From Oscillospiraceae bacterium (GTDB lineage: Bacteria; Bacillota; Clostridia; Oscillospirales; Oscillospiraceae), in NCBI GenBank assembly GCA_017428565.1, contig JAFRQP010000087.1, forward strand, positions 1 to 43,566: a DNA stretch of 43,566 nt, in the 5' to 3' direction. The notes beneath the pieces were generated by a model that worked only from the letters and a program-made list of their open reading frames with translations, did no database searches and was not told where the DNA came from. Shown here piece after piece: positions 1 to 43,566 of the stretch; positions within the stretch are counted from its first letter, which is position 1, and each line of letters begins with the position of its first letter. Position numbers and translations under genes: made by a program.

Positions 1-2
1 AA

Positions 3-140
3 GGCCGGGACGTGATCGTGATCGTGCCCACGGTGGGACTGAAGGAGAGCTTCCGGATGGGCGACACGGTGCACTTCGGCTTCAACGGCAACGTGGCCCA
101 CGTCTTCTCCAAGGAGACCGACAAGAACCTGGAGTTCTGA
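3..140 (+). CDS. ABC transporter ATP-binding protein, C-terminal end (partial)
   Basis: Only the last 45 codons are present and the start lies outside the window. The frame reads through a GDTVHFGF segment and ends in VFSKETDKNLEF. This resembles the C-terminal TOBE/MOP-like end of MalK/UgpC/PotA-type importer ATPases, which often finish in a phrase like 'FDKETGENL'. In those proteins the nucleotide-binding domain lies upstream and powers uptake of sugars, polyamines or similar solutes at the membrane. The substrate cannot be told from this fragment. No partner permease follows on the plus strand, so any partners would be to the left. Confidence 0.6.
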   Translation, partial: GRDVIVIVPTVGLKESFRMGDTVHFGFNGNVAHVFSKETDKNLEF

Positions 141-391
141 GCCGCAGCGGGCAGTCCGCGATGAAGCGTAAGCGAAGGATCGACGAACTCGTGAACGGCG
201 GCGTCAAGGCGAGGAAGTAGCTGAGTCCCCTTCCCCCGAACCTGTACCGCCGGTATTACAGCTGAGGACGGCGGAAAACCTCAGCCCATCAAAAATATGA
301 CTTAGCGCATTATAGCTCCTCTTTTTCCGTGGGTCGCGGGCTGCATGGTCTCATGCAGCCCGTGATTTCTCTTATTCTCTCGAATGCAAGC
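141..391. other. Gene-free stretch after the ABC ATPase gene
   Basis: I see no convincing gene. A 19-codon frame at 161-220 (basic, MKRKRR start) is too short to support. A 7-bp hairpin at 261-285 (gctgagg/cctcagc) lacks a T-run. The next clear signal is the hairpin at 337-362, listed separately. The stretch probably holds the 3' untranslated end of the ABC transporter operon. Confidence 0.4.
337..376 (+). terminator. Intrinsic terminator
   Basis: A perfect 10-bp stem (337-346 with 353-362) has a 6-nt loop and is followed by a T-rich tail (tgatttctctt). It is placed to end plus-strand transcription coming from the ABC ATPase gene. Confidence 0.6.
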
Positions 392-423
392 AAAAACGCC
401 GCCCCAAATGGGACGGCGTTTTT
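392..423 (-). terminator. Intrinsic terminator behind the duplicated tRNA end
   Basis: The stem aaaaacgccg (392-401) pairs with cggcgttttt (414-423), with extra G-C pairs inside. Read on the minus strand it directly follows the second copy of the tRNA-Arg 3' end (CCA at 423-425) and ends in a T-run. It could work in both directions. Confidence 0.7.
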
Positions 424-526
424 GGTACGGCCGACGGGATTCCCCGCCTGCGGGCGGGCCGCCTCGCGGCTCTGGCGTGCCACAGGCACGCCATTCACTA
501 CCGCTCGGTTCGAATCCCTTTCCCGA
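423..526 (-). repeat. tRNA-associated hairpin repeat with duplicated tRNA-Arg 3' end
   Basis: Positions 420-442 are identical to 563-585, which is the 3' end of tRNA-Arg plus the T-run beyond it. Between the two copies lies about 80 bases rich in perfect hairpins: cccgcc/ggcggg near 443-458, gccgc/gcggc near 459-470, and ggcgtgcc/ggcacgcc at 474-492. The interior ends in a T-arm-like motif (ggttcgaatccc, 508-519), so gggattc and gaatccc form short inverted ends. The layout looks like a small REP- or MITE-like element at a tRNA 3' end. I believe similar elements are abundant in Oscillospiraceae, but a search is needed to confirm that. Confidence 0.6.
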
Positions 527-527
527 T

Positions 528-565
528 TAAAAAAACCGCCGCTCCTTTGCGGAGCGACGGTATTT
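528..565 (-). terminator. tRNA-Arg terminator
   Basis: Read on the minus strand just after the tRNA CCA end, a stem of about 10 bp (ccgccgctcc paired with ggagcg-acgg, one mismatch) is followed by seven Ts. It ends tRNA-Arg transcription before the repeat element. Confidence 0.75.
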
Positions 566-642
566 TGGTACGGCCGACGGGATTCGAACCCACGACCTCC
601 AGAGTCGGAGTCTGGCACTCTATCCAGCTGAGCTACGGCCGC
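566..642 (-). tRNA. tRNA-Arg (anticodon CCG)
   Basis: The 77-nt cloverleaf is complete. A 7-bp acceptor stem begins GCGGCCG and includes one G-U pair at the end. The D-arm contains AGCTCAGCTGG, the anticodon stem CCAGA/TCTGG encloses a CTCCGAC loop, and the T-arm is GTGGGTTCGAATCCCGT. The loop gives anticodon CCG, which reads CGG (Arg). CCA is encoded. The gene stands alone on the minus strand, divergent from the aldo/keto reductase gene, and has its own terminator. Confidence 0.97.
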
Positions 643-661
643 ATATTCTTTTTGCTCCAAC

Positions 662-690
662 TTTACAAGGATGAAATCTTCTGGTATAAT
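662..690 (+). promoter_or_regulatory. Sigma-A promoter for the aldo/keto reductase-apbE-recG operon
   Basis: TTTACA (662-667), a 17-bp spacer and TATAAT (685-690), with a TGG extended -10 just upstream. The predicted start is near 697, leaving about 80 nt of leader before the first gene. Confidence 0.75.
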
Positions 691-778
691 ATCCTTGCCT
701 TACGAGCAGGAGGTATTATAACAAATCATTCTTCTCTTGTAAAGCCTAACTTGAAAATTTTTCGGAGGTGGCTCTTCG

Positions 779-1807
779 ATGAAAAAAATCCCCTTCGGCA
801 GCACCGGTCTGCTGGTCACCAAGCCCGCTATGGGCTGTCTTCCTCTTCAGCGCTGCACAGTGGATGACGCCGTGAAGCTGCTGCGCGCCGCCTACGAGGG
901 CGGGATCAACTACTACGACACCGCCAACGCCTATACAGACAGTGAAAAGAAGATCGGTCTCGCCCTCTCGGACGTGCGGGAGAACATCGTGATCTCCACC
1001 AAGAGCCAGGCGCGGGACAGAGACGGCGTTCTCGCCCACATCGAGAACAGCCTTCGCAGCATGAAGACGGACTATATCGACCTCTTCCAGTTCCATCAGG
1101 TGCCGGAAGTGCCCGATCCCGAGGATCCAAACGGCGCCTACGCCGGCGCGGTGGAAGCAAAGAAGCGGGGCTGGATCCGGCACATCGGCGTCACCACCCA
1201 CCGGGTGGACGTGGCGGAGAAATGCATCGCCTCCGGCTTTTTCGAGACGCTGCAGTTCCCCTTCAGTTATATCTCCTCCGAGCGGGATCTGGCCCTGGCC
1301 GCCAAGTGCAAGGAGGCCGGCATGGGCTACATCGCCATGAAGGGTCTGGCCGGCGGCATGCTGACCAACGTGCGTGCCTGCCACGCCTTTATGAAGCAGT
1401 ACGACAACGTGGTGCCCATCTGGGGCATCCAGAAGCTGGAGGAGCTGCAGCAGTGGCTGTCCGTCGCCGAGGAGGACCCGGACATGGACGAGGAGCTGGC
1501 CGCCTTCATTCAGCGGGAACGGCAGGAGCTCTCCGGCAGCTTTTGCAGAAGCTGCGGCTACTGCATGCCCTGCCCCGTGGGGATCGAGATCCGCAACTGC
1601 GCCCGGATGAACATGCTCCTGCGCCGCAGCCCCTGGCAGCAGTATATGACCCCGGAATGGCAGGCCAAGATGAACAAAATCGAGGACTGTCTGGAGTGCC
1701 GCCGCTGCGCCAGCCGCTGTCCCTACCAGCTGGACACTCCGAATCTGCTGAAATACATGCTGAAGGATTACAGGGAATTCTATGAGACACACAAAGATCT
1801 TCTCTGA
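779..1807 (+). CDS. Aldo/keto reductase with C-terminal 4Fe-4S ferredoxin domain
   Basis: The 342-residue protein has an NAD(P)H-dependent aldo/keto reductase barrel carrying the family residues Asp and Tyr (DTANAY, about residues 48-53), Lys (STKSQ) and His (FQFHQ). Its last 100 residues hold two cysteine clusters, CRSCGYCMPCP and CLECRRCASRCP, typical of the iron-sulfur subgroup of this family found in anaerobes. The physiological substrate is unknown. A GGAGG site at 764-768 supports the start. The gene overlaps the next by 26 bases and heads a three-gene operon with apbE and recG. The Fe-S extension suggests electron transfer to or from ferredoxin, which is inference. Confidence 0.9.
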   Translation: MKKIPFGSTGLLVTKPAMGCLPLQRCTVDDAVKLLRAAYEGGINYYDTANAYTDSEKKIGLALSDVRENIVISTKSQARDRDGVLAHIENSLRSMKTDYIDLFQFHQVPEVPDPEDPNGAYAGAVEAKKRGWIRHIGVTTHRVDVAEKCIASGFFETLQFPFSYISSERDLALAAKCKEAGMGYIAMKGLAGGMLTNVRACHAFMKQYDNVVPIWGIQKLEELQQWLSVAEEDPDMDEELAAFIQRERQELSGSFCRSCGYCMPCPVGIEIRNCARMNMLLRRSPWQQYMTPEWQAKMNKIEDCLECRRCASRCPYQLDTPNLLKYMLKDYREFYETHKDLL

Positions 1808-2846
1808 ATGGATGAAGCGCGCGGCAGCCCTGCTCCTATGCCTTTGCATGGCGCTGTCTCTTGCCGCCTGCGGCGAGAACCGGAAGGTCACCCGGGAAAT
1901 CTACGCCATGGACACCGTCATGACCCTGACGGCCTACGGCAGCAACGCGGACGCGGGGCTGGACGCGGCGGAGAGTGTGATTTTCGCCATGGAGGCTATG
2001 CTGGATCCGGAGCTGCCCACCAGCACGGTCTACGCCATCAACCACGCCGATGGCAGCAGCGTGGTCGTCTCGGCCCAGATCGCCAGGATGCTGACCACCG
2101 CCAAAACCGTGTACGACCAGAGCGGCGGCGCCCTGGACCCCACCGTCTATCCCCTTGTCAAGCGCTGGGGCTTTGTGGACCAGAAATACTACAAGCCCAG
2201 TGAGGCCGAGATCGCCGAGGATCTGTCAAGGCTCTGCTTCGACCAGATGACTCTCACCAGCTTCCCCTCCTCCGGCTCCTATTCTCTGACCATCCCCGCC
2301 TACGGTCAGCTGAGCTTCGGCGCTGTGGCCAAGGGCTCCGCCGCGGAAAACGCCATTGACGCCATGCGCCAGGCCGGGGTCCAAAGCGGTATCATCTCCC
2401 TGGGCGGAAACGTCCAGACCCTGGGGCTGAAGCCGGACGGCAGTCTGTGGAAGGTGGCCATCCAGGATCCGGAGAACCCGGACGGCTATGTGGGCGTGAT
2501 CAGCGTGGGCGAGACCGCAGTGGTCACCAGCGGCCCCTACCAGCGTAATTTTGTCATCAAGGGCGTGGTCTACCACCACATCATCAATCCCGCCACCGGG
2601 CACCCCAGCGGAAGCTCCCTGCGCTCCGTCACCATCGTGTGCGAGGACGGCACCATGGCGGACTGCCTGTCCACGGCCATGTTCGTTCTGGGCGAGACCA
2701 AGGCCCTGAACTACTGGCGGCAGTACGGAGGATTTGAAATGATCCTCATCACCAACGACGACAGGATCGTTCTGACAAGCGGCCTGCTGGAGGACTTCAC
2801 CCTCTCGCCGGACGCGGGAAAGTATCACGTCGTCTACTCGGAATAA
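1782..2846 (+). CDS. apbE: FAD:protein FMN transferase (ApbE family lipoprotein)
   Basis: The 354-residue protein begins with a lipoprotein signal peptide ending in the lipobox LSLAAC, so the mature enzyme is probably anchored outside the membrane. ApbE motifs follow in order: MDTVMTLTAYG, GAVAKGSAAENAID, SLGGNVQTLG, YHHIINPATGHP and a metal-site TMADCLSTAMFVLG. The family transfers FMN from FAD onto a threonine of target proteins such as Rnf or Nqr subunits and extracellular reductases. An internal ATG at 1812 would still keep the signal peptide; 1782 has the better upstream purine stretch. The gene overlaps the reductase gene and lies one base before recG, suggesting translational coupling. 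Confidence 0.93.
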   Translation: MRHTKIFSEWMKRAAALLLCLCMALSLAACGENRKVTREIYAMDTVMTLTAYGSNADAGLDAAESVIFAMEAMLDPELPTSTVYAINHADGSSVVVSAQIARMLTTAKTVYDQSGGALDPTVYPLVKRWGFVDQKYYKPSEAEIAEDLSRLCFDQMTLTSFPSSGSYSLTIPAYGQLSFGAVAKGSAAENAIDAMRQAGVQSGIISLGGNVQTLGLKPDGSLWKVAIQDPENPDGYVGVISVGETAVVTSGPYQRNFVIKGVVYHHIINPATGHPSGSSLRSVTIVCEDGTMADCLSTAMFVLGETKALNYWRQYGGFEMILITNDDRIVLTSGLLEDFTLSPDAGKYHVVYSE

Positions 2847-2847
2847 T

Positions 2848-4902
2848 ATGGCTGAACTGCAAACCGAAATCCGCTATTTGAAGGGCATAGGAGAGAAAAA
2901 GGCGCAGGCTTTTCACAAGCTGGGCGTCTTTACTCTCTATGACCTTCTTTCCTTTTTCCCCCGGCGCTATGAGGACCGCAGCGTCTGTAAGCCCATCGCT
3001 CTGACCCAGAACGGCGAGAGCGTCTGCGTCCGGGGTCTGGTGGCCGACACGCCCCGTCTCACTCGGATCCGGCGGGGGCTGGATCTGGTGAAGTTCCGCA
3101 TCGTGGATGAGAGCGGCATGGCGGAGGTGACCTACTTCAACCAGTCCTACCGCAGAGACGGCATTCACAAGGGAGAGAGCTACGTCTTCTTCGGTAAAAT
3201 CGAGGGCAGCGGCACGCGGCGCAGCATGGTCAATCCCGTCTGCGAACGGGAGGAGGCCGAAGGCGGCGTCACAGGGCGCATCATGCCGGTCTACCGGCTT
3301 TGTGCGGGGCTGAATCAGCGCACGGTGATGCAGGCCGTGCGGCAGGGACTGGACGCCTGCGGCGAGATCCTGCCGGAAACGCTGCCCGAGACGGTGCGCC
3401 GGCAGGAGCAGCTCTGTCCCGCCCGCTACGCCTATGAGAACATCCATTTTCCCGCGGACTTTCAGACGCTGGAGATTGCCCGGAGACGGCTGATCTTTGA
3501 AGAGCTCTTCGTGCTGGCCTGCGCCCTGGGAAAAATGCGCGGGGAGCGGGTACGGGAGCAGGGCATCCGGCTGGAGCGCCCGGAGCTGGGAGATTTCTGG
3601 CAGTCTCTCCCCTTCTCCCCCACCAATGCCCAGCGCCGCGCCGTGGACGAGGCCCTGCACGATCTCTGCTCCGGCTCGGTGATGAACCGGCTTGTCCAGG
3701 GCGACGTGGGCAGCGGCAAAACCCTGGTGGCGGCAGCCCTTATCTGGGCGGCCTGGAAAAACGGGCTCTGCAGCGCCTTCATGGCGCCGACGGAGATCCT
3801 GGCCCAACAGCATCTCAGCACACTCACGGCCTTTCTGGCCCCCTTCGGCATGCGCATCCGCAAGCTCACCGGCTCCACCACTGCCAAGGAAAAACGGGAG
3901 ATCAAAGCCGCCCTGAAGGCTGGGGAGCTGGATCTGGTCATCGGCACCCACGCGCTCTTCAGCGCGGACGTGGAATACGGGAATCTGGGTCTGGTCGTCA
4001 CCGACGAGCAGCACCGCTTCGGCGTCGGGCAGCGCTCAGCTCTCATCGGCAAGGGACAGCGGCCCCATGTGCTGGTCATGTCCGCCACGCCCATCCCCCG
4101 GACCCTGGCTCTGATCCTCTATGGGGATCTGGACGTGTCTATTCTGGACGAAATGCCGCCGGGGCGGCAGAAGGTGGACACCTTTGCCGTCAACGAGAGT
4201 TACCGGGCCCGGCTCAACGGCTTTATCCGGAAGCTTGCCGCTGAGGGCCGTCAGATCTTCGTGGTATGCCCCATGGTGGAGGAGAACGAGGAACTCCCCC
4301 AGGAGCTGAAAAGCGCGGAGGAGCACGCCAGAGAGCTGCAGGAGGCCTTTCCCGAGCTTCGGGTGGCCTGCGTACACGGTCGGATGAAGGCCAAGGAGAA
4401 GGATGCCGTCATGGCGGCCTTCGTGGCCGGGGAGACGGATGTGCTGGTCTCCACCACGGTGATCGAGGTGGGGGTTGACGTGCCCAACGCCGCCTTGATG
4501 GTGGTGGAGAACGCAGAGCGCTTCGGTCTCAGCCAGCTGCACCAGCTGCGGGGCCGGGTCGGCCGGGGCGTACACAAGAGCTGGTGCATCCTGGTCTCCG
4601 ACGCGGAGGGTGAGGAGGTCCGCTCCCGGCTGGATATCCTCTGCAAGACGGGTGACGGCTTCAAGGTGGCGGAAGAGGATCTGCGGCTGCGCGGTCCTGG
4701 CGATTTCTTTGGCTCCCGACAAAGCGGACTGCCGGAAATGCATGTGGCAGACCTGGGCGCAGACGCTCAGATCCTGCAGCGGGCCCAGCAGGCGGCGCTG
4801 AAGCTGCTGGAGGAGGACCCGGAGCTGGACTTGCCGGAGGATGCCCCCCTGCGGGAGCGGGTGGAACGGCTCTTCCGTGTCAGCGCAGACAGCTTCAACT
4901 GA
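2848..4902 (+). CDS. recG: ATP-dependent DNA helicase RecG
   Basis: The 684-residue protein is normal length for RecG, which unwinds branched DNA and regresses stalled forks. An N-terminal wedge (OB-fold) domain covers roughly residues 1-230. Helicase motifs follow: Walker A GDVGSGKT near 285, DEQH near 384, the SATPIPRT motif III, and QLRGRVGRG (motif VI) near 565. The start codon is one base after the apbE stop (taatatg), so translation is probably coupled. A strong terminator at 4913-4948 closes the operon. No abnormal features were seen. Confidence 0.97.
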   Translation: MAELQTEIRYLKGIGEKKAQAFHKLGVFTLYDLLSFFPRRYEDRSVCKPIALTQNGESVCVRGLVADTPRLTRIRRGLDLVKFRIVDESGMAEVTYFNQSYRRDGIHKGESYVFFGKIEGSGTRRSMVNPVCEREEAEGGVTGRIMPVYRLCAGLNQRTVMQAVRQGLDACGEILPETLPETVRRQEQLCPARYAYENIHFPADFQTLEIARRRLIFEELFVLACALGKMRGERVREQGIRLERPELGDFWQSLPFSPTNAQRRAVDEALHDLCSGSVMNRLVQGDVGSGKTLVAAALIWAAWKNGLCSAFMAPTEILAQQHLSTLTAFLAPFGMRIRKLTGSTTAKEKREIKAALKAGELDLVIGTHALFSADVEYGNLGLVVTDEQHRFGVGQRSALIGKGQRPHVLVMSATPIPRTLALILYGDLDVSILDEMPPGRQKVDTFAVNESYRARLNGFIRKLAAEGRQIFVVCPMVEENEELPQELKSAEEHARELQEAFPELRVACVHGRMKAKEKDAVMAAFVAGETDVLVSTTVIEVGVDVPNAALMVVENAERFGLSQLHQLRGRVGRGVHKSWCILVSDAEGEEVRSRLDILCKTGDGFKVAEEDLRLRGPGDFFGSRQSGLPEMHVADLGADAQILQRAQQAALKLLEEDPELDLPEDAPLRERVERLFRVSADSFN

Positions 4903-4912
4903 TATCAGACAC

Positions 4913-4948
4913 AAAAACGCTCTTCGCAGCTTGCGAAGAGCGTTTTTT
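4913..4948 (+). terminator. Bidirectional intrinsic terminator
   Basis: An 11-12 bp stem (aacgctcttcgc with gcgaagagcgtt) is flanked by A- and T-runs. It lies between the convergent recG and cytidylate-kinase-like genes and can serve both. Confidence 0.9.
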
Positions 4949-4963
4949 CGGTTTGAAAGAAGC

Positions 4964-5557
4964 TTATTTGTTTTCCATCCGGCGGGCAACGCCCTCGATC
5001 ACGTCGATGGCGCCCTCGATCCCGGTCAGAGCGCTGTTGATGCAGAGATCGTAGTTGTTGATCTCGCTCCAGATCTGGTCCGTGTAATACTTGTAATAGC
5101 TGGAGCGGTCCTTGTCCACCTGCTTGACCAGGCGGCGCGCCTGATCCTCGCTGAGCTGCTTGCGCTCCATAAGGGTTTGGATCCGCTTTTCCAGCGGCGC
5201 TACGATGAAGACCCGCAGCAGATCCGGCCGATTCCGCAGCACATAGTCCGCACAGCGGCCTACAAAGACGACATTCCCCTCGTCTGCCAGGCTCCGGATG
5301 GCATCGAACTGAGCGGAGGCCATCTGGGTGCTGAGCCGGAATCCCTCCGCCATCCCCATGTAGTGGAGCGAATTGGAAAAGTAGGGCGAGATGCGCTTCT
5401 CATCATAGGAGGCGAGGATGGCCTTGTTGAAATTGGAGTCCTCCGCCGCCCGGTCCACGATCTCTTTTCCCATGCAGAAATAGCCCAGTCTGTCCGCCAG
5501 GCCCTTGGCGATCAGATAGCCGTTGCTGCCGTGCTGTCTTCCGATGGTGATGATCAT
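4964..5557 (-). CDS. Cytidylate kinase-like family protein
   Basis: The 197-residue protein starts MIITIGRQHGSNG, a P-loop close to the N-terminus as in the cytidylate-kinase-like family (Pfam Cytidylate_kin2). FVGRCADYVLR near the middle, and an arginine-rich segment followed by DKDRSSYYKYYTDQIW, match the lid and base-binding region. Members are annotated as putative nucleotide kinases; the substrate is unproven and true Cmk is a separate, longer protein. A strong AAGGAGGG site (5564-5571) sets the start. The gene is monocistronic, with a terminator on each side. Confidence 0.85.
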   Translation of the reverse strand: MIITIGRQHGSNGYLIAKGLADRLGYFCMGKEIVDRAAEDSNFNKAILASYDEKRISPYFSNSLHYMGMAEGFRLSTQMASAQFDAIRSLADEGNVVFVGRCADYVLRNRPDLLRVFIVAPLEKRIQTLMERKQLSEDQARRLVKQVDKDRSSYYKYYTDQIWSEINNYDLCINSALTGIEGAIDVIEGVARRMENK

Positions 5558-5584
5558 AGGGATCCCTCCTTGTTTTCTTTGCCT

Positions 5585-5612
5585 ATTTTACCACGTCGTC
5601 TGCAAAAAACAA
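5585..5612 (-). promoter_or_regulatory. Promoter for the cytidylate-kinase-like gene
   Basis: On the minus strand TTGTTT, a 16-bp spacer and TAAAAT, with TGG directly upstream of the -10 (extended -10). The -35 overlaps the T-tract of the ribU terminator, a compact arrangement. Confidence 0.5.
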
Positions 5613-5640
5613 GCTCCCCGGAGAAAAAACCGGGGAGCTC
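5601..5640 (-). terminator. ribU terminator
   Basis: A 9-bp GC-rich stem (gctccccgg with ccggggagc) is followed on the minus strand by TTGTTTTTT. It lies 7 bases beyond the ribU stop codon. Confidence 0.9.
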
Positions 5641-5647
5641 GGGGATA

Positions 5648-6574
5648 TTACGCTTCTTTTCTTTGCTGCTTGCGGGCGTCTCCCTTGTGCATCAGAGGCG
5701 AGATACGCTTATACAGCAGGAAGGTCAGCACGGAAACGATCAGGCCCTTGACCAGATTGAAGGGCACCACCGCATAGAGCACCAGGGTATAGACGCTGTT
5801 GATGCTCTTGTTGACGCTTGTACCCATGGCGACGATCTTTTCCAGCTCCATGTGGAACAGCTGGGCGAATTTGGGGATCAGATACAAAGCGTTGAAGGCG
5901 CTGCCGAACACGGTCATCACCAGGGTGCCGGCCAGCATGCCGAGCAGAGCGGTCTTTTTGCTGGGTCTGGCGTGATAGATCACGCTGGCGGGGATCACGA
6001 AGGTGCAGCCCACGACAAAGTTGGCAAAATCACCCACGAAGGCGGTGCTGGTCCCCTTCAGCAGAAGCTTCAAAAGGACCTTGATAAACTCCGCCACCAC
6101 GCCGGACACCGGCCCCAGATAGAAGGTGCAGATCATGATGGGAAGCTCGCTCAGATCCAGCTTATAGAAGCCGGGGGCGAAAAACAGCGGGATTTCCAGC
6201 AGCATCAGCACCGCCGCCATGGTGGCGAAAATGGCGGTATAGGCAATGTAGTGGGTGTCGGAAAACTTTTTGCGCTTCTTCACCAGCAGTCGCTCAAAGA
6301 GCCAGGCGACCAGAAAGAGCCCCGCAAAGACCAGCAGGCAGACCAGCAGGAAGCCGCCGTTTTCCTTGGCGGATTTCAAAAGCTTCTGCAGTCTGGTCGG
6401 TTCCGCTTCCTTGGCTTCCGCCGTTTCCTCCCCGCTCTCCTCCGCAGGAGCAGCGGATTCTTCCTCCGCAGCCGCGTCCGGAGCGTCCTCGGCAAAGGCG
6501 GAGGGCAGCAAGGCAAGCATCAGCAGCAGGGCAAGCAGCAGAGCCAGCAGGTTTTTCAGTTTCACGGTTTTCAT
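5648..6574 (-). CDS. ribU: ECF-type riboflavin transporter S component RibU, with unusual N-terminal extension
   Basis: The C-terminal ~190 residues form the six-helix RibU core: AYTAIFATMAAVLMLLEIPL, LDLSELPIMI and FLGDFANF-like segments. This S component binds riboflavin or FMN and docks on the shared EcfAAT module, which is not in this window. Ahead of it lies an extra ~110 residues: a signal-peptide-like stretch (about 1-28), a Glu/Ala-rich linker (about 29-60), and one added membrane helix (about 75-95). The 308-residue total is well above the usual ~190-200. An FMN riboswitch, attenuator and promoter lie upstream, so repression by FMN is expected. Confidence 0.92.
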   Translation of the reverse strand: MKTVKLKNLLALLLALLLMLALLPSAFAEDAPDAAAEEESAAPAEESGEETAEAKEAEPTRLQKLLKSAKENGGFLLVCLLVFAGLFLVAWLFERLLVKKRKKFSDTHYIAYTAIFATMAAVLMLLEIPLFFAPGFYKLDLSELPIMICTFYLGPVSGVVAEFIKVLLKLLLKGTSTAFVGDFANFVVGCTFVIPASVIYHARPSKKTALLGMLAGTLVMTVFGSAFNALYLIPKFAQLFHMELEKIVAMGTSVNKSINSVYTLVLYAVVPFNLVKGLIVSVLTFLLYKRISPLMHKGDARKQQRKEA

Positions 6575-6610
6575 GATGGATCCTCCCCAAAAGAATAATT
6601 TCCAGGGCCG

Positions 6611-6642
6611 AAAAAAAGAACCTGAAGTCCAATGACTTCAGG
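6611..6642 (-). terminator. FMN-riboswitch attenuator
   Basis: A perfect 9-bp stem (cctgaagtc/gacttcagg, 4-nt loop) is followed on the minus strand by TTCTTTTTTT. It lies between the FMN aptamer and ribU, so it is the expected expression platform: FMN binding favours this hairpin and stops transcription before ribU. Confidence 0.88.
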
Positions 6643-6673
6643 CGCAGCAAAATGGGGACGGAAACAGCTTCCA

Positions 6674-6787
6674 CCCCGTCTTCTACCATCCAGACTATAC
6701 TGTCGGTCCCGGAATCGCACCGGATCTGCCCGAAGGCTCGCGGACTGTACCGCCGGTCGGGAATTGCACCCTGCCCTGAAGACGAGG
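6674..6787 (-). ncRNA. FMN riboswitch (RFN element)
   Basis: The minus strand carries the conserved RFN blocks in order: AGGGCAGGGTG, AATTCCCGACCGGCGGT, CCGCGAGCC, GATCCGGTGCGATTCCGG and GACAGTATAGTCTGGATG. The closing stem P1 pairs 6778-6787 with 6674-6683 (10 bp with one G-U). It directly precedes the attenuator and ribU, the classic arrangement for FMN-repressed riboflavin uptake. Confidence 0.97.
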
Positions 6788-6789
6788 TC

Positions 6790-6818
6790 AGTATAGCACA
6801 GCAGCTTTCCTTTGACAA
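6790..6818 (-). promoter_or_regulatory. Promoter of the riboswitch-ribU transcript
   Basis: On the minus strand TTGTCA (6813-6818), a 17-bp spacer and TATACT (6790-6795). The predicted start is near 6783, which falls within the 5' arm of riboswitch stem P1, so the stem in the real RNA may be shorter than 10 bp. The -35 is shared with a divergent promoter. Confidence 0.8.
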
Positions 6819-6840
6819 GTCCCTATTTTTTCGATACAAT
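6812..6840 (+). promoter_or_regulatory. Promoter of the SLOG-family gene
   Basis: TTGACA (6812-6817), a 17-bp spacer and TACAAT (6835-6840) on the plus strand. Its -35 lies on the same seven bases (TTGACAA) as the minus-strand ribU promoter. Confidence 0.75.
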
Positions 6841-6868
6841 GGCGGGGAACGAAGTCAGGAGGAAGGCC

Positions 6869-7372
6869 ATGAACGCTCGCGGAGCAAGCTGCTGCTTCAC
6901 CGGACACCGTCCCTCCAAGCTCCCCTGGGGCTACCGGGAGGACGATCTGCGGTGTATGGATCTGAAAATGGATATCGTGCAGGCGCTGGTGGAGATCTAT
7001 GCCCGGGGCTTCCGGCACTTTCTCTGCGGCATGGCGGAGGGCTGCGATCTGTATTTCGCTGAGAGCGTTCTGCTTCTCCGGGAGGTGCATGACGACGTGC
7101 GGCTGGAGGCCGTGGTCCCCTTCCGCGGGCAGGCGGATCGCTGGACGGCGGAGCAGCAGCAGCGATACAAATCTCTTCTGGTCCAGGCGGATCAAGTGAC
7201 CGTGCTGCAGGAGGACTACAGTCCCGGCTGCATGATGGCGCGCAACCGCTACCTGGTCAATCACGCCTCCCTGCTGCTGGCCTGCTACAACGGCGAAGCC
7301 GGCGGCACCCGCAGCACCATTCTCTACGCCAGAGAACGGGGGCTGGAGATCCAAACCATCCCCATCGAATAA
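6869..7372 (+). CDS. SLOG family protein (DUF1273/YpsA-like)
   Basis: The 167-residue protein begins near a conserved CCFTGHRP motif, followed by a GFRHFLCGMAEGCDLYFAE block and ends in GGTRSTILYARERG. These are typical of the YpsA-like SLOG Rossmann-fold proteins, thought to bind a nucleotide-derived ligand. YpsA is linked to cell-division control in Bacillus, but the molecular role is not settled. I start at ATG 6869, which has an AGGAGG site at 6857-6862; an in-frame upstream frame from 6812 overlaps the promoter and is not credible. It is monocistronic with a terminator at 7386. Confidence 0.88.
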   Translation: MNARGASCCFTGHRPSKLPWGYREDDLRCMDLKMDIVQALVEIYARGFRHFLCGMAEGCDLYFAESVLLLREVHDDVRLEAVVPFRGQADRWTAEQQQRYKSLLVQADQVTVLQEDYSPGCMMARNRYLVNHASLLLACYNGEAGGTRSTILYARERGLEIQTIPIE

Positions 7373-7385
7373 GCTTCATAGAAAA

Positions 7386-7414
7386 GCAGAGGCCAGCGGG
7401 CCTCTGCTGATTTT
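7386..7414. terminator. Bidirectional terminator
   Basis: A 9-bp stem (gcagaggcc/ggcctctgc) has a TGATTTTAT tail on the plus strand and TTTTC on the minus strand. It lies between the convergent SLOG and HAD genes. Confidence 0.75.
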
Positions 7415-8060
7415 ATAGAAGCATTTGCAGAAGGGCGGGAAGATCCGGCGCGATGGCGGCGGCGCCCGCAGCTTCCAGCTCACCAGGGGCGGCGTAGCCG
7501 TAGGCAACCCCGATGCAGGGAACTCCCAGGTGCTTTGCGCCTGCCACGTCGTACTTCGTGTCCCCGATGAGGACGCTCTCCTCCGGTTTTGCGCCCAGGG
7601 CCTCCATGGCCCGCTGCAGCACCTGCCATTTGGCGTTGCCCACTCCCTCCTCGCCGGCGCCGCAGATGCAGTCGAAAAGCTCCTCCAGCCCCTCCCGGCG
7701 CAGCAGCTCCTCCGCCAGCACCTGGGGCTTGGAGGTCGTCACCGCGAGCCGCTTCCCCGACCCGCGCAGCGTCAGCAGAAAGTCCCGCATTCCGGGAAAA
7801 GCCCTGCTCTCATACAGCCCGATGGGCACGTAGCGCTCCCGGAAATCCCGAACCGCCTGCTCCGCCTCCGGTCGGCTGAAGCCGAACTTTTCCATAAACA
7901 TCTCGTCCAAGGGCGGGCCGGCAAAACAACGCAGGGAGGAAAGCTCCGCGTCCATGCCTCGCTTTTGCAGGGCATAGCGCACACATTTGGTGATGCCCTC
8001 CACCGTGTCGTAAAGCGTTCCGTCAAAATCAAAGAAAATATAATTGGTATACAAAGCCAT
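7413..8060 (-). CDS. HAD-superfamily hydrolase (phosphoglycolate phosphatase-like)
   Basis: The 215-residue protein has the four HAD motifs: DFDGTLYDT near the N-terminus (nucleophile Asp), the TTSKP motif II, a Lys in GNAKWQ, and GDTKYDVAGA for the acidic motif IV. The alpha-helical cap places it with the Gph/PgmB-like subfamily I. The substrate is unknown; small phosphate esters are usual. I prefer ATG 8060 because the further upstream TTG at 8102 is itself part of the -35 box. The predicted transcript starts only about 7 bases before this ATG, so the leader is very short. Confidence 0.85.
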   Translation of the reverse strand: MALYTNYIFFDFDGTLYDTVEGITKCVRYALQKRGMDAELSSLRCFAGPPLDEMFMEKFGFSRPEAEQAVRDFRERYVPIGLYESRAFPGMRDFLLTLRGSGKRLAVTTSKPQVLAEELLRREGLEELFDCICGAGEEGVGNAKWQVLQRAMEALGAKPEESVLIGDTKYDVAGAKHLGVPCIGVAYGYAAPGELEAAGAAAIAPDLPALLQMLL

Positions 8061-8073
8061 CAACTCCGGGAAA

Positions 8074-8102
8074 ATGATAAGGGATTTTGCGCCGATTGTC
8101 AA
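8074..8102 (-). promoter_or_regulatory. Promoter of the HAD hydrolase gene
   Basis: On the minus strand TTGACA (8097-8102), a 17-bp spacer and TATCAT (8074-8079). The predicted start is near 8067. Its -35 overlaps that of a weaker divergent plus-strand promoter. Confidence 0.7.
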
Positions 8103-8126
8103 TCCTGCGGAAATGCCGCATAGAAT
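8096..8126 (+). promoter_or_regulatory. Possible promoter of the P-loop ATPase gene
   Basis: TTGTCA (8096-8101), a 19-bp spacer and TAGAAT (8121-8126). The spacer is long, so this is a weak call. It would give a leader of about 15 nt before ATG 8149, with the GAGGTGG site inside it. Confidence 0.4.
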
Positions 8127-8148
8127 AAAGCTGAAATGAGGTGGTTTG

Positions 8149-9063
8149 ATGCAGGACTACTTTCTCGGCGCCAACAGCGCCGAGGGCTTTACTTCTCTCT
8201 ACGGCTGCTTTCCTCCCGGACCGGGAGCCTTTCTTCACGTTTTGAAGGGCGGTCCGGGCACCGGGAAATCCAGCATGCTCCGCGCCATCGCAGCTGCGGC
8301 AAACGAACGGGGGCTGGAAGTGCAGCGGGTGCTGTGCTCCGGCGACCCGGACTCCCTGGACGGGGTGTATCTCCCCTCTCTCGGCCTCGCCTGGGCCGAC
8401 GGCACCGCTCCTCACGCGCTGGAGCCCGGGCTTTTCGGCGTAAACGGAGATTATGTAAACCTCGGCAGTTTCTTTGTCTGCCCCTTTGCGGCAGAGGAAC
8501 GGGAGCGGCTGCTGGAGCTGCAGCGGGAGTACAAGAGCTGCTATCGGCGCGCCTACGGATTGCTGACCGCCTGCGAGGTTATGGGCGGCGGGCGGTCCGA
8601 GGACTGTTCAGACGACGCGCTGCGCCGCGCGATCGCCGAGCTTCCGGATCGAGGCGGAAGCGGACAGCTTACGAAACGCTTTCAAAGCGCGATCACCTGC
8701 AAGGGGCTGATCCGGCTCTCCGACAGCGCGGGAAAAGATCATCACATTCCCGCTCCGGCCTCGGCGCTTCCGGCCGCGGCGGAGGAGGCCCGGCGCAAAG
8801 GCTGGGATACGATCCTCTGCCTCTCGCCGCTCTGTCCCCGGCAGGCGGAAGCTCTGCTGCTGCCGGACTGCGCTCTGGCCTTCCGGTCGGTCCCCGATCC
8901 GGCGCCGGAATCCCGCCCGCTTCTGGATGCGGCGGTGGAGGCGCTGCGGGAGGCCAAAACCCTGCACGACGGGCTGGAGGCCCTGTACCGGCCGCACATG
9001 GACTTTGCCGGGCTTACTGAACATACGGAAAAGCTGCTTCGCGAGCTGTTTTCGGAAGAATAG
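8149..9063 (+). CDS. P-loop ATPase of the PRK06851-like family
   Basis: The 304-residue protein carries a Walker A loop, KGGPGTGKSS, at residues 33-42. It is preceded by GANSAEGFTSLY and followed by CSGDPDSLDGVYLP and DGTAPHALEPG. These phrases match the uncharacterised clostridial family that NCBI models as PRK06851, whose role is unknown. Family proteins are often longer (~360) and can hold two halves; this one looks like a single complete unit. ATG 8149 is preferred over TTG 8146 because of GAGGTGG at 8138-8144. The gene is convergent with the J-domain gene across a shared terminator. Confidence 0.75.
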   Translation: MQDYFLGANSAEGFTSLYGCFPPGPGAFLHVLKGGPGTGKSSMLRAIAAAANERGLEVQRVLCSGDPDSLDGVYLPSLGLAWADGTAPHALEPGLFGVNGDYVNLGSFFVCPFAAEERERLLELQREYKSCYRRAYGLLTACEVMGGGRSEDCSDDALRRAIAELPDRGGSGQLTKRFQSAITCKGLIRLSDSAGKDHHIPAPASALPAAAEEARRKGWDTILCLSPLCPRQAEALLLPDCALAFRSVPDPAPESRPLLDAAVEALREAKTLHDGLEALYRPHMDFAGLTEHTEKLLRELFSEE

Positions 9064-9072
9064 ACAAAAGCG

Positions 9073-9111
9073 AAAAAAGGAGAGCACATCCATGATGTGC
9101 TCTCCTTTTTT
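9073..9111. terminator. Bidirectional terminator
   Basis: A perfect 18-bp stem (9073-9090 with 9094-9111), with a 3-nt loop, A-run on one side and T-run on the other. It serves the convergent ATPase and J-domain genes, and its last base is the first base of the J-domain stop codon. Confidence 0.92.
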
Positions 9112-9794
9112 CAGCAGCAGAAGAAGCGATATCCGCACATGGGGCCGCAGCAGAGCTGGGAGGCGCAGAGGGTAAAGCACAGGCGATCCATGTTCAGGCC
9201 GCCCCGATAGTCCATGGAATAGTTGTTATAGAAGTCGCCGCCGCTCTCCAGCTGCTGGAGCAGCTGCTGGTACTCGGTGCAGTCCGGGTCCATCTCCACC
9301 GCTCTTCTGGCGTCCTCCAGGGCGGCGATCTTGTTGCCCTGATACATTTTGGACACGCCGCTCAGATAATACCAGCGCCCGTCCCGCTCCGCAAAGGGAA
9401 CGCCGCTCAACGCGGTGAGCGCCTCCTTATACATGCGGTTGCGGATGAAGTTCCGCGCCGCCGTATACTCGCTGCGCTCTCTGGGTTGCTGCTGTCTCGC
9501 CTGCTCCTGATACCAGGTGTAGGGATTGAAGCCGCCAAAGCCCCCGAAGCCTCCGAAGCCGTAAGGCCCATAGGCCTGCTGGGCGCCGGCTTCCGCGCCG
9601 TAGCCCTGCTGCGCCGTCCCGTTCTTGATGGCGTCATAGGCGGCATTGATGTCGTGCATCTTCTGCTCGGCCTGCTTGTCGCCGGGGTTCAGGTCCGGAT
9701 GGTATTTTTTTGTCAAATCCCGGTACGCCTTTTTGATCTCCTCATCGGAGGCATCCGGCGAGACTCCGAGAATCTTATACGGATCCTGAACCAT
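9111..9794 (-). CDS. J-domain (DnaJ-like) protein with Cys-rich tail
   Basis: Residues 1-57 form a J domain with the HPD triad at 32-34, needed to stimulate DnaK. A Gly/Phe/Tyr-rich linker follows ([11 protein letters not shown]), then a short tetratricopeptide-like helical pair (about 110-175). A Cys-rich C-terminus ends [16 protein letters not shown] and FFCC. There is no DnaJ zinc-finger region, so this is a class III-type specialised co-chaperone. The tail might bind metal or be lipid-modified, which is speculation. The gene overlaps the DUF5685 gene by 20 bases and is the last gene of a three-gene operon. Confidence 0.85.
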
Positions 9795-10620
9795 CCGCGG
9801 TCTCCCTCACTTTATATTTCCTGTTAAACTGTGTCCAAAGGCCGACGCAAAGGATATTTTTCAGTATCGAAACGTCCTGCACCAGAGGCAGACGGTCAAA
9901 GGCCCGCAGGCAGTCTCCCAGCAGCATCTCCATGGTGGAACGGAAGCGCCGCTCGTTGTTCGCCAGCCCGTAAAAGCGGCGGAAGGGATTGTAGCGGTTC
10001 CAGACCGCGTCCCCGTCCAGGTCCATACAGGCGTCCATCACATAGAGAAAGCGGCCCAGCGCGTCTCCCATGGCGCGGAGCGTGCCGCTCCAGCGGTCCT
10101 CGCGCCAAACGAAAAGCTCCCCCATTAAGCCGCCGAAGCTGGCCGTCGCCGCGTCCGGGTCCTCGATATGGTCCCGCTCCAGCGCGTGCAGGGCCTCCAT
10201 CCCATGTTCAATGGCGGCACACTGCCGCGGGTAGGCGTCGCAGACCTTCTCATAGGCGGCGCGCAGGCTCTTTGCCTGGCCAAGAGCGAGAAGACTTCCC
10301 TCGTCCTCCCAGTCGTCCCGGCATTTCAGATAGGCCAGGGCGGTGTTCAGATCGGCGGCGTAGTCGCTGGCGGCGCTGCGCTGCCAGGGTCTTGCCTCCA
10401 GGGGGTGGGGCGGACAGGTCTCCGTTCCGGCGCTCTCCTCCGGCTCGTAGAGAGACTGGAGCAGCAGCACCAGGAAGGTCATGTCGTAGTTCAGCGTCAG
10501 CCGCGCCGGCAGGCCGTGCCTTTCCTGGAGGCTGCGGCAGAGGCCGCAGTAGCAGGCCCGGTAGCGCGTCAGCTCCTCCGGCGTCAGCAGATCCGGATTT
10601 GCTGTGAGATAGCCGAACAT
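9775..10620 (-). CDS. DUF5685 family protein
   Basis: The 281-residue protein starts [12 protein letters not shown] and has the family's [12 protein letters not shown] cysteine motif, followed by [16 protein letters not shown]. Two Asp-rich patches, CRDDWEDE and DACMDLDGD with a following YNPF, are spaced like the paired metal-binding motifs of all-alpha isoprenoid synthases. That likeness is my observation, not an established assignment. It lies between a zinc-ribbon membrane protein and a J-domain protein with near-zero spacing, so the three are probably made together. The family function is unknown. Confidence 0.75.
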
Positions 10621-10621
10621 G

Positions 10622-11026
10622 TCAGGATTTCCTCAAAAAAGAGGTCCCGCATTTGCGGCAGACGATCTTGATCTTCCCTCTCCCCCGGGGGACGCGCATC
10701 GCCGCGTGACAGGAGGGGCAGCTGAAAAAGCGGTAGTCCTTGCGCTGGGTCCAGCGTTCCTTCAGCAGCCGGAAATTGCCCAAAAACCGGTTCCGCAGAG
10801 CCCAGTATTTGGCGTTCTCCGCCTGTCGTTTATAGAGGTTCCGCGAGAACATCCGGAAATAGACGATCACCAGAAGGATCAGGAACAGAGGGTACAGCAA
10901 GCTCCCGATCCTGCCGCGCACGAAAAGCGACAGCAGCATCAGCAGCACATCCACGGCGATCAGAAAACGGTTCAACGCGTCGTTCCCGTTCCGGCCAGCC
11001 ATAAACTGTATCAGTCTTTCTCTCAT
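10622..11026 (-). CDS. Small membrane protein with C-terminal zinc ribbon
   Basis: The 134-residue protein has two hydrophobic helices (about residues 20-60: FLIAVDVLLMLLSLF and LLYPLFLILLVIVYF). A basic stretch follows, then a C-terminal ribbon with CPSC and CRKCG pairs. The start at 11026 has AGGTGA just upstream; a start 6 codons earlier is possible but lacks a site. It is the first gene of an operon with DUF5685 and the J-domain gene, one base before the former. The function is unknown; the ribbon probably faces the cytoplasm. Confidence 0.75.
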   Translation of the reverse strand: MRERLIQFMAGRNGNDALNRFLIAVDVLLMLLSLFVRGRIGSLLYPLFLILLVIVYFRMFSRNLYKRQAENAKYWALRNRFLGNFRLLKERWTQRKDYRFFSCPSCHAAMRVPRGRGKIKIVCRKCGTSFLRKS

Positions 11027-11061
11027 GGAATCACCTGAAAACAACGGATTTCTGATATTTT

Positions 11062-11092
11062 ATTGTACCATATTCCCCGGGCAAAACATCAA
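11062..11092 (-). promoter_or_regulatory. Promoter of the zinc-ribbon/DUF5685/J-domain operon
   Basis: On the minus strand TACAAT (11062-11067) is preceded by TGG (extended -10), with TTGATG 19 bases upstream. The long spacer is offset by the extended -10. Confidence 0.5.
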
Positions 11093-11099
11093 GAATCTG

Positions 11100-12173
11100 T
11101 TAACAAGCGCGCTCTTTCCGCCGCTGCTCCAGACTCAGCTGCACGATTTTCTCGCAGAGCTGGGCGTAGCTCAGCCCGGCCAGGGCCGCGGCCTTGGGGA
11201 TCAGGCTGTTGGGGGTCATGCCCGGCAGGGTGTTGACCTCCAGACACCAGGCTCTCCCCTGGGCGTCCAGGATGAAGTCTGTGCGGGAGTAGACCGAGAG
11301 GCCCAGAGCCTTGTGGATCCGCAGCGCAGCATCGGAGACAAGGGCGCGCTCCGCCTCCGTGATAGGTGCGGGACAGAGCTCTCTCGCCCCTTGCGCCCCA
11401 CTCTGGTACTTGGAGACGTAGTCAAAGTCCATACCCTCCGGCGGGATGATCTCGATGGGGCTGAGCGCTTCGCCGTCCAGCACCGGCACGGTGAGCTCCC
11501 GACCGCGGATCTTTTCTTCCACGATCACCCGGCTGCCATAGCGCAGGATCTCCTCCAGGGCTTTGCGAAGCTCCTCCCGCGTCTCCGGAAGGGCCACGCC
11601 GATGGAGGAGCCGCCGCCGACAACCTTCACCGCGCAGGGCACGGGGAGGGTCTGCGTCAGGACGGGGATCTGCTCCGCCGTATAGCTCAGCTCCTGCCAG
11701 GCAGGAGTGCGGACCCCGCAGCTGTCCATGATACGCTTGGCCACAGCCTTGTCCATGGCCATGCCGCTGCCAAGAGGGCCGGAGCCCGTATAGGGCACGC
11801 CCAGCAGATCCAGCGCGGCCTGGATCTTCCCGTCCTCGCCGTCCTGCCCGTGCAGACCGAGAAACACACAGTCCGCCAACCGGCAAAGCTCCAGCACGTT
11901 ATTTCCGATGCGGCTCTCGCTTTGATCCTTGCGGGAGGCGCGCACCGCCTTCAGATCCGGCGCCTGCTTTTCGATGGCGGCACCGCCGCAGCGCCCGTCC
12001 GGGATGTCAAACATCTGCTCCAGGGGAAGCTCCGGCTCCTCAATGCCCAGGAACAGGTCCACAAAGACCGCCCGGTGGCCCAGAGAGCGCAGGGCGCGGC
12101 ACACAGAGCCGGCGGAAACCAGGGAGACCTCACGCTCCGTGCTGATGCCGCCGCCGAGAACAACGATTTTCAT
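11100..12173 (-). CDS. ddl: D-alanine--D-alanine ligase
   Basis: The 357-residue ATP-grasp ligase joins two D-alanines for peptidoglycan. Visible motifs are LGGGISTEREVSLVSA at the N-terminus, GLHGQDGEDG, GSGPLGSGMAMDK, the omega-loop DYVSKYQSGA, and the metal site LEVNTLPGMTP. The Lys-Tyr pair in the omega loop agrees with D-Ala-D-Ala rather than D-Ala-D-Lac ligases. The gene is alone on the minus strand with its own promoter and a palindrome across the start region. I found no clear terminator between its stop and the next operon's promoter. Confidence 0.96.
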   Translation of the reverse strand: MKIVVLGGGISTEREVSLVSAGSVCRALRSLGHRAVFVDLFLGIEEPELPLEQMFDIPDGRCGGAAIEKQAPDLKAVRASRKDQSESRIGNNVLELCRLADCVFLGLHGQDGEDGKIQAALDLLGVPYTGSGPLGSGMAMDKAVAKRIMDSCGVRTPAWQELSYTAEQIPVLTQTLPVPCAVKVVGGGSSIGVALPETREELRKALEEILRYGSRVIVEEKIRGRELTVPVLDGEALSPIEIIPPEGMDFDYVSKYQSGAQGARELCPAPITEAERALVSDAALRIHKALGLSVYSRTDFILDAQGRAWCLEVNTLPGMTPNSLIPKAAALAGLSYAQLCEKIVQLSLEQRRKERAC

Positions 12174-12203
12174 GAAAGCAACCTTCTTTCCTTACCAATC
12201 CAA

Positions 12204-12218
12204 ATTCTTATTAAGAAT
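12204..12218. promoter_or_regulatory. Perfect palindrome at the ddl promoter
   Basis: ATTCTTA-T-TAAGAAT is a perfect 7-1-7 palindrome overlapping the -10 and probable start of ddl. The position is right for a repressor operator; no regulator is identified. Confidence 0.4.
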
Positions 12219-12242
12219 ACCACCTGCAGACCCCGGGGACAA
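12214..12242 (-). promoter_or_regulatory. ddl promoter
   Basis: On the minus strand TTGTCC (12237-12242), a 17-bp spacer ending TGG and TATTCT (12214-12219). Confidence 0.6.
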
Positions 12243-12311
12243 GTCCTTTTTTTCGTTTCTGTCCGGAAAAGCCGGCTGCGTTCCCGTCCCGGAAAACGAT
12301 AGAAAAAACTC

Positions 12312-12339
12312 TTGACATTCCCGGTTTTTGTGGTAATAT
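12312..12339 (+). promoter_or_regulatory. Promoter of the tRNA-Gly/tRNA-Leu unit
   Basis: TTGACA (12312-12317), a 16-bp spacer ending TGG and TAATAT (12334-12339), with tRNA-Gly starting 14 bases downstream. Confidence 0.8.
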
Positions 12340-12352
12340 ATCCCTTGCTGAT

Positions 12353-12428
12353 GCGGGCATAGCTCATCCGGTAGAGCGCCACCTTGCCAAGGTGGAGGTA
12401 GCGAGTTCGAGCCTCGTTGCCCGCTCCA
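12353..12428 (+). tRNA. tRNA-Gly (anticodon GCC)
   Basis: The 76-nt cloverleaf includes encoded CCA. Acceptor stem GCGGGCA/TGCCCGC, anticodon stem CCACC/GGTGG around loop TTGCCAA (anticodon GCC), and T-loop GTTCGAG. It reads GGC and GGU codons. Confidence 0.97.
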
Positions 12429-12430
12429 TC

Positions 12431-12461
12431 AAAACCTGTTGCTTCGGCAATGGGTTTTTTC
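12431..12461 (+). terminator. Terminator-like hairpin between two tRNA genes
   Basis: A stem aaaacctgttgc/gcaatgggtttt (two G-T pairs), capped by TTCG, is followed by a T-run. It lies between tRNA-Gly and tRNA-Leu and may partly terminate or act as a processing signal. Confidence 0.6.
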
Positions 12462-12466
12462 TTTAC

Positions 12467-12549
12467 GCGGGTATGGTGGAATTGGCAGACACGCTGGATT
12501 TAGGTTCCAGTGGGCAACCGTGCAGGTTCAAGTCCTGTTACCCGCACCA
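12467..12549 (+). tRNA. tRNA-Leu (anticodon UAG)
   Basis: The 83-nt class II tRNA has acceptor stem GCGGGTA/TACCCGC, a D-arm with ATTGGCAGAC, an anticodon loop TTTAGGT (anticodon UAG, reads CUA/CUN), a variable arm, T-loop GTTCAAG and encoded CCA. The repeat element begins directly at its 3' end. Confidence 0.96.
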
Positions 12550-12711
12550 CGTCAGAAGAACTCAGCTCCGTTCCGTTTCCGCGGTTTGCGTAAGAGCCGC
12601 GAAAACTGCACATCCGCTGAGTCCTTCTTCCTTTCCAAATCGGAGGATTCACGGGGATCCTCCGATTTGGTTTTTATCGCAGGTTCGGATTTGGATTGTC
12701 CGGGTGCACCA
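12550..12711 (+). repeat. tRNA-linked structured repeat, copy A
   Basis: This 162-base unit starts immediately after the tRNA-Leu CCA with CGTCAGAAG. It folds into an outer stem (12555-12566 with 12616-12627, 11 of 12 pairs), a small inner stem with a GTAAG-containing loop, and a terminal 14-bp perfect hairpin (12635-12648 with 12657-12670) with loop TCACGGGG and a TTTTT tail. It ends in a segment resembling a tRNA T-arm and acceptor end (GCAGGTTCGG...GTGCACCA). The last hairpin is a good terminator for tRNA-Leu. Confidence 0.75.
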
Positions 12712-12860
12712 CGTCAGAAGGAACTTACTCCATTCCGCTTCCCTGGTTTCCGTAAGAACCCGGAAGCTCCATATCCGTAAGTTCCTTCTTCCTTTCCGAA
12801 ACGGAGGTCTCACGGGGGACCTCCGTTTCAGGTTTCAGCGCGGGTTCGGATTTGGATAGC
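12712..12860 (+). repeat. tRNA-linked structured repeat, copy B
   Basis: The second tandem unit shares CGTCAGAAG, CGTAAG, TTCCTTCTTCCTTTCC, TCACGGGG and GGTTCGGATTTGGAT with copy A. The paired arms differ in sequence but keep their pairing: outer stem 12717-12728 with 12777-12788 (12 of 12 pairs) and hairpin 12798-12809 with 12818-12829 around the same TCACGGGG loop. Compensatory changes on both arms show that structure is maintained. No T-run follows its hairpin, only AGGTTTC. Confidence 0.75.
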
Positions 12861-12920
12861 CTCAGATAGGGCTTCTTTACTCGCTGCCTCTTTTTTTCTC
12901 TCGAATCATAGCCTGCGACA

Positions 12921-12952
12921 AAAACAAAAAGCGGGGCGCAGCTGCGCCCCGC
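12921..12952 (-). terminator. Orphan minus-strand terminator (perfect 22-base palindrome)
   Basis: Positions 12931-12952 are fully self-complementary (gcggggcgcag and its complement). On the minus strand it is followed by TTTTTGTTTTTG, a strong terminator signature. No minus-strand gene lies directly upstream, so its transcript is unknown. Confidence 0.6.
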
Positions 12953-12954
12953 CC

Positions 12955-12994
12955 GCGGGATCTCGCATTTTCGCTCGAAAATGCCGCTTCCCGC
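12955..12994. repeat. Nested inverted repeat
   Basis: The outer arms gcggga/tcccgc (12955-12960 with 12989-12994) enclose gcattttcg/cgaaaatgc (12965-12973 with 12976-12984). It directly abuts the -35 box of the bofA promoter and may be a REP-like element or a regulatory structure. Confidence 0.5.
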
Positions 12995-13023
12995 TTGACA
13001 ATTTTTCGTTTTCGGGTTATCTC
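12995..13023 (+). promoter_or_regulatory. Candidate bofA promoter
   Basis: TTGACA (12995-13000), a 17-bp spacer and a weak -10, TATCTC (13018-13023). Confidence 0.45.
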
Positions 13024-13139
13024 TATTAGGAGTCGTTTCACCCTCCGCGTCTCTCTCTTGCCGAAAAATCGTCCGCCTTTATTGTGTGCAGTCCCTTTGA
13101 CGGATAATCAGGCAGTATTTCCCTCAACAAGGAGTTTCT

Positions 13140-13430
13140 ATGAATATCGTTTTGGATTTTATCCGGGGCCATTTCTCTGTTTTCGCCGTTTCCGGCATCG
13201 GAATCGTGCTCATCGCCGTGCTGCTGGTGATTTTTGCCAAGCCTGTCGGCAAGATCCTCAAGCTGCTGCTCCACGCCGCCTTTGGCTTTGTGCTGCTCTT
13301 TGCTTTGAACACCTTTGCCAAGACTGACATTCTCCATCTGGAGATGAATCTGGCCAACTGCATCGTCGCCGGTATCGGGGGGATCCCCGGCGTGCTGCTC
13401 CTGCTGGGCTACCAATACTTCTTCCAATAA
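13140..13430 (+). CDS. bofA: Pro-sigma-K processing inhibitor BofA family protein
   Basis: The 96-residue protein is almost entirely hydrophobic, with three predicted membrane segments. It has the family's central LLFALNTF and C-terminal LANCIVAGIGGIPGVLLLL segments. In Bacillus BofA holds the SpoIVFB protease inactive in the outer forespore membrane; in clostridia the family is kept although its role is less clear. An AAGGAG site lies 5 bases before the start. It is monocistronic and convergent with a HAD gene across a shared terminator. The family call is good; the exact role is inferred. Confidence 0.85.
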   Translation: MNIVLDFIRGHFSVFAVSGIGIVLIAVLLVIFAKPVGKILKLLLHAAFGFVLLFALNTFAKTDILHLEMNLANCIVAGIGGIPGVLLLLGYQYFFQ

Positions 13431-13468
13431 AAAATCCATCCTGTTTACGACAGGATGGATTTTTTATA
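13428..13468. terminator. Bidirectional terminator
   Basis: A perfect stem of about 16 bp (aaaaaatccatcctgt and its complement), with a 4-nt loop, lies between convergent bofA and HAD genes. It contains both stop codons. Confidence 0.92.
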
Positions 13469-14156
13469 GGCCGAGAAGCGGCGGCAGCTCCGCCAGATCC
13501 CGGATCTCGTAATCCGGCACAATGTCCGCACGGGGCGGTCTGCCGCGAACATTGAACCAACAGGTGTGAAGCCCGGCGTCCCGCCCACCCCGAATATCGG
13601 AGGTCAGGCTGTCCCCCACCATCCAGGCCATGGCAGGATCAAAGTCCGGGATGGCGGCAAAGCAGCGGCGGAAATACTCCGACGATGGCTTGTCCGCTCC
13701 CAGCCGCTCAGAGATGAAGATCCCTTCAAAATACTTCTCCAGGCCCGCGCTAGCGATCCGCGCGTCCTGCACGGCGGCGCAGCCGTTGGAAGCGATGAAG
13801 AGACGCGCCCGCCCCTGCAGGCTTCGCAGCAGCTCCTCCGCGCCGGGGATGAAGCGGTGTCCGTCCCGGAGAAGGAACTCGTAGCGCTCCCCAAGCTGCT
13901 CGGCGGAATGGCAGATCCCCCGCTCGGCAAACAGGAGCGCAAAGCGGCGCACCAACACCTGGTCCCGGGTCAGAACGCCCTCCTCCAGCAGCTCCCACTG
14001 GCTGATATTGATCTCATGATAGCGTTCCAGCAGCTCCGGCGTGGGTTCAAGACCCACTTCCCGGAAGGCGATGCTCAAGGCGCGCCTCTCCGCCCAGGTA
14101 AAATCCAGGATCGTATCGTCCAGATCCAGAAAGACAAGAGGCTTGTTCACAGGCAT
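13464..14156 (-). CDS. HAD-superfamily hydrolase, YjjG-like (pyrimidine 5'-nucleotidase type)
   Basis: The 230-residue protein has FLDLDDTILDF (nucleophile Asp in motif I), FIASNG (motif II), a Lys in GADKPS (motif III) and MVGDSLTSDIRGG (motif IV). This pattern and the helical cap match the YjjG/YfnB subgroup, which dephosphorylates pyrimidine and non-canonical nucleotides. I start at ATG 14156, which overlaps the end of murF by 10 bases; a longer open frame upstream is only murF read out of frame. Coupling to murF suggests shared transcription rather than shared function. Confidence 0.88.
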   Translation of the reverse strand: MPVNKPLVFLDLDDTILDFTWAERRALSIAFREVGLEPTPELLERYHEINISQWELLEEGVLTRDQVLVRRFALLFAERGICHSAEQLGERYEFLLRDGHRFIPGAEELLRSLQGRARLFIASNGCAAVQDARIASAGLEKYFEGIFISERLGADKPSSEYFRRCFAAIPDFDPAMAWMVGDSLTSDIRGGRDAGLHTCWFNVRGRPPRADIVPDYEIRDLAELPPLLGL

Positions 14157-15493
14157 TTCAGCGCCTCCGCGATCCGCTCGAAACGCATGCCCCGGGAGGC
14201 TTTTACCAGCACTCGGTCCCCCTCCCGGATCAGCCCCGGCAGAGCCCGGTTCAGCTCCTCGACACTTGCGAACCAGTGCCCGCGCTCGCCAGCGCCCTCG
14301 GCGATAGCCGCGCCAAGAGTGCCGCTGGAGAGCACCAGATCCACACCGCGGGAGGCGGCGTAGGCGCCCACGTCCCGATGCATGGCCTCTTCCTTCTCGC
14401 CCAGCTCCAGCATGTCGCCCAAGATGCACACATGCCGACCGGGCAGCTGCATCAGCGAATCCACACCGCACATGACGGAATCGGGATTGGCGTTGTAGCT
14501 GTCATCCACCAGGGTGATCTTCCCCGTGTCGGTGACGGCAGAGCGGCGCCCCACCGTCTCATAGCAGGCGATGCCGGCGGCGATCTCCTCCTCCGACAGA
14601 CCCAGGACCAGGCCCACCGCCGCACCCTCCAGCGCTGCGTAGACCATATGCTGCCCGTAGGCGGGGATGCGCACCGGAAAAGAGCGCCCGTCATGGCAGA
14701 TACGGCAGCTGGTGCGGCCGCTTTCGTCCAGGCAAACGTCCACAGCGCGGATCTCGTTCCCCTCTCCCAGGCCGAAGCGATAAAGCTTCTGTTTACAGGA
14801 GAGCTGCCGCAGCAGATCGTCGTCCCCGTTGACCAGCACCACGCCGTCTTCGTCCATGTACTCCAGCATCTCGGTCTTCGCCCGAAAAACGCCCTGCCGG
14901 TCGTGCAAAAATTCCAGGTGTGCGTGGCCGATCACGGTGAAGACCGCCACCGTGGGCCGCACGATCCGGCTCAGCAGGCGCATCTCGCCGAAGCCGGAAA
15001 TACCCATCTCCACCACGGCGGCCTGGTGCTCCGGCTCGATGCGGGAGACGGTCATGGGCACGCCGATCTGATTATTCAGATTCTTGTCCGTCTTCAGCAC
15101 CCGGAAGCGCTGCTCCAGCACCGAGGCGATCATCTCCTTGGCGGAGGTCTTGCCCACGCTGCCGGTAATGCCGATCACAGGGAGCGACAGGCCGCTCCGA
15201 TAGGCCTCGGCGATCTGCTCCAGCGCCCTCTGCACGTCCTCCACCAGGAGGATGGGCCGCGTCTCCCCCTCCGGGATCCGCTGGGCGACGCAGCAGGCAG
15301 CGCCCTTGTCAAAGGCCGCGGCGATATAATCGTGCCCGTCCACCCGCTCGCCCTTGTAGGCGGCGAAAAGGTCCCCCGGCTCCACCGCCCGGCTGTCGAT
15401 CACGATCCGCCCCAGGGGGCTATTCTCATCATACCGGCCGCAGAGCTTTCCGCCGCAGGCTGCGGCGGCTTGGGCCAGAGTCATATTTCTCAT
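14147..15493 (-). CDS. murF: UDP-N-acetylmuramoyl-tripeptide--D-alanyl-D-alanine ligase
   Basis: The 448-residue Mur ligase adds the D-Ala-D-Ala dipeptide (product of ddl, nearby at 11.1 kb) to the peptidoglycan precursor. Motifs include the P-loop GITGSVGKTSAK, the Lys-containing KTDKNLNNQIGVP, VEMGISGFGEM, HLEF and DSYNANPDS. The start at ATG 15493 is set by AAGGAGG at 15501-15507; an earlier start at 15544 would place the promoter inside the gene. It is first in a two-gene operon with the HAD phosphatase. Confidence 0.95.
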   Translation of the reverse strand: MRNMTLAQAAAACGGKLCGRYDENSPLGRIVIDSRAVEPGDLFAAYKGERVDGHDYIAAAFDKGAACCVAQRIPEGETRPILLVEDVQRALEQIAEAYRSGLSLPVIGITGSVGKTSAKEMIASVLEQRFRVLKTDKNLNNQIGVPMTVSRIEPEHQAAVVEMGISGFGEMRLLSRIVRPTVAVFTVIGHAHLEFLHDRQGVFRAKTEMLEYMDEDGVVLVNGDDDLLRQLSCKQKLYRFGLGEGNEIRAVDVCLDESGRTSCRICHDGRSFPVRIPAYGQHMVYAALEGAAVGLVLGLSEEEIAAGIACYETVGRRSAVTDTGKITLVDDSYNANPDSVMCGVDSLMQLPGRHVCILGDMLELGEKEEAMHRDVGAYAASRGVDLVLSSGTLGAAIAEGAGERGHWFASVEELNRALPGLIREGDRVLVKASRGMRFERIAEALKCL

Positions 15494-15534
15494 CTTGTGT
15501 CCTCCTTCGGCGAGGAAGATTCCAGGCTGAACCG

Positions 15535-15563
15535 AGTATAGCATATGCCGGGCGGGGATGCAA
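15535..15563 (-). promoter_or_regulatory. murF promoter
   Basis: On the minus strand TTGCAT (15558-15563), a 17-bp spacer ending TGC and TATACT (15535-15540), an extended -10 type. Confidence 0.65.
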
Positions 15564-15611
15564 AAGAATTCCTCATTCTTTTCAAAAAAAGTAGTGCAAT
15601 CGCACAGGACT

Positions 15612-15622
15612 TATGCTATAAT
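15612..15622 (+). promoter_or_regulatory. Extended -10 promoter of the exonuclease gene
   Basis: TATGC-TATAAT, with TATAAT at 15617-15622. The -35 region is poor (TGCAAT near 15595). Confidence 0.55.
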
Positions 15623-15657
15623 GCTTCGGTAACATTCTGAGCAAAGAGGAACACGCT

Positions 15658-16647
15658 ATGAATTATGTGGTGGTGGATCTGGAGTGGAATCAGGCCATGA
15701 GCTCCAAGTCCTCCGTTTTCAACAAGCTCCCCATTCATCTGCGGGGCGAGATCATCGAGATCGGCGCGGTCAAGCTGGACGAAAATATGCGTCCCACCGA
15801 GGAGTTCTCCGTGGACGTGAAGCCTGTATACTTCCGGCGGATGCACTACAAGGTCAAGAAAATCACCGGCTTTGACAAGGAACGGCTGGCCCGCGGGCTC
15901 AGCTTTCCGGACGCCATGGAGCAGTTTCGCGCTTGGTGCGGGGACGGAGTCACCTTCCTGACCTGGGGCTGCGACGACCAGGGCATCCTGGAGCAGAACA
16001 TCATCATTCACGACCTGGATTGGGACTGGATCGACGGCTGGATCAATCTGCAGCTCATCTACAACCTGCAGACCGGCGGCGACAAGAACCAGAAGTCTCT
16101 GGCCAGCGCCATGGAGCATTTTGAGATCGAGCAGACCCGGGTGGCCCACGACGCGTTGGGCGACGCCTACAACACCGCCCTGGTCAGCACCCATCTAGAC
16201 ATGAAGGAGGGTCTGCGTCTCTATCCCGAGGCGGGAAAGATCCTGGCTTCCCGGATGCCGAACTTCAAACCCGCCGCCGAGAGCAGCGGGCCGGACGCGC
16301 TGCTGCACGAGAGCTACGAGGGCTTTGAGAGCAAGGCCGCCGCCTTCGCGGACGAGCGGCTGGACGCCATTGTCTGCCCGGTCTGCGGCAAGCCGCTGGA
16401 GGGCGTCCGCTGGGTCAATCAGGGCGACCAGCGCTACATGAATCTATTCGCCTGCCCGGAGGACGGCTCTTTCCTGTCCCGGGTGCGCTTCCGCAAGGAT
16501 CCGGTGAACGGCTCCTGGACCGCCAACAAGCTGATCTATGAGGCCGACGGGGAGATGCAGGACTTCTACAAGGCCAAGTCCGCCCAGTCCCGCCGTCGGG
16601 GCCGGGGCCATTCCTCCCGGAAGAACCGCCCCGCCAGCAAGCAGTAA
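15658..16647 (+). CDS. DEDDh 3'-5' exonuclease with zinc-finger-like C-terminus
   Basis: The 329-residue protein begins with an exonuclease domain: Asp7 and Glu9 in VVVDLEWN, a second Asp in the WGCDD segment, and His164/Asp169 in HDALGDAYNT. This matches the DnaQ-like/ERI-1/KapD RNase T superfamily. The C-terminal half holds a CPVCG pair and a later Cys that may form a zinc site, and a very basic tail (SRRRGRGHSSRKNRP) likely to bind nucleic acid. Family members trim RNA or DNA ends; the substrate here is unknown. It is monocistronic with a terminator 10 bases after the stop. Confidence 0.87.
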   Translation: MNYVVVDLEWNQAMSSKSSVFNKLPIHLRGEIIEIGAVKLDENMRPTEEFSVDVKPVYFRRMHYKVKKITGFDKERLARGLSFPDAMEQFRAWCGDGVTFLTWGCDDQGILEQNIIIHDLDWDWIDGWINLQLIYNLQTGGDKNQKSLASAMEHFEIEQTRVAHDALGDAYNTALVSTHLDMKEGLRLYPEAGKILASRMPNFKPAAESSGPDALLHESYEGFESKAAAFADERLDAIVCPVCGKPLEGVRWVNQGDQRYMNLFACPEDGSFLSRVRFRKDPVNGSWTANKLIYEADGEMQDFYKAKSAQSRRRGRGHSSRKNRPASKQ

Positions 16648-16657
16648 CTCATACGTT

Positions 16658-16693
16658 AAAACCGAGGATGCGTTTGCACCCTCGGTTTTCGTT
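16658..16693. terminator. Bidirectional terminator
   Basis: The stem aaaaccgagg/cctcggtttt (with an inner tgc/gca) has T-rich flanks. It lies between the convergent exonuclease and XRE-repeat genes. Confidence 0.85.
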
Positions 16694-16695
16694 TA

Positions 16696-17706
16696 TTATT
16701 CTTCGTCCTGCTCCTCGGGGTTTTTCTCCTGCCGACGGAAGCGGAACTTCCCGTCGATGGCCTTCTGCACCGCGTCCGAAATGCGCTGACCCAGATCCTG
16801 TCCGAAGCGGACGCTGTCCTCCACCTGACGGTCGATCATTTCGTCCAGCTCCAGGTCAAAGTCGTCCTCGTTATCCCGGCGATTCACCCCTTTTTTCCGC
16901 GGCGAAGAACCGCCGGCTATCACCGTTCCATTCACGCTGTCGCAGTCGACCCGTGTTCCGGCATAGACGTTTTTGCCCACGTCGTTGCAGTCTACGCTGG
17001 CGCCGGCGCTCACGTCGCCGCCTACGTCCCCGCAGTCCACATTGCCGCCGGCGTTCACGCCGCCGCCCACATCGCCGCAGTTCACGCTGCCGCCGGCGCT
17101 GACGCTGCCGCCCACATCGCCGCAGTTCACGCCGCCGCCGGCCTTGACCGAGCCGCCCACATCGCCGCAGTCCACGCCCGTTTCGGCGTCCACTTTGCCG
17201 CCCACGTCGCCGCAGCGGACCTCCGCGCCGGCCTTGACGGAGCCCTCCACGTCCCCGTCCACCTGGACCGAGAAATCACTGAAGATGTTCTGCGCCGGGC
17301 CCTCGTACTGGAATTCGAAGCAGGTCTTCTTCTCCCGCTCCTCCTGGCTGCCGATCAGGGTGTGCCCGTGGAAGAGCACCATGTAGAAGCTGTCGTCATC
17401 CGGCCAGGGCAGAGACAAGACCGGGCCGGGCTCCGCGTCGGGCGCATCAGCAGGCTCCGCCTCCGGCGCCTGCTGCTTCTCCTCTTCGGGCAGACCCATG
17501 AGGGGCACCCGGCCGATCAGCTGATCCACGCTCACGGAGAAGAGGTCCGCCAGCAGGGGCAGCGTGGAAATGTCCGGGCAGGAGTTGCCCGTCTCCCACT
17601 TGCTGACCGCCTGGAAGGAGATGCCCAGAGCAGAGGCAAGCTGCTCCTGGGTCAGTCCGTTGGCCTTGCGAAGCGTCATGATGTTGTTGCCAAGTATTTC
17701 GTTCAT
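16696..17706 (-). CDS. XRE-family regulator fused to a 15-residue beta-repeat domain
   Basis: The 336-residue protein starts with a helix-turn-helix domain (about 5-65, containing GLTQEQLASALGIS and AVSKWETG). An acidic linker follows, then a segment with FYMVLFHGHTLIG, and about eight repeats of V-x-C-G-D-V-G-G-x-V-x-A-G-x-x (about 148-267). A charged C-terminal helix follows. Seven cysteines fall at exactly 15-residue intervals (165, 180, 195, 210, 225, 240, 255). The repeat is likely a beta-helix, resembling bactofilin or DUF4097 folds. The start at 17706 has CAGGAGG; the longer upstream frame is rejected. Function is unknown; a polymerising or ligand-sensing regulator is possible. Confidence 0.75.
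   Translation of the reverse strand: MNEILGNNIMTLRKANGLTQEQLASALGISFQAVSKWETGNSCPDISTLPLLADLFSVSVDQLIGRVPLMGLPEEEKQQAPEAEPADAPDAEPGPVLSLPWPDDDSFYMVLFHGHTLIGSQEEREKKTCFEFQYEGPAQNIFSDFSVQVDGDVEGSVKAGAEVRCGDVGGKVDAETGVDCGDVGGSVKAGGGVNCGDVGGSVSAGGSVNCGDVGGGVNAGGNVDCGDVGGDVSAGASVDCNDVGKNVYAGTRVDCDSVNGTVIAGGSSPRKKGVNRRDNEDDFDLELDEMIDRQVEDSVRFGQDLGQRISDAVQKAIDGKFRFRRQEKNPEEQDEE
16906..17265 (-). repeat. Tandem 45-bp coding repeats (beta-helix cysteine ladder)
   Basis: Eight in-frame 45-bp units encode the V-x-C-G-D-V-G-G repeat. The DNA copies are similar enough to allow slippage, so copy number may vary among strains. The central copies keep C-G-D-V-G-G exactly; the outermost ones diverge. Confidence 0.85.
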
Positions 17707-17797
17707 CGTCGAATCCTCCTGTCTGTTTTTCAGGCTGCGCGCCGCCCTTTTCGCCGCAAGCGTAGCAGGGAAAACGCCGTTTTGCCAATAACTTTTC

Positions 17798-17828
17798 AGT
17801 TGAATCTCATATTTCAACCGTTGGTTGA
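17798..17828. promoter_or_regulatory. Candidate operator upstream of the XRE-repeat gene
   Basis: TCAACC-GTT-GGTTGA (17814-17828) is a perfect inverted repeat. It overlaps a second pair, GTTGAA and TTCAAC, separated by 8 bases. It lies about 100 bases upstream of the XRE gene and could be its own binding site. No confident promoter was found between. Confidence 0.4.
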
Positions 17829-17838
17829 GTCACTGTCC

Positions 17839-17874
17839 GAGGAAAAGTCCTCCTGCTCGGGAGGACTTTTCTTC
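17839..17874 (-). terminator. Terminator of the rbfA-nrnA-truB-ribF operon
   Basis: The stem aaaagtcctcc/ggaggactttt lies directly after the ribF stop. It has a T-run on both strands. Confidence 0.8.
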
Positions 17875-17878
17875 TTTT

Positions 17879-18781
17879 TCAGGCTTTTGCGGCAAAATAG
17901 GCTCTCGCCGTCTCCGCGTCCCGATGGATCTGCTCGGACAGAGCCTCATAGCTCTCAAACTTGCTCTCGCCCCGGAGGAAAGCATAGAACTCCACTCTGG
18001 CCTGGCGGCCGTAGAGATTGCCGGAATAATCCAGCAGATGGCTCTCCACACTGACCCGATCGTCATCGCTGACGGTAGGGCGCACGCCCACGTTGGTCAC
18101 CGCGATATAAGAGGCGCCGCCATCCAGATAGACCTTGCTGGCATAGACCCCGTGCTTCGGGACCACGACCCCCTGGGGGAAGAACATGTTGATGGTGGGC
18201 GTGCCCAGCTTTCGTCCCAGGTGATAGCCGGAGTGGACCGTGTCGGACAGGGTATGGGGATGACCCAACCAGCGGTTGGCCTCCTCGATCTGCCCAGAGG
18301 AGATAAGCTCCCGGATCCGGGTGGAGCTGACGATCTGCCCGTCCAGCATCACCGGGGGGATCACGTCGCAGCCCAGGTCGTGCTCCGCGCAGTATTCCCT
18401 CAATCGCTCCGCATTGCCCAGGCCCTTGTAGCCGAAGCAGAAGTCATGCCCCACCACGATGGCGCAGACCTGCAGATCCTGCACCAGACTGTCCAGAAAA
18501 TCCCGCCAGTCCATATGCATCACATAGGGGCTGAAGTGAATGAATACCACGTTATCGATACCGTAGCAGCGGCGGATGATCTCCTCCCGGCCAATGGCGC
18601 TGTTGATGAGGGGCACCTCTTTGCCGAACACCAAGGTATCCGGGTGGACGTCAAAGCTCAGCACCGAGGGCATGGCCCCCCGCTCCGCCGCCCGCTGCTT
18701 GGTGCGCTTGAGCAGCTCGCCGTGGCCGATATGCACGCCGTCAAAAAAGCCCAGCGCGATGACTCTTTGTTTTTCTTCCAT
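17879..18781 (-). CDS. ribF: Bifunctional riboflavin kinase/FAD synthetase
   Basis: The 300-residue enzyme converts riboflavin to FMN and then FAD. The N-terminal adenylyltransferase domain shows GFFDGVHIGHGELL and VVGHDFCFGYKG. STRIRELI precedes the C-terminal riboflavin kinase domain (GYHLGRKLGTPTINM, NVGVRPTV, VESHLLDYSGNLYG). It overlaps truB by one base (TGATG), so it is translationally coupled. It supplies flavin cofactors that ApbE, encoded elsewhere in this window, transfers. Confidence 0.96.
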   Translation of the reverse strand: MEEKQRVIALGFFDGVHIGHGELLKRTKQRAAERGAMPSVLSFDVHPDTLVFGKEVPLINSAIGREEIIRRCYGIDNVVFIHFSPYVMHMDWRDFLDSLVQDLQVCAIVVGHDFCFGYKGLGNAERLREYCAEHDLGCDVIPPVMLDGQIVSSTRIRELISSGQIEEANRWLGHPHTLSDTVHSGYHLGRKLGTPTINMFFPQGVVVPKHGVYASKVYLDGGASYIAVTNVGVRPTVSDDDRVSVESHLLDYSGNLYGRQARVEFYAFLRGESKFESYEALSEQIHRDAETARAYFAAKA

Positions 18782-19656
18782 CAGGTCGTGACCTCAAAAA
18801 AGCTTTTGATGCTCCGCAGATCTCCGTCCCGGAGTCTGCCGAGCGCGAGAAAAGCGCCGTCCGGCGCGTAAACGCGGTATTCACCCGCCGCTTCCGGCCG
18901 CGAAAGGGCGGCGCCCACACGGAGCCTCCGCTCCTCCGCGGCGCTGAGACACAGCGCGGGATAGGCGGCAAACAGCCGATCCACCGGGAGCAGCAGCTCC
19001 TCCGCCCTCCCCTCGTCGGCGGCGCGCTGCACTTGCTCCAGGGTATAGGCGTCCTCCAGAGAGAAGTCCCCCGCCTCCAGGCGGCGCAGGGCGCTCATAC
19101 AGGCGCCGCAGCCAAGCGCCTGGCCAATATCGTGGCAGAGGGTGCGGATATAGGTGCCCTTAGAGCAGCGCACATCCAGCAGAACATCCTCCCCGTCCCT
19201 GCCGAGCAGGCGCAGCTCCGCGATGCGGACGCGCCGGGGCTTCCGCTCCACCTCGCCGCCCCGGCGGGCGATCTCATAGAGCTTCTGCCCCTTCACCTTG
19301 ATGGCGGAGTACATGGGCGGGATCTGGTCGATCTCCCCCCGAAAGCGCCGCAGCGCATCCTCCAGCTCCGCATCGGACAGCGCACGAGGGCTGCCGCCGA
19401 TGGGCGTGCCGGTGACGTCCTGGGTATCGGTGACAAGGCCGGGGCGCAGGGAGGCCAGATAACGCTTCTCGTGGCTCTCCGCAAACTCCACAGCCCGGGT
19501 GCCGCGGCCCACGAAGACCACAAGCAGGCCCGTGGCCATGGGGTCCAGGGTGCCGGAGTGGCCGATGCGCCGCTCGTGCAGCACGCCCCGAAGCTTGGCC
19601 ACCACATCGCTGCTGGTCCAGCCGGCGGGCTTGTCGATCAGCAAAATGCCGTTCAT
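18781..19656 (-). CDS. truB: tRNA pseudouridine(55) synthase TruB
   Basis: The 291-residue enzyme makes pseudouridine 55 in the tRNA T-loop. Motifs: GILLIDKPAGWTS, the catalytic HSGTLDPMATG with Asp38, KRYLASLRPG, IKVKGQKLYE and KGTYIRTLCHDIG. A short C-terminal PUA-like tail follows. It overlaps nrnA by 4 bases and ribF by one base. Confidence 0.97.
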   Translation of the reverse strand: MNGILLIDKPAGWTSSDVVAKLRGVLHERRIGHSGTLDPMATGLLVVFVGRGTRAVEFAESHEKRYLASLRPGLVTDTQDVTGTPIGGSPRALSDAELEDALRRFRGEIDQIPPMYSAIKVKGQKLYEIARRGGEVERKPRRVRIAELRLLGRDGEDVLLDVRCSKGTYIRTLCHDIGQALGCGACMSALRRLEAGDFSLEDAYTLEQVQRAADEGRAEELLLPVDRLFAAYPALCLSAAEERRLRVGAALSRPEAAGEYRVYAPDGAFLALGRLRDGDLRSIKSFFEVTT

Positions 19657-20588
19657 GCCAGAACCTCGTCGATGGCTTTCAGCAGCAGATCTCGCGCCTC
19701 CAGAGGCGGCACGGGGAGATTGCAGCCCGCGGCCATCTTGTGGCCGCCGCCGCCAAAGCGGGCGCAGAGCGCGCAGCTGTCAAAATCCTCCTGAGAGCGG
19801 ACGGAGACCTTGCTGGCGCCGCCGGGCCAGTCCCGGATGGTGATATAGACGCGGCCGCCCTCGGCTCTGCCGGCAAGGCCGGCCAGATCGTCACAGTCGT
19901 CCTCGCTGGCGCCGGCAAGGGCCAGCATCTCGTCCGTGACCAGTGCCACGACCACCTGCCCGTCCCGGTGGAAGCTCATGTTCTGGTAAATGAGCCCCTC
20001 CAGCTTGATGCGGGGAACGGAGACCTTGCGGAAAAAGAGCAGGTTCAGCCGGGCGTTGTCCGCCCCGGCCTCCAGCAGCTCCGCCGCATCCCGCAGGGCA
20101 AAGGCGTCGGTGTTGGCGTACTGAAAGCAGCCGCAGTCGGTGGAGAGGGCGATGTACAGGAGGTCAGCCTCCTCCTTCGTCAAGTCCCCGCAGAGGGTCT
20201 TGATGATCCGAAGAACGATCTCCCCGGTGGCGGCCCGGGCAGGGTCGATGCACTCCTCCCCCGCATAGTGGCTGTTGCTGGGGTGGTGGTCGATGCAGAG
20301 CTCCACTTGGCCGGCAAAGCCTTCGGCAAACATTTTCTCCGTGGCCACGTCCACCGACACCACGCAGTCCGGCGCAAAGTCCGCCGGAGCATTATAGGAC
20401 TCGGTAAAGGGCAGAAGCTTGGCGATCACCTGGGGATTGGGCCAGAGGTACGCCGTCTTGCCGCTGCGGCGCAGGGCGGAGCAAAGGGCGGCGGCGCTGC
20501 CCATGGTGTCCCCGTCCGGGTTCCGGTGGGTCACCAGCAGAAAGCGATCCCTTGCCGCGAGCCAGGCGGCAGCTTGCTCAGCTCTCAT
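19653..20588 (-). CDS. nrnA: DHH-family bifunctional oligoribonuclease/PAP phosphatase
   Basis: The 311-residue phosphoesterase degrades nano-RNAs and 3'-phosphoadenosine 5'-phosphate. The DHH domain shows HRNPDGDTMGS, SVDVATE and IDHHPSN; the DHHA1 domain near the C-terminus has RFGGGGHKMAAGC. I start at ATG 20588, overlapping rbfA by 11 bases; an upstream in-frame start at 20636 would overlap rbfA by 59 bases and adds a non-conserved peptide. It sits in the classic order rbfA-nrnA-truB-ribF. Confidence 0.93.
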   Translation of the reverse strand: MRAEQAAAWLAARDRFLLVTHRNPDGDTMGSAAALCSALRRSGKTAYLWPNPQVIAKLLPFTESYNAPADFAPDCVVSVDVATEKMFAEGFAGQVELCIDHHPSNSHYAGEECIDPARAATGEIVLRIIKTLCGDLTKEEADLLYIALSTDCGCFQYANTDAFALRDAAELLEAGADNARLNLLFFRKVSVPRIKLEGLIYQNMSFHRDGQVVVALVTDEMLALAGASEDDCDDLAGLAGRAEGGRVYITIRDWPGGASKVSVRSQEDFDSCALCARFGGGGHKMAAGCNLPVPPLEARDLLLKAIDEVLA

Positions 20589-20949
20589 CGCTCTCGTCCT
20601 CATCGTGACGGATGTCCAGGGAGTTGATGACCTCATTGATATGGGCGCCGTATTCGATGCTGTGATCCACCTCGAAGACCAGCTCCGGGGTGTAGCGCAG
20701 GGTCATGGCCTGGCCCAGCTCATGCCGCAGCCAGCCCGCCGCGGACTTCAGGCCCTTCTTGAATTCTTTTTCATTTTCCAGTCCCAGCACGGAGAGCCAG
20801 ACCTTGGCGTAGCGCAAATCGCCGGTGGTCTCCACCCGGGTGACGCTGATCATCCCCTGCTGCACCCGCGGGTCCTTGACCTGGGGAATCAGCCGGGAGA
20901 GGACGAACTGGATATCGTCGTTGGTTCTTGCAAGCTTGTTGGATGGCAT
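20578..20949 (-). CDS. rbfA: 30S ribosome-binding factor RbfA
   Basis: The 123-residue KH-type protein assists late maturation of 16S rRNA. Motifs: NDDIQFVLSRLI, ISVTRVETTGDLRYAKVW, LRHELGQAMTLRYTPELVFEVD and an acidic C-terminus. It is normally directly downstream of infB. Here infB lies about 21 kb away on the same strand with unrelated metabolic genes between, and rbfA has its own strong promoter. Confidence 0.96.
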   Translation of the reverse strand: MPSNKLARTNDDIQFVLSRLIPQVKDPRVQQGMISVTRVETTGDLRYAKVWLSVLGLENEKEFKKGLKSAAGWLRHELGQAMTLRYTPELVFEVDHSIEYGAHINEVINSLDIRHDEDESDES

Positions 20950-21035
20950 ATTCTTCTCCTTTGTGCGTACTGCACGAAATCCATTTTTCGGAGGCGGGTT
21001 GGGCGAGGGCCGACCCGCTTTTGATCTTTCGTGTC

Positions 21036-21064
21036 ATTATAGCATCCGATCCCACTCTTTTCAA
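21036..21064 (-). promoter_or_regulatory. rbfA operon promoter
   Basis: On the minus strand TTGAAA (21059-21064), a 17-bp spacer ending TGC and TATAAT (21036-21041): near-consensus with extended -10. This makes the rbfA operon independent of infB. Confidence 0.85.
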
Positions 21065-21146
21065 GGCGAGATTATTGATTACATCGTGGACTGATTTTTC
21101 TGTCTGCGCGTCAACCTCGCCCAGGCAGAGCGGCGCATCCTGACGC

Positions 21147-21186
21147 AAAAACCAAGCGGCACCCTGTTCAGTACAGGGCACCGCCG
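21147..21186 (-). terminator. Terminator of the acn-tktN-tktC operon
   Basis: On the minus strand a 12-bp stem (gcggtgccctgt/acagggtgccgc, two wobble pairs) with loop ACTGA is followed by TTGGTTTTT. Confidence 0.8.
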
Positions 21187-21252
21187 GTTCTCTCGTTTTA
21201 TTCTCGCTTTGCCGGAAAGACGCGATCGGGTTTGATGAGGCGCCGCGGCGCG

Positions 21253-22194
21253 TCATCCCTTTCGGGCCAGGGCCCTGCGGACCGCCGCGGTGATGCCGTT
21301 TCGGTCCAGGCCGTAACGTTCCATCAGCTCTCCGGGCTGGCCGGACTGGCCGAAGCTGTCCCGCACAGCCACAGTCTCCAGCGGAACGGGAGCCTTTTTC
21401 GCCAGCAGCTCCGCCACAGCGCTGCCCATGCCCCCAGCCTCCTGGTGTTCCTCTGCCGTGACCAGGCAGCCCGTCTCTTCTGCCGCAGCAAGGATCGCCT
21501 CCTCGTCCAGCGGCTTGACAGTATGCAGGTCGTACACCCGGACGGAGATCCCATCCCCGTCCAGACTCTCCGCCGCCTGCAGCGCCTCATAGACCATAGC
21601 GCCGCAGGCAAACACCGTTACGTCCCCGCCGGAACGGCAAAGCCGTGCCCGGCCGATCTCAAAGGGCGTATCCTCCTCCGTGATCACCGGGACCGCTTCT
21701 CGGCCGAAGCGAATGAAGCAGGGCCCCGGCAGCTTTGCCATGGCCAGGGTGGCCTTGCGCGTCTCCTCCGCGTCGCAGGGGGCCAGCACGGTCATGTTCG
21801 GCAGAACCCGCATCAGCGCCAGATCCTCCAGCGCCTGGTGGGTGGCCCCGTCCGGGCCGACGGAGATGCCGGCATGAGCGCCGGCCAGTTTCACTCCCAG
21901 ATTGTTGTAGCACACGGTGGTGCGGATCTGATCCCAGGCCCGCCCCGCCAGGAACACCCCGTAGGTGGACACAAAGGGCGTAACGCCGGAGAGAGCCAGG
22001 CCCGCGGCGGTGCCCACCATGTCCTGCTCGGAAATACCCATATCCAGGAAGCGCTCGGGAAACTGCTCCCGCACCCAGACCGTGCGGGTGGACTTGGCCA
22101 CGTCCGCATCCAGCACCATGATCTGCTCGCCCCTGGCGCAGAGCTCCAGCAGGGCTTTGCCGTATCCGTCCCGCATCGGGATCGTTTGCTTCAT
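21253..22194 (-). CDS. Transketolase, C-terminal subunit
   Basis: The 313-residue protein holds the pyrimidine-binding and C-terminal domains of a split transketolase: DADVAKSTRTVWV, FLDMGISEQDMVGTAAGLA (the catalytic Glu in SEQ), HAGISVGPDGATHQALEDLA and EEHQEAGGMGSAVAE. It needs the N-terminal subunit encoded just upstream (4-base overlap). Split forms transfer two-carbon ketol units and some act in dedicated sugar or ketol routes. Its place after an aconitase gene is unusual. No partner pentose-pathway gene is visible. Confidence 0.92.
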   Translation of the reverse strand: MKQTIPMRDGYGKALLELCARGEQIMVLDADVAKSTRTVWVREQFPERFLDMGISEQDMVGTAAGLALSGVTPFVSTYGVFLAGRAWDQIRTTVCYNNLGVKLAGAHAGISVGPDGATHQALEDLALMRVLPNMTVLAPCDAEETRKATLAMAKLPGPCFIRFGREAVPVITEEDTPFEIGRARLCRSGGDVTVFACGAMVYEALQAAESLDGDGISVRVYDLHTVKPLDEEAILAAAEETGCLVTAEEHQEAGGMGSAVAELLAKKAPVPLETVAVRDSFGQSGQPGELMERYGLDRNGITAAVRRALARKG

Positions 22195-23009
22195 TTCTGC
22201 TCCTCCCCTCTGATCTCCGCAAGGGCCTCCTGCAGCTGCCTGTCATTTGGCGCGGCTCCGTGCCAGGCGCAGTCCCCCTCCATGAAGGAGACGCCCTTGC
22301 CCTTCACCGTATTGGCAATCAGCACGCTGGGTTTTCCCTTGAAACACTCCGCCAGCCGGTATGCCGCAAGGATCTGCTCCATGTCGTGGCCGTCCAGCTC
22401 GATCACATGCCAGCCAAAAGCCCGGAACTTTGCGCAGAGATCCCCCAGGTCTTTGATCTCCTCCGTCGTCCCGTCCAGCTGGACGTGGTTGTAGTCCACG
22501 ATGGCGCAGAGATTGTCCAACCCGTGCTGGGCCGCGGTCATCACCGCCTCCCAAATCTGGCCCTCCTGCAGCTCCCCGTCTCCCAGCAGACAGAAGACCC
22601 GATTGTCCCTGCCTTGCAGACGAAAACCAAGCGCCAGGCCGTTTGCAATGGATAGCCCCTGACCCAGAGAGCCGCTGGAGCAGTCCAGGCCCGGCGTGCT
22701 CCCCCGGTGGGGATGCCCCTGCAGGATGCTGCCAAGCCGGCGCAGGGTCCACAGTTCTTCCACCGGGAAAAAGCCCTTTCGGGCCAGCACGCTGTACAGC
22801 ACCGGGGCGGCGTGGCCCTTGGAGAGGATAAAACGGTCCCGGCCCTCCCAATCCGGCCGACTGGGATCCACCCGAAGGAAGCCTCCGAAATACAGTCCCA
22901 CCAGCAGATCCGCAGCGGAAAGTGACCCGCCGGGATGGCCCGATCCTGCCCGGTTCACCATGGTCAGAATATCACAGCGGACGGTTCTGCTCATTTCCAG
23001 CAAATTCAT
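22191..23009 (-). CDS. Transketolase, N-terminal subunit
   Basis: The 272-residue thiamine-diphosphate-binding half: GHPGGSLSAADLLVGLYF, FILSKGHAAPVLYSVLA, SSGSLGQGLSIANGLALG, and the TPP/Mg motif GDGELQEGQIWEA followed by DYNHVQLDG. It overlaps both neighbours by 4 bases, so acn, tktN and tktC are probably translated as a coupled unit. The substrate pair is not evident from sequence. Confidence 0.93.
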   Translation of the reverse strand: MNLLEMSRTVRCDILTMVNRAGSGHPGGSLSAADLLVGLYFGGFLRVDPSRPDWEGRDRFILSKGHAAPVLYSVLARKGFFPVEELWTLRRLGSILQGHPHRGSTPGLDCSSGSLGQGLSIANGLALGFRLQGRDNRVFCLLGDGELQEGQIWEAVMTAAQHGLDNLCAIVDYNHVQLDGTTEEIKDLGDLCAKFRAFGWHVIELDGHDMEQILAAYRLAECFKGKPSVLIANTVKGKGVSFMEGDCAWHGAAPNDRQLQEALAEIRGEEQK

Positions 23010-24958
23010 GTCGTTTTTTTACCTCCTTGCGCCTTTTGTTTCAGATCGTTCAGCGCCCCGCCGAGACGCAGCACTCGTTTTTCATATTCGTTTGCATCCA
23101 GTCGCGCCGGGATGGCGAGATCCCTGCCCGGCAGCTCCAGCAGCAGCTCGCCCCGCTCCAGGCCCTGCAGCACATTGCGCAGCACAAAGCGCTCGCCCTG
23201 CCGCAAAAGCGCAACATCCTCCTGCCGGGCGAAGGTAAGGGGCAGAATGCCGTAGTTGATCAGATTCTCCCGGTGGATCCGGGCATAGCTCCGCGCAAGC
23301 ACCAGCTCTACGCCCAGAAACATGGGGAGCAGCGCCGCGCTTTCTCTGCTTGAGCCCTGGCCGTAATTCTCCCCGCCTACGATGGCCGAGCAGCCCGCCG
23401 CCCGGGCCCGGGCCGCGTAGCCCGGATCCAGATAAAGAAATGTATGCTCCGCAAGGCGCGGAATATCGGCGTTCACCCGGTTGGTCTCCGGTGTGGAGGG
23501 AATGATATCGTCGGTGGTGATGCCGTCCCCGGTTATGATGCCAATGACACCCTCGATCCGATCCCGCAGGGGGCCGCGGGTGGGCAGCTCGCTGATGCCC
23601 GGGCCGCGCAGAATGGGCCTGTCCCGCCGGCCCCGTGGATCCGACGGTCGAAGCAGGGCCGAATCGTCCACCGGCGCGGAGAGCGGCTCCTCCACCGGCT
23701 CAAAGTGCTCCGGCAGGAGCTCCCGCGGGTCTGTCAGGCGCCCCGTAACGGCGGTGGCCGCTGCGGTCTCCGGACTGACCAGATAGACGGAGGCGTCCTT
23801 GCTTCCGCTGCGGCCGGGGAAATTGCGGTTGCTGGTGCGGACCGTCACCCCCTGATGGGGCGGAACCTGGCCGATGCCGATGCAGGGGCCGCAAGAGCAC
23901 TCCAGGATTCTGGCTCCGGCGTCCAGCAGCACCTGCAGCACGCCGGTGTCCAAAAGCTGCCGCAGCACCTGGCGGCTGCCGGGTCCCACCGTAAGGTCGA
24001 TATCGGGGTGGACCTTCCTTCCCCGCAGGATCTGGGCGGCGCGGGCGATATCCTGGAAGCTGCCGTTGGTGCAGCTGCCGATGAACACGCTGTCGGGGCG
24101 CAGTTCTGTCTCCCGCACGGGGGCCACATTGTCCGGCATGCTGGGACGGGCCACCAGCGGCTCAAGCATGCTCAAATCCAGCTCCAGCTCCTCGTCATAC
24201 ACCGCGCCCTCGTCCGCCTTCAGCGGGATGTAGTCCTCCTCCCGCTGCTGGGCCCGCAGGAAGGCGCGGGTGTTCTCGTCGGAGGGGAAGATGCCGGTAT
24301 AGGCGCCGGTCTCGATGCTCATATTGCAGAGAGTCTGCCGCTGGGACACCGAGAGGCCCCCAACGCCCTCCCCCGTAAACTCCAGAATATAGCCCCGACC
24401 TCCCGAAACACGCAGACGCCTCAGCAGCTCCAGCGCAGCATCCTTGGCAGAGCAGCCCGGCCGCAGCGCGCCGCGCAGGCGGATGTTCATGATCCGGGGC
24501 ATGGACATGCGAAAGCCCATGCCCAGAGTGCTCTCCGCCACCGTCAGCCCACCGCTGCCGATGGCCAGCATCCCCAGCGCACCGCTGGTGGGCGTATGGC
24601 TGTCGCTCCCCAGGAGCGTCTTGCCGGGGGCGGCAAATCGCTGGCATTGCAGAAAGTGGCAGATCCCGTTGCCGTTTTTGGAGAAGATCGCCCCGTAATG
24701 CTCCGCAGTAGTCTTCAGAAAGCGGTGATCGTCGGCGCTCTCGGCGTCGGTCTCCACGGTCTTGTGGTCCGCATAGACGCACATGCGCTCGACTCCCAGG
24801 CGCTCCGGGCCCACCGCGTCCAGGAACTGACACACCAGAATCCCGGTGAGGTCCTGGGTCAGGGTCTGGTCGATGCGCAGGAGGATGGGGCACCCGCGTT
24901 CCAAAGTGCCCTCCAGCAGATGGGAAAGGATGATCTTTTCACTGACTGTATAAGGCAT
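23006..24958 (-). CDS. Aconitase-family hydratase (fused large and small domains)
   Basis: The 650-residue protein joins an aconitase core with a swivel domain, the ~640-residue form of aconitate hydratase seen in many anaerobes. The [4Fe-4S] ligands are Cys in GSCTNGSF and CSCGPCIG. SDSHTPTSGALGMLA is the substrate loop and GGENYGQGSSRESAAL lies in the swivel domain. Aconitase converts citrate to isocitrate, but homologues act on related acids. I start at ATG 24958 with AGGAGG upstream; the open frame extends upstream into larA but lacks homology there. It heads a coupled operon with the split transketolase. Confidence 0.88.
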   Translation of the reverse strand: MPYTVSEKIILSHLLEGTLERGCPILLRIDQTLTQDLTGILVCQFLDAVGPERLGVERMCVYADHKTVETDAESADDHRFLKTTAEHYGAIFSKNGNGICHFLQCQRFAAPGKTLLGSDSHTPTSGALGMLAIGSGGLTVAESTLGMGFRMSMPRIMNIRLRGALRPGCSAKDAALELLRRLRVSGGRGYILEFTGEGVGGLSVSQRQTLCNMSIETGAYTGIFPSDENTRAFLRAQQREEDYIPLKADEGAVYDEELELDLSMLEPLVARPSMPDNVAPVRETELRPDSVFIGSCTNGSFQDIARAAQILRGRKVHPDIDLTVGPGSRQVLRQLLDTGVLQVLLDAGARILECSCGPCIGIGQVPPHQGVTVRTSNRNFPGRSGSKDASVYLVSPETAAATAVTGRLTDPRELLPEHFEPVEEPLSAPVDDSALLRPSDPRGRRDRPILRGPGISELPTRGPLRDRIEGVIGIITGDGITTDDIIPSTPETNRVNADIPRLAEHTFLYLDPGYAARARAAGCSAIVGGENYGQGSSRESAALLPMFLGVELVLARSYARIHRENLINYGILPLTFARQEDVALLRQGERFVLRNVLQGLERGELLLELPGRDLAIPARLDANEYEKRVLRLGGALNDLKQKAQGGKKTT

Positions 24959-24986
24959 GGCATAGCCTCCTGTCCTTGAGTTTGAT

Positions 24987-25031
24987 AAAACAAAACGTGC
25001 CCGGTCTCCGCTTATGTCGGAGCCAGGCACG
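24987..25031 (-). terminator. Terminator at the end of larA
   Basis: On the minus strand a 14-bp stem with one bulge (25018-25031 with 24996-25010) has a 7-nt loop and a TTTTGTTTT tail. The larA stop codon lies in the loop, so the hairpin overlaps the last larA codons. It probably limits read-through into acn. Confidence 0.85.
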
Positions 25032-26268
25032 GCAGTGTGGAGCCGGCGCAGGGCATGGCAAGCACCCGGGCCTGTCGGCCCAGGTGGGCAAAAGCCGCGT
25101 CCAGCGCAGCCTGGGCGGAGGGCTGGGGCGTCAGAAGCACGGAACGCACCAGGGACTCCTCCATCTCCGAAACCAGGAAAACCTGCGCCTTGCACAGCAC
25201 GCGGGCAATAGCCGCCGCCTTATGGGCGCCAAGCCGGAAGCCCTCTCGCCGGTAGCGTTCCAGAATCTCCTCCGGTGAGGCGGCGCCGGTCATCCATTCC
25301 CGGAAGACCTCTCCGCCCAATCCCTCCCGACAGGAGCCGACGAGGATGATGACACCTCCCTCCCGCACCGCGCGAGAGGCATTGTCCAGCGCTTTCTGGG
25401 TCTGGTACAGGTTCAGATCCTTCGGCGCCCCGCCCTGACTGGCGATGACGATATCCGCGGGCGTTTTCAGCTCCCTGCGGTAAACCAGATCCAAAAAGGC
25501 GCAGAGCCGCCTGTGAGCGGCGATAAGCTCGCCCGCCTCGGCCCGCAGGATCTCCTTGTGCTCGCCCAGCACCACGTTGAGGATGAAATCCACGCCGCAT
25601 ATGGCGGCGGCCTCCTCCAGATCCTGCCGGACAGGATTGGCCGCGAGTTCTCCGGCACATGCGCCGGGAAGGAGCATCCTGCCGTGATTGTTCTCTATGG
25701 CGGAAAGGGTGGAGCAGCCGGGCATGATGGCCTTGGCCCCGCCGGAATAGCCGGCGAAGTAGTGATACTCCACATTGCCCAGGCAGATCCTCCGATTTGC
25801 TTCCGCAACCCGGCGGGTGATATTCACCGGCGTTCCCGCCGCCGTCCTGCCCAGATAAAGGCAGTCGTCAGGATCGCTGTCCGCGCAGCAGATTTCCGCC
25901 CAGGCCCGCTCACCCGCCAGGCGGCGGCGCTCCACATCCGTATGGTGGCGGTGGGTCGCACAGGCGAAGACCAGAGTGATGTCCTCCCGGCGGATCCCCG
26001 CGGCGTACAGCTCGTCCAGCAGCACGGGCATGACCCTGGCGGTAGGCATGGGACGGGTCACGTCGCTTGTCACAATGGCAACGGTCTCCCCCGGGCGCAC
26101 AAGCTCCCGCAGCGGTGGGCTGCCAACAGGCTCCCGCAGGGCGCGGCGCAGCTCCTCCTCTTCGCTGCCGGCGCGCTGCACCGGCGCAGCCCGGAGGACG
26201 CCCATCAGATTTTCCTCCGGCAGCGAAACAGACTGCGTTCCGCTGCCGAAGCCGAATTCCAGGTTCAT
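25012..26268 (-). CDS. larA: LarA-family nickel-pincer 2-hydroxyacid racemase/epimerase
   Basis: The 418-residue protein has TSDVTRPMP (Asp69, Arg72), ATHRHHT (His106), HYFAGYSGGAKAIMPG (His169, Lys179) and ENNHGR (His195). His169, Lys179 and His195 keep a constant offset of five from the Ni-pincer residues of Lactiplantibacillus LarA. The cofactor is attached to the lysine. Homologues racemise lactate, malate, phenyllactate and other 2-hydroxyacids. The cofactor-making genes larB, larC and larE are not in this window. The gene follows rpoN by 4 bases, so it is cotranscribed with it. Confidence 0.88.
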   Translation of the reverse strand: MNLEFGFGSGTQSVSLPEENLMGVLRAAPVQRAGSEEEELRRALREPVGSPPLRELVRPGETVAIVTSDVTRPMPTARVMPVLLDELYAAGIRREDITLVFACATHRHHTDVERRRLAGERAWAEICCADSDPDDCLYLGRTAAGTPVNITRRVAEANRRICLGNVEYHYFAGYSGGAKAIMPGCSTLSAIENNHGRMLLPGACAGELAANPVRQDLEEAAAICGVDFILNVVLGEHKEILRAEAGELIAAHRRLCAFLDLVYRRELKTPADIVIASQGGAPKDLNLYQTQKALDNASRAVREGGVIILVGSCREGLGGEVFREWMTGAASPEEILERYRREGFRLGAHKAAAIARVLCKAQVFLVSEMEESLVRSVLLTPQPSAQAALDAAFAHLGRQARVLAMPCAGSTLPCLAPT

Positions 26269-26272
26269 ACTC

Positions 26273-27646
26273 TTACCCCTTCTGCTTCAGGTGGCCTTCG
26301 GCCCGTTCCCGCCGCGCTGTGGAGCTTGGGATCCCGCAGGATACCCGGTACTGGGCCACTGTGCGCCGGGCGATATAGATCCCCTCGGCGGCTAGCCGCT
26401 CCCGCAGCTTTTCATCGCTGTAGGGTCGGTTCTTGTCCTCCCCTTCCACCAGCTGGCAGATCCGCCGACGGATAGCCTGGGCGGAAATGTCCTGATCGCC
26501 TGTGGAACGGCTGAAGAGCTTTTGGATGGGATAGCTTCCCCGCCAGCACTGGAGAACCTTGCCCCGCAGGGCGCGTGAAACCGTGGACACGTGCAGATCC
26601 AGCCGCTCTGCCAGAAGAGAGAGGGTCATGGGCGCCAAATCCTCCCGGGTGCCCAGGAAGAAGGGCCGCTGCAGCTCCAGAATAGTCTCCACACAGCGCC
26701 GCAGGGTGTTTCCCCGGCGAGCCAGACTGTCCATCAGCCACTTGGCCTGCTGGATCTTCTTCTGCAGATAAGCGTGGACCTCCTCGTCCTCGCTGCTCTC
26801 ATAAAGCTGCGCATAGGTCCGGTTCAGAGAGAGACGGGGCAGAAAATAGTCGTTGACGAGCACCTGCAGATTCTCTCCCTCTCGCAGCACCAGCACATCC
26901 GGCCGGACATACTGGACCGGCTCACGCCCGGCAAAGCTGCGGCAGGGCTTGGGATCCAGAGACGCGATCACCCGCGCCGCCTGCTCCACCTCCGCCTCGG
27001 AAACGCGAAGGCTGTGGGCAATGGCGCGATAGCGTCGCTCGCCCAGAGCGCTCAAATGCTCCCGGCAGATCCGCTCTGCCAGGGGCTGGGACGGCCTCCT
27101 GCGCTGCAGCTGCAGCAGCAGACACTCCGCCAGGCTCCTGGCGCCCACGCCTGCAGGCTCCAGGCTCTGAAGCGTCTCCACCGCCGTCTCCAGCAGATCT
27201 CCTGGGATCCTGCGGTCCAGCAGGTCCTCCAGATCCTCCGGATCCAGGTAGCCGTTCTCGTCCAGCAGCCGGCAAAGATACTCCGTCAGCGCCTCCAGCG
27301 GCCGGGGAAGGTGAAGCCGCTGCAGCTGATCCCGCAGGAAGAAGAACAGGCTCTCCAGCTCCTGGGGCAGCGCGCCGGGCTCCTGGGCCGGGTCCACCGC
27401 CGCCAGAGACGCGCCGGGGCTCACCGCCCGGCTGTCCAGCCAGCGGAAGCGCTGCAGAAGCTCCGCCGCTTCCTTTTCCCGCCGGGCGGAATCCTCCGCC
27501 TCCAGCACTGGATTCTCCTCCAGGCTGCGGTTGAGAAAATCCTGCAGCTCCTCTGCGTTCATCTGCAGGACGGAGAGCGACTGCAGCATCTCCGGCGTCA
27601 GGTGCAGTTCCTGCCGCAGCTGTTGTTCCAGATGAAAGAAATCCAT
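26273..27646 (-). CDS. rpoN: RNA polymerase sigma-54 factor
   Basis: The 457-residue protein has an N-terminal Gln-rich activator-interacting region (LEQQLRQELHLTPEMLQSL), an acidic middle, the core-binding domain, and the C-terminal RpoN box ARRTVAQYR. I start at ATG 27646, with AAAGGAGG upstream. Sigma-54 needs an AAA+ activator, and one is encoded 1.4 kb away across prpF. Five sigma-54-type promoters lie within the next 10 kb. Having rpoN inside a catabolic cluster, cotranscribed with larA, is unusual, since it is generally a global gene. Confidence 0.95.
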   Translation of the reverse strand: MDFFHLEQQLRQELHLTPEMLQSLSVLQMNAEELQDFLNRSLEENPVLEAEDSARREKEAAELLQRFRWLDSRAVSPGASLAAVDPAQEPGALPQELESLFFFLRDQLQRLHLPRPLEALTEYLCRLLDENGYLDPEDLEDLLDRRIPGDLLETAVETLQSLEPAGVGARSLAECLLLQLQRRRPSQPLAERICREHLSALGERRYRAIAHSLRVSEAEVEQAARVIASLDPKPCRSFAGREPVQYVRPDVLVLREGENLQVLVNDYFLPRLSLNRTYAQLYESSEDEEVHAYLQKKIQQAKWLMDSLARRGNTLRRCVETILELQRPFFLGTREDLAPMTLSLLAERLDLHVSTVSRALRGKVLQCWRGSYPIQKLFSRSTGDQDISAQAIRRRICQLVEGEDKNRPYSDEKLRERLAAEGIYIARRTVAQYRVSCGIPSSTARRERAEGHLKQKG

Positions 27647-27689
27647 TCGCTCTCCTCCTTTCAAGCAGGGGCTGCCTGCGTTTTTCTCT

Positions 27690-27695
27690 ATTGTA
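27690..27695 (-). promoter_or_regulatory. Extended -10 promoter for rpoN-larA
   Basis: On the minus strand TGTGA-TACAAT. The -35 is poor. The predicted start is near 27683. Confidence 0.5.
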
Positions 27696-27725
27696 TCACA
27701 AAATCTGCCGCAAAAACCGTCTCGT

Positions 27726-28883
27726 TTACAGCCTGTCGTTCTTCACGTAGCAGATGCCGTCCATGATCCGGCGTGAGGTGCGCTCATAGGCAAGAGACGC
27801 AAAGCGCGTCCCCTCCGGATCCTCGGCGCGGGCGTCCACGGTGATGATGCCGCCGGGATGGCCGATGCGCAGCACGCCCCGTTCCCGGGCCTCGGGAGAG
27901 AGAAGCTTGTACACCAGAGTGCCGGGGATCCTGGCCGCGGCGCCGGTGCAGACCGTACCGGTGCCGGGATAAGTCTTGTGCATGTGGAGCATGAAGCTGA
28001 GGCGGCTCACAAGATCCACCTGCTCCGCCCGGACGGTGCTGCCGTCGTTTGCCACCAGATAATCGGCGCTGGGACTCACGATGGCGAAGAAGGGCACGTA
28101 GGCGCTCTTCTCCGTGGCCTCCCGCAAGGTGGCGGCCATGCCGATCTTCACGGTACAGGTGGCGCGGATGGCCTCGATCTTGTCGGTCAGAGCCTTGTCG
28201 GCCTCGATCTCGGAGCAGGTCTCCGTCCCGCGCAGGCCCAGGCTGGAAGCCTCGATGAAAACCAGGACGTTGCCCGCATCCACGATGGAGACCTCGAAAT
28301 CGCCGTAGCCCTCCACGTGGACCAGATCCGTGGGATTTCCGGTGGGAAGAAGCTTGCCGGTGGTGGAGCCCACGGTATTGTGGAAGTCCAGCAGGATCCG
28401 GGCGCCGGTGCCGGGAACCCCGGCGATGCGGCAGTCCCCCATGGCGGCGGCCTTGCCGTCCTTCACCGGCACGTCGGCATAGAGGATGCAGTTGGTGTTC
28501 ACCTGGTGGATGCGCACCCGGGTCACAGGCTCCACCGCGGCCACAAGGCCCTCGTCAATGGCAAAAGGGCCCACGCCGGCGGAAATGTTGCCGCAGTTTC
28601 CGCCGTAGTCGATCAGCTCCGTGTCGAAGCTGACCTGGGCGAAGGTATAGTCTACATCCGCCCCATCGCAGCTCGGCGGGCCGATGATGGCAAGCTTGCT
28701 GGTGAGTACATCCGCGCCGCCCAGGCCATCGATCTCCCGACGGTCGGGGGTTCCGAATATACCCCGGATCACCCTTGCCCGGGCCTCCGGATCCTTGGGA
28801 AGTTCGTTCTCCTTGATGAAAATGCCCTTGCTGGTGCCGCCGCGCTGAATGACCACGCGGTAGGGCGTCATATCTGAATACAT
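27726..28883 (-). CDS. PrpF-family isomerase (2-methylaconitate / methylitaconate isomerase type)
   Basis: The 385-residue protein has RGGTSKGIF near the N-terminus, Lys63 in LTSKLAIIG and Cys97 in GGNCGN, corresponding to the catalytic pair of PrpF. It belongs to the diaminopimelate-epimerase fold. Related enzymes move a double bond next to carboxylates: PrpF (2-methyl-trans- to cis-aconitate) and Mii of Eubacterium barkeri (3-methylitaconate to 2,3-dimethylmaleate). In this context itaconate/citraconate isomerisation is plausible, but the substrate is not proven. A sigma-54 promoter lies about 80 bases upstream. It is divergent from the activator gene. Confidence 0.88.
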   Translation of the reverse strand: MYSDMTPYRVVIQRGGTSKGIFIKENELPKDPEARARVIRGIFGTPDRREIDGLGGADVLTSKLAIIGPPSCDGADVDYTFAQVSFDTELIDYGGNCGNISAGVGPFAIDEGLVAAVEPVTRVRIHQVNTNCILYADVPVKDGKAAAMGDCRIAGVPGTGARILLDFHNTVGSTTGKLLPTGNPTDLVHVEGYGDFEVSIVDAGNVLVFIEASSLGLRGTETCSEIEADKALTDKIEAIRATCTVKIGMAATLREATEKSAYVPFFAIVSPSADYLVANDGSTVRAEQVDLVSRLSFMLHMHKTYPGTGTVCTGAAARIPGTLVYKLLSPEARERGVLRIGHPGGIITVDARAEDPEGTRFASLAYERTSRRIMDGICYVKNDRL

Positions 28884-28961
28884 AGGATCATCCTTTCCTT
28901 GCCGGGGAAGCCCGCTTCCCCCCCATAATGGCCGCTGAAACAGGCGGCACTATTCTTTCTT

Positions 28962-28979
28962 AAGCAAAATTTATGCCAA
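28962..28979 (-). promoter_or_regulatory. Sigma-54 promoter of the PrpF-family gene
   Basis: On the minus strand TTGGCATAAATTTTGCTT matches the sigma-54 consensus TTGGCAyr-N4-TTGCw. GG and GC are separated by exactly 10 bases. The start should be near 28952. Confidence 0.9.
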
Positions 28980-29020
28980 CTTTATTTTTCAGAGATGGCC
29001 GGAAGCTGGTTTTCCGCCGC

Positions 29021-29047
29021 TGTTTCATGTTATACTGAATTGAAACA
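29021..29047. promoter_or_regulatory. Candidate activator site (TGTTTCA-N13-TGAAACA)
   Basis: A perfect inverted repeat lies about 80 bases upstream of the predicted sigma-54 start for prpF, a normal enhancer distance. It encloses TATACT (29031-29036), which could be the -10 of the activator gene itself, so binding could also repress the activator's own transcription. Confidence 0.6.
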
Positions 29048-29067
29048 CAGGAAGGGAGGCCGGGACC

Positions 29068-31023
29068 ATGCAGAACCGAAGCACCAGAAGCAGCCTGTCC
29101 GTCAGCGAACCCATGACCGTCGCCATCATCGCCACCTACCCCAAGCTCTCCAGCATGCTGAAGAACCTGGTGAAGGGGACGAACATCACCATCATCGACA
29201 TTTACGCTTCCTTTGACGATGCCGTGCAGGAAGCCCGCCGCATCGCCGACAAGGTGGACATCATCATCAGCAAGGGCGGCACCGGCAAGTATATCAAGGA
29301 CAATGTGCCCATTCCCGTCGTGCTGGTTCCCATCTCCCCTTTCGACCTGCTCTCCACCCTGCGGACGCTGCCGGAGAAAAGCGGCAAGGTGGCTTTTGTC
29401 AACTACCAGCGGCCGATTTTCGAGACGGAGCAGGTGGCCGCCATCTGCGGCCGGGAGATCGTGCAGTACCAGTTTCACAACCACCAGGATCTGGAACAGC
29501 TGGCCGCCCAGGTCAAGGCTGACGGCTGCACCGTCTACGTAGGCGGCGCGGAGGGCGTGAAAAACGCCGCGCTGGTGGATCTGCCGGCAGTGGAAATCGA
29601 GATCGGCGAGGAGAGCGCCTACCGCGTCATGCAGGAGGCGGTGGACGTGATCCAGAACGCACGGGAAGAGAAAAAACGCGCCCTGCGCCTGCGCCGCGCC
29701 TTCGACGCCCTGGCGGAAGGCATCTGCGTGGCGGACGAGGAGGGCAAGATTTCGGTGTTCAACCCCGCGCTTGCCCGCATGTTCGGCATGAGCCGCCGCA
29801 GTCTGGTGGGACAGAGCATTTACGACACCCCGGTGGGAAGCTCCGCCATCCGATCCTTCGACCGCTTCGACAAGCGCACCGACCAGCTGGAGCAGGTGCG
29901 GGACATCACCGTGAACGCAAACCACATCCCCATCTATCTGAATCGGGAATTTATCGGCACCGTCAGCACCTATCAGGACGTGAGCCGCATCCAGCTGCTG
30001 GAGGGGCAGATCCGCCGTCAGCTGAGCCAGAAGGGCTTCGTGGCCAAATACAGCTTTGACGATATCCTGGGCACCTCCCCCGGGCTGATACGCGCCAAAA
30101 CCCTGGCCGGGCTCTACGCCCGCACCACCGCCCCCGTGCTGTTGGAGGGAGAATCGGGCACCGGCAAGGAGCTTTTCGCCCACAGCATCCATAACGCCAG
30201 CAAATATGCCTCCGGCCCCTTCGTCACCGTCAACTGCGCCGCCATCCCCGAGCAGCTGCTGGAAAGCGAGCTTTTCGGCTACGCCCCGGGAGCCTTCACC
30301 GGAGCGCGTAAGGAGGGCAAGCCCGGCCTGTTTGAGCTGGCCCACAACGGCACCATCTTCCTGGACGAGATCGGAGAAATGCCCAAATACCTGCAGTCCC
30401 GGCTGCTGCGGGTCCTGCAGGAGAAAGAGATCATGCGGGTGGGCGACAACAAGATCACCTCCGTAAACTGCCGCATCATCAGCGCCACCAACAAAAATCT
30501 CCTGCGCATGGTACAGCAGGACGAGTTCCGGCAGGATCTGTACTACCGGCTCAGCGTCTTCACGGTGGAGATCCCTCCCCTGCGGGAGCGGGGCGAGGAT
30601 CTCACATTGCTCTGCAGGCATTTTCTGGGGCGTGATTTTGAGAAGACACTCTCCCCGGAGCGGCGGGAGGAGCTGCAGCGGGAGCTGTGCCGGATGGCCT
30701 GTCACGATTGGCCCGGCAACATTCGGGAGCTCAAAAGCTATTGCGACAGGCTTTCCCTGATCCTCAGTCTGCAGGAGGATGAGCTCTCCCCGGAGCTGCT
30801 GCGAAGCGAGAGCCATTCCGACCGGGAAAGCGAGACGATCCGCTTCTGCCTGCCGGCAGATATGAGTCTGCGCCAGATGCACGATCAGGCAGAGGCGCTG
30901 TATATCGACGCGATCCTGGCCCGCTGCGGCAACAACCACAGCGAAGCCGCCCGGCAGCTGGGCATCGGCCGCACCACCCTCTGGCGCAGGCTGGAGGAGC
31001 GGAAAGATGGAAAGGAAGAATAG
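29068..31023 (+). CDS. PrpR-type sigma-54-dependent transcriptional activator
   Basis: The 651-residue protein has an N-terminal PrpR_N-like sensor (about 16-190, starting [13 protein letters not shown] and with [11 protein letters not shown]), a PAS domain (about 205-310), a AAA+ domain with Walker A GESGTGKE (361-368), the sigma-54-contacting GAFTGA loop (408-413) and Walker B FLDEIGEM, and a Fis-type helix-turn-helix at the end. PrpR_N in enteric bacteria responds to 2-methylcitrate, and the family senses tricarboxylic or branched acids. The sensed ligand here is unknown. It is divergent from prpF and close to rpoN; it is the obvious activator of the five sigma-54 promoters. Confidence 0.93.
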
Positions 31024-31035
31024 GCAGCCAAGCGC

Positions 31036-31080
31036 AAAAGCACCGTCCGACAGAGCTGTGAACTGTCGGGCGGTGCTTTT
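31036..31080. terminator. Bidirectional terminator
   Basis: An 18-bp stem with one wobble pair (31036-31053 with 31063-31080) has A- and T-runs. It lies between the convergent activator and metallo-hydrolase genes. Confidence 0.9.
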
Positions 31081-31091
31081 ACGCGTTTTCC

Positions 31092-31862
31092 TTATTTATA
31101 TGGGTATACGCTGTGCTCCAGAACGGAGGCGTCGTGTCCGGCCAAAATATGGGCCTGATCCGCCAGCGGGTAGAGTCTGCGAATGGTCTCGTAGTATTCC
31201 AGCAGGTTCACATGGATGCCGGAGGGCGTGGGGAGACCCCAGGTCTGCTTGTCCTCCCAGGCTTCCGTGATGCCGGTACTGTCGCTGGTAATGAGATAGC
31301 GGCCGTCGGTGGTGTTTACATAGACGCACTGGAAGCCAGGCGTATGTCCCGGAGAGAGCAGCAGGTCGATCCCATCGCAGAGGGCGTAATCTCCGTCGAT
31401 GATTTCCATGCGTTCCACGCCGTCCAGCCAGGAGGGGCGCAGGCCGATCTGAGGAGACTCATAATAGGTGTACTGGGTGGGGATGGGGCAGAGCGCGAAC
31501 TGGATCTCCCGCTTCTGCACATAGATCTTCGCGTTGGGGAAGCAGCCGTTGCTCCAACAGTGATCCCAGTGCAGATGCGTGTTGACGATGATCTGCACAT
31601 CCTCCGGCTCCACGCCCAGCTTGCGCAGCGCGTTCACGGGGATCATGTCCTCCGTCTGGACGATACGGTGATGATGCTTCGCCGCCCATTCCTCGCCGCT
31701 GCCGCCGGTGTCTACCAGCATGCAAAGACCGTTCCCCTGCACCAGATACATGAGGATGGGCGCTTTGAGCTTGACTCCGGGGTCCTTCTGATATGCGAAA
31801 TTGGATTTCTCCGCGCCTTGGAACACGCCGGCGCAGATGGGCGTAATGGTATAGGTTTGCAT
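31092..31862 (-). CDS. Metallo-beta-lactamase-fold hydrolase, AHL-lactonase-like
   Basis: The 256-residue protein has the metal motif THLHWDH (His96, His98, Asp100, His101), His173 in SPGHTPGF, Asp194 and His243. This is the AiiA-like lactonase layout, which opens lactone rings. The natural substrate is unlikely to be a signal molecule here. It is under a sigma-54 promoter shared with the operon to the right, so it probably hydrolyses a pathway lactone or thioester. A GAGGAGG site sets the start. Its C-terminus is complete. Confidence 0.85.
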   Translation of the reverse strand: MQTYTITPICAGVFQGAEKSNFAYQKDPGVKLKAPILMYLVQGNGLCMLVDTGGSGEEWAAKHHHRIVQTEDMIPVNALRKLGVEPEDVQIIVNTHLHWDHCWSNGCFPNAKIYVQKREIQFALCPIPTQYTYYESPQIGLRPSWLDGVERMEIIDGDYALCDGIDLLLSPGHTPGFQCVYVNTTDGRYLITSDSTGITEAWEDKQTWGLPTPSGIHVNLLEYYETIRRLYPLADQAHILAGHDASVLEHSVYPYK

Positions 31863-31909
31863 GGCTTTACCTCCTCATAGATGATGTGCCGGTTCTAATA
31901 TCTGTATTT

Positions 31910-31927
31910 AAGCAAAAAAGATGCCAG
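31910..31927 (-). promoter_or_regulatory. Sigma-54 promoter of the metallo-hydrolase gene
   Basis: On the minus strand CTGGCATCTTTTTTGCTT: GG and GC 10 bases apart, the standard consensus. Confidence 0.9.
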
Positions 31928-31959
31928 TTGGGAAGAGAAACATCATTTTTCTTTCCAAC

Positions 31960-31977
31960 TTGGCATCTTTTTTGCTT
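31960..31977 (+). promoter_or_regulatory. Sigma-54 promoter of the scaffold-GGGtGRT-CoA transferase-lyase operon
   Basis: TTGGCATCTTTTTTGCTT with GG at 31962-31963 and GC at 31974-31975. The start should be near 31987, a leader of about 60 bases. Confidence 0.9.
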
Positions 31978-32048
31978 GCCTGAACAGGCAGAAGCGAGGC
32001 CACAGCCCAACCATCGCCCGCCTACCATATTCGATAAGGAGAAAATGT

Positions 32049-32741
32049 ATGGAGAAAACGCGTTCTTTGGAGGATATGTACCCCGTGCGCGCCTGCTGCC
32101 CCAACGGGATGTCACCCATCCCCCAGGAGGGCAGCTACGACGAGGTCAAGGAGGTCACCCAGGTCTCCGGCTTTAGTCACGGCGTCGCCACCTGCGCCAT
32201 GAAGCAGGGCGGCTGCAAGCTGACCCTGAATGTAAAAAACGGGATCATCCAGGAAGCACTGGTAGAGACCGTGGGCTGCTCCGGCATGACCCACTCCGCC
32301 TCCATGGCAAGCGAGATCCTGCCCGGCAAGACCATACTGGAGGCCATCAACACGGACCTGGTGTGCGACGCCATCAATGTTGCCATGCGTGAGATCTTCC
32401 TGAACCTGTGCTACGGCCGCTCCCAATCCGCCTTCACCAAGGGGGGTCTCGCCGTGGGCTCCGGCATTGAGGATCTGGGCGCCGGCACCTGCAGCCAGGT
32501 CGGTACGGCCTACGGTTCTGTGGACAAAGGGCCCCGATACCTGAATCTCACAGAAGGCTATGTGCAGAAGCTGGCCCTGGATGAGGAAGACCGCATCATC
32601 GGCTACCGTTTCGTGCACATCGGCCGGATGATGCGGTATATCGCCGACGGCATGAGCGCCCAGGAGGCGCTGGACAAGGCCAGTGGCACCTACGGGCGAT
32701 ACCAGGAGGCAGTCAGGCTCATCGACCCCCGCAGAGAATGA
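32049..32741 (+). CDS. IscU/NifU-like iron-sulfur scaffold protein (GGGtGRT-associated)
   Basis: The 230-residue protein has an IscU-like core with GCSGMTHSASMASEILPGKT-type sequence (Cys77), and further cysteines at 16, 17, 49, 56, 106 and 121. It is longer than IscU and has extra N- and C-terminal parts. No other Fe-S assembly gene lies nearby. NCBI describes similar proteins next to GGGtGRT proteins; their role is unknown. It is the first gene of a four-gene operon under sigma-54, 12 bases before the next gene. It might hold or deliver a cluster for the LeuC-type dehydratase, but that is speculation. Confidence 0.8.
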   Translation: MEKTRSLEDMYPVRACCPNGMSPIPQEGSYDEVKEVTQVSGFSHGVATCAMKQGGCKLTLNVKNGIIQEALVETVGCSGMTHSASMASEILPGKTILEAINTDLVCDAINVAMREIFLNLCYGRSQSAFTKGGLAVGSGIEDLGAGTCSQVGTAYGSVDKGPRYLNLTEGYVQKLALDEEDRIIGYRFVHIGRMMRYIADGMSAQEALDKASGTYGRYQEAVRLIDPRRE

Positions 32742-32753
32742 GGAGGACGCAGC

Positions 32754-33767
32754 ATGAAGATCCAATTTGAAAACTACGAGCTGAAGATCGGCAAGATTCT
32801 GGCCTTCCTGCAGGAGAACGGCATTGCATCCCTGGAGGAGGCTGAACAGCTCTGCCGGGACGCGGGACTGGACGTTTACGCTACCGTCAAGGGCATCCAG
32901 CCCATCTGCTTTGAGGACGCGCCCTGGGCCTACATCGTGGGTGCGGCGGCTGCCATTCGTCGGGGCGACAGCGACCCCAGCGTGATCGCAAACACCCTGG
33001 GCGAGGGACTGCAGGCCTTTTGCCTGGACGGCAGCGTTGCCCAGCAGCGGCAGATCGGCCTTGGCCACGGAGCGCTGGCGGCCCGGGTCCTTCACGAGGA
33101 CACCCGCTGCTTCTGTTTTCTGGCCGGACACGAGAGCTTTGCCGCCGCCGAAGGAGCGGTGGGCATCGCCCTCAACGCAAACCGGGTGCGCAAGACCCCC
33201 ATGCGGGTCGTGCTCAACGGTCTGGGCAAGGATGCTGCGGACATCATCGCCCGCATCAACGGCTTCACCTATGTGAAGACCCGCTTCGATTTTGAGAACG
33301 ACCGTCTTGAGCTGGTTTCGGAGCGGCGCTATTCCTCCGGCCCCCGGGGAGAGATCCGCTGCTACGGCGCAAACGAGATGCGGGAGGGCGTTGCCATCAT
33401 GGTTCATGAACAGGTTGACGTGTCCATCACCGGCAACGCCACCAATATGATCAAGTTCCAGCATCCCGTCTCCGGCACCTACAAGAAATACTGCAACGAC
33501 CACGGCCGCAGCTATTTTGCCTGCGCCTCCGGCGGCGGCATCGGACGCACCCTGAACGTGGACGACATCTCCGCCGGCCCCGCCAGCTACGGCTACACCG
33601 ACATGATGAGCCGTATGTACGCCGACGCCACCTTCGCCGGCTCCTCCAGCGTGCCGGCCCACGTAGAGATGATGGGCTTCATCGGCATGGGCAACAATCC
33701 CATGGTGGGCGCCACGGTTGCGGTGGCGGTGCAGCTTTCTCAGGCATTGAAGAATGCCGCAAAATGA
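32754..33767 (+). CDS. GGGtGRT family protein
   Basis: The 337-residue protein contains GGGIGRT at residues 260-266, the motif that names this uncharacterised family. It also has a conserved WAYIVGAAAAIRRG stretch, GHESFAAAEGAVGIALNANR, and VPAHVEMMGFIGMGNNPM. No signal peptide is visible; it is soluble or peripheral. It is always found with the scaffold-like partner, to my knowledge. Its reaction is not known. The neighbours suggest it acts in branched-acid catabolism. GAGGAGG lies 9 bases upstream of the start. Confidence 0.8.
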   Translation: MKIQFENYELKIGKILAFLQENGIASLEEAEQLCRDAGLDVYATVKGIQPICFEDAPWAYIVGAAAAIRRGDSDPSVIANTLGEGLQAFCLDGSVAQQRQIGLGHGALAARVLHEDTRCFCFLAGHESFAAAEGAVGIALNANRVRKTPMRVVLNGLGKDAADIIARINGFTYVKTRFDFENDRLELVSERRYSSGPRGEIRCYGANEMREGVAIMVHEQVDVSITGNATNMIKFQHPVSGTYKKYCNDHGRSYFACASGGGIGRTLNVDDISAGPASYGYTDMMSRMYADATFAGSSSVPAHVEMMGFIGMGNNPMVGATVAVAVQLSQALKNAAK

Positions 33768-33789
33768 TTTGAAATAAGAGGAGAGAAAC

Positions 33790-34983
33790 ATGGAAAAAGG
33801 TTTGCTGGAGGGCGTGATCGTCCTGGATCTGGGCAGAGTTCTGGCCTGCCCTTACTGCGGAATGCTGCTGGCGGACATGGGAGCGACCGTCATCAAGGTG
33901 GAAAACCCCAAGGGCGGCGACGACACCCGTAAAATGGGACCCTTCATCAACGACAACAGCGTGTACTTTGCAAACTTCAACCGGAGCAAGCTGGGCGTCA
34001 GCCTGAATCTGAAGGATCCCAAAGCCAAAGAGCTGTTCCTGGACATGGTGAAGAAGGCGGACGTGGTCATCGAAAACTACCGCCCCGGCACCATGGAAAA
34101 GCTGGGTCTGGGCTATGAAACGCTCCGGGAGGTCAACCCCGGCATCATCTACGGCTCCGTCTCCGGCTTTGGTCACACCGGGCCTCTGAGCCGCAGGGCA
34201 GGCTATGACATCGTTGGTCAGGCCATGGGCGGGCTGATGAGCACCACCGGCTGGCCCGACGGGCCCGCAACCCGATCCGGCACTCCGCTGGGGGACGTGC
34301 TGGGCGGTCTGAACCTGGCCGTGGGCGTCCTGGCGGCGCTGGTGAACAAGCAGCGCACCGGCCTCGGCGAAAAGGTGGACGTGGCGCTGGTGGACTCCGT
34401 CGCCTCCGCCATGGAAAACATCACCATGATCTACCAGGCCACGGGCCGCGTCCCGCAGCGGATCGGCAACCGCTACGAATCCACCTATCCCTATGACTCC
34501 TTCCCCGCCCTGGACGGGGACGTGATCGTCGCGGCGGGCAACAACAAGCTCTTCGGCATTCTCTGCGACGTGATGGGCAAGCCCGAGCTGAAGACCGACC
34601 CCCGCTTTGCGGAGGTGAAGGATCGGGTGGCGAATCACGAGCAGGTGCGGGAGCTGGTCTCCGCCTGGACGAAGAGCCATACCATTGAGGAGGTGGACCG
34701 GCTGCTCAACAGCGCAGGCTGCCCCGCAAGCCCCGTAAATACCATCGACCGCATGGTGAAAGACCCCCAGATCGCCGGTGCCCGGGGCATGTTCCCTGAG
34801 ATCGACCAGCCCGGCATCGGGAAGCTGGCCGTCACTGCCACCGCGCAGAAGCTGACGCGCACCAAGTCCTGCCCCCGGAAGCCCGCGCCGGGTCTGGGAG
34901 AGGACAACGAGAGAATCTACGGTCAGTGGCTTGGCCGGAGCGAAGAAGAGCTGAAGGAGCTGAAGGCCTGCGGCGCGATTTGA
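33790..34983 (+). CDS. Class III CoA-transferase (CaiB/BaiF family)
   Basis: The 397-residue protein moves CoA between carboxylic acids. Asp169 in RSGTPLGDVLGG matches the catalytic aspartate (169) of formyl-CoA transferase. Other family motifs are VLDLGRVLACPYCGMLLADMG-like N-terminal sequence, NRSKLGVSLNL, and IENYRPGTMEKLG. In Chloroflexus a class III enzyme makes (R)-citramalyl-CoA from succinyl-CoA, then cleaved by an HMG-CoA-lyase-like enzyme. The next gene here encodes such a lyase, so citramalate (or a homologue) is the favoured substrate. This is inference from context. Confidence 0.92.
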   Translation: MEKGLLEGVIVLDLGRVLACPYCGMLLADMGATVIKVENPKGGDDTRKMGPFINDNSVYFANFNRSKLGVSLNLKDPKAKELFLDMVKKADVVIENYRPGTMEKLGLGYETLREVNPGIIYGSVSGFGHTGPLSRRAGYDIVGQAMGGLMSTTGWPDGPATRSGTPLGDVLGGLNLAVGVLAALVNKQRTGLGEKVDVALVDSVASAMENITMIYQATGRVPQRIGNRYESTYPYDSFPALDGDVIVAAGNNKLFGILCDVMGKPELKTDPRFAEVKDRVANHEQVRELVSAWTKSHTIEEVDRLLNSAGCPASPVNTIDRMVKDPQIAGARGMFPEIDQPGIGKLAVTATAQKLTRTKSCPRKPAPGLGEDNERIYGQWLGRSEEELKELKACGAI

Positions 34984-34995
34984 GGAGGCGAGCAC

Positions 34996-35901
34996 ATGAA
35001 AAAAGTTACCATCGTAGAGGTGGGACCCCGGGACGGGTTCCAGAGCGTGAGCTGCATGCAGATCCCGACGGAGGAAAAGATCGCCATCATCGACCGTCTG
35101 GCCGAGGCCGGCGTGCAGCACATGGAGATCACCTCCTTCGTCAGTCCCAAGGCCATCCCCCAGATGTCTGACGCCGCCGCCGTGGCGGAATACGCGTTGA
35201 AGAAATACCCGGACCGGGACTATTTCGCTCTGGTCCCCAATCTCCGCGGGGCTGCAAACGCCTACGCCCTGGGACTGCGGAAGGTCTGCTATGTGGTATC
35301 CCTCAGCACCAGCCACAACAAGGCCAATATCAACCGGACCCACGAGCAGTCTCTGGCCGCCTTCCGGGAGATCCGGGAAACTTACCCCGATCTGCAGCTG
35401 GACGTGGATCTGGCCACGACCTTCGGCTGCCCCTTTGAGGGGAAATACCTGGATCCGCAGCAGCCTGTGGAGTTTCTGCGGCCCTACTGGGAGGCGGGCA
35501 TGCGCTCCGTGACCCTGTGCGACACCATCGGCATCGCGGATCCCGCGCAGGTGCGCCGGGTGCTCTGCGCCGTGAAGGAAGCCTACCCGGAGCTTGCGGT
35601 TCAGGTACACTTCCACGACACCCGCGGTCTCGGCATGGTAAACACCCTGACCGCTCTGGAGATCGGCGTAGACGGTGTGCAGACCGCCCTGGGCGGCCTG
35701 GGCGGCTGCCCCTTCGCCCCCGGGGCCTCCGGCAACCTGTCCACCGAGGACACGGTGTGGATGCTCAACGAGATGGGCTATGATACCGGCATCCGCTTCG
35801 CGCCGCTGCTGGCCGCCGCCAAAGCGCAGAAAGAGGCCGTCCCCGGCAATTACAGCGGTCACCATATCTGCGTGGAGAAGGAGACCCCCTGCCAGTTCTG
35901 A
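34996..35901 (+). CDS. HMG-CoA lyase-family enzyme, probable citramalyl-CoA lyase
   Basis: The 301-residue TIM-barrel lyase has EVGPRDGFQ (Arg12, Asp13, Gln16), the metal ligands His205 and His207 in VHFHDTRG, and Cys238 in GGLGGCPFAPGASGN. These are the catalytic features of HMG-CoA lyase, which cleaves 3-hydroxy-3-methylglutaryl-CoA. (R)-citramalyl-CoA lyase belongs to the same family and yields acetyl-CoA and pyruvate. The upstream CoA transferase makes the second reading more likely. HMG-CoA itself remains possible. The gene ends the sigma-54 operon at a strong terminator. Confidence 0.88.
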   Translation: MKKVTIVEVGPRDGFQSVSCMQIPTEEKIAIIDRLAEAGVQHMEITSFVSPKAIPQMSDAAAVAEYALKKYPDRDYFALVPNLRGAANAYALGLRKVCYVVSLSTSHNKANINRTHEQSLAAFREIRETYPDLQLDVDLATTFGCPFEGKYLDPQQPVEFLRPYWEAGMRSVTLCDTIGIADPAQVRRVLCAVKEAYPELAVQVHFHDTRGLGMVNTLTALEIGVDGVQTALGGLGGCPFAPGASGNLSTEDTVWMLNEMGYDTGIRFAPLLAAAKAQKEAVPGNYSGHHICVEKETPCQF

Positions 35902-35920
35902 GGACTGTTTCACGCCGATT

Positions 35921-35973
35921 CAAAATGAAACACCACCTGTTTCCTCTTCGGAAACAGGTGGTGTTTCATTTTG
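35921..35973. terminator. Strong bidirectional terminator
   Basis: A perfect stem of about 24 bp (caaaatgaaacaccacctg... with its complement) has a short loop. It separates the convergent lyase and LeuD-type genes. Confidence 0.9.
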
Positions 35974-36039
35974 CTTGATGCCCCCCGCGCGAACGGGTAA
36001 AATAGGGACGGAGGGAAATGGGGCAAAGCGAGACCTTTT

Positions 36040-36534
36040 TCAGTCCTTGCCCAGCTTCTTCCGCAGGGATTCCACCAGGCCGCCGCAGTTCACCAGCTCC
36101 AGGATGTGGGGCGGGATTCTGTCACAGCGGTAGGTCTCCCCGGTACTCAGATTATGCAGCAGCCCCTCCTCCGTGTCCAGAGAAAGCCGGTCAAAGCGGG
36201 AAATGCGATTCGTGTCCGGGCACTCCACCGCCAGGATCCCCAGGTTGATGCAGTTGCGGTAAAAAATCCGGGCATAGGACCGGGCGATAATAGTGCGGAT
36301 GCCCAGCGCCTTCAGCGTCAAGGGCGCGGTTTCCCGGCTGGAGCCGGAGCCCAGGTTGTTCTCCGCCACGAAAATGTCCCCCGGACGCACCGTGGAGGCA
36401 AAACTCTCGTCCACGGGGCTCATGGCCATCTTCGCCGCCTGCTCGATGGGCAGTTCCATGTAGGCCGGAGGCGAGATGATATCGGTATTGATGTTGTCGC
36501 CGTATTTCAGGGCTCTTCCTTCGATCAAAGACAT
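36040..36534 (-). CDS. LeuD-type small subunit of an aconitase-family hydro-lyase
   Basis: The 164-residue swivel-domain protein has NNLGSGSSRETAPL and ARSYARIFYRN, both typical of LeuD. The substrate-specificity loop reads NTDIISPPAYMEL, unlike the usual D-x-I-I-P-A-R-Y-L of isopropylmalate isomerases, so a different acid is likely. DmdB of the nicotinate pathway (dimethylmalate) is the nearest functional analogue by context. It pairs with the large subunit encoded just upstream with a 12-base gap. Confidence 0.9.
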   Translation of the reverse strand: MSLIEGRALKYGDNINTDIISPPAYMELPIEQAAKMAMSPVDESFASTVRPGDIFVAENNLGSGSSRETAPLTLKALGIRTIIARSYARIFYRNCINLGILAVECPDTNRISRFDRLSLDTEEGLLHNLSTGETYRCDRIPPHILELVNCGGLVESLRKKLGKD

Positions 36535-36546
36535 GGCTGTTCCTCC

Positions 36547-37806
36547 TTATAAGAATTCCCGGGGATCCGTGAGGCGCCCGGTGACGGCTGAGGCCGCCAC
36601 CGATAGAGGCGAGGCCAGATAAACCTGCCCGCGCTTGCTGCCCATGCGGCCGATAAAATTGCGGTTGGTAGAGGATACGCAGACCTCCCCCGCTCCGATG
36701 GCGCCGGAATGGACGCCCAGGCACGCGCCGCAACTGGAACCCAGGATGACGGCGCCGGCCTCAACCAGCGCGGAGAGGATGCCGGCCCTGTCGCAGGCGA
36801 GCCAGACCTCCCGGGAGGCCGGGGAAACGAGAAGGCGCACGCCCTTGGCAACCTTTTTCCCTTTCAGCAGCTCCGCCGCCGCCTGCAGATCATGGAAGCG
36901 GCCGCCGGTACAGGAGCCGATATAGGCCTGGTGGATGGGCGTGACGGGCAGCTCCTCCAGAGGCCGGACATTGTCCACCTCGTGAGGGCAGGCGGCCAGG
37001 GGCTTGAGCTCCCCGGCGCTGAAGCAGTAATCCGCGTAGTATTCCGCGTCGGGATCGCTTTGGAAGCGTTCTCCCTGGGGGATCCCCTTCTCCCTCAGAT
37101 AGGCAGAGGTCACCTCATCACAGGCGATGACGCCGTTTTTCGCCCCCGCCTCCACCGCCATGTTGGCGATGCAGAGCCGCTCGTCCATGGGCAGGCGCTC
37201 CACGGTGCCGCCGCAGTACTCCAGCGCCCGATAGGTGGCTCCGTTGTGTCCGATGCGGCCGATGCTGCAGAGTGCCATGTCCTTTGCCATCACGCCCCGG
37301 GGCAGCTCCCCCTCGAAGCGGACGCGGATGCTCTGGGGAACCTTCAGCCAAATCTCCCCTGTTGCCAGCACGCCCAGCATCTCCGTCGAGCCGATGCCTG
37401 TAGAAAAGGCACCAAGAGCGCCGTAAGTGCAGGTATGGGAATCGGTGCCCACCACCAGCTCACCCGGCAGCACGCGCCCCTTCTCCACCATGACCTGGTG
37501 GCAGGGGCCCGCAAATTCATAGTAGTGCTCCACCCCGTTCGACGCAGACCACTCCCGGGTAAATTTCACGATTTCCGCCTGGGTGGCATTGGCCGGGGGC
37601 GTATAGTGATCCGAAATCACCGTCACCCGCTCCGGGTCCCAGATCCGGCAGCCCAGCTTCTCCAACTGCTCCGCGATCTGGATCCGCGGGCCTAGAATAT
37701 CATCCATCATCGCCTTGTCCACCCTGGCCTGTATAATCTCGCCGGCGTGGACCTCCTGTTTCCCGGCAGCCAGGGCCAGGAGCTTTTCGCTGATCGTCAT
37801 GGACAT
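36547..37806 (-). CDS. LeuC-type large subunit of an aconitase-family hydro-lyase
   Basis: The 419-residue protein carries the [4Fe-4S] ligands Cys299 (GSCTGG), Cys359 and Cys362 (SSCGACLG), and the TDSHTCTYGALG substrate loop. It belongs to the LeuC/HacA/DmdA group. LeuCD enzymes can hydrate citraconate to (R)-citramalate, and DmdAB hydrates dimethylmaleate, so either acid fits. It should work with the small subunit encoded downstream. It is under a sigma-54 promoter; GAGGAGG precedes the start. It should not be read as leucine biosynthesis, since leuA and leuB are absent here. Confidence 0.9.
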   Translation of the reverse strand: MSMTISEKLLALAAGKQEVHAGEIIQARVDKAMMDDILGPRIQIAEQLEKLGCRIWDPERVTVISDHYTPPANATQAEIVKFTREWSASNGVEHYYEFAGPCHQVMVEKGRVLPGELVVGTDSHTCTYGALGAFSTGIGSTEMLGVLATGEIWLKVPQSIRVRFEGELPRGVMAKDMALCSIGRIGHNGATYRALEYCGGTVERLPMDERLCIANMAVEAGAKNGVIACDEVTSAYLREKGIPQGERFQSDPDAEYYADYCFSAGELKPLAACPHEVDNVRPLEELPVTPIHQAYIGSCTGGRFHDLQAAAELLKGKKVAKGVRLLVSPASREVWLACDRAGILSALVEAGAVILGSSCGACLGVHSGAIGAGEVCVSSTNRNFIGRMGSKRGQVYLASPLSVAASAVTGRLTDPREFL

Positions 37807-37860
37807 TTTCGTTTCCTCCTCTGCTTGAAGATAGGATCAAAAGCCTTCGCCTCGGCATAC

Positions 37861-37878
37861 AAGCAAAAATTGTGCCAC
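37861..37878 (-). promoter_or_regulatory. Sigma-54 promoter of the LeuCD-type operon
   Basis: On the minus strand GTGGCACAATTTTTGCTT, close to the full consensus (TGGCAC-N5-TTGC). GG and GC are 10 bases apart. Confidence 0.92.
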
Positions 37879-37933
37879 TTTTTTGTTTCCGTTCTTTTCC
37901 AAAAGCAAAATAGCGGCGTGAAAATTTCGGGAC

Positions 37934-37951
37934 TTGGCATAAAACTTGCTT
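37934..37951 (+). promoter_or_regulatory. Sigma-54 promoter of the symporter operon
   Basis: TTGGCATAAAACTTGCTT, with GG at 37936-37937 and GC at 37948-37949, 10 bases apart. It is divergent from the LeuCD promoter with 55 bases between them. Confidence 0.9.
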
Positions 37952-38025
37952 GTATGGGAGGCAGAGCTATATGGGGAGGATATAGTGTTCTGTATACAAA
38001 TTGAAAAGATAGGAGTGAAAAGGTT

Positions 38026-38259
38026 TTGAAAAAAATAGTCCAGTGGCTGTTTGCGGTTTATTGGATCCTGTGCATGCTTCCGTACTTCATTCCCGGGCTG
38101 AATCAGCTCGAACCGCATATCGGCTTCATCCCCTTCACCGTCTGGTATATCTTTCTGGTAATGACCGGCTGCTCCGTCATGATCTACATTTTCTCCAAGA
38201 GTGATTCCATCTGGGACACTTATGATTATGAAGAAAATGCAGACGCCGAGAACAAGTAA
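38026..38259 (+). CDS. Small membrane protein accompanying the symporter (DUF3311/YhdT-like)
   Basis: The 77-residue protein has two membrane helices (WLFAVYWILCMLPYFIPG and IPFTVWYIFLVMTGCSVMIYIF) and a charged tail. Such short proteins often precede solute:sodium symporters such as PanF, forming a probable accessory subunit. It starts at TTG 38026, with AGGAG at 38011-38015 and no better ATG in frame. The symporter follows after 14 bases. Confidence 0.75.
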   Translation: MKKIVQWLFAVYWILCMLPYFIPGLNQLEPHIGFIPFTVWYIFLVMTGCSVMIYIFSKSDSIWDTYDYEENADAENK

Positions 38260-38273
38260 GGGAGGATACAGAC

Positions 38274-39785
38274 ATGGGTACTACTTACGGAATCGTTGTA
38301 TTTGTTGTCCTCGCGCTGTTCACGGCCTTCGAGCTTTACGTCGGCCTTGGCATCGGCTACGATAAGAAGGTCGTCTCTTCCTCCCGCGGCTTCTTCATCG
38401 GCGGCGGTACCGGCTTCTTCATCCTGTTCTTCACCACCGCGGCCACCTGGTTCTCCACCTGGCTCTACATGGGCGCTCCCGGCTCCTTCTATAAAAACGG
38501 TATCGGCTGGATCGCCGGCGCTGCCTGGCAGCTGCTGATCGTTTTCCTGATGGGCAACTGGGGTCCCAAGGTGTGGCGTCTGGGCAGAGACCACCAGCTC
38601 ATTACCCCCTCCGACATGCTGGAAGGCTACTACGGCGGCAAGGCCATTCGCCCCGTGCACGCCACCGGCGAGCTGATCTTCTGCTTCCCCACCCTGATGG
38701 CGCAGATCGCCGGCTGCGGCGTTGCGCTGGACGCGCTGACCCGCGGCGTGATCCCCATGTGGGCCGGCTGCATCTACGCGGCTGCCGTTGTGGGCATCTA
38801 CGTGTACTTCGGCGGCTTCCGCTCTCAGGCCTGGGTGGATACCATGCAGGGCATCCTCTTCTCCGTCATCATGTGGGTCACCGTCATCATCATGGTCAAG
38901 AACTCCGGCCAGGCCGGCCTCACAGGCTTCTTTGCCGAGCTGGAGCGCACCGGCTCCGACCTGCTGCGCTACGTCACCAAGCCCGACGGCCTGAATAACG
39001 GCTACTGGACCTGGAAGATGTACCTCTCCTTCTGGATCATCCAGGCGCTGGGCGGCTTCTGCGCCCCCTATGTGTTCCAGCGCAGCTACGCGGCCAAGGA
39101 CGGCAAGACTGTCCGCCGCATCGCGGGCCTGCTGGGCGCCTACTACGTGTTCATCCTGATGGCCGCCGTCATGCTGATCGGCTTCGGCGGACACGTCCTG
39201 GGCATCGAGACCGCCAATGCCGACAACATCATGGTCGTCGCCATGAACAAGTACGCTCCCTACTGGGCCATCTTCGTTGTCATCGGCATCCTCTGCGCCG
39301 GCATGTCCACCGTCTCCTCCATCCTGGTGTCTGCCACCTCCATCGTCTCCGTGGACTACGGTCGCTCCATCAAAAAGGACATCAGCGACGAGTCCATCCG
39401 CAAGATCTCCAAGATCGCCATCCTGGGCATGCTGGTTCTGGCCGTCATCCTCTCCATCGTGGGCTACAGCAGCATCGCCATCCTCATCAACACCGCCCTC
39501 GCCGGCTTCGCGCAGTCCTTCTGGGCGATCTTCGGCATGTTCGTGTGGCGCAAGCACGCCACCAAGGAGGGCGCTGTGTCCGGCCTGGTCGTGGGTCTGG
39601 TCATCACCCTGGTGCTGACCGCCATGAGCAAGAATCTGCTGGGCTTCGCCCCCGGCTTCTGGGGCGTCGTCTGCAACGGCATCGTCTTCTTCGTGGTCTC
39701 CCTGCTCACCAAGCCTGTGGATCCCGCTCACGCGGAAGAGTTCCTCTCTCCGCTGGTGAAGCACTCCGTCCGCAACAGGACCTGA
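38274..39785 (+). CDS. Sodium:solute symporter family transporter
   Basis: The 503-residue protein has about 13 hydrophobic helices and SSS-family features: GGGTGFFILFFTTAATWFS near the N-terminus, a long central GFFAELERTG loop, and CAGMSTVSSILVSATSIVSVD in the sodium-binding region. It should couple inward Na+ flow to import of a carboxylate, and its placement in the sigma-54 regulon suggests it carries the pathway substrate. The substrate cannot be told from sequence. It follows its small partner and precedes the flavoprotein gene. Confidence 0.9.
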   Translation: MGTTYGIVVFVVLALFTAFELYVGLGIGYDKKVVSSSRGFFIGGGTGFFILFFTTAATWFSTWLYMGAPGSFYKNGIGWIAGAAWQLLIVFLMGNWGPKVWRLGRDHQLITPSDMLEGYYGGKAIRPVHATGELIFCFPTLMAQIAGCGVALDALTRGVIPMWAGCIYAAAVVGIYVYFGGFRSQAWVDTMQGILFSVIMWVTVIIMVKNSGQAGLTGFFAELERTGSDLLRYVTKPDGLNNGYWTWKMYLSFWIIQALGGFCAPYVFQRSYAAKDGKTVRRIAGLLGAYYVFILMAAVMLIGFGGHVLGIETANADNIMVVAMNKYAPYWAIFVVIGILCAGMSTVSSILVSATSIVSVDYGRSIKKDISDESIRKISKIAILGMLVLAVILSIVGYSSIAILINTALAGFAQSFWAIFGMFVWRKHATKEGAVSGLVVGLVITLVLTAMSKNLLGFAPGFWGVVCNGIVFFVVSLLTKPVDPAHAEEFLSPLVKHSVRNRT

Positions 39786-39822
39786 TCCTCTCTTTTTCCA
39801 AAACCCTTATAACCCCAGCAAG

Positions 39823-39860
39823 CACGTCCGTCCGGCCCTCCCACCGGACGGATGTGTTTG
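39823..39860 (+). terminator. Hairpin between symporter and flavoprotein genes
   Basis: A 13-bp stem (cacgtccgtccgg/ccggacggatgtg) with a short TTTG tail. The weak tail suggests partial termination that lowers expression of the downstream gene. Confidence 0.5.
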
Positions 39861-39889
39861 AATCGGGCACACCAAACCAAGGAGCGATT

Positions 39890-41842
39890 ATGATGCAAGA
39901 TCATTCCATTCTCTTCCAACCCATTCAGATCGGTCCCATGACCGTGAAAAACCGCATTGTCATGGCGCCCATGGGCACCAACTTCGGAAAAACCGACGGC
40001 CTGGTCCGACAGGAGGCCGTTCGTTACTATACGCGCAGAGCCAAGGGCGGCGTGGGTCTCATCATGACAGAGGCCATGTACGTCCATCCCAGCGGCGCAC
40101 ACCGCCCCGGCGCAATGGCCATCGACAGCGACGACAAGCTGGAAGGCATACGCGCGCTGACTTACTCGGTACACGAGGCGGGCGGCAAGATCGCCTCCCA
40201 GCTGACCCACGCGGGCCGCGTGGTGGGCGGCGCCATCCGGCCCAAGGGCTATGAACAGTCCTGGGGCCCCTCGGCCCTGGTACACCGCAAAACCGGCGAG
40301 CTGTCCCACGCCATGACCCTGGAGGAGATCCAGGAGGTCATCGAGGCCTTTGGCCAGGCGGCCGTGCGGGCCAAAAAGGGCGGCTTCGACGCTGTGGAGA
40401 TCCACGGCACCCACGGCTACCTGCTGATGCAGTTCATGTCCCCCCTGTGGAACAAGCGGGAGGACGCATACGGCGGCAGCCTGGAAAATCGGATGCGCTT
40501 CCCGCTTGAGGTGACCAAGCGGATCCTGGATGCGGTTGGCCCGGATTACCCGGTGATCTACCGCATGGCCGGCAGCGAGCAGATGCCCGGCGGCATGACC
40601 GTGGACGACGCCATGGCCCTGGCCAGGGAGCTGGAAAAGCTGGGCGTCTCCGCCTTCCACGTCTCCGGCGGCATCAACGAGACCCCGGCGGACATGTCCC
40701 GCTCCATCGCCACGAACTACAGTCCCGAGGGCTACTTTGTCCCCTATGCCCAGCGGCTGAAGCAGGAGGTCTCCGTGCCGGTGATCGTGGTGGGACGCCT
40801 GGGCGACCCGGATCTGGCAGCGCAGGTTGTCATGGACGGCAAGGCCGACATGATCTGCATGGGACGTCAGCTTCTGGCCGACCCGGAATGGCCCGAAAAG
40901 GTGCGCACCGGTCGGGACGAGGACATTGTCCGCTGCATCTCCTGCAACCGCGGCTGCATCGAAGAGCTGTGCCTGCAGCATTCCATCACCTGCGTGCAGA
41001 ACCCCTTCCTGGGCCATGAATGCACGCCCATCGTGCCCGTGGAGCGCAAGAAAAAGGTGCTGGTGGCCGGCGCGGGTCTGGCCGGCCTGGAATTTGCCGT
41101 TCAGGCCGCCCTGCGCGGGCACCATGTAGACGTCATGGAAAAAGACGCTCAGCCCGGCGGCCAGTGCTCTCTGGCTGCTCTCCCGCCTCATAAGGGCGAC
41201 TTCCAGCGTCTGGTGGATTCCCGCCTGCACAAGCTGGAGCGTCTGGGCGTGAGTCTGCGCTGCGGCGTCACCGTTACGGCGGAGACCGCCGCAGGTTATG
41301 ACTTTGTGGCCGTCTGCACCGGCGGCGAGCAGCGCTCTCTCCCCTTCCCCTGGGTACAGCAGCCCATCGTGGCTCCCGCCTATTCCATCCTGCGCCGGGA
41401 GCGTCCCCATCCCGCTCCCGGGCAAAGCGCCCTGGTCATCGGCGGCGGCGCCGTGGGTCTTGAGACGGCCCACATGCTGGCCGACGAGGGCGTAAAGGTC
41501 CACGTGGTGGAGCTGGCCGAAACGGTCGGCAACGGCTTTGTCCCCACTGCCTGGGCAGCCATGAAGGCCGATTTGGATCGCCTGGGTGTGGAGATCTATA
41601 CCTCCACCCATGTCACCGATCTGCAGGAGGGCAAGGCCTTCCTCGCCGCCAAGGACCGTGAGCCCTGGGCCATTGAGGACCTTTCTCTGGTTGTGCAGGC
41701 CGTGGGCATCGCGCCGGACAAGGATCTGTACGCGGCCCTTGTGGCTGCCGGGATCCCCTGTGTGAGCCTTGGAAGCTGCAACGGCGCCGGGAACACCCTA
41801 GAGGCTGTCCGCCAGGGCTACGAGGCAGGCGTCATACTCTGA
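39890..41842 (+). CDS. NADH:flavin oxidoreductase, old-yellow-enzyme/2-enoate-reductase type
   Basis: The 650-residue protein has an FMN barrel (about 1-365; APMGTNF, HGTHGY, SPLWNKREDAYGGSLENR), a [4Fe-4S] site C-x2-C-x3-C-x11-C (349, 352, 356, 368), and a C-terminal FAD/NAD(P)-binding part with GAGLAGLEFA and GGGAVGLETAHML. This matches 2,4-dienoyl-CoA reductase and 2-enoate reductase, which reduce activated C=C bonds in anaerobes. An enoate such as itaconate or mesaconate might be the substrate. It starts at ATG 39890 after AAGGAG; ATG 39893 is an alternative. No promoter of its own was found. Confidence 0.9.
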   Translation: MMQDHSILFQPIQIGPMTVKNRIVMAPMGTNFGKTDGLVRQEAVRYYTRRAKGGVGLIMTEAMYVHPSGAHRPGAMAIDSDDKLEGIRALTYSVHEAGGKIASQLTHAGRVVGGAIRPKGYEQSWGPSALVHRKTGELSHAMTLEEIQEVIEAFGQAAVRAKKGGFDAVEIHGTHGYLLMQFMSPLWNKREDAYGGSLENRMRFPLEVTKRILDAVGPDYPVIYRMAGSEQMPGGMTVDDAMALARELEKLGVSAFHVSGGINETPADMSRSIATNYSPEGYFVPYAQRLKQEVSVPVIVVGRLGDPDLAAQVVMDGKADMICMGRQLLADPEWPEKVRTGRDEDIVRCISCNRGCIEELCLQHSITCVQNPFLGHECTPIVPVERKKKVLVAGAGLAGLEFAVQAALRGHHVDVMEKDAQPGGQCSLAALPPHKGDFQRLVDSRLHKLERLGVSLRCGVTVTAETAAGYDFVAVCTGGEQRSLPFPWVQQPIVAPAYSILRRERPHPAPGQSALVIGGGAVGLETAHMLADEGVKVHVVELAETVGNGFVPTAWAAMKADLDRLGVEIYTSTHVTDLQEGKAFLAAKDREPWAIEDLSLVVQAVGIAPDKDLYAALVAAGIPCVSLGSCNGAGNTLEAVRQGYEAGVIL

Positions 41843-41883
41843 TTTTTCGCTCCTTTTCTCCTTTTCTTCCTCAATCCCCGCGC

Positions 41884-41925
41884 AAAGAGCCCCTGGTCTG
41901 CCTCATGCAGACCAGGGGCTCTTTT
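41884..41925 (+). terminator. Terminator of the symporter operon
   Basis: A perfect stem of about 17 bp (aaagagcccctggtctg and complement) with a TTTT tail, about 40 bases after the flavoprotein gene. Confidence 0.92.
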
Positions 41926-41940
41926 CCTGCAGGGAAAAGC

Positions 41941-41990
41941 AAAAGCTGACATAGTCCCGGGCCCATGAGCCAAGGGGTATGTCAGCTTTT
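41941..41990 (-). terminator. Terminator of infB
   Basis: A 13-bp perfect stem (aaaagctgacata/tatgtcagctttt) encloses a 24-base loop. It is placed about 35 bases beyond the infB stop and so separates infB from what follows, where rbfA would normally be. Confidence 0.7.
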
Positions 41991-42025
41991 TGATTCACTT
42001 TTCGAGATTCAAATAATGCGGGAGA

Positions 42026-43566
42026 TCAGTCCTTGATCTGCTCCATGACGAAGCACTCGATCACGTCGCCGATCTTGATGTCGTTGAACTTTTCCACCTG
42101 CATGCCGCACTCGTAGCCGGCGGCGACCTCGCGGACGTCGTCCTTGAAGCGGCGCAGGGAGGCCAGGCTGCCCTCGTGGATCACGATGTTGTCCCGCAGG
42201 ACGCGCACATCGCAGCCGCGCTGGATTTTGCCGTCGGTGCAGTAGCAGCCGCAGACGGTGCCCACCTTGGAGACCTTGTAAGTCTCGCGGACCTCGGCAT
42301 GGCCGATGACGACTTCCTTGAACTTGGGCGCCAGCATGCCCTTCATGGCGGCCTCGATCTCATTGATGCAGTCGTAGATCACGCGGTACATGCGGATATC
42401 CACGTTGCTGCGCGCGGCGCTGTCCCGGGCAGCGTTGTCCGGGCGGACGTTGAAGCCAACGATGATGGCGCCGGAGGTGGCGGCCAGCATCACGTCGCTC
42501 TCGTTGATGGCGCCTACCGCGCTGTGGATGACCTTCACGCGGACCTCGTCGTTGGAGATCTTCTCCAGGGAGCTCTTCACCGCCTCGGCAGAGCCCTGCA
42601 CGTCGGCCTTCACGATCAGGTTCAGGGTCTTCATCTCGCCGGCCTGGATCTGGCTGAACAGGTCCTCCAGGCTGACCTTCTTGGTGCCGGGCATGGCGTT
42701 GCTGTTCTGGCTGTTGCGGCGCTCCTCGGCAAGCTCACGGGCCATGCGCTCGTCGCCCACCGCGTTGAACACGTCGCCGGCGCTGGGCACTTCGCTGAGG
42801 CCGGAGATCTCCACAGGGGTGGAGGGGCCGGCTTCGGTGACCCGCTGGCCCTTGTCGTTGATCATGGTGCGCACACGGCCCACGGCGGTGCCGGCGATGA
42901 TGATGTCGCCCAGCTTCAAGGTGCCGTTCTGCACCAGGACGGTCATGATGGGGCCGCGGCCCTTGTCCAGGCGGGCCTCGATGACGGTGCCCTTGGCGGC
43001 GCGGTTGGGATTGGCGCTGAGCTCCAGCACCTCGGCCTGCACCACCAGGTTCTCCAGCAGATCCTCAATGCCCATGCCGGTCTTGGCGGAGATGGGCACG
43101 ATGATGGTATCGCCGCCCCACTCCTCGCTGACCAGGTCATACTCGGTGAGCTGCTGCTTGATGCGCTCGGGATTGGCGCCGACGGTGTCCATCTTGTTGA
43201 TGGCCACCACCACCGGGATGCCGGCTGCCTTGGCGTGGTTGATGGACTCCACCGTCTGGGGCATGATGCCGTCCTCGGCGGCCACCACCAGAATGGCGAT
43301 ATCGGTGACCATGGCGCCGCGGGCGCGCATGGAGGGACAGGCCTCGTGGCCCGGGGTGTCCAGGAAGGTGATGGGGCTGCCGTTGATCTCCACGGTGTAG
43401 GCGCCGATATGCTGGGTGATGCCGCCGGCCTCGCCGGAGACGACGTTGGCGTGGCGGATGTAGTCGAGCAGGGAGGTCTTGCCGTGGTCGACGTGGCCCA
43501 TGACCACCACGACCGGGGCGCGGGGCTTGAGATCCTCTTCCCTGTCGGCGCTGTCGTCGATCAGCT
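42026..43566 (-). CDS. infB: Translation initiation factor IF-2 (partial, N-terminus outside window)
   Basis: About 513 C-terminal codons are present. GTPase motifs: G1 [10 protein letters not shown]2 [11 protein letters not shown]3 DTPGHEA, G4 NKMD and G5 SAK. Domains II to IV follow up to the end, EQIKD. IF-2 brings initiator tRNA to the 30S subunit. The frame continues off the right edge, so the N-terminal domains are not visible. An oddity is [11 protein letters not shown] where nearly all IF-2 proteins have HEAFTxMRARG. infB is normally followed by rbfA, which is 21 kb away here. Confidence 0.96.

Follow-up and report, generated by a model that had tools for sequence, protein, structure and literature searches.

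A predicted PrpR/sigma-54 regulon in an Oscillospiraceae bacterium with a possible route from itaconate or citraconate via (R)-citramalyl-CoA

The lower pathway of nicotinate fermentation in Eubacterium barkeri is carried out by Mgm, Mii, DmdAB and Dml. Chloroflexus has a succinyl-CoA:D-citramalate CoA-transferase and an (R)-citramalyl-CoA lyase, and we know of no PrpF/LeuCD feeding step or sigma-54 regulon for this pair. Two lyase types are described in PMC6689899. In the Ict-Ich-Ccl route of Pseudomonas and Yersinia, CoA is reported to be attached first, after which a CitE-type lyase cuts (S)-citramalyl-CoA (PMC12290011, PMC6689899), and according to PMC9875883, P. putida with the cloned P. 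aeruginosa cluster used neither (R)-citramalate nor citraconate. The PrpF of the methylcitrate cycle with AcnD/PrpF is described as working on methylaconitate together with aconitase (PMC5690661).

We analysed a stretch of 43,566 nucleotides from an Oscillospiraceae bacterium (hereafter the window), in which a sequence-only reading had proposed a route from itaconate or citraconate to acetyl-CoA and pyruvate. Profile matches place all four enzyme types of that proposal (PrpF, LeuCD, CaiB and HMGL) where it had put them (Table 1). In this mechanism, PrpF would shift the double bond of a branched unsaturated dicarboxylic acid (methylene-succinate to methyl-maleate type), a [4Fe-4S] LeuCD would hydrate the product to an (R)-malate derivative, a class III transferase would put CoA on it and an HMG-CoA-lyase-type enzyme would split the CoA ester into pyruvate and an acyl-CoA. 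The likeliest series would run from itaconate through citraconate, (R)-citramalate and (R)-citramalyl-CoA to acetyl-CoA and pyruvate.

Like the nicotinate lower pathway, this route would lead from a PrpF/Mii-type isomerase to a LeuCD/DmdAB-type hydro-lyase and end in cleavage to pyruvate. The window type differs in lacking the B12 mutase, the MutL-like gene and Hgd, in its LeuC and PrpF, which fall into clades of their own, and in that it would use CoA attachment and HMGL in place of Dml; a cluster for nicotinate fermentation, marked by 2-methyleneglutarate mutase together with Hgd and Dml next to Mii, is therefore not what the window carries. Like Ict-Ich-Ccl it would turn a branched C5 dicarboxylate into acetyl-CoA and pyruvate via citramalyl-CoA, but hydration would precede CoA attachment, giving the (R) series. 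The mark of that route, a CitE-type (S)-citramalyl-CoA lyase, was not recognised among the strong matches: the sole strong HpcH_HpaI match in the organism's own assembly (C86) adjoins citF and is, judging from this adjacency, a citrate lyase; three weaker matches were found besides, one of them above cut-off. The Chloroflexus pair likewise combines a class III transferase with an HMGL-family lyase acting on (R)-citramalate. The methylcitrate cycle has in common with the window the PrpF family and a PrpR-type sigma-54 activator, whereas the aligned S. oneidensis PrpF carries Lys265 and the window PrpF Phe265.

Table 1 Features of the predicted regulon in the window.
Feature	Position	Strand	Basis or remark
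Split transketolase, C-terminal component (tkC)	21253..22194	-	PF02779, PF02780; 4-base overlap with next gene
Split transketolase, N-terminal component (tkN)	22191..23009	-	PF00456
Aconitate hydratase (acn), 650 aa	23006..24958	-	NCBIfam PRK07229, 750 bits (cut-off 612)
Nickel-dependent malate racemase, LarAH6 family (larA)	25012..26268	-	NCBIfam NF052593, 513.5 bits (cut-off 500)
RNA polymerase sigma-54 factor RpoN	26273..27664	-	PF04963, PF04552, PF00309
PrpF/Mii-type allylic (delta) isomerase	27726..28883	-	PF04303, 7.1e-114; clade distinct from nicotinate Mii
Predicted sigma-54 site TGGCATAAATTTTGCT	28963..28978	-	80 nt upstream of prpF
PrpR-type sigma-54 activator	29068..31023	+	PrpR_N, PAS, AAA+, HTH_8; GAFTGA at residue 408
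Metallo-beta-lactamase-fold (MBL) hydrolase, lactonase-like	31092..31862	-	PF00753; HLHWDH motif
Predicted sigma-54 site	31911..31926	-	49 nt upstream of MBL gene
Predicted sigma-54 site	31961..31976	+	73 nt upstream of nifU-like-GGGtGRT-caiB-hmgL
NifU/IscU-like protein	32049..32741	+	PF01592, weak (4.3e-5)
GGGtGRT protein	32754..33767	+	PF14057, 4.8e-163; sole match in own assembly
Class III CoA-transferase (CaiB/BaiF), proposed CoA attachment	33790..34983	+	PF02515, 4.7e-128
HMG-CoA-lyase-type lyase (HMGL), proposed (R)-malyl-CoA-derivative cleavage	34996..35901	+	PF00682, 5.6e-38; NCBIfam PRK05692, 270.9 bits (cut-off 246)
Long hairpin, 20 pairs, terminator-like	35925..35969	+	Between convergent hmgL and leuD
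LeuD-type small subunit, motif NTDIISPPAYME	36040..36534	-	PF00694; TIGR02087 above cut-off
LeuC-type large subunit	36547..37806	-	PF00330, 3.2e-92; three cluster cysteines
Predicted sigma-54 site TGGCACAATTTTTGCT	37862..37877	-	56 nt upstream of leuC
Predicted sigma-54 site	37935..37950	+	Transporter operon; about 75 nt upstream of small ORF
Small ORF, 77 aa, probable symporter partner	38026..38259	+	Read from sequence; no Pfam match
Sodium:solute symporter (SSS), PanF-like	38274..39785	+	PF00474; under PanF cut-off
OYE-family flavin oxidoreductase, BaiCD/enoate-reductase-like, 650 aa	39890..41842	+	PF00724 and PF07992

The region from 21253 to 41842 looks like a single catabolic PrpR/RpoN regulon, since five exact sigma-54 sites are predicted in the window and each precedes a gene set of the cluster. 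Only 0.12 such sites were expected, and none of 100 shuffles reached five; the exact pattern (TGGCAY-N5-TTGCW, which we take to be the standard sigma-54 consensus) was picked after the result of a looser scan, which allowed two mismatches and gave 15 sites against 22.7 expected, not beyond chance. The -24/-12 sites, a PrpR-type activator and RpoN are all recognisable in the sequence, with rpoN lying 4 bases from larA and 61 from prpF in a minus-strand run of the order prpF-rpoN-larA-acn-tkN-tkC. Of the 18 loci with a PrpF of the window's clade, only 9 have exact sites, which counts against our main reading, and a search of three promoter regions for shared 9-mers and inverted repeats yielded no common activator site. 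We consider the gene set to be beyond chance because it recurs in other genomes and shares the five sites. The span first proposed, 27726..37806, proved too narrow for the set with common promoters, and had passed over these promoters together with the malate racemase, aconitase, transketolase, transporter and reductase.

Among these further members, tkN has a split-chain transketolase (6yak) as its best solved relative, and tkC homologues adjoin the module in two loci (L008 and L045). A homologue 62% identical to the aconitate hydratase lies within the L011 cluster, and L005 carries a 77-residue ORF at the equivalent place. The MBL hydrolase scored 100.6 bits against the AiiA model, under its cut-off of 375, and the OYE-family oxidoreductase reached no NCBIfam cut-off. 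The AlphaFold2 model of the GGGtGRT protein (six sequences) has a mean pLDDT of 67.9, and Foldseek found no match to it in the PDB at E <= 0.001; therefore no enzyme role could be assigned. We would guess that the NifU-like/GGGtGRT pair may support Fe-S enzymes and that the flavin reductase may serve electron disposal.

The best solved relative of the window PrpF is 3-methylitaconate isomerase (3g7k, 1.3e-123). The protein belongs to the PrpF/Mii delta-isomerase family: it carries Ser18, Lys63, Cys97 and His302, which we take to be the catalytic residues, and its Lys63 and Cys97 align with Lys62 and Cys96 of Mii, presumably the catalytic pair. It is not a Mii in the strict sense, as its clade (99% SH-aLRT) is separate from the PrpFs of nicotinate clusters and Ala262, Met265 and Gln299 are replaced by Tyr, Phe and Leu at specificity positions. 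Two of these replacements, A262Y and M265F, are fixed (18/18 in the window clade against 16/16 nicotinate isomerases), Q299L separates 18/18 from 15/16, and E. barkeri Mii differs from the window clade in the same way at all three positions. Counting against an itaconate reading, methylitaconate is reportedly turned over some 1000-fold faster than itaconate by E. barkeri Mii. Some activity of Mii on itaconate is described in PMC4720413.

The window-type LeuC (17 rows) also forms a clade separate from the nicotinate enzymes (100% SH-aLRT). Two subunits and three cluster cysteines identify a LeuCD/DmdAB hydro-lyase, and Cys299, Cys359 and Cys362 of LeuC, presumably the catalytic/cluster residues, are conserved in 17/17 window-group rows and 18/18 nicotinate rows. 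The LeuD motif is kept in all 16 module rows, with YME where others show GYAM or YLNT. Together, the PrpF and LeuC clades and the PrpF residues fit, but do not prove, a putative conversion of itaconate/citraconate to (R)-citramalate, and isopropylmalate dehydratase is described as interconverting citramalate and citraconate (PMC5882075). The stem between hmgL and leuD is the longest of 11 terminator-like sites in the region, whose number is not beyond chance.

CaiB belongs to the class III transferases by its PF02515 match, and is close to succinyl-CoA:mesaconate and glutarate transferases while under their NCBIfam cut-offs. HMGL is of the HMG-CoA-lyase type by PF00682 and its R/D, HxH and Cys motifs (GPRDG, HFHDT and GGCP, which we take to be catalytic). 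By our own derivation, (R)-citramalyl-CoA matches an (S)-HMG-CoA-type lyase spatially, so that the geometry agrees with the cleavage originally proposed. The module HMGLs form no single clade in their tree, which counts against our main reading, and HMGL is therefore silent on the substrate.

PrpF, LeuCD, the class III CoA-transferase and the HMG-CoA-lyase-type lyase are a recurring conserved unit. The window's PrpF clade is represented by 18 distinct loci: PrpF has LeuC in its vicinity in 16 of them, CaiB and HMGL in 11 each, and MgM, the mutase of the nicotinate pathway, in none. Neither CaiB nor HMGL occurs in the gene sets of the 19 nicotinate-type loci used for comparison. A SucCD-like CoA ligase takes the transferase position in L049, and in one relative a dimethylmalate-lyase-like enzyme replaces transferase and lyase. 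Against the main reading, in three loci (L048, L061 and L062) the PrpF type is accompanied by no CaiB, CoA ligase or HMGL within the stretch fetched. With the module kept without nicotinate genes and its CoA/lyase ends exchangeable, the order read earlier (isomerise, hydrate, attach CoA, cleave) holds up; we infer each reaction and regard this order as very probable. In another locus (L010), the solved structures nearest to the PrpD proteins are iminodisuccinate epimerase and cis-aconitate decarboxylases.

As to the acid, the predicted features make us lean towards a C5 substrate over dimethylmaleate or a tricarboxylate, and that it would be itaconate or citraconate is close to an even call. 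Against it, this reading leaves transketolase, aconitase and malate racemase without a role. It is conceivable, if unlikely, that the core module only completes a longer pathway, in which another substituted maleate is made from a larger compound by transketolase, AcnX, dehydrogenases, lactonase and reductase. The sigma-54 sites link larA, acn, tkN/tkC and the MBL, SSS and OYE genes to the core, and in L008 and L045 AcnX, a 3-hydroxyisobutyrate-dehydrogenase-like enzyme, the split transketolase and zinc alcohol dehydrogenases lie by it; L007 and L012, however, have the core without any such genes in the stretch fetched, and the core can therefore serve an imported acid directly.

We find it improbable that the same module works on C6 compounds, taking (R)-3-methylitaconate via 2,3-dimethylmaleate, (2R,3S)-2,3-dimethylmalate and its CoA ester to propionyl-CoA and pyruvate, in effect the lower pathway of nicotinate fermentation with CoA-bound final steps. 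Mii is the closest of the solved proteins to the window PrpF, which shares 53-58% identity with its counterparts in nicotinate clusters, and by our derivation the stereochemistry at C2 agrees with that of (R)-citramalate. Furthermore, in L088 the same PrpF/LeuCD type adjoins a dimethylmalate lyase relative (66% to that of L050) that has a sigma-54 site to itself, which keeps a C6 substrate in play. Nevertheless, the specificity positions of PrpF and LeuCD differ from those of the nicotinate enzymes, methyleneglutarate mutase (MgM) was not found in the own assembly, and among 13 genomes searched full-length MgM appeared only in the query's source genome and G789. Two genomes (G810 and G815) each carry a nicotinate cluster plus a window-type cluster, so that a different task is to be expected for the latter. 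Absences from the own genome are provisional because its assembly is 83.7% complete.

The citryl-CoA, leucine and HMG readings were placed low on account of Phe265, a LeuD without YLR, citE/citF and the failure to find LeuA. In the first, which we hold to be very improbable, trans-aconitate would give cis-aconitate, (iso)citrate and then, through citryl-CoA, acetyl-CoA and oxaloacetate; the regulon contains an aconitase, TctA-type transporters occur in L048/L049, and PrpF relatives are described as isomerising aconitate or methylaconitate (PMC4720413, PMC5690661). Where the window PrpF has Phe265, 12 of 16 other PrpFs have Lys, as does the own genome's second PrpF (C75); an aconitase lies close to 7 of the 12. 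The YLR motif, whose Arg presumably has a role relevant to tricarboxylates, is missing from the module LeuD, and the own genome encodes citrate lyase (citE/citF), so that a CoA-transferase/HMGL route from citrate is unneeded. Scarcely credible, finally, is leucine/isoleucine biosynthesis by LeuCD, or leucine/HMG breakdown, beside unrelated genes: such roles are common for the LeuCD and HMG-CoA lyase families, HMGL scores above the HMG-CoA lyase subfamily cut-off and succinate--hydroxymethylglutarate CoA-transferase is among the solved structures nearest to CaiB, but the module LeuC forms a clade of its own that constantly neighbours PrpF. Nor was LeuA found among the HMGL-like proteins of the own assembly, of which there are only two; an HMGL protein query, weaker than a LeuA model, also found none in G786 and G336, both complete genomes, while it did pick up LeuA-sized proteins in G740, G604, G804 and G815.

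Taken as a whole, the best explanation would be a sigma-54/PrpR catabolic regulon around the core module with the C5 route as its most likely single substrate set, and we regard it as evenly poised between right and wrong. More tentatively, and with some doubt, we suggest that anaerobic gut-type Clostridia may ferment itaconate or citraconate via (R)-citramalyl-CoA, isomerising and hydrating before activation under a PrpR/sigma-54 switch, and not via reduction to methylsuccinate. Among open-licence papers listed for itaconate, citraconate and PrpR, no title or opening of an abstract describes this gene order.

An old activity, 'citraconase', is named in the title of a paper. Itaconate is made by immune cells. 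Its level in mouse bile is described as rising with enteric infection, and itaconate was also detected in the intestinal lumen (PMC11602723); itaconate and methylsuccinate are reported as abundant in healthy human faeces (PMC12290011, citing Little et al.), and reduction to methylsuccinate is the sole anaerobic fate of itaconate named in PMC12290011. If true, fermentation by this route would turn the gut flora into a sink for the itaconate immune signal, removing a host immune metabolite without methylsuccinate formation, and would connect the old citraconase activity with genes. Whichever the acid, the module is a coherent one with three exchangeable ends, defined by testable promoters and residues.

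The window carries enzymes of the PrpF isomerase, LeuCD hydro-lyase, CaiB (class III CoA-transferase) and HMGL (HMG-CoA-lyase) types, as the sequence-only reading had claimed and our analysis confirmed. The solved protein closest to PrpF was the 3-methylitaconate isomerase (Mii) of E. barkeri (3g7k, 1.3e-123), and those closest to LeuC, CaiB and HMGL were, respectively, the isopropylmalate/citramalate isomerase large subunit (4nqy, 4kp1), the group of YfdE, formyl-CoA transferase and succinate--hydroxymethylglutarate CoA-transferase, and HMG-CoA lyases.

Exact sigma-54 -24/-12 sites (TGGCAY-N5-TTGCW) occurred five times in the 43.6-kb window against 0.12 expected, and none of 100 shuffles contained five; this pattern was picked after a scan of the window allowing two mismatches, which gave no enrichment. 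Two of the five sites fall within a 93-aa ORF overlapping the leuC/symporter gap, which we took as spurious. Downstream of prpF lie rpoN (61 bases on), larA (malate racemase), aconitase and a split transketolase. Spacing between successive genes ranges from -4 to 61 bases, and both larA and aconitase scored above their NCBIfam cut-offs. Given the promoter sites, the inclusion of both PrpR and RpoN genes and the close spacing of the prpF run, the region is best read as one regulon, larger than the span first proposed. A NifU-like and GGGtGRT gene pair also sits in this catabolic regulon; the GGGtGRT model was of low confidence, with no fold match, and GGGtGRT had a single match in the genome.

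Positions of features in the window and in related loci (sigma-54 sites are predicted, each on the strand of the genes it precedes)
Feature	Position	Content
Core enzymes	window 27726-37806
Regulon (best reading)	window 21253-41842
NifU-like/GGGtGRT pair	window 32049-33767
Sigma-54 site	80 nt 5' of prpF
Sigma-54 site	49 nt 5' of metallo-beta-lactamase-fold (MBL) gene
Sigma-54 site	73 nt 5' of nifU-like-GGGtGRT-caiB-hmgL
Sigma-54 site	56 nt 5' of leuC
Sigma-54 site	~75 nt 5' of small ORF	ORF followed by symporter and flavin reductase
Second PrpF, same genome (L044)	G000:C75:1857-5159	directly adjoins 759-aa-frame aconitase
Locus L136 (G789:C22)	7887-12937	CaiB-HMGL-LeuC-LeuD, then isocitrate/isopropylmalate-dehydrogenase-like gene; sigma-54 site before CaiB; no PrpF
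Locus L008	11145-17923	continuation of core module: AcnX, 3-hydroxyisobutyrate-dehydrogenase-like gene, split transketolase, zinc alcohol dehydrogenases
Locus L045	10356-17440	as L008
MmgE/PrpD pair on module	L010 3086-5937; also L091, L088
Locus L137 (complete genome G786)	G786:C1:2125000-2144999	aconitase, Iso_dh, LarA-like, LeuC-like and TRAP-transporter genes, PrpR-type regulator

Besides the window's own genome, a single one of the 393 others searched in the order had a PrpF match at E <= 1e-30 (2/394 in all); across the phylum 27 of 398 genomes had a match, and in two further orders 7/22 and 11/25 did at 1e-95. Eight loci came from named genomes. In a 52-row PrpF tree the window fell in a 19-row branch (99% SH-aLRT), representing 18 distinct loci since the L009 and L090 rows are identical, apart from 19 nicotinate-type rows lying on one side of another branch (89%). 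Stretches of up to 20 kb were fetched around most, not all, relatives, and genes were named by best BLAST hit. Within these stretches, the 18 window-type loci carried LeuC (16), LeuD (15), CaiB (11), HMGL (11), MBL (7), flavin oxidoreductase (7), NifU-like (6), GGGtGRT (6), sodium:solute symporter (5), AcnX (4) and transketolase (3), and exact sigma-54 sites were found in nine. A CoA ligase and a dimethylmalate lyase (Dml) relative occurred once each. In L006, which has CaiB, HMGL lies elsewhere in the genome; the stretches of L046 and L089 stop at short contigs, and CaiB, ligase and HMGL were all absent from those of L048, L061 and L062.

The two single occurrences suggest how the module ends may interchange. 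In L049, CaiB is replaced by a SucCD-like ADP-forming ligase pair, which lies between LeuCD and HMGL. In L088 the Dml relative adjoins a leuC-leuD-prpF run, each of the two having a sigma-54 site, while CaiB and HMGL are absent within the fetched stretch. This Dml relative groups beside nicotinate Dmls (93%); both other PrpF matches listed for that genome (G804) are Lys265-type, and a nicotinate-type PrpF is thus missing from the matches listed. The CaiB, ligase and Dml-like ends fit one shared job, splitting an (R)-malate derivative.

Other arrangements were seen nearby and elsewhere. The L009 cluster has, roughly 20 kb away, a paralogous run of CaiB, HMGL, LeuC and LeuD with an isocitrate/isopropylmalate-dehydrogenase-like gene after it, and CaiB-HMGL pairs are present in L138 and L141. 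The L136 run appears to be a sister pathway and the L008 and L045 extensions a longer one. The solved proteins closest to the MmgE/PrpD pairs are iminodisuccinate epimerase and cis-aconitate decarboxylases.

Could the module simply be the nicotinate route? All 19 nicotinate loci, defined by 2-methyleneglutarate mutase (MgM), carried Dml, Hgd, MutL and a 471-aa gene, and none CaiB or HMGL; MgM was absent from the fetched stretches of all 18 window-type loci. Identity is argued against by PrpF, in which A262Y and M265F are fixed and Q299L nearly so (duplicates L051 and L090 excluded), by a LeuD motif of the module's own (16/16 rows, against 13 GYAM and four YLNT nicotinate rows), by a separate LeuC clade (100%) and by the coexistence of both cluster types in two genomes (G810, G815). 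MgM had no match in the window's own assembly (83.7% complete); among 13 genomes searched, ten had some match, full length in two (G593, the query source, and G789) and otherwise confined to the B12-binding end. Phe at position 265 argues against a tricarboxylate substrate: Lys occupies this site in 12 of the 16 other PrpFs, seven of those 12 having an aconitase within the fetched stretch, and also in the genome's second PrpF, which lies beside the genome's other aconitase. That second PrpF is 41% identical and probably forms an aconitate-type isomerase/hydratase pair with its neighbour.

The proposed chain from itaconate through citraconate, (R)-citramalate and (R)-citramalyl-CoA to acetyl-CoA and pyruvate is partly supported. 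Because COOH in place of CH2COOH swaps the ranking of two groups, (S)-HMG-CoA and (R)-citramalyl-CoA, by our own derivation, occupy corresponding space. Excerpts from the literature link D-(R)-citramalate to LeuCD-type enzymes and citraconase. Together these points make the chain consistent in the (R) series, whereas the known itaconate route runs in the (S) series. In the alignment, position 265 is Lys in S. oneidensis PrpF, Met in Mii and Phe in the window; since they co-vary with gene context, residues 262 and 265 may line the substrate pocket, and side chains bulkier than the Ala and Met of Mii would suit a substrate lacking the extra methyl, i.e. itaconate. Against a C5 substrate stand the Dml relative of L088 and the module HMGLs, which do not form one clade in the tree; Mii is also reportedly slow on itaconate. 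The assembly (83.7% complete) holds only two HMGL-like proteins, hence no LeuA was seen, and its strongest HpcH/HpaI-family protein is citE beside citF, i.e. citrate lyase.

The regulon is a new variant assembled from known enzyme families, and itaconate fermentation by it is a bold but testable reading.
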